This document shows, piece by piece, positions 1 through 64,000 of a stretch of 64,000 nucleotides of DNA; position 1 is the stretch's first letter; each line of letters begins with the position of its first letter. Origin of the DNA: Proteromonas lacertae (taxonomy: Eukaryota; Sar; Bigyra; Opalinata; Proteromonadidae); NCBI GenBank assembly GCA_002245135.1, contig NGBS01000598.1, positions 1 through 64,000 of the forward strand, given 5' to 3'. A model generated the notes under the pieces. The model was not told where the DNA came from and searched no databases. It saw only the letters and a list, made by a program, of their open reading frames with translations. Position numbers and translations under genes: made by a program.

Positions 1-3000
1 ATAAAGATGAATTAGAAAGTGAGTTAAATGGATTGAAAGAGCAATTGAATCAATCAAATAGTGATAAAGATGAATTACAGAAGAGTAAAGATGAATTACA
101 AAAGAATAAAGATGAATTAGAAAGTGAGTTAAATGGATTGAAAGAGCAATTGAATCAATCAAATAGTGATAAAGATGAATTACAGAAGAGTAAAGATGAA
201 TTACAAAAGAATAAAGATGAATTAGAAAGTGAGTTAAATGGATTGAAAGAGCAATTGAATCAATCAAATAGTGATAAAGATGAATTACAGAAGAGTAAAG
301 ATGAATTACAAAAGAATAAAGATGAATTGGAAAGTGAGTTAAATGGATTGAAAGAGCAATTGAATCAATCAAATAGTGATAAAGATGAATTACAGAAGAG
401 TAAAGATGAATTACAAAAGAATAAAGATGAATTGAAAGTGAGTTAAATGGATTGAAAGAGCAATTGAATCAATCAAATAGTGATAAAGATGAATTACAGA
501 AGAGTAAAATGAATTACAAAAGAATAAAGATGAATTGGAAAGTGAGTTAAATGGATTGAAAGAGCAATTGAATCAATCAAATAGTGATAAAGATGAATTA
601 CAGAAGAGTAAAGATGAATTACAAAAGAATAAAGATGAATTGGAAAGTGAGTTAAATGGATTGAAAGAGCAATTGAATCAATCAAATAGTGATAAAGATG
701 AATTACAGAAGAGTAAAGATGAATTACAAAAGAATAAAGATGAATTGGAAAGTGAGTTAAATGGATGAAAGAGCAATTGAATCAATCAAATAGTGATAAA
801 GATGAATTACAGAAGAGTAAAGATGAATTACAAAAGAATAAAGATGAATTTGAAAGTGAGTTAAATGGATTGAAAGAGCAATTGAATCAATCAAATAGTG
901 ATAAAGATGAATTACAGAAGAGTAAAGATGAATTACAAAAGAATAAAGATGAATTAGAAAGTGAGTTAAATGGATTGAAAGAGCAATTGAATCAATCAAA
1001 TAGTGATAAAGATGAATTACAGAAGAGTAAAGATGAATTACAAAAGAATAAAGATGAATTAGAAAGTGAGTTAAATGGATTGAAAGAGCAATTGAATCAA
1101 TCAAATAGTGATAAAGATGAATTACAGAAGAGTAAAGATGAATTACAAAGAATAAAGATGAATTAGAAAGTGAGTTAAATGGATTGAAAGAGCAATTGAA
1201 TCAATCAAATAGTGATAAAGATGAATTTAAAGATGAATTACAAAAGAATAAAGATGAATTGAAAGTGAGTTAAATGGATTGAAGAGCAATTGAATCAATC
1301 AAATAGTGATAAAGATGAATTACAGAAGAGTAAAGATGAATTACAAAAGAATAAAGATGAATTAGAAAGTGAGTTAAATGGATTGAAAGAGCAATTGAAT
1401 CAATCAAATAGTGATAAAGATGAATTACAGAAGAGTAAAGAATTACAAAAGAATAAAGATGAATTAGAAAGTGAGTTAAATGGATTGAAAGAGCAATTGA
1501 ATCAATCAAATAGTGATAAAGATGAATTACAGAAGAGTAAAGATGAATTACAAAAGAATAAAGATGAATTAGAAAGTGAGTTAAATGGATTGAAAGAGCA
1601 ATTGAATCAATCAAATAGTGATAAAGATGAATTACAGAAGAGTAAAGATGAATTACAAAAGAATAAAGATGAATTAGAAAGTGAGTTAAATGGATTGAAA
1701 GAGCAATTGAATCAATCAAATAGTGATAAAGATGAATTACAGAAGAGTAAAGATGAATTACAAAAGAATAAAGATGAATTAGAAAGTGAGTTAAATGGAT
1801 TGAAAGAGCAATTGAATCAATCAAATAGTGATAAAGATGAATTACAGAAGAGTAAAGATGAATTACAAAAGAATAAAGATGAATTGGAAAGTGAGTTAAA
1901 TGGATTGAAAGAGCAATTGAATCAATCAAATAGTGATAAAGATGAATTACAGAAGAGTAAAGATGAATTACAAAAGAATAAAGATGAATTAGAAAGTGAG
2001 TTAAATGGATTGAAAGAGCAATTGAATCAATCAAATAGTGATAAAGATGAATTACAGAAGAGTAAAGATGAATTACAAAAGAATAAAGATGAATTAGAAA
2101 GTGAGTTAAATGATTGAAAGAGCAATTGAATCAATCAAATAGTGATAAAGATGAATTACAGAAGAGTAAAGATGAATTACAAAAGAATAAAGATGAATTA
2201 GAAAGTGAGTTAAATGGATTGAAAGAGCAATTGAATCAATCAAATAGTGATAAAGATGAATTACAGAAGAGTAAAGATGAATTACAAAAGAATAAAGATG
2301 AATTAGAAAGTGAGTTAAATGGATTGAAAGAGCAATTGAATCAATCAAATAGTGATAAAGATGAATTACAGAAGAGTAAAGATGAATTACAGCAAGAGTG
2401 ATAAAGATGAATTACAAAGATGAATTACAAAAGATGAATTAGAAAGTGAGTTAAATGGATTGAAAGAGCAATTGAATCAATCAAATAGTGATAAAGATGA
2501 ATTACAGAAGAGTAAAGATGAATTACAAAAGAATAAAGATGAATTAGAAAGTGAGTTAAATGGATTGAAAGCAATTGAATCAATCAAATAGTGATAAAGA
2601 TGAATTACAGAAGAGTAAAGATGAATTACAAAAGAATAAAGATGAATTAGAAAGTGAGTTAAATGGATTGAAAGAGCAATTGAATCAATCAAATAGTGAT
2701 AAAGATGAATTACAGAAGAGTAAAGATGAATTACAAAAGAATAAAGATGAATTAGAAAGTGAGTTAAATGGATTGAAAGAGCAATTGAATCAATCAAATA
2801 GTGATAAAGATGAATTACAGAAGAGTAAAGATGAATTACAAAGAATAAAGATGAATTAGAAAGTGAGTTAAATGGATTGAAAGAGCAATTGAATCAATCA
2901 AATAGTGATAAAGATGAATTACAGAAGAGTAAAGATGAATTACAAAAGAATAAAGATGAATTAGAAAGTGAGTTAAATGGATTGAAAGAGCAATTGAATC

Positions 3001-6000
3001 AATCAAAGTGATAAAGATGAATTACAGAAGAGTAAAGATGAATTACAAAAGAATAAAGATGAATTGGAAAGTGAGTTAAATGGATTGAAAGAGCAATTGA
3101 ATCAATCAAATAGTGATAAAGATGAATTACAGAAGAGTAAAGATGAATTACAAAAGAATAAAGATGAATTAGAAAGTGAGTTAAATGGATTGAAAGAGCA
3201 ATTGAATCAATCAAATAGTGATAAAGATGAATTACAGAAGAGTAAAGATGAATTACAAAAGAATAAAGATGAATTGGAAAGTGAGTTAAATGGATTGAAA
3301 GAGCAATTGAATCAATCAAATAGTGATAAAGATGAATTACAGAAGAGTAAAGATGAATTACAAAAGAATAAAGATGAATTAGAAAGTGAGTTAAATGGAT
3401 TGAAAGAGCAATTGAATCAATCAAATAGTGATAAAGATGAATTACAGAAGAGTAAAGATGAATTACAAAAGAATAAAGATGAATTGGAAAGTGAGTTAAA
3501 TGGATTGAAAGAGCAATTGAATCAATCAAATAGTGATAAAGATGAATTACAGAAGAGTAAAGATGAATTACAAAAGAATAAAGATGAATTAGAAAGTGAG
3601 TTAAATGGATTGAAAGAGCAATTGAATCAATCAAATAGTGATAAAGATGAATTACAGAAGAGTAAAGATGAATTACAAAAGAATAAAGATGAATTGGAAA
3701 GTGAGTTAAATGGATTGAAAGAGCAATTGAATCAATCAAATAGTGATAAAGATGAATTACAGAAGAGTAAAGATGAATTACAAAAGAATAAAGATGAATT
3801 AGAAAGTGAGTTAAATGGATTGAAAGAGCAATTGAATCAATCAAATAGTGATAAAGATGAATTACAGAAGAGTAAAGATGAATTACAAAAGAATAAAGAT
3901 GAATTGAGAAAGTGAGTTAAATGGATTGAAAGAGCAATTGAATCAATCAAATAGTGATAAAGATGAATTACAGAAGAGTAAAGATTGAATTACAAAAGAA
4001 TAAAGATGAATTAGGAAAGTGAGTTAAATGGATTGAAAGAGCAATTGAATCAATCAAATAGTGATAAAGATGAATTACAGAAGAGTAAAGATGAATTACA
4101 AAAGAATAAAGATGAATTAGAAAGTGAGTTAAATGGATTGAAAGAGCAATTGAATCAATCAAATAGTGATAAAGATGAATTACAGAAGAGTAAAGATGAA
4201 TTACAAAAGAATAAAGATGAATTAGAAAGTGAGTTAAATGGATTGAAAGAGCAATTGAATCAATCAAATAGTGATAAAGATGAATTACAGAAGAGTAAAG
4301 ATGAATTACAAAAGAATAAAGATGAATTAGAAAGTGAGTTAAATGGATTGAAAGAGCAATTGAATCAATCAAATAGTGATAAAGATGAATTACAGAAGAG
4401 TAAAGATGAATTACAAAAGAATAAAGATGAATTAGAAAGTGAGTTAAATGGATTGAAAGAGCAATTGAATCAATCAAATAGTGATAAAGATGAATTACAG
4501 AAGAGTAAAGATGAATTACAAAAGAATAAAGATGAATTAGAAAGTGAGTTAAATGGATTGAAAGAGCAATTGAATCAATCAAATAGTGATAAAGATGAAT
4601 TACAGAAGAGTAAAGATGAATTACAAAAGAATAAAGATGAATTAGAAAGTGAGTTAAATGGATTGAAAGAGCAATTGAATCAATCAAATAGTGATAAAGA
4701 TGAATTACAGAAGAGTAAAGATGAATTACAAAAGAATAAAGATGAATTAGAAAGTGAGTTAAATGGATTGAAAGAGCAATTGAATCAATCAAATAGTGAT
4801 AAAGATGAATTACAGAAGAGTAAAGATGAATTACAAAAGAATAAAGATGAATTAGAAAGTGGAGTTAAATGGATTGAAAGAGCAATTGAATCAATCAAAT
4901 AGTGATAAAGATGAATTACAGAAGAGTAAAGATGAATTACAAAAGAATAAAGATGATTGGAAAGTGAGTTAAATGATGAAAGAGCAATTGAATCAATCAA
5001 ATAGTGATAAGATGAATTACAGTGAATTACAAAAGAATAAAGATGAATTAGAAAGTGAGTTAAATGGATTGAAAGAGCAATTGAATCAATCAAATAGTGA
5101 TAAAGATGAATTACAGAAGAGTAAAGATGAATTACAAAAGAATAAAGATGAATTGGAAAGTGAGTTAAATGGATTGAAAGAGCAATTGAATCAATCAAAT
5201 AGTGATAAAGATGAATTACAGAAGAGTAAAGATGAATTACAAAAGAATAAAGATGAATTAGGAAAGTGGAGTTAAATGGATTGAAAGAGCAATTGAATCA
5301 ATCAAATAGTGATAAAGATGAATTACAGAAGAGTAAAGATGAATTACAAAAGAATAAAGATGAATTAGAAAGTGAGTTAAATGGATTGAAAGAGCAATTG
5401 AATCAATCAAATAGTGATAAAGATGAATTACAGAAGAAGTAAAGATGAATTACAAAAGAATAAAGATGAATTAGAAAGTGAGTTAAATGGATTGAAAAGA
5501 GCAATTGAATCAATCAAATAGTGATAAAGATGAATTACCAGAAGAGTAAAGATGAATTACAAAAGAATAAAGATGAATTAGAAAGTGAGTTAAATGGATT
5601 GAAAGAGCAATTGAATCAATCAAATAGTGATAAAGATGAATTACAGAAGAGTAAAGATGAATTACAAAAAGAATAAAGATGAATTAGAAAGTGAGTTAAA
5701 TGGATTGAAAGAGCAATTGAATCAATCAAATAGTGATAAAGATGAATTACAGAAGAGTAAAGATGAATTACAAAAGAATAAAGATGAATGAGAAAGTGAG
5801 TTAAATGGATTGAAAGAGCAATTGAATCAATCAAATAGTGATAAAGATGAATTACAGAAGGAGTAAAGATGAATTACAAAAGAATAAAGATGAATTGAAA
5901 GTGAGTTAAAATGGATTGAAAGAGCAATTGAATCAATCAAATAGTGATAAAGATGAATTACAGAAGAGTAAAGATGAATTACAAAAGAATAAAGATGAAT

Positions 6001-6960
6001 TGGAAAGTGAGTTAAATGGATTGAAAGAGCAATTGAATCAATCAAATAGTGATAAAGATGAATTACAGAAGAGTAAAGATGAATTACAAAAGAATAAAGA
6101 TGAATTGAAAGTGAGTTAAATGGATTGAAAGAGCAATTGAATCAATCAAATAGTGATAAAGATGAATTACAGAAGAGTAAAGATGAATTACAAAAGAATA
6201 AAGATGAATTGGAAAGTGAGTTAAATGGATTGAAAGAGCAATTGAATCAATCAAATAGTGATAAAGATGAATTACAGAAGAGTAAAGATGAATTACAAAA
6301 GAATAAAGATGAATTAGAAAGTGAGTTAAATGGATTGAAAGAGCAATTGAATCAATCAAATAGTGATAAAGATGAATTACAGAAGAGTAAAGATGAATTA
6401 CAAAAGAATAAAGATGAATTGGAAAGTGAGTTAAATGGATTGAAAGAGCAATTGAATCAATCAAATAGTGATAAAGATGAATTACAGAAGAGTAAAGATG
6501 AATTACAAAAGAATAAAGATGAATTGGAAAGTGAGTTAAATGGATTGAAAGAGCAATTGAATCAATCAAATAGTGATAAAGATGAATTACAGAAGAGTAA
6601 AGATGAATTACAAAAGAATAAAGATGAATTAGAAAGTGAGTTAAATGGATTGAAAGAGCAATTGAATCAATCAAATAGTGATAAAGATGAATTACAGAAG
6701 AGTAAAGATGAATTACAAAAGAATAAAGATGAATTGGAAAGTGAGTTAAATGGATTGAAAGAGCAATTGAATCAATCAAATAGTGATAAAGATGAATTAC
6801 AGAAGAGTAAAGATGAATTACAAAAGAATAAAGATGAATTAGAAAGTGAGTTAAATGGATTGAAAGAGCAATTGAATCAATCAAATAGTGATAAAGATGA
6901 ATTACAGAAGAGTAAAGATGAATTACAAAAGAATAAAGATGAATTGGAAAGTGAGTTAAA
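1..6960 (+). repeat. 105-bp tandem repeat array (about 66 copies)
   Basis: A 105-bp unit is repeated head to tail from the window edge to about 6960, where unique coding sequence begins. Each unit encodes 35 residues that start LKEQLNQSNSDKDELQ and end LESELNG. Copies are nearly identical. The commonest difference is a silent TTA/TTG Leu codon before GAAAGTGAG. Several copies have 1-bp deletions or insertions (for example near 431, 508, 764, 1148, 2111, 2568, 3005, 3905, 5437 and 5860), and a few have larger rearrangements near 1226 and 2392-2435. The array starts outside the window, so the copy number is a minimum. Confidence 0.97.
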
Positions 6961-7793
6961 GAAATATGTAGTAAATAACAATCGTTACTACTGTGAATTA
7001 GAAATGGATTTATGCTTATGGAAAAATGAAAATAACAAAATGAATAAAGAAAGTGATGATTATGTTACATGTAATGAAGATTCAAAAATAGAAATAAAAA
7101 ATCAACTTAATAAAATGATAAAATTACAAGATGAAATAATGGATTTGAAAAGAAAATTGGAAAAAATAAATCAAGAAAAAAGATGATTTATTAAAAGACG
7201 AAATGAAATTAGAAAAAGAACTAAATAAAATTCAATCAAATAGGTTAGAAGTAGAAAACAATTTAGATATTATGACTGAAGAAATATATTGTGAATTTCA
7301 TTATCCGATAATACCAAACTACGATATTGAACAATACAAAATCAATTATGACTTAGGAATTGAAGAAATGATGGATGAATATGAGAATATAAGAGATTTA
7401 TTATCATTAGATTTAGACAAGTTATATGATTTTGAAAGAGTATATAGTACTTTACTATTGAATTATTCTGAAAGATCTCAAGCACTAATTGATGAAAAAG
7501 AAAGAGTAGAGACTTTAGAAGCAGATAATAAACTGTTAGAGAACAGAATAAAAGAATGTGATAGAGAAAATAAAGAAAAATTGGAGGAATTATCACAGAG
7601 TAGAACTGATGCTGTTAAATCTACAATTCAAGAGTCTATTAATAATCAAATGGCTCAATTATCAAATCAACTGAATAATGTGACTGAGAAATGTGAAAAT
7701 TATAGAAAACAAGCTGAAAAATATAAGAAGAAATATGAAAATGCAAGGAAATCATTTGAACAACTTACTAAGATTATACAAACCAAAAATTAA
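1..7793 (+). CDS. Giant repetitive coiled-coil protein, 3' part (5' end outside window)
   Basis: This is the C-terminal part of a very long coiled-coil protein. The repeat portion is Leu/Lys/Glu/Asp/Gln-rich with Leu at heptad positions. The 35-residue unit equals five heptads, so the coil register is kept from copy to copy. Past 6960 the protein continues with non-repetitive sequence, also mostly coiled coil, with a small divergent segment (CEFHYPIIPNYD region, about 7290-7330), and ends at a TAA at 7791-7793. The frame changes at a run of six A at 7176-7181; one A fewer restores a continuous NQEKDDLLKDEMKLEKEL reading, so a homopolymer error is likely. Similar indels break the repeat part. 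A role as a cytoskeletal, scaffold or surface-filament protein is inference only; I do not recognise a named family. Confidence 0.8.
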
Positions 7794-7922
7794 AAAATTA
7801 AATCATATATATTGTTATTTGACATTTTGGGGTAGTTTATTAAGAATAAAGAAAACAAAATCATTAACAAAAAAGAAAAAGCTCATAATCTCAAATATTA
7901 TTATTATTATTATTCCCATTCT

Positions 7923-9378
7923 TTACAACATTCCACAATCACTAATAATAACTGGAATAGTTGGTTTATCATCTTTAACCTCAACACTCTCAATCTTCTT
8001 CACAACATCCATACCATTAATTACTTTACCAAATACAACATGTTTACCATTCAAATGTGAAGGAGTACTTGTAGTAATAAAGAATTGACTTCCATTTGTA
8101 TTTGGACCACTATTAGCCATAGCCAATAAACCTTCTTCCTTGAAATTCAATTTGAAGTTTTCATCATCGAATTTACCTCCATATATTGATATACTGCCTG
8201 TTCCATCGCCATTAATTATATCACCTCCTTGAATCATGAAGTCTTTAATTACTCTGTGGAAGGAACAGCCTTTATAACTCAATTGATGACCATCCTGTTC
8301 GCCTTTTTCGCCTGTAATCATACATCTGAAATTTTCTACTGTTTTTGGTGCAATATTTTCGTACAATTCCAATTCAATTCTTCCTAAATCATTCTCTCCC
8401 TGTTGGATATTCATAAATACTTTTGGATTTTTCTCACTGTGTGGATCAACTATATCTTCTTGATCATCGTATAATGACACTTTTTTGAACATTCCACCAA
8501 ATACACTCTTTTCCTTCTGTTTTTGCTCTTTTATTTTCTCTTTTAATAGATTATATTCATCATGAATGCTTTTATTCTTTGGATCTAATTTTGCAGCTTT
8601 AATTAAATCAGTTTTGGCTTCATCATACATACCAAAGGAAGTATAAGCACTACCACGTCTAAATAAGGCCTTTACATTATTTTCATCTTTTTTAAGTACC
8701 TCAGTACACTTGTTTATAGCATCTCCGTAATCTTTTACTTTCAAATCACACATAGCAATATTTAAATTCAATGTAATATATAAGTCTTTATTTTCATCTG
8801 AATTCTCTACATAACTTACTCCATCTTTGTAAATTGTGATTGCTTCTTGATATTTTCCTGCTTTGAATAAATCATTACCTTCTGTCTTTGCTTTTGTTGC
8901 TTCTTCTTTCTTTTCTTCATCATTCATTTCCCATTTTTCTTTCTTCTTTGGATGGAAGTCGATTAACTCTACTTCAAACTCTAATGTAGCATCTGGTGGA
9001 ATATTTGGTGGACTACCAGCTTTTCCATATGCATAATCTGATTTACAAGTCAAAATTGCTTTTTCACCTTTTTTCATGGTTGCAAAACCTTCATCCCAAC
9101 CCTTAATTACTTGTCCATTTCCCAAAACGAATTTGAATGGTTCATTTCTATCAACAGAAGAATCAAATTTTGTGCCATCTAGCAAACGGCCAGTATAATG
9201 TGCTAAAAACAAAATAGAGCAATTGAATATATACCAACAATTTCAAATCCTTTGGTTGGAAGTTCGCCTGAACCTTCTTGTAAGATCTTCTTCACAACAC
9301 CACCATCAGGTGTTACATTTACAATCTATACAATAAAAATAAAATTTTGATAATAAATACATTTTCAGAATCAGACAT
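7923..9378 (-). CDS. Dual-family immunophilin FKBP-TPR-cyclophilin (FCBP type)
   Basis: This gene encodes a protein with two peptidyl-prolyl cis-trans isomerase domains of unrelated families. Three exons are inferred: ATG at 9378-9376 (MSDSEN), a 35-bp intron, a second exon ([20 protein letters not shown]...), a 32-bp intron, then one long exon. Order: an FKBP domain at the N-terminus ([48 protein letters not shown]), three TPR units in the middle ([46 protein letters not shown]), and a full cyclophilin domain ([31 protein letters not shown]). Such FKBP-TPR-cyclophilin proteins are known from a few single-celled eukaryotes such as Toxoplasma. TPRs suggest Hsp90/Hsp70 binding; no signal peptide is seen, so cytosol or nucleus is likely. 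The family call is firm; client proteins are unknown. Confidence 0.93.
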
Positions 9379-9402
9379 TGTGAGTAAAAATAAAAATTCT
9401 TT

Positions 9403-9588
9403 TTAAAAATCGAAAATTCTAGAACAATCGAGTATATTCTTTATTGAATGTAATGCTTTTGGATTTTTACAATTCAGAATGACAAAAAAATCCCTTATGG
9501 TTTGCATAAATGTAGAGAGTGAATCAAAGCAGATATTTGAAGATCTTTCTGTAAACATGTAATTTAATAGATTATTGTACTTCCCCAT
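9403..9588 (-). CDS. Small hypothetical protein (61 aa)
   Basis: An uninterrupted 61-codon frame sits alone between the immunophilin start and the Nop9-like gene. The product has mixed composition with three Cys and is not low-complexity, unlike most chance ORFs here. I recognise no family. An internal GTAC...ACAG pair could also be read as an intron, so the frame may be chance or part of a 5' UTR. Confidence 0.3.
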   Translation of the reverse strand: MGKYNNLLNYMFTERSSNICFDSLSTFMQTIRDFFVILNCKNPKALHSIKNILDCSRIFDF

Positions 9589-9688
9589 ATACTAAAACAT
9601 ATTTCTGTGTAAATTAATAAAATGAAAGAGAAAAATAAGAAAATTATTTCTATTTGGCTTGTTTGAGGTTTGATTCATAATTTTTATC

Positions 9689-11843
9689 ATGTCAGAAAGC
9701 GAAAGCGATAGTGATGGAACTGATTCGGAAACTATGTCTTCGCCTGTAGGTGAAGTGAAAGATGAAATATATCAAAAATCTACGAAGAAAATATCAGTTT
9801 CAGTAATGTAAACTCTAATTTCATCTAATTAATAGTCATACTCTTCGTCCAAAACCTCCAGCAGAAAAGTTAATAAAGTATATGATAGAGTTAGGAACAT
9901 TGCTTGAAAATACAGATGATGAAGAAGAAAAAGCGATATTAATACAAAATGCAAACAATGAAATAAGAGGAATGGAAGTGTCACTCTCATGTGAAAAGAA
10001 TTGCAGCTTTATTATACAGATTCTACTTGAAAATTCAGGAGTTTATCAATTATATCAATATTTAGAATATTCATATGATTTTATGAATCATTTATTAACA
10101 GATCCATACGCTTCTCATGTAATGGAAACAATATTTCGTCTAATTAATGATTTTCTCTCAAAAGGCTTCTGTGGGTATAGAAGAGGTGGATATAGTGAAG
10201 AAGAACGTGCACAAAACCAATCAATAACCTCAGAACAAATAGTGGAAGCAGTATCAAAGATAATTGAAAAGATTTGTGGTAATATAGCTTTAATAGCTTC
10301 AGATTCATGTGGATGTCATGTATTATAATATATTTATTAATAAAAATATAGTCGTTACGAACATTATTATTGTTATTGACAGGTAAACCATTGAATAATA
10401 AAGATCCACTAAATGTAACAAAATATATTTTTTTAAATATAATTTTTAAATAGAAACAATCCAATTCATCAATTTTGAAATTATTCTCTAATCAATATGC
10501 AATTATCGTAAAAGAGATTTTATCATTATCATATTATGATTTATATAGATTAGTAACACAAATTGTATATTTCTTTTTTTATTATTAATAGAATGCTTCA
10601 ATAATATTACAATATATAATCCAATTATCACCAAATAAATTGAAAAATGAATTAATTTCATTAATAATTGAAGGAAATGAAGATAATATTCCGCCAATAC
10701 AATCATGGTATAATATATATTATTATTATTATTATTTTGTAATAGGATATGTGATACTTATGGTAGTCACGTATTAGAATGTATTCTACAATATTGCAGT
10801 GATGAAATATTTGAAATAATATTCATCAATTATGGTAAAAATCGATTATTAGATTTATCCAAAGATCCATTAGCCAATTACTTCATTCAGAAATTATTGG
10901 TTTATTGTCGAACACAGAAGCAAGTCTCAAGATGCAGTCATGAACTAAGGCCGTTTATATCTCAATTATTACCAACCAAACCAGGTGTAGTAGTTGCATT
11001 ATTGGATATTAGTAGGAAATTTGATGTGAAAATGGATAAGATATATCATGATATAATGTCAATATTAAATCCAACTAATGAAGGAGGAAGTAATATTGAA
11101 AAAGATGTGCTGAACAATATATTGTATTATAATTCAAAATATGTATAATATTATATTATATTGGTTTTATTTTTATTTTTATTTTTAAAATAGAATCAAA
11201 TAAATCCTCATTCTGCTTCATTAGTTGCTTCATTGTTATTATATCCACGAACATATTCACAGGAATTAAGAAAGGAATGGTTTAATAAAGATGATGATTA
11301 TTTTGTAAAGATTTGTACTGATAAAATAACCAGTAAGAATTTGATGGAGAAAATAATGATTGAAAATGGTGAAGATGTTGATTATTTCAAACTAAAAACT
11401 GTTAAAAGAATATGTGTATGATATATAATATATTACTACTATTATTATTAGAATAAAATATTACAAATTGCTTTAAATGTCTATGGTAATTTTGTAATAG
11501 AAAAAGCATTTACATTTAACAATAATATACAAATAAAAGTATTTAAAATTATTTATATTTTGAATAGTATAAAATAGCTTCAAGTTTATTAAAGATTGAA
11601 AAACAACTGAGTAGTAATAAAATAGGAAAGAATTTAATCAGTTTAGTCAATTTGAAGATGTTGTATGAAGGAAAACAAGTGTGGATTAAGAATATGGAAA
11701 AGAGTATAGATAAACAAGTTGAATTAACCGAAAATAAAAAGAAACGAAAGAATGATGAGAAAGATGAAAAGATGAATAATAAAAAAGCTAAAGTCAATCA
11801 AAATGTGGTTAATGATTTTATGAAATCAAATGGATTTTATTAA
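9689..11843 (+). CDS. Nop9-like Pumilio-repeat protein
   Basis: A multi-exon gene with about nine exons separated by introns of 28-50 bp (for example 10325-10351, 10737-10745 acceptor region, 11142-11192, 11419-11451). The start codon is at 9689 (MSESESDSDGTD). After an acidic Ser-rich N-terminus comes the sequence HTLRPKPPAEKLIKYMIELG followed by EEEKAILIQNANNEIRGMEVSLSCEKNCSFI, which resembles the beginning of Nop9. Degenerate Puf repeats follow: DPYASHVMETI, SDSCGCHVL, CDTYGSHVLECIL, DPLANYFIQKLL and NVYGNFVIEKAF. The end is Lys-rich (KKKRKNDEKDEKMNNKKAK), fitting a nucleolar protein. Nop9 binds the 20S pre-rRNA during small-subunit ribosome assembly. Assignment to Nop9 rather than another Puf protein rests on the N-terminal resemblance and the spread-out repeats. 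Confidence 0.8.
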
Positions 11844-11949
11844 AGTCTTATCTTTGTTGTTTTTGTTATTGTTTTATTCTATATAAACAAAATAACATAT
11901 TTATATGTATAATATAATAATATATAATAGAAATTAATCAATTGGCAAT

Positions 11950-14241
11950 TTAGCTGAAACTAGCCATTCCTTCACAAGCTGTTCCATAATATCCATCAAA
12001 GCAATTACATGTTCCTGTCTTATAATCACAAATACCTCTTCCACTGCAATCTCTATATTCATCACCTTCAACCAGATTTGTTGCTTTACTTGGATCTTCA
12101 TCAGAAGGACATTCATCTATTCATAATAATTATAATAATAACATAATATATATACATAAACTACAATCTGGACCTCTATGACCTTCATCACATATACAAC
12201 CAAATATCTTACTATCAAATGGTTCACTTACAGATTGAGTAAATTCTGTAGAAGGAGTTGGTTTAGGACCTGACCAAACTTCCTTTATATCATATCCTAA
12301 TGCCTCAGTTAATACGACACATCGACCATTATTATTACAGTTATTTGGACAAGAAGTTCTTTGACAAGCATCACCTTCAAATCCTTCATAACATTCACAT
12401 TGACCTGTTTCTCTATTACAATTACCTTGACCACTACACTCAATAAATGCATGTGGAGCATATTCTACAAATTGGAATATACCAACATCAATTTTATCAC
12501 CATCTTTTAATTCTCTTTCATCCCATAATCTTCTACCACCAGCTGATGTTCCTTCTTCTCCTGTACTATCACTACCTTCATCAGGATTACTAGTACTTCC
12601 TTCACTAGTAGGACCATCATTATCATCAGGATCAGGACTTGTTGCATTCATATCAACTGCTTTTGGTATTTCAATTACTAACTCTCCTTTACCATTTATT
12701 CCTCCTTTATCAATAGTAATTGTTTGTGATGTACCTAAACTACCTGTAGTTGGATCATATGGAGTATAAATCATCTTTCCACCTGGAATTATACTCTTTT
12801 GAAGATCACCAATTGGTCGATTTATTGAATATGATTTTCCACTTACTAAACTGGGAGACTCCTTATAATTGATTACATAATCACCATCTTCATTTTCTAT
12901 CAGTGTAGCAAGAATTACAGTTGATCCTTCAGTATATTTAGTGAAATAATAATCTCCTCCTCTTTCACCAACTAAGGAAAAGATATCAGAATCTTCAATC
13001 TTTGCATCTTTACTACCTAAATAGAAACATGCACTATTTATATCCTCTAATTCACTAGCTGGACCAGCTACATACACATCACAATTAGTTCTATCACCAT
13101 TACATGTAGTAGGATTTGGATCATCTTTTGTATTCAAACATTGTAATTCTAATTCTAATAATTTCATTTTGAAGAAGTTATTATCTTTTGGATTCTCTGA
13201 TTCTATACACCACATCTTAGTAGTTCCACCATTTAGTATTGATGTTTGACCACAAGTAATTGGATTTTCTACTAACATTCTACCTGGTGAGCCAGTAGTC
13301 TTAGATTTATAAAGTGAATTCTAATTTATTTCTCATACCTTGAGTAACTGTATAAGCAACACCATCAATAGCTTTTCCTGTAGAATCTTTTACTTTAGTT
13401 ACAATAGGTGTAGATGCAAAATTAATAGTTGGTGAAGTTTCTGCATATGATTTTGGTTTTTCAGCTATTTTTATATTTGTCACATCAACAATTCCTAATT
13501 GATTAAACACATCTTCTAATGTAGAATATTCTATTTTATTTTTGTCAGTATAATCAACAGTAACTTTACCAATTATTTCACCAGTCTTTTCATTGAATAT
13601 AATTATCTCTGATGAAACTGTATCATTCTTATCATAAACAGTTGTACTATTCAGCAACTGTAATGAATTCTTGTTAATATCGTTATCTTTTTCTTTTTCT
13701 GGTAATGTATTAATTGGTGGTGGAGTTACAATTATTGGTGGTTTAGTTATTATCTCTGGAGTTGTTGTTGTTGGTCCAGCTGTGGTTGGTGCTTTTGTTG
13801 TTGGTTTTGTGGTTGGATCTACTTTTCCATCATCAGGAGTTGTGGAATCATCATTGTCAGCATTATCACCAGCCAGCTTGTCTTCCATTATCAGATTCAA
13901 ATAATAATCGAGGTTCATTACCTTTCTTTATTAGTTCTTTAATAAATTTCAGATTTTCAAGATTAGCATCATGATCTGGTGTTGTTTTGAATATATCATA
14001 TGAAAATGATTGACCTTTTGGACAAGTTCCTAAAATACTAATAGTTTCATTACTTTATACTCAAAGAACAGTCAGCACCAGTCCAAGAAAATTCATCAAA
14101 TGCACCTTTGTTTAAACCTAAACCTGGTTGAGTATTACAAACACATTTACCGTTTGAAGAACAAGTGCCGTGTCCACTACATAGATTAGGGCAATCTGAG
14201 TTCACAAGCAAATAGATGAAGAATAGATACAAGTATTTCAT
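11950..14241 (-). CDS. Secreted EGF-repeat protein A (tandem paralog 1 of 3)
   Basis: A secreted protein with tenascin-type EGF modules at both ends. [16 protein letters not shown] is a signal peptide, followed by a first EGF module ([17 protein letters not shown]). A short intron leads to a CPKGQSF motif, a Thr/Pro-rich linker ([17 protein letters not shown]) likely O-glycosylated, a larger family-specific domain, then [28 protein letters not shown] and a final [10 protein letters not shown] module. The last exon (after an intron near 12118-12162) ends at a TAA at 11952-11950. Two frame breaks, near 13886 (GG run) and near 13300-13315, are each healed by one base and match continuous reading in the paralogs, so they look like sequence errors. 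Cell wall, cyst wall or surface adhesion are possible roles; none is shown. Confidence 0.85.
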
Positions 14242-14285
14242 CCAAAAAACGAAAAAGAAATATTATCGTAACTACACAATACAAT

Positions 14286-14298
14286 AATACACTGTATT
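14286..14298 (-). promoter_or_regulatory. Shared upstream palindrome, EGF gene A
   Basis: The 13-bp near-perfect palindrome AATACACTGTATT lies 45 bp upstream of the gene A start codon. The same sequence (as AATACAGTGTATT on the opposite strand) precedes genes B and C. A TTACGAT-like heptamer is also nearby in each case. It is a candidate transcription factor site or core promoter element. Confidence 0.5.
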
Positions 14299-14404
14299 TT
14301 TGTATTTTTTATTTTTTTGATTATTTCATCATATGGTGTATATAAATGAATAATATAGTTAAGAACAAATAATAATAATTTAAAAATTATAGAATACAAA
14401 TTTA

Positions 14405-16501
14405 TTATTGCACTGTAGCTGTAGTTTCACAAGCTGTTCCATAAAAACCATCAAAACATGTACACAATCCAGTAGTATAATCACAAATACCTCTTCCACT
14501 GCAATCTCTATATTCTGGATGTTCAAGATCATTTGTAGCACCTTTTGGATCTTTATCAGAAGGACATTCATCTATTCATAATAAATAATAATATAATATA
14601 TACATAAACTACAATCAGCACCACGATGACCTTCATCACATATACAACCATACAATTTAGTATCAAAACTATCTTCATTAGGCTTATCAACAGCAGCATT
14701 AGTAACTCCTAATGCTTCAGTTAATACGACACATCGACCATTATTATTACAGTTATTTGGACAAGAAGTTCTTTGACAAGCATCACCTTCAAATCCTTCA
14801 TAACATTCACATTGACCTGTTTCTCTATTACAATTTCCTTGACCACTACACTCTATAAATGCATGAGGTCCTGCATTCTTTATTATTTTAAGTATATAAA
14901 TTGGATCATTTTCATCATTATCAGCTAACATTCTATTTGGTTCTGTATCTGTTCCTTCTTCTGTAGAATTACCTGTAGTATTTGGTCTTAATGGATTATT
15001 AACAGGTGAAACAATAGTAATACTATCCAAACCTTCACCATATTTAAATGATTTCACAGTGGTTGTTATTGTATCTCCAAATTCACCATCTACATAGGGT
15101 GTTATTTGTATTGTAGCTCCTTCTACTAATGCTAATTCAATCTCACCCATTGGTCTATCTTTATATTGATATGAATTACTATTACCAGGTATAAGTGATG
15201 GTACACTCTGTAAATCTAATGTAATAGTGGTAGTTTCATCATCATAATCAGAATCTTCTTTCTCTTTTGCTACTATCACTGTAGCTTCATTATTATATCT
15301 TCCAAAGTAATAATCACCTCCTTTATTACCTACATATGCATATATTTCACTAGATTGTATTGGAATATTGACATCCCCTAGGAAGAAACAAGGTCCTTGA
15401 ATATCATTCACATCTTCAGCAGTGGCATATAATTCATAATTATTACCTTCACATATTACATTAATTACCATTTGTTTCATTCTATAGTAATAAGATACTG
15501 CAGGATTCTCAGATTCAATACAATAAAATGAACCTATTTTATCATCTGCAGTAGAAGTACATTCACCACTTAACATTCTACGTCTTGATCCTCCTAATCC
15601 TAACCTTTCTCTAATAACTTTATTATTATCAACTTTACTTAATGGAAGATAAACTAATTCAGTTTTTACTTTTCTACCATCAGCTTTAGTGAAATCACCT
15701 TTTTCAGATGATGCAGTTGCTAATGTAGATAATAAATCAAATGATGGAGCAGATTCTTCTTTTCTTTTAATTTGAATAGTTCCACAATATATATCTTCAT
15801 CAATTGAAGTAATTCCTAATGTCTCTAATAAATCACCTACATTCGCATTATTTGGATCATTTACTATCATATTTCCTAAAAATATGCCACTTTCACCTTT
15901 ATAACATGATATTGTATAGGATTTGATTGTAGTAACTTCATTATCTTCAAATACTCCTTCTAATGCATCATTTAATGATTTTTCTTTTGCTTCTTCTGCT
16001 ACTGTTGGTGCTTGTGTAGTTGGTGGTATTGTTATTGGTGCTTCTGTAATAATTGGAGGTGAAGTTGTAGTTGGAACTGCTGTTGTTGCTGCTACAGTTG
16101 TGGTTGGTTGTTCTTCCGGTTCTCCAGTTGATTCTTCTGTTCCAGCATCCATTTCTCTATCTGATTCAAATAATTGCCTTCGTGAACCACCATCTAAATT
16201 CAATTTTTTTAATGTTCCCATATTAACTGATGATTGTACAGTACCGTCATTGTTTAAATCGTAGTATGTGAATGATTGTCCTTTTGGACACAATCCTAAA
16301 GAGATAATAACAATATATACTTTCAGAACAATCGGCTCCCGTCCAGATAACTTCTGTTGATGATCCTTTATTTATACCTAAACCCGGTTGACGATTACAA
16401 TCACATACACCATTTGTCCCACATGTTCCGTGTCCACTACAAAGATTAGGGCATTCTGAGTTCACAAGCAAAACTATGAAGAACAGATATAAGTATTTCA
16501 T
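14405..16501 (-). CDS. Secreted EGF-repeat protein B (tandem paralog 2 of 3)
   Basis: Same architecture as its neighbours and the only one of the three without an apparent frame break. Signal peptide [16 protein letters not shown], first EGF module [15 protein letters not shown], a 25-bp intron, [16 protein letters not shown], the LFESD motif, a Thr/Pro-rich linker ([17 protein letters not shown]), a central family-specific domain with [15 protein letters not shown] and a [12 protein letters not shown] motif, then the C-terminal EGF block ([36 protein letters not shown]). An intron near 14576-14609 precedes the last exon, which ends in TAA at 14407-14405. It is a good reference for reading the frame in genes A and C. 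Secretion is well supported by the signal peptide and paired cysteines; the central domain matches nothing I recognise. Confidence 0.88.
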
Positions 16502-16533
16502 TTCCTAAATGTTACGATAAAAAAACAACTAAA

Positions 16534-16546
16534 AATACAGTGTATT
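16534..16546 (-). promoter_or_regulatory. Shared upstream palindrome, EGF gene B
   Basis: AATACAGTGTATT, the same 13-bp palindrome as at genes A and C, begins 33 bp upstream of the gene B start codon. GTTACGAT lies between it and the start. It is a candidate co-regulatory element. Confidence 0.5.
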
Positions 16547-16677
16547 GAGTGTATTTAAGGTATTGAGAATAAAAGTATAACAGAGATGATTGTATTATGA
16601 ATTTTATATTTAACAAATACAACAATCATATATATATTAAGAAATAATAATAATAATAATAATAAAATATAAACAAT

Positions 16678-18847
16678 TTATTGTAACATTGCTTGTGTTT
16701 CACATCCACTACCATAATAACCACTGAAACATTTACATATACCGGTAGTATAATCACAAATACCTCTTCCACTACAATCTCTATATTCATCATCACCACC
16801 TTCACCATTTGTTGCACCATTAGGATCTTTATCAGATGGACATTCAATCAAACTACAATCTGGTCCTCTAAAACCACCATCACATTCACAACCATAGAAT
16901 TTACTTTCGAAATTATCTTTACCAACATCATTAGGAGTTTGTTTAACTGGATCTTCTATTTGCATTTCCACACATCGACCATTATTATTACAGTTATTTG
17001 GACAAGAAGTTCTTTGACAAGCATCACCTTCAAATCCTTCATAACATTCACATTGACCTGTTTCTCTATTACAATTTCCTCTTCCACTACACTCAATAAA
17101 TGCATGTGGACCTGCAGTTTCTACAACTACTAAAGCTAATGGATCAATAACTTCTAACATTCTACCTTGATAATCTTCCCATAACGATCTATCAGTTCCA
17201 GTTTCCTTCAGCATTAGTATTGTCATCCTCATCCTCAATTAATGTTCCATTATTAGCAATTGGATTTGATGGAGATACTGTAATAGTTAATTTTAAACCA
17301 CCATCACTACTACTTATACCTGCAGATTGTACTGTAGTCTTGATTGGTCGAGAGAAAGTACCTGTATCTCTATCATATATTTGAAGAGTCATTGGAGCTC
17401 CAGGTGTAGTAGCAACTTCAATATCACCAACTGGACGGTTAGTATAAGAATAACTATTATCACTTTTTACTACCATACTTGGTACTGTTATCTAAATCTA
17501 AAGTAATTGTTGTATCACCTTCTAAATCTCCACCTTCTCCATCATTTATAGCAGATACAATAGTAGCAGCTTTCTGATTAAATCTAGCGAAATAATAATA
17601 ACCATCACTCTTTCCAATCCATGGATATATCTCTGAATATGGTAATTGAGTTTCCACATCACCAAAGAAATAACATATTCCATCAATATTATCCATCTCA
17701 TTGACAGATACTTGTAATAATAATGAATTGTTTTCACACTTTACTTGTCCTGGTATTTTCTGCATTCTATAGAAACTAGCACCATCATTAGGATTCTCAG
17801 ATTCAACACATAAATATTCATAATAAACTTTATTGCCTTCTCCTATTCCATAACAAGCACTAGCATTATCATTTAACATTCTACCCTTTGTATCTGGAAT
17901 AATATCTCCATAAACATCTTTTAATTTACTAATTATATCATCTACATTTACATTATCACTATTTAATTCAGTCTGATATACATAATCCTTAACAACTTTA
18001 CCAGATGATGTTATTATTTCCACAGGTGAAGAAGATTTTTTATTAGGATCTTTTGGGTTTAATGCAGATGGTTTGCTTACTTTTGATGATGTATATGGAA
18101 TATTACAATTAATAATGGCATTAGCATCATTAATACCAAACTTATCAAGTAATACAGATGTATTAGGCATACCTTCTTTCATTTCTATAGTCATTTCACC
18201 TAAATATATATCCAAATTCTTTCCTAAATAACATCTCAATACTACATATTCAACATCATCTGGAAGATCCTTTAAAATTGGTAAATTCTCATCTAGAGGA
18301 AGACTACTTATATTTCCACTAATAGGAACTGTTGGTGCTTCTGTAGCAATGATTGGAGCTTCAGTTATGATTGGAGGTGATGTAGTATTAGCTGAAGTTG
18401 GTGAAGCTGTTGTTGTTGTTTGACTGTCACCACCATCATCACCACCTGCTTCAGTTGGTGTTCCTTCACCTTCTGCAGCTTCAGCAGCAGCTTTTCTATC
18501 ATTATCAGATTCAAACAATAATCTAACTCTTTCAGTTTTTTGTACATTTGTATTTAATTCTCCATATGTTTTAATATTTGTGTTGGTTGTCTTAGTAACT
18601 TCACCATCAAAAGAAAAAGTCATTCCCTTTGGACAAGTCCCTAAAATAATAAAAATAAATGAATACTCTCAGAACAATCATAGCCAGTCCATGCAAACTC
18701 ATCAAAAGCTCCTTTATTTAAACCTAAACCAGGTTGACGATTGCAGGTACAAGTTCCATCTTGGTTACAACTTCCATGTCCACTACATAGATTTGGACAA
18801 GCTGCATAAGCAGACAATGCTAAAAGAACGAAATATAGAGTTTTCAT
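16678..18847 (-). CDS. Secreted EGF-repeat protein C (tandem paralog 3 of 3)
   Basis: Third copy of the EGF family. Signal peptide MKTLYFVLLALSAYAA, first EGF module [15 protein letters not shown], one short intron, CPKGMTFSFDG, LFESD, an acidic Ala/Gly/Thr-rich linker with SPPIITEAP, the CVESENPNDG and YYFARFNQK motifs of the central domain, then [28 protein letters not shown] and [16 protein letters not shown] at 16680-16678. Unlike A and B it has no intron before the last module (DCSLIECPSD is continuous). Two frame breaks, near 17485 and at the AAA run near 17202, are each fixed by one base, restoring VPSMVVKSDN and AEGTGTDRS. It is expected to be secreted together with its paralogs. Confidence 0.85.
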
Positions 18848-18869
18848 TCTTTGTGGTTTACGATGATTT

Positions 18870-18882
18870 AATACAGTGTATT
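18870..18882 (-). promoter_or_regulatory. Shared upstream palindrome, EGF gene C
   Basis: AATACAGTGTATT lies 23-35 bp upstream of the gene C start codon, identical to the element at gene B and the complement of that at gene A. A TTTACGATG sequence is adjacent. Confidence 0.5.
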
Positions 18883-19023
18883 CTTTTGTATAGTTGTATT
18901 TATTTTTATCTCTTTACCTATTACCTTTTGCTCTATGCAATTCCAGATTTTTTATACCTTCAAACATGATATTCAGTATTTTGAAGTTAAAAAACACAAA
19001 TAATACTAAATAGAATTATTAAA

Positions 19024-20191
19024 TTACAAAAATGGACTTACTGTTGAAGGTTTAGATGGTTCTATTATCTCTTTCTCTTCCTTAACAGTAGCATATATAA
19101 AATATCGATTATTAATATAATCCCAGTCACATTCTGGTTTTGTGATATTAAACACCTTTGTTCTTTCAATAATAAAATTCGATCTTGTCCTCTGCACCCA
19201 CCACAACTCATACTCACCTTTACAAAGCACACGAGTGGAATTACCTTTATATAACAAAGATATATATGTATCATGATAACCTGAATGAAATCCACCTTGT
19301 AATTTTATATCTGATAATATTTCATACTTATGTTCTTTATTATTCTTATGTATTTCAATAAAAGTTCCACAATGATCATCATTTTTAAATTCATTATTAC
19401 ACTCAACAATATATCCGGTCTGCTTATATGCTATCTCCATACAATATGAATGGGTAGTATTATCATTAGGATTTCTACATGATTGAGTACCTACGACAGT
19501 ATCATTTCTATCCCAACATTGTGGATAGATAGTTGATCTTTTCCTCATGTATTGCTTACCTACACAATAAGGATATGGATCATTATATCCTTTACACTCA
19601 GCATTGAAGGTAACAGTCTCATCTGCTAATCTTGACTGTTCTTTGGACAAAGTGTTATTATTTTCATCTACTAAACAGTAATATGATTCTCTAGTCAAAT
19701 ATCTTGAATCTGTTGGTCTTACATCACAGACTCTATCAGCTTGAGGAACTATTGTGAAATTAACATAATCATTTTCTATATTGAAGTATTCTGCTTCTCC
19801 ATATACTCCTTCACAACATTGGGCATTGTATGTCCTGCATGGATCAACTAATAACCCAATATAATATTCAGTTGCTGGTTTATATCTATATTTAAAAATA
19901 TAATTATTATTATTGATACATATAATAATTGAAGTTTAATCTGTCCCAATTTGGATGGTATTCCTCTTTTAATGGTTCAATGTATGTATAATCATCCATA
20001 AACTGTTCATGCCTTTCTTTATAAACTTGATTGTATCGAGGAGTATATTTAACCCATGAATTTTGGTCTGGTTTCTCATTTAGGTATGTTTTTGGAATTC
20101 TTTCTGATTTTTCTGGATTATTTATTTCATCTGCTATTGTACATTCTATTAGTAATAATATAATAATAGAAATCAGTATGGTTGATTTCAT
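19024..20191 (-). CDS. Secreted cysteine-rich protein of unknown family
   Basis: Two exons joined by a 34-bp intron (19906-19939 region; the codon is split after two bases, giving NYYIYKPATEYYIG). The N-terminus MKSTILISIIILLLIECTIAD is a clear signal peptide. The mature part of about 360 residues is rich in Cys (DPCRTYNAQCCEG, PYPYCVGKQY, IYPQCWDRN, GTQSCRNPN) and has several N-glycosylation sequons (NDT, NTT, NST, NFT). No family is recognised. It neighbours the EGF cluster in the same orientation but lacks the EGF pattern and the shared palindrome. A GTAAGT...TTTAG pair near the end could add a short extra exon in place of the last four residues, so the C-terminus is uncertain. Confidence 0.75.
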
Positions 20192-20316
20192 TCAACGGAT
20201 CAAAAAAAAACTTTTCAAACACCTTCTTTTTTCACAAGCACCATATTTTTTAAATTTCGCAAATCATCTTACATTTTCTTAGATTTTAGATTTTGATAAT
20301 TTAAATCTCTTCAATT

Positions 20317-21834
20317 ATGGCTCAAAAACGTCCTCGTATCGATGGTGAAGCTGTATAAGTTAATGTTTTTTGATTTTGTTAGACTCAGTGTTTAATATGT
20401 TTTTGTCCTTATACAACATCTAATGAACATAAAGCATGTTGTTTGAAATGTGGTCATATATTTGGTAAACCTTGTATATTAAAATGGCTTGAAGTATGCT
20501 ATTGTTTGTCTATTATGTAATAGACAAATAAGCGTTGTCCAACATGTACACAATCTGCGCAGAAGAGAGATATAAGAGTAATATTTTCACCTAATTTAAC
20601 TTCAGTGGATGATTCAAAGATTAAGAGATTGGAAAAAGAGCTTCAAGATATAAAATTTAAAAATATACTTGTATATATATAATAAATTAACATTATAATA
20701 AATTATAAATAGCTTCAAAATAGAATAAACACAGCAACAACAACAGATTCAAAAACAGAAACAGACAAATTCTATTTAACTCCAACCTACCAACATGTTG
20801 TAACTGATGCAAAGATCTTTGCAGTTAATCCGACAAGTGAAATGTTATATATAGTGGAAAATCATCCTTTATCTCCACCAATCATTTTAAGTTTAAGTTT
20901 AACTGAAACAAATTATTCAAAATGTTTTAAATATCATGAAAAGAATATAAAAGATATAAAATTCTGTTCAATCCCTAATAATATTATTGCTACAGTGAGT
21001 TTAGATAAAACATTGAAATTATATTCCACTGAAAATGAATCAATGGTATTACAATATAATACAAATAAACAATTGTGGAGTTTAGATTGGAATGAAAATA
21101 ATCCAAATTATTTGTATTAATTATTATATTTGTTTATTTATTTTTTATTTTTATATAGTTATTGTGGTAGTTCTCAAGGTGATATATTAACATTTGATAT
21201 TAGAAACACCAACGGATATGTAAATAGTATCAAGCTTTCTCAAACCTTGCCAATTCATTCAATTAAATATGGTAAATATCAAAATAGTGATAGTAATGAT
21301 AATAATAATAATGAAATAGGTATTTATACTGCATCAATTCATGATTTCTCCTTCACAAATTTAACAACTAATAAATCCATTTCACTTTTTAATTTCAATC
21401 AAAATAATCGTAGTTTAGGTTGTACTAGCTTTGATATAGTTGATAATTATTGTGCTTTATCTATTAGAAGTAATGACATAACATCTCCTTCTTATATTAA
21501 TATGTATTGTATAACGCCAAAATTCAAATTCAAATCTAATTTAACTGGTTTTACCAACTATTTAATAATGTCAAAATTACATATTAATAAAGAATCAATG
21601 AGTATATTGTGTGGATGTGAAAGTAGTAAAACTGTTTTTATATGGGATAAAGATGGGAATATTGTAAATAGAACTAACTCTCATCCATCTCCTGTTTCAG
21701 CTATTCAATCTTATAATGATCATTTTATAACTCTCTGTTCAGATGAGATTCGGTTGTATAACAAGAAATGGACTGAGAATAGTAATAGTAATAATAATAT
21801 AGATGACACAACAACAAATACTATAACAAAATAA
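20317..21834 (+). CDS. RFWD3-like RING/WD40 E3 ubiquitin ligase
   Basis: A RING finger at the N-terminus (CLICFCPYT, CCLKCGHIFGKPCILKWL, CPTC) is followed by a short coiled coil and a WD40-like C-terminal half (TVSLDKTLKLYSTENE, NKQLWSLDWNENNPNYFYCGSSQGDILTFDIRN, KTVFIWDKDGN). Ring spacing, the SLD-TLKL and N-YxYxGxxxGxILxFDxRN signatures match animal and plant RFWD3, which ubiquitinates RPA and other factors at damaged replication forks. Four introns are inferred (about 20354-20383, 20494-20523, 20672-20713, 21111-21160). The product is shorter than human RFWD3 because it lacks the long N-terminal Ser-rich region; the ATG at 20317 immediately precedes the RING. A nuclear DNA repair role is expected from the family. 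Confidence 0.87.
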
Positions 21835-21889
21835 GTAATATCGTTTTTTATAATTATTATATGTTACTTTTGTGTGTTTTTTATTATTT

Positions 21890-22681
21890 TTATTCCTTCT
21901 TCTTTGTTTGATTAGCAACAGCTGATATTTTAGCTAATATTTCATCTCTATCACCCAAGTATTTACCTCTTAAAGGTTCAATTCCTTCTTCACTGGGAAT
22001 AATATTCATATCTTTATCAAATTGATACACAAGTGGTACACCAGTTGGAATATTTAATTTAGCAATAGCATCTGTTGAGATTCCATCAAATTGTTTAACT
22101 AAAGCTCTTAAACTGTTACCATGAGCAGCAATCAATACAGTCTTGCCTTCTTTTAATTTTGGTAAGATATCAGACTCCCAGAATGGTAACACTCTTCTTT
22201 CTGTTAATTGAAGTGATTCTCCCTTAGGTAATTCGTTTATATCTACATCAGCATATCTTCTATCAATGCATGGGTATAATTCATGTTCTGGATCCACTGG
22301 TGGTGGTGGAATATCATAAGATCTTCTCCATTCTTGAACTTTTTCTGCTCCATATTTCTCTGCCGTTTCTACTTTGTTTAATCCTTGTAATCCTCCATAG
22401 TGGCGTTCATTTAATCTCCATGTATTCTGGACAGGGACGTATAATTGATCAGTTCCATCAAGAATATACCATAAAGTCTTGATAGCTCTTCTTAAAACTG
22501 ATGTAAAACAATAGTCGAACTTGTATCCAGCTTCTTTTAAGATGACACCAGCTTTCTTTGCTTCTTCAATACCACTATCAGCGAGTGGAACATCAACCCA
22601 ACCTGTAAATAAGTTTTTCTTATTCCAGTCACTCTCTCCGTGACGAGTTAATATCAATGTTGCATAAACTTCTTCACTCAT
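21890..22681 (-). CDS. 2,3-bisphosphoglycerate-dependent phosphoglycerate mutase
   Basis: A 263-residue intron-free gene for the cofactor-dependent phosphoglycerate mutase of glycolysis, interconverting 3- and 2-phosphoglycerate. The phospho-acceptor histidine lies in [10 protein letters not shown] near residue 14, with [25 protein letters not shown] and the second catalytic histidine in [11 protein letters not shown] all present. Length and motifs are typical. The lack of introns in a highly conserved metabolic gene stands out beside its neighbours. The end is Lys-rich (NQTKKKE). It lies tail to tail with the RFWD3-like gene, with about 55 bp between stops. Confidence 0.97.
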
Positions 22682-22782
22682 TTAATTCTAAAACGAATAA
22701 AAATTATACCGTTTTAATCTATGACACACAAGCTTGTTTCAAACATATTTTTTTTAATTTATTTTTCTCTTTTATTTCAACA

Positions 22783-24596
22783 ATGGATCAAGATTGGGCA
22801 GATATGGGTAGTTCAGACGATGAGACTCCGTATTTACTATACTTTAATGTAATATTAGAAGTCCAGATTCACCAGATTATGATGAACCTGAACCAGTGAA
22901 AAAGGATGTTGCAAAACCAGTTGAACCAGCAGATAATGGACCAAAAAAAATAAATAATGATCCAATATCTGTATTTTGATTTGCTTTTATAAATATAGTT
23001 GATTTTGAAAGGTGTTCCTTATGGAGTTCGTGATAATGATTTAAAAGCAGCATTACATGATTGGAATGTATTTTATTTTATGATAGTACTATTGTCTAGT
23101 TTCGAATTGAACGTTGGTTAAATGGAGACAATGATTCTAACAATGTAATTATCAATGTAAATCCAATTAACGGTAAACCAAGTCTTGATGATATCTGGAA
23201 GCGAGAATTAATTCTCTACAAAGAAAAGATACAAATCGATATATACGAACAAAGAAGAAAAAATTATAATAACAATCGAAACAATCGAGGAGGAAGAGGT
23301 GGAGGAGATAGGAACAATCGTAACAATGGTAGAAACAACAACAATAATAATTATCACAATAATAACAATAATAATAATGGTTATTATAAGAAAGATAGAT
23401 ATAATAATAATAATAACAGAGATAGGAGGTTAAATACATCCTTTTCTTCACCATCATCATCATCATCTTATAAAAAGACACCAAAAGCAACTGAAGAATT
23501 CAAAATTAGTGAAAGACCACCAGAAAAACGAGTATATTTTTAATATTATTATTTATTTATTATTAAATAGTTGAATATTCTTCCACCTAGTAAATCTACT
23601 ACTAGTACCACAGATAGTGAAATATCAATAGACACAAGTTCTGTAAAGGCAGACGATAATATATTTGGAGGTGCAAAACCACGAGAATTGAATTTACAAA
23701 GTAAATCATCGAAATCATCATCAGCAACTGCTTCACCAGCTTTAAATATACAACAACCAGTTGAACCACCTGTATTAGAGTTAAATATTGATAAAACTAT
23801 TGATAATAAAGATGAATTCACTTCATCAACGAGTAATAACAGTTATAATCATTCCAAATATAATAATAATAATAGTCGTTATAATAATAGTCGTTACAAT
23901 AATAGCCGTTACAATAATAGAGATAATAGTGAAAAGCCACATTATAAGAGTATCAATACAGTAACTAGAAATCCTAAGAATTATAATTTACCACTAACTC
24001 CACAACCTGAGAAAGTACAAATTCCATTAAGTTTACAGCCAAAAACACCTCAAGGAGTAGATATGTCCTTATCATCATTACCAGTTTCAAGTCCATCAGA
24101 ATCCTCCGATACGTCATCTCCTGTAATTATACAACCACAACCGCAATATATACATAGTAAATATAACAACAATAGAAGAAATGATTATAATAATGATTAT
24201 GGTAGTTATCAGATTAAAAATAATAATAATAGAAATAATAGAAACAGTTCTAATAGAAAGAGAGATTACAATAGTAACAACAACAACAACAATAGAAAAA
24301 ATAATAGTGTTTCTTATTCATCATATCCACCACCAGCTGTTTCATCTTATTCTGAATCAAATGAAATACCTCTTCCTCCTCTACCACCACCATCATCATC
24401 ATCTTCAGAAGGAAGTTCAAAAGGTAAAGATTATAGTAGACCTGCAGAAAGGACTATATCAATGTCTAATAAGATGAGAGGAGCAAAAGGGTATAGCAGT
24501 AGAGGTGGAGGTAGACAAAGATTTAATGATGAAGATAGAATTGTAGAGAGTTTTAGAAAGGGAAGTGGCGATAGTTATGGAAGTAACAAGTATTAA
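22783..24596 (+). CDS. eIF4B/eIF4H-like translation factor
   Basis: A five-exon gene. Exon 1 (MDQDWADMGSSDDETP) has the short acidic start typical of eIF4B. An RRM-like region follows (LILKGVPYGVRDNDLKAAL, FRIERWLNGD), then RGG/Asn-rich sequence (RNNRGGRGGGDRNN). After the intron near 23531-23569 come RPPEKRLNILPPSKS and NIFGGAKPRE, closely matching the eIF4B 'RPRLNL...IFGGAKP(V/R)' motif, then a long Asn/Ser/Pro-rich tail ending in RGGGRQRF. eIF4B-type proteins stimulate the eIF4A helicase during 40S recruitment. The RRM is divergent and split by a 31-bp intron. Poly-Asn tracts come from AAT-rich repeats. The assignment rests mainly on the FGGAKP motif plus domain order. Confidence 0.78.
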
Positions 24597-24744
24597 GTTT
24601 AGTTGTGTGAATGATAATTAAAGAATGATATAGTTATATATATGAATATAAATAATATATATTATTTTTTAAATTGTTATTTTTTGTGAGTTGAAAAATA
24701 AAAAATAAATAAAAAATAAAGTGAATTGATTATATTAATTATTA

Positions 24745-27700
24745 TTATTTGGATGGTTTAAGTTTATAATTTGGTTTTAATGTATATTTCAACTCAAAAT
24801 CATTCTTTGTGAAAACTGTATTTAATCCATATTTGGGTGGTTTTATTCTCATTTCAACTTCACTTTACACAGAAAAAGAATTAAGAAGAAACAAAATCAA
24901 ATAAGAAATAGTTAAAAAAAAGATATATGAGCAAACAAACACTTATCAGCTAAAGGACATTCACCATTTCTTTCCCAATTCAAACATATTTTATGTTTAA
25001 ACAACGAATTATTGATTTTGGATGTATATGGAATAGGATAATATTGATTTAATTCATTAAACACAGTCTCTTTATTCCACCATTGTCTATATTTCTTTGG
25101 ATCTGATGCATTTGCTTCTGTTTCATTGATTATCACTGGATTGATTGGTTCTGGAAGACAATAATCTTTACCAATCTGTTTATCACTATAATAATAATAA
25201 TAATAATAATATATATATATATATACTATAAATATTCAACTGCAATTTGATAACAAATAGATAACAAATAAGGAAAACGTTCTTTAGATAAAAAATAATT
25301 AATAAAACCAGAAGGAAGTGATAATTGATTTTGAACATTTACAGGTAAATCATGAAAATGATGTTTTTTATTTCTTATAAATCTCAAGCAATCTCTAATA
25401 CTGTAATAATCATATCTTCTGAATTTACCAGATGTTAATTCAGCCAATAATATTTGAGAGATATAACTATCCCATTGTCCTTTACATAATTCCGGACTGT
25501 GTTTCTCTAAGGCAATTACTATTGTATGATTAGTTGGAAGATTTTCAATATTATCACTGAAATCACATAAGAAAGATAATTTCTTATTATCATCCCAAAA
25601 GAATGGATGATGAATGATTTCTGATGCTCTGTTCATATAATAAAAATATAATAATAATATTTATATACTTTAATCTTTGCTTTGGATCATGATTTAACAT
25701 TTTATTGAGTAAATCTAAACACTCTGGCATTTCTTGAATCTCTTTTTTGTATATTTTATTATCATTTATTATATTGTTTTCTCTTTCATAAATATTACCA
25801 AATGGATGTTCTCCACTATAATAAAAAATAAACAATTAAAATACTTTGTTAAAATGTAGTAAAATATACAACCTAATGAAAATATATCCACACTCTGAGA
25901 TAATCTATTGATTGTAGTTATTGAATTATCATTTTCATTTGTTTTTGGATTAATTGTTATTTGATTATTCTGTATTATCTCTGGCGCTTGCCATCCAATT
26001 GTTCCTGGACCTCTACTTGCTTGCTGTGAAGTTGAAATTGAATTGGAATTTGCTGCTGTTGTTGCTTTCTCTATCATCATATAGGTAGATTGAGAATAGG
26101 ATGAATGGTTTGTATCCAACTATAAATAAATAATAAACAAATAGAAATACTTTTTTGCTTAATCCCATATCACTGATTTTAGGTGTATATATTTGAAATA
26201 CATTATCTTTATCTTTTTGTTGTTGTTGTTGCTTTGAATCATTATTCTTCTTTTGGATTAATATATTTTGTGGTTTTAAGTCTCTATGAACGATTGACAT
26301 ATTGTGAACATGTTTTACTCCATTTAATAGTTCCTATAAATATAAAATAATAATTATTATATAAAATCAATACAAGTAAAAATGGTTTAGATTTATTAAC
26401 ATTATCCACCAAATTTTTATTTTTATTATTTCTTATAATATCGACCAAAGTTCCATCACATAATTCCAACGCTAAATATATAAATTCACCATTACTTTCC
26501 TGTGTATAATATCTAACAACATTATTATTTCCATCACTATGAATTAATAACGAAATTTCTCTTTCTGCAGATGTATAGAAGGTATTTAACATTCTTTTAA
26601 TTGCGACTTTTCTTTTATCATTTTCACCTTTATAAACAATTGTTCCATGGCTTCCATAACCTAATATCTCATCAGTAAATATCTTTAAATGATTTATTGT
26701 TAATATTCCATCTTTACTTACAATCAATGGATTATTTTTTGGTTTAATTTTAGAGTTATAAATCATTACTGTTATTACAATTATACATATGTTAATAATA
26801 ATAATCATTAGTGTTTTATTAATATTATAAATCGTATCTTGAGATATGTAATGACCTTGTAAACATGATGGAAATAGTGGTGAATTTGGATTACATATTT
26901 TATCTTCATAATTTTTATCATCAGCTTTCATTATTTTGAAATTTTCATTTTCTTTGTTCATATCATTCATATAAGCATATAACTGTCCATCTGGCATTTG
27001 TTTAATGAAAATATCATTTGGTTTAGTATAAATAGCAACTTCTTTACTGTAATCAGTGATTAAATGACTGTTTTTATTATTATTTGAACTTGTTGTTGGA
27101 AGTAACAACATATTTTTACCATTTTGGTTTTTATATAATATATTATGAACAATTGTATCAAACTTTCTCTTCCATATTATATTCATCTTATTGTCAGTGT
27201 ATAGTAATTCACCATCAATCGTTGTTAATAACTAAACGTAAATAAAGTGAAACGGATACATTTTTGGAATTACCTAAAATATTGCTATTGTGTATGATTT
27301 GAGTTGGAATATAAGGAGTCTATTAATATATATATATATATATAATTATATATACTGTAACATCAGATACTGTAAAATTCCATAACTCTTTACCACTTTC
27401 ATGATCAATTGCTTTGACAACATAATCTGATCTTCCTATCCATAAATAGTCCACATTTTTATCAAATAATGGAGGTAAATTCTCATTTAAACATGTCTAT
27501 ATATTAATATTTATTAGGATATACTGAATCGAGAGTATAATTCTTATAAATCTCACCATTTAATGGGTTAACTGCATATAATGTGGTTATTTTAGAACCA
27601 AGATATATAGAACCATCTTCACTGTAAAATGGAGATGAAGCTACTATGTCTTTAGCTCTTAAAGGTAATTTCTTAAATTCTCTTGAATTTGGCGATAACA

Positions 27701-28111
27701 TAACAATACCACCATCTAATGATGGAATTAATACAGAACTAAATAGTAATTAGATATGAATAACTTTATACTGCCTTCTATTTTGTCGATTTTGATAACT
27801 CTGTAGAAGTGGCTTTCCACTACTCATTGACCATACTTCATCTCCAGTTTCTGAATTAACTGCATGAACCTCTCCTGATAAAGTTGTTACTAAAAGTAAT
27901 TTACCTAAAAATAATTAATTAGATTATCAATACTATTCATAACAGACGATCGCTTTATCAGTGGTAATTTTGATTCTTCTTTTTCTATTGTTTCATCTAA
28001 TACTTCTGAAATCATCAGAGATGTGTTGTCATCATCATCATCTTGACAATAACCAATATGAAAAACCAAAAGAAGCAGGAAAAATTGGAATATAACCCTT
28101 TGATACTTCAT
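24745..28111 (-). CDS. IRE1-type ER stress sensor kinase/endoribonuclease with C-terminal CCCH zinc finger
   Basis: A multi-exon gene for the unfolded-protein-response sensor IRE1. Order: signal peptide (MKYQRVIFQFFLLLLVFHIGYC); luminal beta-propeller-like repeats (LLLVTTLSGEVHAVNSETGDEVW, TLYAVNPLNGEIYK, VKAIDHESGKELWNF); a membrane helix (TLMIIIINICIIVITVMIY); kinase domain (GYGSHGTIVYKG, VAIKRM, HRDLKPQNIL, SDMGLSKK, GWQAPEII); and the KEN RNase domain (HHPFFWDDNKKLSFLCDFSD, IRNKKHHFHDLP, which keeps the catalytic RN and H of IRE1). One further intron (25196-25229) leads in frame to a C-x8-C-x5-C-x3-H zinc finger (CLNWERNGECPLADKC...H). DFG is DMG. The stop at 24912 follows directly, but a downstream exon ending at 24745 (EVEMRIKPPKYGLN) continues the CCCH-like pattern through a non-canonical intron, so the exact C-terminus is unsure. 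Confidence 0.88.
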
Positions 28112-28317
28112 AATTCAGCAAAACAAAATATTAGATTTGATCAATTCAAGCTTTTTTTTCATTCACTTTTCGCTTGTTTTTACATTTACCTTCTACAAAA
28201 ACGTGTTCCAATAATATTTGAGGAAATGAACTTGTTAAATTTTATGTTAAAAAGATAAAATTACCAACAAACACTCAGAAATTATCAAAATAATAATATT
28301 TGTGAGACTAGCAACAT

Positions 28318-29898
28318 TTAATATGGTTTATTATTAGGATTTGGTGGAGTAATAACCATATTAACAGATCCATCTCTTGATAATTGCATTTGAATTTGAG
28401 ATCTATCCTTTTCTTGAATAGTTGATAAATAAGTATTATCTCCTCTTCTATCAATAGTGAAATTGGGTTGGTCTAATCTACTAGGAGTGCTATAAGACAC
28501 ACCACTTGGAGTTCCATTGGTTTGTTGGCTTTGTTGTTGGTTCTGGTATGGTGTAGATGGTGGTATGGATGAGAAGCTGCTTGTACGTGATACATTCTTT
28601 CTTGGAGGTGTAATTGAAGCAACATAAGATTCATTTCGGTCAATATAAGGACTTGAAGCTATTCTTTGCTTTTGTTGTTGATTTTGTGATGATGATGATG
28701 CATTATTTAAAGATGTAAAATCACTTATATTTCCATTAGTCAATTTTTCAAACAAATTATTCATCAATCTTCTTATATTTGTGAATTTTTCATCTTCAAT
28801 AATCCATTTAATTTGTATATTATTTAAATCACCATTTAATACAGATATTGCTTGTTTAATTTCATCTTCCATTCCATCTGTCATTCTGCTAATTCTCCAT
28901 GAAAATGTTTCACGATCAGTTGCTTGAGATGCGATCTTTTGATGTAATTCTGAGATTGTTTGTTCATATCTTTGGATTACATTCTCAATATCAGCTATAT
29001 ATATAATAATTAATAATTAATACATTGATTATGAGTATCAACTCCATTATTACTCATATTATTATTCATTTGACTTTGATTTAATTGATATGTCAATAAT
29101 TGAACTTGGTCTTGTAATCTCATTTTATCTTGATTCGATCTTTCTAAACGAGTGGCACTTTCATTCAAATCATCTCGAGCCTCTTGTAAATCTTTACGTA
29201 ATTGATCAAAATCAGTTTGATATTGTAATAGTAAATGACTATGTTCCTGTGAATTGCTGTTGTTGGCGTTTAATTGGTTGACTTGGTTGTTTAAGTATTC
29301 AATTTTCTTTCTTGCTTCTTCTGTTATTAAATTCAATCTTTCTTCTAAAGCAGCGTTTTGAACAGTTAAATCATCAACTTTTGCAGTTAATTCGGATATT
29401 TTCTGCTCTGCTAATATTTTAGATTGTGATGATTGATCAGCTAGATTTTGGGCTTCTTTGGCTGCTAACGTAAGTTGATATTCCAATCTTTGTTTTTTGG
29501 CATTTTCATTTTCTCTTTCGACTTTCATTGAGGCGATTAAACGTTCTAAATCTTCCATTTTTGCATTGTACACACGTTCTTGACTGGAGGAATGAATATC
29601 AAGAGACTCTTTTAATCTTTCCATTTCTTGTTGTTGCTGTAATGCTACTTGTTCATAATGTTTCTTATTTTCACTTAATTCGGCTATAATAATGATAAAC
29701 TATAAATTCATACCTTCAACTGCAGTACACTTTGCTCTGGCTTGATCTAAATTATTTCTTAATGTGCTATTTTCTTTTTTGAGGTTTAAAATCATAAGTT
29801 CGGAACTTGTTGGATTGTTATTCTATATATGCAATAAAAAATTCATAATATACTAAATCCATCTGTTGATTATCCATGCCAAGGTAGGAGGAGTTCAT
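28318..29898 (-). CDS. Long coiled-coil protein of unknown function
   Basis: Four exons. The start is MNSSYLGMDNQQMDL at 29898 (a second Met seven codons later is possible). Exons 2-3 form a near-continuous coiled coil (STLRNNLDQARAKCTAVEAELSE..., LAEQKISELTAKVDDLTVQNAALEERL, RKDLQEARDDLNESATRLERSN). The last exon holds a short conserved-looking helical region (IENVIQRYEQTISELHQKIASQ, MEDEIKQAISVLNGDLNNIQIKWIIEDEKFTNIRRLM) and a Ser/Gln/Pro-rich tail (SITPPRKNVSRTSSFSSIPPSTPY) with SP/TP motifs that could be phosphorylated. No named family is recognised; centrosomal, basal body or cytoskeletal scaffolding would fit but is inference. Confidence 0.75.
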
Positions 29899-30058
29899 TA
29901 CTTATCTACAGCAATCACAAAGGATAAAAATAATTCAACTAAGTTGTTGCAAAATAGATTTGAAAGTTAACGGCTAATTCAAATTAGATTTTCAATTTTC
30001 TTTTCAACAAACAATGTATATCAATGAATTGAGTTATAATAAAAATACAATATATAAT

Positions 30059-31881
30059 TTAATAGTCTTCATCTGGTTCAACATATCCAGATCCATCTAA
30101 TTGTCCTTCATTCAAAGAATTATATTGAGTAAGTGTTGAATCAACGAATGTTTGCCATTCAGAATCATTATTAATAAGTCCACGAAGTGTATCAGAGGAT
30201 GAACATAAATGAGATATACAATTTGACAATCTTATTAAATGCCCCATATAACCAAAAGGAGTTGGTTTATAATTACTAGTGGCATCATAATATGTCTGGA
30301 ATTGCTGTCTAATAGTAGAAGTCAATTGATTATCACTCACAACATTCGATAATAAAGAATAGTCATCAGAGCTTAAAGCAGCCAATAAAAATCTCTCAAT
30401 TGCAGAATGGAGTGAATTATTCCATGGATATTGTAAGAAGAATTGGATCAAAGACGTTGGTAACTGTAATTGAACAATCTTCTGCAACGATTGAGGATAT
30501 CCGATTCTAGTAATCTCAGCTATAATCTCAACACATCTTATTCTAATAATACCACATCTTTCACCACTAGTAGCAGTATTACAGAAATTAGCATCTAATG
30601 CGACACTATCACGGTTGTTGGTAAGTATTGGAGCTATATATAATATATCTCTTAATAATTCTAATTTATCTTGAACCATTTTGACTACTTTTGGCATTTC
30701 TATATCAGTTTCAGGAATGAAGCCTAAATCATCACTTTGTATTGAATTGTACTGTTGTATTCTTTGTCTTAAAAATACAATAATTAAATATAATCGATAA
30801 GCTACATAACTGGGTGGTTTACTTTGTTTTTGTCCTTTTGAATCAGATATCTCCTGTAAAAGTTTCAATACTTCTGTTGTAATATTTTCATAATTCTGAT
30901 CCATCTTTTCAGTATATACTCCTAATGATTCATTGTTCATCATACCATTGAATATATCACTATATAAAAATAAAATAATAAAAATAAAAATATATATATC
31001 TATACTCATCATCATCATCTTCATCTTCATCATCTTCATTGAAATATAATCCATAATTATCATTAGCAGAGTCATCAGCAGGTGCATCAGGAATACTATC
31101 ACTTCCTTCATCATATTCACAGTTTAAACTAATCTTTTTACTCTTACAAACACTTCTCACTTTATTTCTACCTGAAGCTGTTGTATTATTTTCACCAATA
31201 TCAATTGTTTGGAAGTTGTTGGTTAATCTGTTTAACCCTTCAGCTAAGACGGTTAAACCGCTATCTGATATATGGTTATTTTTCATAGAGAGATGAATTA
31301 AGGTTGGGATATTATACAATAAATTGGAGAGAATTTCAGTTCCATTATCACCAATATTGTTGTTGTCTATTGTTAAATTAGAGAGTGAAGTGCTTTCGTT
31401 TTCTGAAACAGCCGTTAATAAATAATATAATCCTGTATGAGTTATTCTATTATACATAATTAATTATTAAATATACTCATTACCAGTGAGGACTAGACTT
31501 TGAAGGGTTTTATTCGATGAAAATATTGATGATAAAGAATTTATACCGTCATTACCAAGTTTACAATTACTAGAAGATAATTACATTAACAATACGTTAA
31601 ATCGAGATAAGTGATGGATGAATTGGAGGTTAATGCCTTGACGAATTGTTTATAATAACCTTTACATATCTAAAATTTAAATAACAACACATACTTTAAA
31701 ACCAGTAAGTGTGAGTGAGTTAAGTTTTGTATTCATTGATATAGCTGTGCATAATTTAACAAAATTTTCATCTGTTATTTGTACATCTAGCAATTTTAGA
31801 TATAACGACAATACTAGTAAAATCAGCATGTTGGAAGTAGTCAACATTTGAATCAATATAACCAATGATTTCTTCAGCCAT
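30059..31881 (-). CDS. LRR-SAPS fusion (PP6/Sit4 regulatory subunit-like)
   Basis: A six-exon gene starting at 31881 (MAEEIIGYIDSNVD). The N-terminal half consists of ribonuclease-inhibitor-type leucine-rich repeats (LNSLTLTGFK, ITYLDLTNCKLGNDGINSL, SNLTIDNNNIGDNGTEILSNLL, IHLSMKNNHISDSGLTVLAEGL). A very acidic linker (EDDEDEDDDDE) leads to a C-terminal SAPS-type domain (GIIRIRCVEIIAEITRIGYPQSLQKIVQLQLPTSLIQFF, YPWNNSLHSAIERFLLAAL, PFGYMGHLIRLSNCI, WQTFVDSTL). SAPS proteins are regulatory subunits of PP6/Sit4 phosphatase. Canonical SAPS proteins are helical-repeat proteins without LRRs, so the combination is unusual. The two parts join through one intron (30961-31006) with a continuous frame, GAT GA|T; a fused gene is likely, but two adjacent genes cannot be fully excluded without a transcript. 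Confidence 0.8.
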
Positions 31882-32192
31882 TATTTTCAATTAGGTTGTA
31901 AAATAAATATGATAAACTGGTTAAATCCTAAAACAAAAAAATATCTTTTTAATAACCAGATAGCTTATAAATGCAATTTCTAACTAAAAATAAAGAAACT
32001 ACTTTGCCACGAAAGGCGAAGCTGAAATTTTACTTCCACCACTTTCGAGTTCAAATCCACTTCATGTTTTTATTTTTTATTTTTTAAATAAATATAAATA
32101 TTTATATAGTTTATTTTTGTATAGATTTATTAAAAATTATAAAATCTAATAAGAATATTATAAGAAGAAGTGGAAAAAAGCAGAAAAAATTT
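31882..32192. other. Intergenic, no gene seen
   Basis: AT-rich spacer between the LRR-SAPS start and the tRNA. Around 32000-32065 is a GC-richer patch containing GAGTTCAAATCCAC, which looks like a T-arm loop but does not pair with flanking bases. Otherwise nothing is recognised. Confidence 0.5.
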
Positions 32193-32264
32193 GGTCGGTA
32201 TGGGTCTCGAACCCATGACCGCCGCCTTATTAGAGCGGTGCTCTACCGACTGAGCTAACCGACC
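32193..32264 (-). tRNA. tRNA-Ile (anticodon AAT)
   Basis: A complete 72-base cloverleaf on the minus strand. The acceptor arm GGTCGGT pairs with ACCGACC, the D arm GCTC pairs with GAGC around AGTCGGTA, the anticodon stem CCGCT/GGCGG flanks the loop CTAATAA (anticodon AAT), and the T arm ATGGG/CCCAT encloses TTCGAGA. B-box GGTTCGAGACC is intact. There is no intron and no encoded CCA. The anticodon AAT, read as inosine-AU, is the usual eukaryotic isoleucine isoacceptor. Confidence 0.97.
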
Positions 32265-32573
32265 TGTTAACTTTCATTTATTTTTGACCATACAAACAAC
32301 CAGAATTTATTATTTACATTTTTATTGACATATGTTACTATTTTAAATGGTTTTGCGATAATAAAAGTTATGGTTAATCAATCCTCAGCTACTGTGATAG
32401 GTATTATTTTTAAGAGAAATGTGAATTATTTTTTGACCGACATAGTGAGTATTTCGTTACAACATTCCAAACAAACAAAATTTAAGACACAACAGGTTAT
32501 AAACATCTTATAGAATAGAATAAATAATGTTACATCCGTGATAATTATTGTTTGATATAGCTTATTAAGCATT
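32265..32573. other. Intergenic, one weak ORF
   Basis: Spacer between the tRNA and the 3' end of the PX kinase gene. A 62-codon plus-strand ORF (32325-32513) is present but has no recognisable features and could be chance. Nothing else stands out. Confidence 0.4.
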
Positions 32574-34314
32574 TTAAAACACATCTCCATCTCCATAATC
32601 ATCACTATAATCACTCATATCATCGTCATCATCATCGTCATCATCATCTTCACTACATTCCATCTCTTCATTATTAACAGCATTATTCATTGAATCAGAA
32701 AAAGTAATATTATTCTCTTCAAATGTAAAGCCACTAAATTGAACATCACTATTCAATGAACCATGCCAAGTATTCTCATACGAAGGAGTTGGTCTAATAT
32801 CAACAGCAGTGAATTCTGAATCGAATTGTGATACATCCAAACTATGTGATAATGGTGGAATCCATGGAGCTGGCGTAGTTTTGTTCTTTAATGCTTCCCA
32901 GTCGATTGATGAGAAAAATGAATGTTTCTTGATGGATATTGCATCATCTTCTCCTGTACCAAGTCTTTTGTTAGGATCTTTCTCCATCAAACCTAATAAT
33001 ATTGCTTTTGCATCATTACTCAGAAAATTAGGTAAATCGAGTGGTTCATGCTTGATTTTTTCAAATAATTTCTCTTTATCGGAACAATAGAATGGTGGCA
33101 TACCGGTAAGCATTTCAAACAATAAAGCGCCTAAACTCCACCAATCTACTGCTCTACCGTGTCCCTGACGATTTAGAATCTCTGGAGCTAAGTATTCTGG
33201 TGTACCACAGAAGGAGTTAGCACCTTTTGCATCAGACATCACTCCTTCTTTACTTAGGCCAAAATCAGCTAATTTCACATGACCAGCTCTATCTAACAAC
33301 ACATTTTCTGGTTTTAGATCACGATAAATGATTCCTAACTGATGCATATGTTCTAATGCAAGTAAAATCTCTGCTGCGTAAAATTTAGCTCTTGACTCAC
33401 TAAATTTACCTTCATTACCTAAATGAAAGAATAATTCACCACCACCACAGAAATCTAACACCATATACAATTTCTTATCCTATTCAATTTTAATAAATCA
33501 ATTATTAAAAGAATATATATGTATATATATATATATACATTTTGAAAAGCATAATGCAACTGTACAACAAATGGGTTATCTACTTTTTCTAACACATCTC
33601 TCTCAGTTCTAGTATGTTCAATCTGATTTCTTTTTCTAATCGTATCTTTTGCTAATACTTTCATCGCATATATATCGCCAGTATCATTCTTTCTCACTAG
33701 AAATACTTTTCCAAAACTACCTTTTCCTAATAACTTGAGTGACGTGAAATCTCTTAAACAATTCTGTGGTCATTGTTTCTACGATGTGAATTTTGGTTAA
33801 TCGCTTGTTCTAAACCTGGCGGAGGTGTCTATATACACATTACATAGAAATCAAATAATAATTGATAATATACGTTTGCTTCTGCTTGTAAAAAGTCACA
33901 CATGTTTGAATCATCTCGTATTGTGACGTCAGACATTAACTATTTAAAAATAAAGTGATTTTTATATGGGAAATACTATCATCAACCAATCTTCTAATTC
34001 TTTCCTTCGCTGCTCATATCCATGAGGTGTTCTATCTAATGAGAAGCTTGCAGGGCATGCTGGTATAGATGGATGAGTCTGAAACAACTATAAAATTGAT
34101 AAACACAACTCATACAATTTCATATAGGGATGTGAAGGTGTCATAACGTCTATATATTTTCCATGTAATCGAGCCCAGATATAATATTTATAACATAAAC
34201 CTAGGCAAGTACAATTAATGCTCACTATACAATATGCTCGTTATTCATCGTATCTCTAGCTATAGCATACCCTAATATTTTAATATTAATGGGAGACAAC
34301 TCCGGTTTTGACAT
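32574..34314 (-). CDS. PX-domain AGC protein kinase (SGK3-like)
   Basis: A Ser/Thr kinase joining a phosphoinositide-binding PX domain to an AGC kinase. Start at 34314 (MSKPELSPINIKILGYAIARDTM). PX signatures: WKIYRRYDTFTSLYEIL and EQRRKELEDWL. After an intron near 33945-33981 a linker (NMCDFLQAEANTPPPGLEQ) leads to the kinase: LGKGSFGKVFLV, YAMKVLAKD, YRDLKPENVLL, ADFGLSKEG, the activation segment GANSFCGTPEYLAPEI, and a C-tail with DVSQFDSEFTAVD and hydrophobic motif FSGFTF. In animals this PX-AGC layout is SGK3, activated at endosomes by PI3P-type lipids, PDK1 and TORC2. A poly-Asp tail follows. Frame is lost by one base near 33755 (short A run) and near 34173; one base each restores HRIVLRDFTSLKLLG and GSITWKIYRRY, so errors are likely. 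Confidence 0.85.
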
Positions 34315-34792
34315 ATACAGTTTAAAAAATTTATATTTAAAAAACTATTGAAAAAACACCGACAACCAAAACTATTTTTTCAAACACCTTACCAATCAAA
34401 TTCTTGAGACACAATTCTTTGATAAATACATCATCATTTTACTGAAAGTATGCGAAGGATGAGTTGTACTATTTTGCAGCATATGAAGCATTTTCGATAT
34501 AATTAGTACATATTTCTTTATATCTATTGCTTATTAAATTAAGCAAATTGGAATTGGATTAGCACAAATGCAAGCATTTACAATATATTATTATTATTTT
34601 CATTTATTTAAAGAGAAACTAAAACACTTACAAGGTAATTCTTCAACAACCATATTCCTATATAGAATATTGCACTATTTTGTAGAAATATCACAAATAA
34701 CAAACAGAAAATGTATAATTCTTTTATAGAAACAACCGAATCTTATTTAAACTGGATCTTACAAAACATTGCAGTTAAGTATAAAAAAACAA
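34315..34792. other. Intergenic, nothing recognised
   Basis: About 480 bp between the PX kinase start and the end of the NSUN6-like gene. No long frame, RNA gene or repeat is seen; it presumably holds the kinase promoter and the 3' UTR of the methyltransferase gene. Confidence 0.5.
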
Positions 34793-36676
34793 TCATTCTA
34801 TCTTTCTAAATTTAGAAATGAAAAATCCAATTGTATCATTCCCATCAAAAGGGTTAAATCTTTGAACTTTACTCTTTTGCTTTTCAGTTAATGCACAGCC
34901 ATCATATCCATTATTTCCAATACGATATTCTTGATCTAATAATTCCAATTTGTATGTTGATAAGAAATAAGCAACATTATCTTCATTTTCCATAGGATTA
35001 ATGGTACCTAGTATTACATATAATAAAAAACATATAATATATAGCATACATGTAGAATAAACAATAATACCATTAACTTTACACAATTGATAAGCTACAT
35101 TGAACAAATCCTTTTGAGTATTTGCATACTTTTTCAATTCATTTAATTTTATATCACATAACAGCCTTGGCCTTAAACCTAAAGCAGAACAAGGTGGATC
35201 TAATAATATTCTATCAAATGAATTTGGATAAAAACCATTCAATTTAAGATTATGATTTTCATAGATAGGCATAAGTACGGATTTTACTGTGTCATTCATT
35301 GATGGTAAAAATTGAGATGGAAATGAATAAATATTTTTTGATTTTATATCTGTTCTATCTTTAGTTTTGTATTCTTTTAGTAAATTATCTAATACTGGTA
35401 TTTCTAATGGTGGTTTTCCTTCTTCCACTAGTTTTATCGATTTTCTTTTTATTTTTTCAATCTCCCAAAGTGCTTTCTTTCTTTTACTGTTTGAAATTGA
35501 ATTATCAGTTGCAGTTTTCATTTCTTTTTCTTCTTTCATTTCACTGTTATTATTTGGTGTTATATTCTCTTCTTCTTTATTGAATAATAATTGAGTACTA
35601 TCATGATGAAATGGTATAATATTTGTTAAATTCCAATTGGATATGAATGGAATGACTTCTTTTTCTATTTTCTTTTTACTTCTATCAATAGCAATCTATA
35701 AATAATAAAAGAATAATAATTAAAAAAATAAATAAAAATTATATAAATACAATTGTTGATTGATTATTACAAAGATAAGCAATATGAGTAGTTTTTCCAC
35801 CTGGTGCACAACACATATCCAAAATTGTTTCATTTTCTTTTGGGTTTAATATATCTCCTACCATTATCGATGGATAATTTTGAACATAGAAATAATGAGA
35901 TGATAAACTATTCAATGATGGAGAATCACCATAAATTCGATTATTTACTTTTACTGCTAAACCATCAGAATTTCGAAATATTTCATCTCTTGATAATACA
36001 CTTATTCCTGTGCCAATTAATCTATTTAAAAAATATATTCGTTTTATTAAAAATATACAATGCTTTTCCATTATATTTTGAATAATCTACTCCTCTTAAT
36101 AATCCACTATTTTCACTTATATTTACTAATACTGATACTTTGGTTGATTTTAATACTGTTTTTTCAGCACATAATACTCCTTTTAGAAATATATCACTTC
36201 CTCTTAACACTGATTCACCACAAAATCTATCAACTATTACTTTCGGTAATGATTCCCATTCTGTAATTGGCGATGGTGGTGATGATTGGATATGTACTAC
36301 TTCTTCAAATCTTTCATCATTCTATATTTATAGTTGAATTAATGGTCATACTGTAATTTTACATGGTTCTCTTCCTTGATCCATCAGTTCATTATTTCTC
36401 TCTAGTATATGAGATTCTAAGATAGAAATATTCATTATTAAGAATTCATATTATGAATTTATAAAGATATTAATTCATCTTTTGTTTTATTAGCATGTAA
36501 ATTCAATCTAATTGTTGAATACCTATAAATAATGGTTTTTGATAATACTTTGGTGGAATAATCCACTGTTTCTTATTTCTTTCAACATATTCTCTTCCTA
36601 ATGTCTTAATAAAGTATTCTTCAACTTCTTTATCTAATTCTATCTCATATTTGCTTAATTCAATAATTTCGGCCAT
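34793..36676 (-). CDS. NSUN6-like RNA (cytosine-5) methyltransferase
   Basis: A multi-exon m5C RNA methyltransferase. The N-terminal region (MAEIIELSKYEIELDKEVEEYF; KYSTIRLNLHANKTKDEL) is followed by a PUA domain (VLRGSDIFLKGVLCAEKTVLKSTKVSVLVNI) and GTGISVLSRDEIF, the NSUN6 signature. The catalytic domain has the SAM motif ILDMCCAPGGKTTHIAYL, the motif IV cysteine in FDRILLDPPCSALGLRPRL and the motif VI cysteine in VYSTCTINPMENED. NSUN6 methylates C72 at the 3' end of particular tRNAs and some mRNAs. An insertion of about 100 Lys/Glu-rich residues separates the SAM motif from DPPC. Most introns are GTAT...TAG, but the second, near 36417-36470, has no GT at all and begins ATATCTTT. The stop is TGA (34793-34795), rare in this window. 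Confidence 0.87.
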
Positions 36677-36753
36677 CGAAAAAAGTATTATTTTTTCATT
36701 CACCATCAAATTAAAAAACAATATTAAACAACATTTAAATTAATGAAATTTGT

Positions 36754-37910
36754 TTATTTCTTATTATTTACATTCTTTACTTCTATTTTATTTTGAATAG
36801 CTGTTGTCTTTGGTGTAATATTTTCTAATGAATGAGGTGTAAATTTAATCAAAGCAGTAACTTTCTTTTTACCTCTAATCTTATTCATTATTGCATTTTT
36901 AATATTATTTTTCATCTCATTAGTTTTTATTCTAATATATCTATTCAATCTATCCTTTTGTTTCTTCATATATCTTTTAATACTCATTTTAATAGCATTC
37001 TTTTTGTACCTCATATACTTCAATATTCTCTGTCTTCTTCTTTCTCTTCTTTTTCTCAAATATTCGTCAATAATTTCACATTTCAAATATAAATAATGAC
37101 CTAATCTCAACGACTGTTCAGTTATTTTATCACTTAACATTTTTCTATATGAATTATCAATGATCTTCGCTTTCTTATCATAATATGGAAGTGTATAGAT
37201 AACACCTTTATTCTTTTCAAAGTACCAATCATATTTCGTAGGTGTTTTAGCTGGAAATGGATGATAAGGAGGATTTAATTCAAATTTACCATCTCCTTTT
37301 AAATTGGTTGTTGTTATTATTGGTTTGGCTGGTTGCATTAACCCTTTACCTCTTAAAAAATGAACAATTGGAACAGATACTAAACAAGTAACAAATATAC
37401 GAAGTGGTAATATAATTGTGGTTAATACAGCAGCTATTGCTAAAGAGGCTGCTCGTGTGTCGTTTGGAATTGAATTTACATAAGGAGCAAAGGTAGGCAT
37501 TTGAAAAAAGAAAGCTATAAATCGTTTCACATTTACTCCATGTTCTAATAACCAGTAGAATCCATAATAGTACACATAGTATAATACATTGTGAGCTAAA
37601 AATGCGGTTATACCATAGATTTTACAAAACAGTTTGAATGTTGAGATTCTCTATTCATATTTTTATTAATTATTATATATACATAAAAATCAAATGTGAA
37701 TAACATTCGAAATCGAAAATTATTACCATCAAAATGTAATTTTGTTTTATTCTTTTCTTTTACTTTATCAGAATTGGTAGAAAATAAACATATTTCAGAT
37801 TTATATATTGATTCTTTCACTGATTTTTGAAAAACTAGTTTAGAACAATATCTTCGATTTACAAATTTGACAATAGGATTATTGAGTTTTCTAACAAACA
37901 TGAATGACAT
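36754..37910 (-). CDS. FAM210/DUF1279-like mitochondrial membrane protein
   Basis: Two exons. The N-terminus (MSFMFVRKLNNPIVKFVNRRYCSKLVFQ) is basic and free of acidic residues, like a mitochondrial presequence. After a short intron (37650-37681 region) comes FKLFCKIYGITAFLAHNVLYYVYYYGFYWLLEHGVNV, matching the DUF1279 pattern of FAM210A/B (a KYG motif then a membrane helix), with a second hydrophobic helix AASLAIAAVLTTIILPLRIFVTCLVSVPIVHFL. The C-terminal half is a strongly basic helical tail (KCEIIDEYLRKRRERRRQRILKYMRYKKN) longer than in animal members. FAM210 proteins sit in the inner mitochondrial membrane and affect mitochondrial translation in animals; here only the domain and targeting are supported. 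Confidence 0.75.
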
Positions 37911-38192
37911 TTCATAATATTATAGATTTAGAAATCAATATCAACGAAGATTTTTTGAAATACAGTTTTAAAGTGTATTTTTATCAAATCAATCAAGCCA
38001 TATTTATTTTTAAAACTGTTTTTCTCATTATATGCTTTATGAAAATCGACTTATCTGTTATAATTCTTTATAATTTTCAATGATGGACAATAAATAAAAA
38101 CAAACAAAATGTGAAAGAAAAGTGTTTAAGAATTAAAGAATTCTTTTACTTATCTTTCTATCTCTTCAATAATAATAAAGTGAATTGAGAAA

Positions 38193-41100
38193 TTATTTCT
38201 GATGAATATTCTTGTTTTCTTTCATTCTCAAAACTATTTCTTTATTCTTCTTTTCTGTTGCTTTTGTTGTTGACATTCCAAATTTACCACCAATTGTATC
38301 ATCTTTAAATACTGGCATTCCACATCTCTCTGACCTTTTAGGTTTTTGATTTTTAAAATCTCTAAAACATTCTACCCATTTCTTACATATTTCTACTCCA
38401 CTTTCATCTTCTATTTTCATATGAACTTTTCTTTCAGTTTCACCAACTTCAAATGTCTTTAAATTTGATTCACTCACTTTCAATATCAATGTAAATTCAT
38501 TACTTCCTTCATTATATTCAATTCCATTATAACAATCTAATGGAATACTTTGTTTCTCATCTAAATATACTTTACCATAATAACTAGGAATCATTGATTC
38601 ATAGATTCTTAATACAGCTGGTTCATAATATAATACACAATATCTCTTTTGCCATTTATCCATTATTCTATTTGTCCCTTCTTTCAATAAATAGCCTTCC
38701 ATTATTACTTTATAACTGAATGGTTTGTAAATATCTTCATCTGTTACTTCATTCTCTTGTTTTATCTTTTCGATTGGAATAACAGTTTCCATTATCTTTT
38801 GACTCTTTTCTATTACCTTCTTTGTTGAATGATTGTATACTGAAATATACACAACAGCTCCAATTATTCCAATTAATAATAAACAGCCAATTACAATCAA
38901 TAATATTGCCCACCAATTCTTCTTTGCCCAGGAATCTTCTTCTTTTGCATTACTTGGAGGTTCTGGTTTATCTTCAGGTATTTCTTGAGGTATATCACCA
39001 ATTTGTGTCATAACTATATTATAATTCTCTGGATCTTTCTTTATATTGTTTTTTTGAGAAGATAATGTAATATCCTTTACTACTTCTTTAAATGTATTTT
39101 TCTCTGTTAAATTTTTTACTAATTGACCTACTGGAGATGCTAGTATTTCAGGTGGAATTTCTCCTAATGTATCTGTTATACTATTATTAATGTCTTGACT
39201 AATATCTTCATCTGTCTTTGAACTGTCTATATAACTATCACTTGGAGCAACTACTGTTAATAAAGTATTTACAAATTCGATTGGATCTTCTAAGTTTTTA
39301 ATCTGCGACCAAATATCATCTGTACTAGAAGCATCACTCATTTTCCTGTTTTTGTTGTTATTTAAGATTTCTTCTCTACTATTTTTATCTGGATAACTAC
39401 TATCTTCTATATATGTAATCATTATTCTGATCTTTTTTTCTTTTATATCATCTACACTACTTTTATCTTCAATCCAGTATGGACTTCCAGTGAATAATTG
39501 TTTTAAAGCACCAACAAATACATCTACAAAAGCAGAAAACAAACTATTATCTTCTCCACTACTAATAAATGAATAAACTGCTTGAACTTTTGTACAATAT
39601 TCTTTCGTATAATTTCTATCACAACATAATCCTTGAGGATCAAGATCATATTGACATGAATCTATAATCAATAAATAAATAGAATATATATACCTCCATG
39701 AAATACGTTAATAATATAAGATATTTCCAAATTTGGATTTTCACTTTTAAATTTAGCAATTACAGGAGTTGTATCAGTTTCTTCTTCAACAGTTATATTT
39801 GTTATTTTCAAATCATCCCATTTGAATAATGTAGTATTTGTTTTGCTTGTATCATCAGGTTCTAATCTAAATTTGTCTTTGTTTTTTCCATCTAAATTTA
39901 TCTTCATGGTTAATGTTTGTCTTTGATCAATCAATTCTGTTTCATTAAAACCACTCACTATAGGATAACTTGCAACTATTTTTGCTTCAAATTCAGAAGA
40001 AGAATTAACCATAACTGGAACTTTAGATGCATATCTATTAAAATAAGGTTTATATTCAACTACTGCGATTGTTACAATAGCCTTACCTACAATACCATTG
40101 TTTTCACAATTAATCTCACATTTTACATAATTAATTACTCTGCTAGTATCAACTGATATATTACCATCATTTTTAAATGATATAACATTACTATTTTTTA
40201 CACATTTAGGTTCATAATAATTATAGTTTCTATATACTGGTATAATATCAATGAAATATGTTTCTTTTGATTGTATGAATTTATAATTTGACTTCTCATA
40301 TGGACAACTAATTACATCAATAGGTGAATCAGTAGCTTCTTCAGTTGCTTCAATAAGTGTGCTTTCACATATATGACCATCAATATAATTATCAACAGTG
40401 ACTCTTTCAGAGATTCCATTCGTTGGAGCAGTATAACCATCAAGTCCACTTACAATTTCATATACATTTTCAGATGTTCTTTTTATTTGAATTTTTAGAA
40501 CTATTCAAAAATAACAATAAGAATATACTTGCTGATGTTTCACAACTCTCTCCACAAGGAGTAAGCTTATTGGTTGTCTTATCACATTCTCCACTTACAT
40601 CACTATCAATAGCATTAATATTCCACTCACTATATGTTCTATCATAACTATTAGTCTTTACAGCAGAATAAATATAGAATTTGTTTGATGATTGCTTTAC
40701 AACGACTAATTTCGAATCGGTTAAATATAATATATCTCTATTTTTAGCAGTTATTCTTAAATAACTACCAGCTGGAACTATTTCACTTTTACTACTACCT
40801 GAACAATATGTTCCATCAATATATTTATCAACAGTTGCTTTGTCTGTTGATTCTTTTATATCAGTATATGGAATTGTTGAACCTGTAACAAATGAATATC
40901 CATCAACAGTTTTCTGAATTTTTATCAATTTATCTATTTATTTTATAAATTATTATATTTTTATAGTTATTATATACTTGTTTCGTCTTTACATTCATCT
41001 CCACTACAGGCAGTAAATACATTTTCTTTACAAGTTCCACTTACACTATTAACAATACCATCAATACTATATTCAGTATGATCTGCTTTATTACCTGGTA

Positions 41101-44100
41101 AATCAGATCTACGAACACCATAAACATAAATCTCTCCTGTTGTTTTGGTTCTAACAAAGTTCTTGTCTGTCAAATATAATGTATCATCTCCATCTTTCAT
41201 TTCCAAATAACTACCAGCTGGAACTATTTCACTTTTACTACTACCTGAACAATATGTTCCATCAATATATTTATCAACAGTTGCTTTGTCTGTTGATTCT
41301 TTTATATCAGTATATGGAATTGTTGAACCTGTAACAAATGAATATCCATCAACAGTTTTCTGAATTTTTATCAATTTATCTATTTATTTTATAAATTATT
41401 ATATTTTTATAGTTATTATATACTTGTTTCGTCTTTACATTCATCTCCACTACAGGCAGTAAATACATTTTCTTTACAAGTTCCACTTACACTATTAACA
41501 ATACCATCAATACTATATTCAGTATGATCTGCTTTATTACCTGGTAAATCAGATCTACGAACACCATAAACATAAATCTCTCCTGTTGTTTTGGTTCTAA
41601 CAAAGTTCTTGTCTGTCAAATATAATGTATCATCTCCATCTTTCATTTCCAAATAACTACCAGCTGGAACTATTTCACTTTTACTACTACCTGAACAATA
41701 TGTTCCATCAATATATTTATCAACAGTTGCTTTGTCTGTTGATTCTTTTATATCAGTATATGGAATTGTTGAACCTGTAACAAATGAATATCCATCAACA
41801 GTTTTCTGAATTTTTATCAATTTATCTATTTATTTTATAAATTATTATATTTTTATAGTTATTATATACTTGTTTCGTCTTTACATTCATCTCCACTACA
41901 GGCAGTAAATACATTTTCTTTACAAGTTCCACTTACACTATTAACAATACCATCAATACTATATTCAGTATGATCTGCTTTATTACCTGGTAAATCAGAT
42001 CTACGAACACCATAAACATAAATCTCTCCTGTTGTTTTGGTTCTAACAAAGTTCTTGTCTGTCAAATATAATGTATCATCTCCATCTTTCATTTCCAAAT
42101 AACTACCAGCTGGAACTATTTCACTTTTACTACTACCTGAACAATATGTTCCATCAATATATTTATCAACAGTTGCTTTGTCTGTTGATTCTTTTATATC
42201 AGTATATGGAATTGTTGAACCTGTAACAAATGAATATCCATCAACAGTTTTCTGAATTTTTATCAATTTATCTATTTATTTTATAAATTATTATATTTTT
42301 ATAGTTATTATATACTTGTTTCGTCTTTACATTCATCTCCACTACAGGCAGTAAATACATTTTCTTTACAAGTTCCACTTACACTATTAACAATACCATC
42401 AATACTATATTCAGTATGATCTGCTTTATTACCTGGTAAATCAGATCTACGAACACCATAAACATAAATCTCTCCTGTTGTTTTGGTTCTAACAAAGTTC
42501 TTGTCTGTCAAATATAATGTATCATCTCCATCTTTCATTTCCAAATAACTACCAGCTGGAACTATTTCACTTTTACTACTACCTGAACAATATGTTCCAT
42601 CAATATATTTATCAACAGTTGCTTTGTCTGTTGATTCTTTTATATCAGTATATGGAATTGTTGAACCTGTAACAAATGAATATCCATCAACAGTTTTCTG
42701 AATTTTTATCAATTTATCTATTTATTTTATAAATTATTATATTTTTATAGTTATTATATACTTGTTTCGTCTTTACATTCATCTCCACTACAGGCAGTAA
42801 ATACATTTTCTTTACAAGTTCCACTTACACTATTAACAATACCATCAATACTATATTCAGTATGATCTGCTTTATTACCTGGTAAATCAGATCTACGAAC
42901 ACCATAAACATAAATCTCTCCTGTTGTTTTGGTTCTAACAAAGTTCTTGTCTGTCAAATATAATGTATCATCTCCATCTTTCATTTCCAAATAACTACCA
43001 GCTGGAACTATTTCACTTTTACTACTACCTGAACAATATGTTCCATCAATATATTTATCAACAGTTGCTTTGTCTGTTGATTCTTTTATATCAGTATATG
43101 GAATTGTTGAACCTGTAACAAATGAATATCCATCAACAGTTTTCTGAATTTTTATCAATTTATCTATTTATTTTATAAATTATTATATTTTTATAGTTAT
43201 TATATACTTGTTTCGTCTTTACATTCATCTCCACTACAGGCAGTAAATACATTTTCTTTACAAGTTCCACTTACACTATTAACAATACCATCAATACTAT
43301 ATTCAGTATGATCTGCTTTATTACCTGGTAAATCAGATCTACGAACACCATAAACATAAATCTCTCCTGTTGTTTTGGTTCTAACAAAGTTCTTGTCTGT
43401 CAAATATAATGTATCATCTCCATCTTTCATTTCCAAATAACTACCAGCTGGAACTATTTCACTTTTACTACTACCTGAACAATATGTTCCATCAATATAT
43501 TTATCAACAGTTGCTTTGTCTGTTGATTCTTTTATATCAGTATATGGAATTGTTGAACCTGTAACAAATGAATATCCATCAACAGTTTTCTGAATTTTTA
43601 TCAATTTATCTATTTATTTTATAAATTATTATATTTTTATAGTTATTATATACTTGTTTCGTCTTTACATTCATCTCCACTACAGGCAGTAATACATTTC
43701 TTTACAAGTTCCACTTACACTATTAACAATACCATCAATACTATATTCAGTATGATCTGCTTTATTACCTGGTAAATCAGATCTACGAACACCATAAACA
43801 TAAATCTCTCCTGTTGTTTTGGTTCTAACAAAGTTCTTGTCTGTCAAATATAATGTATCATCTCCATCTTTCATTTCCAAATAACTACCAGCTGGAACTA
43901 TTTCACTTTTACTACTACCTGAACAATATGTTCCATCAATATATTTATCAACAGTTGCTTTGTCTGTTGATTCTTTTATATCAGTATATGGAATTGTTGA
44001 ACCTGTAACAAATGAATATCCATCAACAGTTTTTCTGAATTTTTATCAATTTATCTATTTATTTTATAAATTATTATATTTTTATAGTTATTATATACTT

Positions 44101-47100
44101 GTTTCGTCTTTACATTCATCTCCACTACAGGCAGTAAATACATTTTCTTTACAAGTTCCACTTACACTATTAACAATACCATCAATACTATATTCAGTAT
44201 GATCTGCTTTATTACCTGGTAAATCAGATCTACGAACACCATAAACATAAATCTCTCCTGTTGTTTTGGTTCTAACAAAGTTCTTGTCTGTCAAATATAA
44301 TGTATCATCTCCATCTTTCATTTCCAAATAACTACCAGCTGGAACTATTTCACTTTTACTACTACCTGAACAATATGTTCCATCAATATATTTATCAACA
44401 GTTGCTTTGTCTGTTGATTCTTTTATATCAGTATATGGAATTGTTGAACCTGTAACAAATGAATATCCATCAACAGTTTTCTGAATTTTTATCAATTTAT
44501 CTATTTATTTTATAAATTATTATATTTTTATAGTTATTATATACTTGTTTCGTCTTTACATTCATCTCCACTACAGGCAGTAAATACATTTTCTTTACAA
44601 GTTCCACTTACACTATTAACAATACCATCAATACTATATTCAGTATGATCTGCTTTATTACCTGGTAAATCAGATCTACGAACACCATAAACATAAATCT
44701 CTCCTGTTGTTTTGGTTCTAACAAAGTTCTTGTCTGTCAAATATAATGTATCATCTCCATCTTTCATTTCCAAATAACTACCAGCTGGAACTATTTCACT
44801 TTTACTACTACCTGAACAATATGTTCCATCAATATATTTATCAACAGTTGCTTTGTCTGTTGATTCTTTTTATATCAGTATATGGAATTGTTGAACCTGT
44901 AACAAATGAATATCCATCAACAGTTTTCTGAATTTTATCAATTTATCTATTTATTTTATAAATTATTATATTTTTATAGTTATTATATACTTGTTTCGTC
45001 TTTACATTCATCTCCACTACAGGCAGTAAATACATTTTCTTTACAAGTTCCACTTACACTATTAACAATACCATCAATACTATATTCAGTATGATCTGCT
45101 TTATTACCTGGTAAATCAGATCTACGAACACCATAAACATAAATCTCTCCTGTTGTTTTGGTTCTAACAAAGTTCTTGTCTGTCAAATATAATGTATCAT
45201 CTCCATCTTTCATTTCCAAATAACTACCAGCTGGAACTATTTCACTTTTACTACTACCTGAACAATATGTTCCATCAATATATTTATCAACAGTTGCTTT
45301 GTCTGTTGATTCTTTTATATCAGTATATGGAATTGTTGAACCTGTAACAAATGAATATCCATCAACAGTTTTCTGAATTTTTATCAATTTATCTATTTAT
45401 TTTATAAATTATTATATTTTTATAGTTATTATATACTTGTTTCGTCTTTACATTCATCTCCACTACAGGCAGTAAATACATTTTCTTTACAAGTTCCACT
45501 TACACTATTAACAATACCATCAATACTATATTCAGTATGATCTGCTTTATTACCTGGTAAATCAGATCTACGAACACCATAAACATAAATCTCTCCTGTT
45601 GTTTTGGTTCTAACAAAGTTCTTGTCTGTCAAATATAATGTATCATCTCCATCTTTCATTTCCAAATAACTACCAGCTGGAACTATTTCACTTTTACTAC
45701 TACCTGAACAATATGTTCCATCAATATATTTATCAACAGTTGCTTTGTCTGTTGATTCTTTTATATCAGTATATGGAATTGTTGAACCTGTAACAAATGA
45801 ATATCCATCAACAGTTTTCTGAATTTTTATCAATTTATCTATTTATTTTATAAATTATTATATTTTTATAGTTATTATATACTTGTTTCGTCTTTACATT
45901 CATCTCCACTACAGGCAGTAAATACATTTTCTTTACAAGTTCCACTTACACTATTAACAATACCATCAATACTATATTCAGTATGATCTGCTTTATTACC
46001 TGGTAAATCAGATCTACGAACACCATAAACATAAATCTCTCCTGTTGTTTTGGTTCTAACAAAGTTCTTGGTCTGTCAAATATAATGTATCATCTCCATC
46101 TTTCATTTCCAAATAACTACCAGCTGGAACTATTTCACTTTTACTACTACCTGAACAATATGTTCCATCAATATATTTATCAACAGTTGCTTTGTCTGTT
46201 GATTCTTTTATATCAGTATATGGAATTGTTGAACCTGTAACAAATGAATATCCATCAACAGTTTTCTGAATTTTTATCAATTTATCTATTTATTTTATAA
46301 ATTATTATATTTTTATAGTTATTATATACTTGTTTCGTCTTTACATTCATCTCCACTACAGGCAGTAAATACATTTTCTTTACAAGTTCCACTTACACTA
46401 TTAACAATACCATCAATACTATATTCAGTATGATCTGCTTTATTACCTGGTAAATCAGATCTACGAACACCATAAACATAAATCTCTCCTGTTGTTTTGG
46501 TTCTAACAAAGTTCTTGTCTGTCAAATATAATGTATCATCTCCATCTTTCATTTCCAAATAACTACCAGCTGGAACTATTTCACTTTTACTACTACCTGA
46601 ACAATATGTTCCATCATATATTTATCAACAGTTGCTTTGTCTGTTGATTCTTTTATATCAGTATATGGAATTGTTGAACCTGTAACAAATGAATATCCAT
46701 CAACAGTTTTCTGAATTTTTATCAATTTATCTATTTATTTTATAAATTATTATATTTTTATAGTTATTATATACTTGTTTCGTCTTTACATTCATCTCCA
46801 CTACAGGCAGTAAATACATTTTCTTTACAAGTTCCACTTACACTATTAACAATACCATCAATACTATATTCAGTATGATCTGCTTTATTACCTGGTAAAT
46901 CAGATCTACGAACACCATAAACATAAATCTCTCCTGTTGTTTTGGTTCTAACAAAGTTCTTGTCTGTCAAATATAATGTATCATCTCCATCTTTCATTTC
47001 CAAATAACTACCAGCTGGAACTATTTCACTTTTACTACTACCTGAACAATATGTTCCATCAATATATTTATCAACAGTTGCTTTGTCTGTTGATTCTTTT

Positions 47101-50100
47101 ATATCAGTATATGGAATTGTTGAACCTGTAACAAATGAATATCCATCAACAGTTTTCTGAATTTTTATCAATTTATCTATTTATTTTATAAATTATTATA
47201 TTTTTATAGTTATTATATACTTGTTTCGTCTTTACATTCATCTCCACTACAGGCAGTAAATACATTTTCTTTACAAGTTCCACTTACACTATTAACAATA
47301 CCATCAATACTATATTCAGTATGATCTGCTTTATTACCTGGTAAATCAGATCTACGAACACCATAAACATAAATCTCTCCTGTTGTTTTGGTTCTAACAA
47401 AGTTCTTGTCTGTCAAATATAATGTATCATCTCCATCTTTCATTTCCAAATAACTACCAGCTGGAACTATTTCACTTTTACTACTACCTGAACAATATGT
47501 TCCATCAATATATTTATCAACAGTTGCTTTGTCTGTTGATTCTTTTATATCAGTATATGGAATTGTTGAACCTGTAACAAATGAATATCCATCAACAGTT
47601 TTCTGAATTTTTATCAATTTATCTATTTATTTTATAAATTATTATATTTTTATAGTTATTATATACTTGTTTCGTCTTTACATTCATCTCCACTACAGGC
47701 AGTAAATACATTTTCTTTACAAGTTCCACTTACACTATTAACAATACCATCAATACTATATTCAGTATGATCTGCTTTATTACCTGGTAAATCAGATCTA
47801 CGAACACCATAAACATAAATCTCTCCTGTTGTTTTGGTTCTAACAAAGTTCTTGTCTGTCAAATATAATGTATCATCTCCATCTTTCATTTCCAAATAAC
47901 TACCAGCTGGAACTATTTCACTTTTTACTACTACCTGAACAATATGTTCCATCAATATATTTATCAACAGTTGCTTTGTCTGTTGATTCTTTTATATCAG
48001 TATATGGAATTGTTGAACCTGTAACAAATGAATATCCATCAACAGTTTTCTGAATTTTTATCAATTTATCTATTTATTTTATAAATTATTATATTTTTAT
48101 AGTTATTATATACTTGTTTCGTCTTTACATTCATCTCCACTACAGGCAGTAAATACATTTTCTTTACAAGTTCCACTTACACTATTAACAATACCATCAA
48201 TACTATATTCAGTATGATCTGCTTTATTACCTGGTAAATCAGATCTACGAACACCATAAACATAAATCTCTCCTGTTGTTTTGGTTCTAACAAAGTTCTT
48301 GTCTGTCAAATATAATGTATCATCTCCATCTTTCATTTCCAAATAACTACCAGCTGGAACTATTTCACTTTTACTACTACCTGAACAATATGTTCCATCA
48401 ATATATTTATCAACAGTTGCTTTGTCTGTTGATTCTTTTATATCAGTATATGGAATTGTTGAACCTGTAACAAATGAATATCCATCAACAGTTTTCTGAA
48501 TTTTTATCAATTTATCTATTTATTTTATAAATTATTATATTTTTATAGTTATTATATACTTGTTTCGTCTTTACATTCATCTCCACTACAGGCAGTAAAT
48601 ACATTTTCTTTACAAGTTCCACTTACACTATTAACAATACCATCAATACTATATTCAGTATGATCTGCTTTATTACCTGGTAAATCAGATCTACGAACAC
48701 CATAAACATAAATCTCTCCTGTTGTTTTGGTTCTAACAAAGTTCTTGTCTGTCAAATATAATGTATCATCTCCATCTTTCATTTCCAAATAACTACCAGC
48801 TGGAACTATTTCACTTTTACTACTACCTGAACAATATGTTCCATCAATATATTTATCAACAGTTGCTTTGTCTGTTGATTCTTTTATATCAGTATATGGA
48901 ATTGTTGAACCTGTAACAAATGAATATCCATCAACAGTTTTCTGAATTTTTATCAATTTATCTATTTATTTTATAAATTATTATATTTTTATAGTTATTA
49001 TATACTTGTTTCGTCTTTACATTCATCTCCACTACAGGCAGTAAATACATTTTCTTTACAAGTTCCACTTACACTATTAACAATACCATCAATACTATAT
49101 TCAGTATGATCTGCTTTATTACCTGGTAAATCAGATCTACGAACACCATAAACATAAATCTCTCCTGTTGTTTTGGTTCTAACAAAGTTCTTGTCTGTCA
49201 AATATAATGTATCATCTCCATCTTTCATTTCCAAATAACTACCAGCTGGAACTATTTCACTTTTACTACTACCTGAACAATATGTTCCATCAATATATTT
49301 ATCAACAGTTGCTTTGTCTGTTGATTCTTTTATATCAGTATATGGAATTGTTGAACCTGTAACAAATGAATATCCATCAACAGTTTTCTGAATTTTTATC
49401 AATTTATCTATTTATTTTATAAATTATTATATTTTTATAGTTATTATATACTTGTTTCGTCTTTACATTCATCTCCACTACAGGCAGTAAATACATTTTC
49501 TTTACAAGTTCCACTTACACTATTAACAATACCATCAATACTATATTCAGTATGATCTGCTTTATTACCTGGTAAATCAGATCTACGAACACCATAAACA
49601 TAAATCTCTCCTGTTGTTTTGGTTCTAACAAAGTTCTTGTCTGTCAAATATAATGTATCATCTCCATCTTTCATTTCCAAATAACTACCAGCTGGAACTA
49701 TTTCACTTTTACTACTACCTGAACAATATGTTCCATCAATATATTTATCAACAGTTGCTTTGTCTGTTGATTCTTTTATATCAGTATATGGAATTGTTGA
49801 ACCTGTAACAAATGAATATCCATCAACAGTTTTCTGAATTTTTATCAATTTATCTATTTATTTTATAAATTATTATATTTTTATAGTTATTATATACTTG
49901 TTTCGTCTTTACATTCATCTCCACTACAGGCAGTAAATACATTTTCTTTACAAGTTCCACTTACACTATTAACAATACCATCAATACTATATTCAGTATG
50001 ATCTGTTTTATTACCTGGTAAATCAGATCTACGAACACCATAAACATAAATCTCTCCTGTTGTTTTGGTTCTAACAAAGTTCTTGTCTGTCAAATATAAT

Positions 50101-50293
50101 GTATCATCTCCATCTTTCATTTCCAAATAACTACCAGCTGGAACTATTTCACTTGTTTGTAGTGATCCTATTAAATATTAGTACTTAAACTATACTTTGA
50201 CTGTTTATATCAGTCCCATATACACTCAAAATGATTAGCAATACTATTGCAACAATATATACGATATTCTATACTCACTATAACAACTTTCAT
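38193..50293 (-). CDS. Giant type I membrane protein: signal peptide, ~20 identical ectodomain repeats, TM, PH domain
   Basis: One gene on the minus strand, about 3,700 residues by inference. A hydrophobic start (NIVYIVAIVLLIILSVYG, ATG at 50293 tentative) joins through a 28-bp intron (50168-50195) to a truncated first repeat. Twenty full 134-residue repeats follow, each one exon, then a divergent repeat (40529-40928) and a more distant one (ICESTLIEATEEATD region). Unique extracellular sequence comes next (VINYVKCEINCENNGIVG..., CQYDLDPQGLCCDRNYTKEYC), then a membrane helix (WWAILLIVIGCLLLIGIIGAVVYISVY) and a cytoplasmic PH domain (VIMEGYLLKEGTNRIMDKWQKRYCVLYYEP ... CKKWVECF). The repeat has four Cys and many beta-prone stretches. 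A surface receptor or adhesin that signals through or anchors to phosphoinositides is a reasonable inference; no known family is recognised. Several copies carry 1-bp frame breaks, likely sequencing errors. Confidence 0.82.
40970..50154 (-). repeat. 446-bp tandem exon-plus-intron repeat array (20 full copies and one partial)
   Basis: Units start every 446 bp (40970, 41416, 41862 ... 49444) and a partial unit ends at 50154. Each unit holds 402 coding bases (134 codons, exactly in frame) and a 44-bp phase-1 intron beginning GTATATAATAACT and ending AAATAG. Copies are virtually identical, introns included. The one substitution I saw is in the 5'-most unit (GCT to ACT codon, Ala to Thr, near 50007). 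Small indels occur at about 43690-43700, 44032, 44868, 44933, 46070, 46616 and 47924, mostly in homopolymers. Confidence 0.97.
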
Positions 50294-51015
50294 TCAAATA
50301 TTTCAATCACCAATCAATTTGCTTAAGTTGCTTTAACCAATCAAAATGCTAAAATCCATAAAAATTATACTTTCAGTTTGAGGTATTAGAGCCGTGATAA
50401 AGTTAATTTAAGTGCATATTCTGAATAATGATGCTAAAAAAGTATCTACTCTCCACCTTTGCAAGACTAAATCACTCATCATCAGTATTTCCCTTATTCC
50501 TGTTCCATTATCTACATCATCAATGCATCTAGTGAATTACATCTTATGATACATATCCTGCAAATATCTTGCTTTAAAAATGAATATAAACTGATCAAAT
50601 TTTATTTTGAAACAATGTCAAAATAGAATTGAATCATCCTTCATAAAATCATTGATTTAACTTGAATATATATTGTTGTGATTCTATTGAATAATGAATG
50701 TTCATTTATACCTAATAATATACATAAATCTAATTAATATTTGTATGATCGAAATACTCACTTTAACCATTGCTGTATATATATAAACACCTTCTACGTA
50801 GTAATGTTACGATGCAATATAATTTTACATAGCATAAATAACTTAGTAAACACATAAACAAATTGAAAGTGAGATAATCTTAACATACATATAAAATTAT
50901 TAATTGAATTATTATATTCATCCAAAACAAACAAAAACAATAAATGTTACTATTTAAATAAATAAAAGATTACTATGGTAAAAATATGTTAAATCTCTTT
51001 CATTCTTCTATTATT
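50294..51015. other. Intergenic, nothing recognised
   Basis: About 720 bp upstream of the giant repeat gene and downstream of the SCP-like phosphatase gene. No convincing coding frame, RNA or repeat is seen on either strand. It should contain the promoter of the repeat gene and the phosphatase 3' UTR. Confidence 0.5.
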
Positions 51016-52414
51016 TTACTCTTTATTCTCATTTTCTTCATTCTCGTGTTTCTCTTCTTCTTCTTTATTATTATTATCACCATCATTTACATTCTCATTA
51101 TTCTCTTCATTTTCTTCTTTTTTCATTTCTTTCTTATCTTCTTCTCTTTCTCCTTCTTTTTGTTGTTTTTCTTCTTCTTTTGGAATATCAGTTACAGTGT
51201 CATAATATTTATTTCGAGTTGTTGTCCATTTTGGTATGAACTTTGTTACATCCTATTCATATTAAATAATAATAATAATAATAATAATAATATACATCAC
51301 AACCATTTAACTCTTTCAAAAATATCAATAAATCATACAATTCTCTATCATTCAAATCATCAACAAATGATAAACAATTTATTCCATTACTCACTTGAAA
51401 TATATAAGCATTTGGAGAATTATCAATTATCAATGTATTATTCAAATCTCGACCTAATAACGATAAATCTTTAATAAAATTATTTTCATATAAAACACAA
51501 TGTTCTCTAAATAATCGATAGATTATATTCTTATGTTCAGGATCTAGTAAATCTAATAGTGGATCTGCATATTTACCTAAACTAGCAGTATAGATTACGA
51601 TTTCAAATATTTTACCAAGTTCTTCTAAGAATTTTTCTACTCCTGGTCTTTTCAATACATATACAATATGAGTTTCACCTTCTAATTCTACAGGAATCTC
51701 AAAATCATGATGTTCCATTGGTCTAAATGCACTATGAACTAATGTTTCATCTAAATCTAAAACTAATGTCTTTTTACCTATATCACATTCTCGTTGTTTT
51801 GGTAATAATGGTTGGAATTCTTCTTCTTCTTCTTCAGCTACTTCAGGTATTGTTTCTTGTTGTTGTTGTTGTTTAGGAGATTTAGTTTTCGCTGAGGAGG
51901 AGATATTGGAGGAGGAATTGATTGATTTTTCTTCAGCTGCGACTTTGTTGGTTTTGGATTTGGAATTACTATTATTACTACAACAGAAACAACACATTCG
52001 AGAAAATAACGATGGTTTTGGTTCTGGGATTGTTTCACTCTTTTTATCTTTTTTACCCATTGATTCAGATGCTCGAGAATCACCAAAATCATAAGTTTGA
52101 ATATTTACACATACTTGACTGCCTCGAGGAACGTATTTTGGTTTACCAGTTTTGTCAGTTTGAGCAATAATTTGATATACAAATGAAGCACGATAATCTT
52201 TCTTCGTTTTAGCACCATTTTCATCCAACTCAATATTCTTCAAAACATCGGGTATACTCTCTCTATGAGGTGTATTCTTACGAGCAAATATAACAGGATC
52301 TACTTCTGTTCTTCTACGCACATGAATAGTCTCAGTTTTACCTATGAGATTAAAAATCTAAATCATACCTGGAGCTACCTCTATGGTTAATGGATGCATT
52401 CCTTCAGAAGCCAT
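51016..52414 (-). CDS. SCP/FCP1-type protein phosphatase (NIF family, HAD fold)
   Basis: Three exons: a short first exon from 52414 (MASEGMHPLTIEVAPG), a long central exon, and a last exon ending at TAA 51018-51016. The catalytic NIF domain contains the HAD nucleophile motif LVLDLDETLVHS, then VLKRPGVEKFLEELG, IVIYTASLGKYADPLLDLLD and LIIDNSPNAYIFQ, typical of small C-terminal-domain phosphatases (CTDSP). These dephosphorylate Ser/Thr such as those on the RNA polymerase II CTD. The N-terminal region has a MCCFCC cluster that may be palmitoylated, hinting at membrane association, plus poly-Gln and poly-Glu tracts. The C-terminal exon is almost entirely Glu/Lys/Asn. Closest animal group is CTDSP/CTDSPL. 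Confidence 0.9.
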
Positions 52415-52464
52415 TGTATTATGATAGAATAAACACTATTGGATTTGAAACAAAGTTGTATTTT

Positions 52465-53242
52465 ATGAAAACCTTGGATGAAACTGAAGTTAGTCAAGCC
52501 AAACCTTCAAATAGATTTTTAAAATTCATGTCTACTAGACCATACACTGATGCTATAATATCAATACCTATTAGAAGTGAAGGTCCAAAGGTTTATACAT
52601 TGGCAGGAAAGACTATAACAATACATGAAGTATTTTGTTAATTTTATTGATTTATAAATAATAGGCTAGTAGTTCATCAGTGGGTTATGGTGTTGGTGGA
52701 CTTACCTGGGATGCAGCAGAAGTATTAGCAAAGTATTTAGAAAGAAATCCAAACATTGTAAAAGATAAAGCAGTATTAGAATTAGGATGTGGAACTGCAT
52801 TAGCAGGTATTACAGCAGCGTATATTTTGGGATTATATAGTATAATAATAGAGCATTAGGAGCAACTTGTACAATAACAGATGGAATGGAAAAAGTGATT
52901 GAAATTGCAGAACAGAACGTATTAGCCAATTGTCAAGATATAACTCCAATGCCAAAAGTAGAATTACTTGAATGGGGAGTTCATGATAAGAATAATGAGA
53001 AATATGATGTAATTATAGGTTCAGATTTGCTATATATGGCTTCTGACTTCAATGCATTAGCTGAAACAGTGACAAAACACTGGAAAGAAAATACTAAATT
53101 CTATTTAATAAATTTTAAAAGATATCCAGAAAGAGAAGTAGTGTTTTATGATATAATGAAGAGTAAAGGATATAATTATCAGACTTTAGATTTAAGTGAA
53201 ATTGAATTACAGAAATTTCATGCTTTGTGCTTTTGTAAATAG
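52465..53242 (+). CDS. METTL21-like lysine methyltransferase (Methyltransf_16)
   Basis: Three exons. The seven-beta-strand methyltransferase signature is clear: GVGGLTWDAAEVLAKYL, the SAM-binding VLELGCGTALAGITAAALGA, ITDGMEKVIEIAEQNV, and YDVIIGSDLLY. Methyltransf_16 enzymes methylate lysines of chaperones, elongation factors and other proteins. The substrate here cannot be told. Start: the ATG at 52465 (MKTLDETEVSQAK) is preferred because the upstream ATG at 52390 would make the coding region overlap the first codons of the divergent phosphatase gene. The two start codons are then about 50 bp apart. The stop is TAG. Confidence 0.8.
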
Positions 53243-53358
53243 ATTTAATAAGTGTATATGAGTTGTAAATTGTTGATGAATGTTTGTTTAGAATAAGTTC
53301 TTTTTTCACTATAAAAGGACATAAAATAAAACAGTTTTGAATCTTTCTTTTCTGATTC

Positions 53359-54781
53359 ATGTCTTATCTACCGTATTTATATAGCGATAAATATCATTTT
53401 CAATATTACTAATTATTTTTCTAGATCTTATGATGATTCAACGCTATTTTTAGGAGAACAACAACCTGTTATTCCCAGAGATCCAGTTATTCCTGATGAT
53501 CCAACCATAGTTGGTCCAGGTAGATATGGTATAAAATAATGAAATTAAAAAAATAGATATACCTACTACTGTTGGTAGTAATTTACCATTATCAACTATG
53601 CCCAATCAACCTAAGGCTACAATGGCAAAGAAATATCCTAACAGTGAAGAAATAATAAGAATAAGTATATAATGTATTTTAATAATGAAAAATAAATAGG
53701 AAAATCTGATGAACCATCTCCCAATTCATATTTCCAAAAATCAGCAATGTCCAGTATGGGACCACAAAAACTTTCAACTAAACCAACATCTCCCAGTTAC
53801 AGACAAAGTAAAACAACCAATGCAGATAGAATTAAAACATACAATCCAGGTTTGACAGAGAAAGATAATGAATTAACGGAAGGACCAGAAGCTACAAGGT
53901 ATTCACCAGAAGAACCATTATTTGATGCAAGATATACTGGCGAATCAAAAATACATTCAGTATTTATATAAATGTTATATTATATTAGAAATCACCTCGT
54001 TATTCATTACGTGATCCTTACAAATATGAACAACCTCCTCCCTATCCTGGCCCTCAGGATTATGAAGTTATGGATCAATCGAGTTACCCAAGATCTCCCA
54101 CATTCAGAATGACTGGCAGACCAGTAACACCTAAAAAACTAATGGATAACCCTGGTCCTGGTGCGTATTCGCCAAGATTAGAGAAAGAAAGTAGATCTCC
54201 CAAACCACCTAAATTTGTAATTACCTATAAACCATATATTGATTATGATAATAAAGTGCCTGGTCCTTGTCATTATCAATATGAACATACAATTCGAAGT
54301 GGTGCTCCATTTTCACAGAAATATTCTATGCATATAAAACCACCACCACCTAAAATGAGTGATGTGCCTGGTCCTGGTGCATATGATCCTGATGTATTTA
54401 TAATTAATATTAATTATTATATTTTAGACGTTTCAATGGGTATCTACTAAGAAACCATCTCCTAAAATTGGTAATGGAAATAGAACTGATTTTGTTACCC
54501 ATGCTTGGACTCCAGGACCTGGTAGTTATTTCCCCACTGAACCTTATTCACCCAAATCACCATCTTCTTCTAGAAGAAGACCAAGATCTACAAAATCATC
54601 ACCAAGAAAACCTAACAGTGCAAGATCTGCTGATCAACCTCAAATGGATGAATCTAATAATAATATTCAACACTCACCTATTAGTGCAAGAAAGTTTGTT
54701 CCTTCTACTGAAAAGAAAGGTTTTTCTATGGGAACAAGTCCAAGATTTCCCAAAGTAACAGGTACATGGCATATGAAATAA
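53359..54781 (+). CDS. SHIPPO/STPGR-repeat protein (ODF3/CIMAP-like, flagellar)
   Basis: A six-exon gene rich in Pro-Gly-Pro repeats: TIVGPDIPTTVG, NPGPGAYSPRL, KVPGPCHYQYEH, DVPGPGAYDPD, WTPGPGSYFPTEP. These are STPGR (SHIPPO) repeats, found in proteins lining the lumen of axonemal microtubules. Only the first exon is tiny (MSYLP, ATG at 53359). The rest is Ser/Pro/Lys-rich and probably extended. The introns are 28-50 bp and the last exon ends GTWHMK-TAA at 54781. The protein implies the organism builds a cilium or flagellum at some life stage. Confidence 0.85.
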
Positions 54782-54903
54782 ATGTTAATGTTATTGTCTA
54801 TTTTATACCTTATTTATACTTTATATATATGTTTTTATTGTTGTGAATTTTGTTTTTTTAATTGTATGGTGTTTGAAAATTTTCATAATACAAAATATTT
54901 AAA

Positions 54904-55764
54904 ATGGATGAATATAAGAAAATAGTTAGAGATTTCGATGCAGATCAGAAAAATAAAAAAGCTAAACAGAAAATGAGACAGGAAAATGCAGAAAAGAGAG
55001 TATTGCTTATGAAATCATAATGTTTAGAAAGATCTACAAAAAAGAAAGAATGATAATGGTGAAACAGACGAAGAAAAAGCAGAAAGAAAGAGATTAAGAA
55101 CTCAATATAGAGATAGAGGTATATAAGAATAACATTTAACTAATTTTTTATAGCCAAGGAGAGAAGGCAGTTTGGAATGGATAAAGATTATATAGACTCA
55201 GATAAAGTAATAGATCATCTTCATCTAACAGAAGAAGAAGTGAAATTATTCAAAAATAACAATTTAAATAAAGAAGATGAAAAAGAAAAAGACAATAATA
55301 ATGAAGATATAGAAACTCAACCACAAATACTACCAATGATGCCAGGTAGTTTACTTCCAGTAAAATCAAATAATGGGGTAAAAACATACAACACTGAAGT
55401 AGGAAGAGAAATACACAAATTCTTAACAAAACCACAAAAAAAGACCAAAATTGAAATATTTTTACCAAACCGATGTAAGTATCAATATAATTTGAATATT
55501 GAGAATGATGAAGAAGTGTATAATACAATAATGAGAAGTAAAAGTGATTGTCCTGATCCTAGTACTTATTGTTTTGTTGATATTAATGAGAAATTGTTAG
55601 AAATGATAAAAGACTCAGTTGAATCATTTGGTAATTCAAAATTGAAAAAGAAGAAATTAGAGAAAAGTAAAGAAGAGAAAGAAGAAGAAGATGCTATTCC
55701 ACATTCTGTTGTTCCTGTTACGCAACCTGTTCCAATTGAAGATGATATGTTTGCTGATATGTAA
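54904..55764 (+). CDS. IK/RED-like splicing factor
   Basis: Three exons separated by introns of 28 and 35 bp. The motif YRDRAKERRQFGMDKDY spanning the second junction is the hallmark of RED/IK, a component of the spliceosomal B complex. Upstream is a Lys/Glu-rich start (MDEYKKIVRDFDADQKNKKAKQKM). Downstream the protein has EVGREIHKFLTKPQKK, IEIFLPNRCKYQYNLNIENDEEVYNTIMRSKSDCPDP and ends AIPHSVVPVTQPVPIEDDMFADM. It is much shorter than human RED and lacks the RE/RD/RN repeat tract that gave the family its name. Confidence 0.78.
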
Positions 55765-55861
55765 AATTTAATTTATTTTTATTATTTTATTGTTATTTTT
55801 TTTCTTAATAAAATATATTACAAATTATTAATAATAGATTATAATTATTAATTATTATCAA

Positions 55862-55919
55862 TTATTTCATCATTGAAATATCACCTTTCAGGTTTATATA
55901 TTCCAAATCATCTAAACAA
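55862..55919 (-). promoter_or_regulatory. SECIS element (type II) in the selenoprotein T 3' UTR
   Basis: About 33 nt after the selenoprotein T stop, the minus strand folds as a SECIS. Helix I pairs TTGTTT (55919-55914) with AAATAA (55867-55862). The core quartet has ATGAT (55911-55907) opposite TGAT (55872-55869). Helix II pairs TTGGAATAT with ATATTTCAA, nine consecutive pairs with one G-U. An apical internal loop ATAAA supplies the conserved AA, and a mini-stem CCT/AGG with loop GAA caps it, as in type II SECIS. All required parts are present in order, found by hand without a folding program. Confidence 0.85.
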
Positions 55920-55951
55920 TTAATAACAAATTCATAACTATAAAATTCATT

Positions 55952-56630
55952 TTATAAACCATATTTTCTAAATATTTTTATTAACTCTTGTTTATTAGGG
56001 AATCTTCCTCTTTCAAGTTTTGAAAATTCTAACACACCATTCACATATATCTCAAATGCACCAGTATTGGCTAAAGATCCCACCAACATGTTTAATACGA
56101 ATGGCATTAAAGCAAATGTTGCTTTATTATCATCCATCCATTGTACAGCGTTTTCTGGACATGCCTAATGATGCTAAAAATCCAAAACCTGTGAAACAAC
56201 AGATTAACATTGAGATTTGGAAAAATGCAATCGCTTGACTTAAAATAACAACATATCCAGGTGGTGGATAAGGTTCACCATTTATATGGCCGTCTAATTG
56301 TGGATAATTACTTTGCATAAATCCAACTACATTCTGGATATGTTGTTTCATAGATCATGACGTACAATAGAGGATCTTCACCTCAGGAATTGAATGCTCT
56401 TTATTTGACATTATATTTTTATTCTCTATATTATCTTCTTCTTTCATTTCTTTTGCTAAAATGTCTTCTTCTGGAACTGCTGGAATTTCTATCTCTTGTT
56501 GTATCCCTTTTTCTTCTTTTTTGCTACCTGCAGCTTCTACATCTATAGAATCATAAAACAATCTGTTCAATACAAAATGAATAATCGGAATAAATTGAGA
56601 ATGTGGTAATAATGACAAATAAAAAGGCAT
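55952..56630 (-). CDS. Selenoprotein T (UGA-encoded selenocysteine)
   Basis: A thioredoxin-like ER membrane oxidoreductase. The frame runs from 56630 and meets TGA at 56357-56355 in the context ILYCTS-TGA-SMKQHIQNVVGFM, exactly where SelT has its redox CxxU motif (residues 89-92). Beyond it the SelT fold continues: YPQLDGHINGEPYPPPGY, a hydrophobic region IAFFQISMLICCFTGFGFLASLGM, ENAVQWMDDNKATFALMPFVLNML, then ANTGAFEIYVNGVLEFSKLERGRFPNKQEL, all diagnostic of SelT. A SECIS element lies in the 3' UTR. One frame break near 56159 (one base too many) separates LGM from PENAVQW and is probably a sequence error. The N-terminus has a hydrophobic stretch, then a Glu/Lys-rich insertion not typical of SelT. 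Confidence 0.9.
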
Positions 56631-56798
56631 AAAGTAACCTTTTATTTTTCATTCTCAAATATCTTATGCTGAGTGTTTATTCAACAATAGAAAAAAAGAA
56701 AGAATTATGAAACGGATTTTATTTTTTGAATATTGAATTCTATTCATAACTCATCAATAAACAATTAAATCATATTAAAAATGTTATATATACATTAT

Positions 56799-58825
56799 TT
56801 AAGACTCATACTGACATAATATGTCGAAACAACTATTACACAATCCACAAGATACATATTCACCAATTTCACAACTCTTTCTACAAGTCAAACAACAATA
56901 TTTCGATTTATAAAAGTTCTTAATTGGTTTAACTGATTTATTATTTTCTTTAGTATTTATTTTATTGAATACTTCATTCAAAATATAACTCAATACAATC
57001 ACACTTTGAAGTTTTGATTCATATTTACTTAACACTTGTATTTTCTTCTTTCTTTGTAATTCTCTTTTCTTTGATTTCTAATATAATAATAATTATTATT
57101 TATACATTAAATAATCCATTTTCTAATGATTGTTTCAGTTTCAATGAATCATTCCATCTATTTTCTAATGTTTTATTAATTGGTTTTAATATTGATAAAG
57201 ATGATTGAATATTCTTTCCCATTTTTGCTTGTCTTAGTAATGAAGATATTAAATATAAATGAGTTTGATATAATTTATGTCTTTCTATACAATAATAATG
57301 ATTTTTTTTTATACTTATAACTAATTGCAATCTAGAATAATTCATATTTGAAATATAATGTAAATGATGATTCAATAATTTCAACTCATACTCTATTGGA
57401 CAGATTAAACTATTTTTATTAATTTTTCTATGAAAATTTATTTTATTTTCTTTTATTGAATGAATTGTATAATCATTCGTAGTTGAATAAGATTCATTCA
57501 TTGAAAAATCAATAAAAGTAAGAGAATATAAAAAATTGCAATATCTTTATAAAACGACAAAATTGATTTATTCTCTATCAATTTATCATAAAATTCTTTA
57601 ATTTTCTTAAAAATTCCAATATTATTAAACGAATATATTTTTCTTTTCTGTAAAATACTTAAAATTTGTTCAAATAATGTACAATACATAATAAATGGTG
57701 TTTGAGTTGGTAAATTTACAATCATAAATAATAAATCATACCAATCTAAATAATCATTTATATGTTGAGATTTTGAACTATAAACCTCATTATCTCTAAA
57801 AGTATGATGATGTAAATACAAATAACCTGAAGAATAAGTTGGTTTTATTGTTAATGGAATTTTATTTTGATTTGTTGGATAATTTAATGATAAGGAAAAT
57901 GCAACTTTTGGAAAATAATTTTCATTTTGAATTTGAACGAAGTCTTTTGTAATTGAATTGTATAATTCTGTTGGATCATAGTCTTTGAAATAATCATCAG
58001 TAAATAACCAAAAATCATTATCACATGATGTTTCATCACTTAGACTTGCTATATATTGTCTATTACTATATATTCTTGAAGGATAAATCAACTCATCATC
58101 ATCATCATTATTATCTTCTTCTTCTACTAATTTTTCATTATTATTTCTATTGTTTTTATTAATATAATCTATAGATGATTTTCTTAATGTCTTTAATGTA
58201 GGATGATTTGGACATCTAAAATCTTCAATTGAATAATTATTATTAATATCAAATGAATCTAATGAATATAAACACATAGGATGATAGTGTTTTCTACAAC
58301 CAATTACTTGACATTGAATTGTTATTGAGTCTGTGATTCTGTGACATAATGAACAACACTAAAAATATTAAAATAGAATAAATGTTTATTTATACTTTTG
58401 TTCTGCTTTTATCTAAATCTCTTTGATTTAATATTTTCATATCATAAACACTTCTAACATCTGTAATTTGTACATCTTTACATAGATTCACACATTGAAT
58501 ATGACACCAAGTGTGACAATTCACTCTTTTCATATTACCTTCACTCAATCCACATAAATAGCATTTCTATAACAATTAAATGATTGAAATATACAATATA
58601 TTTATAACCAATTGATTTAGCTTGACATAATTCACAAAACCATTCATTCTTTGGAATAGATAATAGACCATAACAATATTGATGTACTATTAAATCACAT
58701 CCATCACAAAAAATCAACGGATTATCATCATAAGCTTCATTACACTTGCAAATATAACATTTTTCTTCATTAGCTTCACCATAGTTATTATCATCAGAGC
58801 CATCATCAGAGTTACTATCAGCCAT
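56799..58825 (-). CDS. PHD finger / extended PHD (PZP-type) chromatin reader
   Basis: The gene starts at 58825 with an acidic leader (MADSNSDDGSDDNN) and a PHD finger CYICKCNEAYDDNPLIFCDGCDLIVHQYCYG...WFCELC. Exon 2 adds CYLCGLSEGNMKRVNCHTWCHIQC, then after an intron CSLCHRITDSITIQCQVIGCRKHYHPMC. Together these resemble the PHD-zinc knuckle-extended PHD module of BRPF, JADE and AF10, which reads histone H3. A large helical region follows with no recognised domain, and the end carries another Cys-rich cluster (CCLTCRKSCEIGEYVSCGLCNSCFDILC). One frame break at a six-T run (minus strand; 57530-57535) disappears with one extra base. The animal relatives are subunits of MYST acetyltransferase complexes or DOT1L partners; the role here is inferred. 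Confidence 0.82.
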
Positions 58826-59037
58826 ATAATTAACTATGTAGTAGTTTAAAAATATTCAAATTTAAAAATCAATGAAAATTTTTGTACACCACACTATTTA
58901 AAACTCATTTATCTCTTTATATTTATACTATTTTCTAATAATACTATCATCCCAACAAAATATAACATATAATTAATGTTAATAAACAAGTATTAAAATA
59001 AAAAATAAAAATATACACACTTAGGCCATATATGAAT

Positions 59038-59394
59038 CTAATTATTCATAGATTCATTGTTGTTGACTGGAGAGAGATTGATTTCCCATCTAACTATATT
59101 ACCAGGACCATTCTTTCCATCTAATCTCAAACTTCCTCTTTTCATTTGTCCTACTATTTCTGTCTTTTTAATCTCTATCCCATTCTCATTACGGAATGTT
59201 CTTAGAGTCAACGTTGAACCATCTCTAATTTCACCTCTAATTACTCCCCCTGTAATATCATCTGGTTGTACATAATACTTTCCATTTATAATAGTTCCAC
59301 TTTTATATAATTCACCATATACAGCATATTCTTTCTCAGAACCAACATATTGAATTCTACCTGTAAATCTTACAGCTTCACCATTTGTGTACAT
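59038..59394 (-). CDS. Small hypothetical beta-rich protein (118 aa)
   Basis: A single-exon frame with well-mixed composition and no low complexity: GEAVRFTGRIQYVGSEKEYAVYGELYKSGTIINGKYYV, GGVIRGEIRDGSTLTLRTFRN, KTEIVGQMKRGSLRLDGKNGPGNIVRWEI. Alternating hydrophobic and charged residues with Gly turns suggest a small beta-barrel or beta-sandwich. No membrane segment or signal peptide is seen. I do not recognise a family. Confidence 0.65.
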   Translation of the reverse strand: MYTNGEAVRFTGRIQYVGSEKEYAVYGELYKSGTIINGKYYVQPDDITGGVIRGEIRDGSTLTLRTFRNENGIEIKKTEIVGQMKRGSLRLDGKNGPGNIVRWEINLSPVNNNESMNN

Positions 59395-59903
59395 TAAGTA
59401 TTGATTTGAATTATATAAATATTAAAATTAAAACTAAATAAATATATAAATAGACCTTTTTAATAAAAAAAGATCTAAATAAAGGGAGAGAAAAAGGAGG
59501 CAGTTTTATATGAAGTAAGTAAATAAAAGTACGGTTTCATCCTAATATTTACACTGAAATACTTTTGTGAACTTACTACATTTGTGAAATATGTAGGATC
59601 CTGAGATAAAACAAGTAAAGATCAAAGCATAATAGAAATATATATAAATAATACATAATAAATAGGATTATAACTAACAATAAATGAAGGATTTGTCTTT
59701 TTATATCGGAAAACTTTTCGTCAGTATAATCTAAGTACTGCAATAATAGCAAAGCCTATCTAGTCTAATATATATCTGCTGGTAGAGAGAGATTAGTAAA
59801 TTAAAAACCGAAAATTATTGTCAAACTACGAATCAAGCTTTTTCTAGAATAAATTCATTCAATTTCATTTTTCATATAATATAGACAATTTTAGTTTGAT
59901 ATA
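59395..59903. other. Intergenic, divergent promoter region
   Basis: About 510 bp between two divergently transcribed genes (the small beta-rich protein and the CLK-type kinase). No coding frame, RNA gene or repeat is recognised. Confidence 0.5.
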
Positions 59904-61286
59904 ATGCCACCTCATCATAGCAGATCAAGGTATCCATTGAATTATGCATTTTATTTTATTAGGTCTCACCATCATCACCATAGAACCAGAAGTGATAGTC
60001 ATAGAAGGTATTTAATAGTATTAAAATTAAACTAGACATCATCATAGTCGAAAACATTCTCATACACATTCACATAAAAGACGAGACTACCATCACCACA
60101 GGTATTGATTATATGAATATATAAAATAGATCATCTCATCACAATGAATCTCGTTCTCATCATCACCATCGACGCCATCATCGTCGTTCAGAATCTGACT
60201 CAAGAAGTGGATCAAGTGAAAGTAGAGATGATTCAGTAGGACATTATAAAGGCAAATTAGGCAGTATTCTTGGTGAGAAATATAAAATCATATCTTTAGC
60301 AGGAACAGGAACATTTGGCAAAGTATTTACCTGTGAACCAATCCAATCATCATCATCAACAGATTCTCCTTCTATTGTAGCAATTAAGGTAATAAGAGAT
60401 GTAACGAAATACACAGAAGAAGCAAAAGTGGAAAAGACAGTTTGGGAAAGGATATTAAGTTGTGAAGGTTCAGAGACTGCACATATTGTGAAATTGTACG
60501 ATACTTTCATGCATGGTCCTCATTACTGTATAGTTATGGAATCACTAGGTCAAAGTGTATATGATATTTTGAAATTGAATGACTATACTCCTTTTCCACT
60601 AGAGACTGTAAGAACAATAGGTAGACAAGTATATATAGTTATCTATTATAATGTTTGTATAGTTATTAGAATCATTGAATTTTATGCACAATAATGAATT
60701 AGTTCACACAGATTTAAAATTAGAGAATATATTGTTTATAAATAAAGAAGTGATTAGAAAAGAATATAAAATATTAGGAGAACGAATAGAATACCATAAA
60801 CCACTGCATGATGATATAAAAGTAATAGATTTTGGTGGTGCAACTTTTTCCGACCAATCTAAATCCACCATTATCAATACAAGACAATATAGAGCACCAG
60901 AAGTGATATTAGAATTAAAATGGAGTTATCCTTCCGATATTTGGTCAGCTGGTTGCATTTTGTATGAATTATACAAAGGTCAGTTGTTATTTGCCACTCA
61001 TGATTCTTCACAGCATTTGTCGCTTATACAGAAGATTATTGGTCCATTTCCAGATTCAATGGTGAAAATTACATCAACAAAGTATTTTGATGTTGATGGA
61101 GATTTGAAGTTTTTGAATGAAGGATCTTTGCATTTAAGGAAAGAAGTAGAAAGAGCAAAAGCTTTGGAAGACTTAATTGAACCAGATGATTCTGTTTTTT
61201 TAGATTTGTTGAAAAAAATGTTAATTATAAACCCTGATAATAGATGTACAGCTTCTGATGCTTTAGATCATCCTTTTTTCAAATAG
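59904..61286 (+). CDS. CLK/LAMMER-type dual-specificity kinase
   Basis: Four tiny 5' exons, each split by introns of about 28-33 bp, encode a His/Ser/Arg-rich N-terminus (PPHHSRSRSHHHHHRTRSD ... SRSGSSESRDDS), like the RS-rich leader of CDC-like kinases. The kinase domain follows: LAGTGTFGKVFTCEP, AIKVIRD, MESLGQSVYDILK, the CLK-type catalytic loop VHTDLKLENILF, VIDFGGATFSD, and RQYRAPEVILEL. The LAMMER position reads QHLSLIQKIIG, a degenerate form of EHLAMMERILG. CLKs phosphorylate SR proteins and control splicing. The C-terminal end (RCTASDALDHPFFK) is canonical. Exact N-terminal splicing is inferred, but each junction keeps an open frame. Confidence 0.88.
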
Positions 61287-61486
61287 AGAGAAAGTTAAAT
61301 AACAGATTAATAACACATAAACACAATTTTTTTAATTTTATTTTTTCTTTGTACTTTTGTTAGTTTCTTTATTGTTATAGATTGTCACATTAACAACAAA
61401 CAGATTCTTTTAAAAATATAAAGTAAATAATTAAAGTATGAGGAGAAAAAACACATTTAACTAAAGCTATTTAGACGATTTTAGAC

Positions 61487-61948
61487 TTATTCATCTTTGA
61501 CAGGACGATGTGGGATTAATTTTACCATATTGTAGGGACTGAAGCATATATGCTTTTCTTCTTTAAATAATTCCCTTTTGGCTGGTGTACTTGGTGAATT
61601 TAGATCAGCTTGTCTCAAAATTGCTTTCTTAGGTTTATTTGGTGTTTTTAATGGTGATAACAGACAAGGATCTATAGCTGGATTGGCATTTTCATCATTA
61701 GGATCACCAGCTACACCCAAGAATTGAAAATTACTAGCTATTGTTCTCTTTGCTAGTTTTTGTCTATGCCAAAGTTGTAATCTATTTATATTAAAACTAT
61801 ATTTATACCTTTCTATTAATTCGGTTTTGTTTCCTGATGTTGGCAATCCTAATGTTTCACATAAAGCCCTAAGCTCTTCATTAGTCCAATAGCCAGTGTC
61901 CAAAGTATAAGGATTTATTGAAATATAAGCGTTTGGTTTAGCACTCAT
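61487..61948 (-). CDS. SAP-domain protein, small, nuclear
   Basis: A short protein starting MSAKPNAYISINPYTLDTGYW. Residues about 20-50 (TNEELRALCETLGLPTSGNKTELIERY) form a SAP motif, a helix-turn-helix that usually binds AT-rich DNA or RNA. A 27-bp segment at 61785-61811 has a GTAT start and TAG end and is a multiple of three without a stop, so it can be an intron (giving IERLQLWHRQKLAKR) or be retained (adding nine residues). The rest carries TP/SP motifs (LSPLKTPNKPKK, NSPSTPAKR) that look like CDK sites. The closest functional relative cannot be told. Confidence 0.72.
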   Translation of the reverse strand: MSAKPNAYISINPYTLDTGYWTNEELRALCETLGLPTSGNKTELIERYKYSFNINRLQLWHRQKLAKRTIASNFQFLGVAGDPNDENANPAIDPCLLSPLKTPNKPKKAILRQADLNSPSTPAKRELFKEEKHICFSPYNMVKLIPHRPVKDE

Positions 61949-62052
61949 TGAAAAATTGAATGAATAAAAAATGTGACAGTTTGTTTTGGTAAATATGACA
62001 GTTGAAAAACAATAAAACGAATAAAAAAGAAACGCATATAATTTTATAAAAT

Positions 62053-63322
62053 TTAGAATTTTGTTCTTATTCTCTTTCTATTGACCTATTTGTTATGATA
62101 ATATAATATAATCAATACTTGATGAATTGGATCTTGAATTATGCTGGTCTTATTTCCAAAAACTGGTCCAATCTGACTATCTTGAGATAATAACAATCCA
62201 TCCTCAGCTGGAATATCTCTTTTCATTGGTGCTATTTTATCATCTAAATTATCTGGTTTATAGATTCTTTTTCTTGTCAAATTCTTATTAGAAGTGAAGT
62301 ATTCCTTCTATATAAATAGTATATTAATAATAATAATAATAATATACAACAGGAGTGATTCCAGGTTTGGTAATATTATCAGGTGTTCCTACTCCATATT
62401 TCTTCATTTCCTCTGCCTTTTGTTCAGCTATTCTCTTAAATGGTGTATTTCCATTTTGTACATTTTGTCCTTGAATATTCTTATTGGGAGTTTCACTAAT
62501 TACTTTAATTGTACTTTCACCAGTTAAGTAGTTTTTTATAGTAATTAATTTTCTGCTTATTTCATCTGAATATACGACTTCTTTACCATATCTCGAGGAA
62601 AGAGATGATGTACTTAATAAAAATCCATCATTTATTAAAGTATCAAAAACACCTTTCATTGCCTAGAATATAATTTACATTAAATTATTTTTTATACATT
62701 ATAATTACTTCCTAATAGTTTAGATAATTGTAACATTGTGATATTCTTTATATTATTATTATGAATAGTGATTATTGCTTCACAACATCTAAATATATAA
62801 ATATATATATTTTATACAATTTCTTGTTTTTATCATTCATATTCTCATTATGTATGAAATCTACATCTAATGGTTCATTGTTCTTATTTATTGAATATTG
62901 TTGTTGTTGTTGTTGTTGTACCATTATTGGTTGAGATAATTCATCATATTGAGTTTCGGCATCTTCATTATCATTGATATTCACTATTTCCATTTGTTTA
63001 TTATTATTATTATCATCATTTATCTTTGTTTCGTTTTCTTTCTTATCTTCATTCTTCTTATTATTATTATTGTTGTTGTTATCTTTCTCTTTATCATTGA
63101 TGAATGAATCTAGTGTTCTTATTCTTACTGATATATTATGATATGGCTATAATAGTAATTAATAATTCAATATCAAAATATACTGTTTCCAGTTTACCAA
63201 TATCCACTTTCAATGGTTTATCTTCAAACTCTATCTTCATATCATCACATTCACTAGCATCTACAAAGAATTTTGGTTGATAATCGGAAGGCTATATATA
63301 TTATAATAACATATAAAATATA

Positions 63323-63360
<38 letters not shown>

Positions 63361-64000
63361 TGTAATATCATCATAATAGAATAATTTCATATTAATCCAT
63401 CTATCGTTAGGTAATGGTTCTAATGTGCTACACATGGTGATTAAAGTTCTTATCATCACAACAGCTTGATTACGGATAGAGTCAGCTGTAAAGTTGATAG
63501 ATTTATTACCTCCTCCTGATGATATACATTCAACTTCACATTCTTCTTTTGCTGGGTAGGTAACTTTGTAATTGTATGCTTCAATTAATTTACCATCCTT
63601 ACATTCATCATTGGCAGTGTAAATAGCAAACACTATCGCTCTTAAGTAATGTTTGTCTAATGCGTCGAATACACCTTCCTCTATCCATTTAGTAAGCTAT
63701 AGTAATTAAATTGACTAAGAATAGTACGATCCAAGCATCTTTGTTGAGAATGACAGGTTTTTCATCTCCAGATTTCTTCTCGATTGGATGTAATGTGTTG
63801 ATTTTTACACCGGCATACTGTTTTTCTTGGAAGCATCCAGCTAGGACAAGATTATTGATGTAAGAATACTGTCGAATACGTTTCTCAAATAGCAGATTTC
63901 ACTAATCTAATCATATGTAATAGGACTGTGTAAATATACTGATGTTCTGAGCATATTCTTAACTACTGCAAGCTAATTATGCATTATGATAAATATTTAA
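62053..64000 (-). CDS. HORMA-domain meiotic protein (Hop1/HORMAD-like), 5' end outside window
   Basis: A multi-exon gene running off the right edge. The visible N-terminal part reads VVKNMLRTSISEICYLRNVFD, KINTLHPIEKKSG, LTKWIEEGVFDALDKHYLRAIVFAIYTANDECKDGKLIEAYNYKVTYP, then NQAVVMIRTLITMCSTLEPLPNDRWINMKLFYYDDITP, a Hop1/HORMAD-type HORMA domain. Hop1 proteins assemble on meiotic chromosome axes and promote crossovers. After an Asn/Glu/Gln-rich linker is a winged-helix-like segment (CEAIITIHNNNIKNITMLQLSKLLGSNYNAMKGVFDTLINDGFLLST), as in the chromatin-binding region of Hop1, but no Cys-rich PHD is seen before it. The C-terminus is basic (QVNRKRIRTKF, or HNK if the last intron is not spliced, stop at 62086). 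Confidence 0.87.
63326..63359. repeat. (TA)17 microsatellite inside an intron
   Basis: An uninterrupted TA tract of about 34 bp lies within an intron of the HORMA gene, starting right after the minus-strand GTATAT donor. Shorter TAA/AAT microsatellites occupy introns near 51261-51291 and 62328-62345, so simple repeats next to the donor are a habit of this genome. Confidence 0.9.

Follow-up and report, generated by a model that had tools for sequence, protein, structure and literature searches.

A probable single-pass surface receptor of Proteromonas lacertae with a homogenised array of orphan-domain exons and a constant PH tail

The window, a stretch of 64,000 nucleotides from Proteromonas lacertae (contig NGBS01000598.1, positions 1 to 64,000), carries a real gene on its minus strand at 50293–38193, to which gene modelling on the window sequence assigned 26 exons. 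The very large predicted product opens with a signal peptide and one truncated unit, continues through 20 units and then a diverged one, and leads on to a membrane-proximal region, a single transmembrane (TM) helix, and a PH domain. Based on the gene model and hydropathy, exon 1 (50275–50293, minus strand, as are all features below) encodes the start codon and the first part of the signal peptide, and exon 2 (50196–50243) encodes the remainder (nominal MKVVIV-I-LLIILSVYG). The truncated first unit lies in the 270-nt exon 3 (49898–50167) of the gene model and is followed by exons 4–23 (40934–49853), which are 20 exon–intron copies of the unit, each nominally a 402-nt exon of 134 codons with a 44-nt intron. 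All 25 introns are in phase 1 in the nominal model, so that the gain or loss of units leaves the reading frame intact. The GTATA...ATAG intron type is backed by intron presence and absence among tandem EGF-type paralogues within the window. Thus, the model predicts one gene, as the first-pass annotation had proposed; a separate gene for each unit was ruled out by the 44-nt spacers, the phase-1 ends, and the lack of a start in each unit.

The tandem array extends in full from 40759 to 50154 (TRF), with a period of 446 bp, 21.1 copies, and 99% identity, which matches the exon–intron unit of about 20 copies noticed in the first pass. No base substitutions were found among the 20 full copies, 15 of which are exact in the exon register, and a 31-base stretch common to exons 3 and 24 brackets the array. 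Near-identical exon-plus-intron units therefore stand in tandem here, as in concerted exon–intron array genes. The longest frame per unit is 135 codons, which exceeds chance (at most 99 in 2000 shuffles), and the GC content at the three codon positions is 0.41, 0.41, and 0.10. The genome is AT-rich, and a core rhizarian origin was rejected because successive polyubiquitin units join with no insertion between them. The unit, whose DNA is present only in the window gene and in a second contig (C937), encodes four Cys and no glycosylation sequon.

The first-pass statement that the unit always has 134 codons and stays in frame over 20 copies does not hold for the sequence as assembled: eight one-base indels are spread over seven of the 20 copies, and five unit exons (8, 11, 12, 15, and 17) lose the frame. 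These indels are probably consensus errors, as typical of long-read data, because every one of the eight alters the length of a base run by one (one of them doubles a single C); a real gene defect may nevertheless lie behind the frame breaks. Could the number of copies itself be an artefact of assembly, with 20 over- or under-counting the true array? An 8.9-kb run of identical 446-bp copies is difficult for an assembler to resolve. However, unique, in-frame sequence marks the array at either edge, the same gene on a separate contig has units of this kind, and other loci have arrays of other units, so that we regard this explanation as very unlikely.

The unit, of about 134 residues, appears to be an orphan domain, since it had no match in the libraries searched. 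Its alignment (A1) held 23 members, four of the 27 non-redundant units having been left out (one frame-broken, three weak). A Pfam search on the unit gave no match that covered more than one of the 23 members or had an E value below 0.055, and a typed two-unit query gave only weak matches below the cut-off (best MurT_C, E 0.0037), none of which we believe. NCBIfam returned no matches for three proteins. Searching the PDB with the units yielded nine rows up to E 10, and the best (E 0.0083 over 31 positions) was judged to be chance; a homologous-protein search with the 23 units found no relative among 570 candidates. The structure prediction called for in the first pass was run on the window sequences, and its mean pLDDT of 36.5 was too low to give a fold.

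Downstream of the array, the gene model places a diverged unit in exon 24 (40529–40933), the first 135 codon positions of which are partly identical to the unit (identity reaching as far as 40759) and the remainder different. Exon 25 (39694–40500) encodes the end of the unit region and the first part of the membrane-proximal ectodomain, with five N-glycosylation sequons, and exon 26 (38193–39661) encodes the second part, the TM helix, the PH domain, the tail, and the stop. Exons 24–26 are open in the window copy. Hydropathy of the predicted protein shows one signal peptide and a single strong TM helix (38850–38906; Kyte–Doolittle mean of 3.25 over 19 residues), consistent with the surface topology proposed earlier; the repeat protein would accordingly be located at the cell surface. 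The PH domain (38364–38708, Pfam PF00169), also recognized in the first pass, scored 25.9 bits on the 504-aa frame and 28.5 bits on a shorter piece, against a cut-off of 25.1.

The PH fold is a seven-stranded barrel with a C-terminal helix, and the phosphoinositide-binding type has basic residues in its first strands (a K...R pattern). All eight family members in an alignment of this region (A3) matched PF00169, and a conserved W close to the end of the match is compatible with a PH fold, although no proof of it. As to the basic pattern, K84 and R97 are invariant in the eight rows, but the position after W is occupied by Q rather than K/R in the rows that bear W. At E ≤ 0.01, the only PDB sequence relative was pleckstrin 2 (E 0.0095); the 504-aa frame had no PDB match at E ≤ 1 and no homologous protein at E ≤ 0.01 among 8000 scored. 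Weak Pfam rows on exon 26, DUF4944 (E 0.00085) and ECM10, fell below the cut-off and are not believed. Searches of prokaryote and viral contigs with A3 gave 87 and 59 pattern matches, respectively, none of which was confirmed. Relatives outside this genome (P0001) keep the membrane-proximal Cys motif, the TM helix, and the PH domain.

Within the genome, the PH tail occurs at 50 loci on 41 contigs, with haplotig pairs counted apart and the nine weakest of 69 match rows left out; among the best 60 of these 69 matches, 53 cover most of the PH domain, and several PH-tail matches contain stops. Exons 25 and 26 also have counterparts at other family loci. Consequently, the sequence following the repeats, which the first-pass annotation had called unique, does follow them but is not strictly unique. 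Four of the 13 other loci examined have their own arrays of the orphan domain (488 bp × 7.0, 533 × 14.4, 538 × 8.9, and 450 × 11.9). One sister-locus array is about 70 units long, and many frame breaks occur distally in the C959 array. The family loci C611, C251, C551, and C1042 have few or no units. The parts also occur separately, as four of 13 family or unit loci, including C998, lack either the PH domain or the units; C998 and C787 are predicted to be PH-less, hydrophobic-tailed proteins that would share the putative binding domain with the PH-tailed receptors. Mean unit identity is 90–100% within a gene compared with 20–43% between genes (four array genes measured, C959 not being covered; units whose profile matches were short or weak were omitted, as was a window piece with a broken frame). 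These values indicate that the arrays are homogenised gene by gene.

Contig C937 covers the same locus, with flank divergences of 0.38 and 1.41%. It has two full units compared with 21 in the window, which supports the length variability suggested earlier. Between the contigs, the ectodomain is hypervariable (9.69% divergence), with dN/dS values of 0.75, 1.01, 1.10, and 1.27 in its pieces (pairwise counts, for which it is uncertain which units of one contig correspond to which of the other). The TM–PH part, with a dN/dS of 0.07 by pairwise counts, was shown to be under purifying selection. No donor for the diverged blocks of C937 was found in the family loci examined. Gene conversion from an examined paralogue was also rejected: at the threshold used, two of the three C937 blocks had no match other than themselves, and it is the window version that lies closer to the paralogues. 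C937 may be a recent duplicate rather than an allele.

In C937, exon 25 is interrupted by a stop and exon 26 by frame breaks, and because the window copy also has frame breaks, either copy, or both, may be non-functional. A decaying family, in which array expansion and frame breaks mark pseudogenes, would also account for the breaks in the distal C959 array and the stops in PH-tail matches. We nevertheless consider this improbable, since the window indels are all run-length changes accompanied by no substitutions, the mark of consensus error, exons 24–26 are open, and the TM–PH part is strongly constrained between contigs.

Could the repeats instead form a mechanical spacer, a rigid or elastic stalk without a specific ligand that holds a cell coat or holdfast, with the PH domain merely anchoring the tail at the inner leaflet and length changing by neutral array drift? 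Recent slippage or unequal exchange would produce twenty identical units without selection, and the great length of the sister array and the sequon-free unit with four Cys would fit a stalk. However, the ectodomain outside the array differs as well, with dN/dS near 1 and a constrained TM–PH part, and four family loci carry few units or none. A spacer is therefore rather doubtful.

We favor, with a probability of roughly 0.6, a receptor that spans the cell-surface membrane once and belongs to a large, fast-changing multigene family, combining a string of orphan domains, exon-array turnover, and a constant PH tail. The best reading is that these are polymorphic, multivalent contact receptors whose ectodomains would evolve by exon-array turnover behind that tail. 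The ectodomain would consist of about 21 orphan domains of about 134 residues with four Cys, each encoded by one exon between phase-1 introns. Unequal exchange would add, remove, and homogenise units, and because each exon–intron unit adds 402 coding bases, such turnover would keep the frame. The string may present a binding face that varies, as does its distance from the membrane, and its many identical sites would allow multivalent binding to prey, to another cell, or to a surface; this recognition role is a proposal. The membrane-proximal region and TM helix would then relay a signal to the cytoplasmic PH domain, which is strongly conserved and may dock on a membrane phosphoinositide or a protein partner. 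More tentatively, and with the odds against it, the family might serve self/non-self, mating, or prey recognition in this flagellate. The loci would then be polymorphic, their allele-specific ectodomains diversified by array turnover and block exchange, and the constant TM–PH part would pass contact on to the local phosphoinositide state; C998 and C787 would be the PH-less partners.

To our knowledge, few of the large receptor families in heterotrophic protists have been described. Variant surface receptors of the PfEMP1 type have a constant intracellular part, a highly variable ectodomain, and many paralogues. The present family is alike in all three respects but has no shared domain that we could find, and its tail is a PH domain. 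PF00169 itself is a known superfamily; here it differs in placement, following directly on the lone TM helix of a receptor with repeats. The material covered in our literature search held no description of a TM–PH repeat receptor, and such a layout was likewise not found in Pfam, NCBIfam, or the PDB, in keeping with the first-pass remark that no family of this kind was described.

LPA encodes kringle domains in a secreted plasma protein without a TM helix or PH domain. Its human kringle IV type 2 region repeats a near-identical, intron-bearing, domain-coding unit within one gene, as in the window gene, with 1–40 units per allele; however, that unit is 5.6 kb with two exons (PMC11462820), compared with the 446-bp, one-exon unit here. 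The multigene SmPoMuc family of Schistosoma is similar in its tandem, homogenised exon–intron units: an exon with its flanking introns is repeated up to 20 times, is homogenised by concerted evolution, and gives rise to polymorphic surface or secreted proteins, with Coccidioides SOWgp and spider silk genes cited alongside (PMC2576457). It differs in having a 27-bp exon encoding a short mucin repeat rather than a folded-size Cys domain of 134 residues, and the text consulted reports no PH tail (PMC2576457).

One family in P. lacertae thus unites a domain unmatched in the libraries searched, exon arrays that are homogenised separately in each gene, and a constant TM–PH tail; this tail suggests that only a short step separates contact outside the cell from lipid signalling at the membrane. 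Because two contigs cover one locus, its diversification is open to direct testing, and structural and ligand studies have a well-defined object in the 134-residue unit, which is identical from copy to copy.

Tandem-repeat detection placed an array of a 446-bp repeat at 40759–50154, inside a 26-exon gene model on the minus strand (50293–38193). Exons 1–2 encode a signal peptide (mean hydropathy 2.21), exon 3 a truncated unit, exons 4–23 the units and exon 24 a diverged unit, followed by exon 25 (807 nt) and exon 26 (1469 nt). Among the 20 full array copies we observed no substitutions and eight one-base indels, each altering a base run by one and together spread over seven copies. The assembled sequence was used unaltered, with no base restored, and as assembled 5 of the 20 unit exons (8, 11, 12, 15 and 17) lose the frame. 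With the units taken as 402 nt, arithmetic on the model gives a predicted product of 3685 residues. Exon 3 matches the unit from 50154 onward with a single base different, exon 24 matches it exactly as far as 40759, and the two matching parts have about 31 bases of the unit in common. The 446-bp unit could have come from a tandem duplication between the stretches so shared. A search of the organism's own genome (50.2 Mb, 1181 contigs) found unit DNA nowhere else except on C937, a second contig covering this locus.

All 25 introns are phase 1 in the nominal model and have the form GTATA...ATAG (28–44 nt). Such a stretch occurs in two of the three tandem EGF-rich secreted protein genes at 12000–18900 (minus strand) and is missing at the same place in one copy. 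Because the copy without it matches the others in residues after excision (DCSLYEC vs. DCSLIEC), the comparison supports reading these stretches as introns in the Proteromonas lacertae genome.

A single strong transmembrane (TM) stretch (mean hydropathy 3.25) lies in exon 26, ahead of the pleckstrin homology (PH) domain. Each unit has four cysteines and no sequons; five sequons lie in exon 25 and four in exon 26, where one falls past the TM helix. The PF00169 match scores 25.9 bits against a cut-off of 25.1 (28.5 bits with a shorter piece), and all eight members of the TM-PH alignment match this family. Pleckstrin 2 (E 0.0095) was the only PDB match to the alignment at E ≤ 0.01. The first-strand lysine K84 and R97, an arginine past the conserved W/F region, are invariant. 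When these residues are compared with the strict phosphoinositide motif of PH domains, the motif appears incomplete, because Q follows W.

C937 (12889 bp) is collinear with 54058–32721, array excepted, and is likely the other allele. It carries a truncated unit and two full units, both differing from the window's repeated unit. The left flank, right flank and TM-PH region differ at 53/3747 (1.41%), 21/5465 (0.38%) and 9/742 (1.21%) positions, whereas exons 25–26 upstream of the TM differ at 151/1558 (9.69%), and around exon 24 the identity of 100-base windows drops as low as 57%. Pairwise counts from this one contig pair gave a dN/dS of 0.07 for TM-PH, in contrast to 0.75 for exon 25, 1.01 for exon 26 residues 1–90, and 1.10 and 1.27 for the units; a further value was 0.79 over 24 codons. 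In C937, exon 25 holds a stop and exon 26 frame breaks.

Could the repeats multiply contacts at the cell surface? The analysis establishes the gene's anatomy, its family, the arrays and the contrast in divergence. We infer that the product is a surface receptor making multivalent contact, with the constant PH tail as output; the main competing explanation is that the repeats form a spacer without a ligand.

The 504-residue frame of the gene had 69 own-genome matches. Among the best 60, 53 covered at least 80 of the 115 PH residues, at 50 loci on 41 contigs; near-identical contig pairs were counted separately, and there are therefore fewer genes than loci. Outside the genome, the TM-PH profile matched five metagenomic proteins (E ≤ 0.001, 5380 candidates); one of them, P0001, combines the Cys motif with TM and PH. 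Two contigs (C589, 73406–75448; C1101, 2169–4211) each showed two PH-region matches in a single frame, possibly tandem PH domains. C1042 carries an inverted pair of near-identical TM-PH genes (76155 and 81232) with another type of ectodomain.

Ectodomains were surveyed at 13 other fetched loci. Tandem arrays were present at four: C1113 (488 bp × 7.0), C856 (533 bp × 14.4), C266 (538 bp × 8.9) and C959 (450 bp × 11.9, counted inside the fetched part). Array units of the first three contain a candidate phase-1 GTATA...ATAG intron; the C959 unit comprises 150 codons without one. Units matching the commonest exactly numbered 4/4 in C1113, 4/7 in C266, 7/14 in C856 and 3/11 in C959; homogeneity is imperfect in some arrays, not in all. 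The intronless C959 array precedes the TM-PH exon and extends off the contig end, its unit matches spanning 65554–97330 (31.8 kb, about 70 units); stops or frame shifts interrupt many of these units nearing that end. C759, C139, C1010 and C937 have a few diverged units, and C998 has units and a hydrophobic C-terminus with no PH seen. Units were not found at the fetched loci of C611, C251, C551 and C1042, where the ectodomain is STP-rich or other sequence. Mean unit identity within genes was 100% in C1113 and C266, 95% in the window gene, 90% in C856 and 23–41% in C1010, C937, C759 and C998; between genes it was 20–43%. A gene on C787 (locus L054, 511–1316) encodes a unit domain and a hydrophobic C-terminal tail, with no PH seen.

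As for the host, we lean towards a stramenopile. Its genome has flagellar-type SHIPPO repeats; two enolases (L047, L048), one with a mitochondrial-type N-terminal presequence and the other with an insertion; a divergent 18S rRNA (L053, 367–2111, minus strand) with an odd 530-loop stretch, TAATACCATCATTACAAGCG; and the tandem EGF-type proteins, which we take to resemble stramenopile mastigoneme proteins. Tandem rDNA occurs on many contigs (29 matches). At 1–6960, the window holds 105/210-bp tandem repeats (66 copies, 96%) that on the plus strand encode KDEL/Q-rich, coiled-coil-like sequence with several frame breaks.
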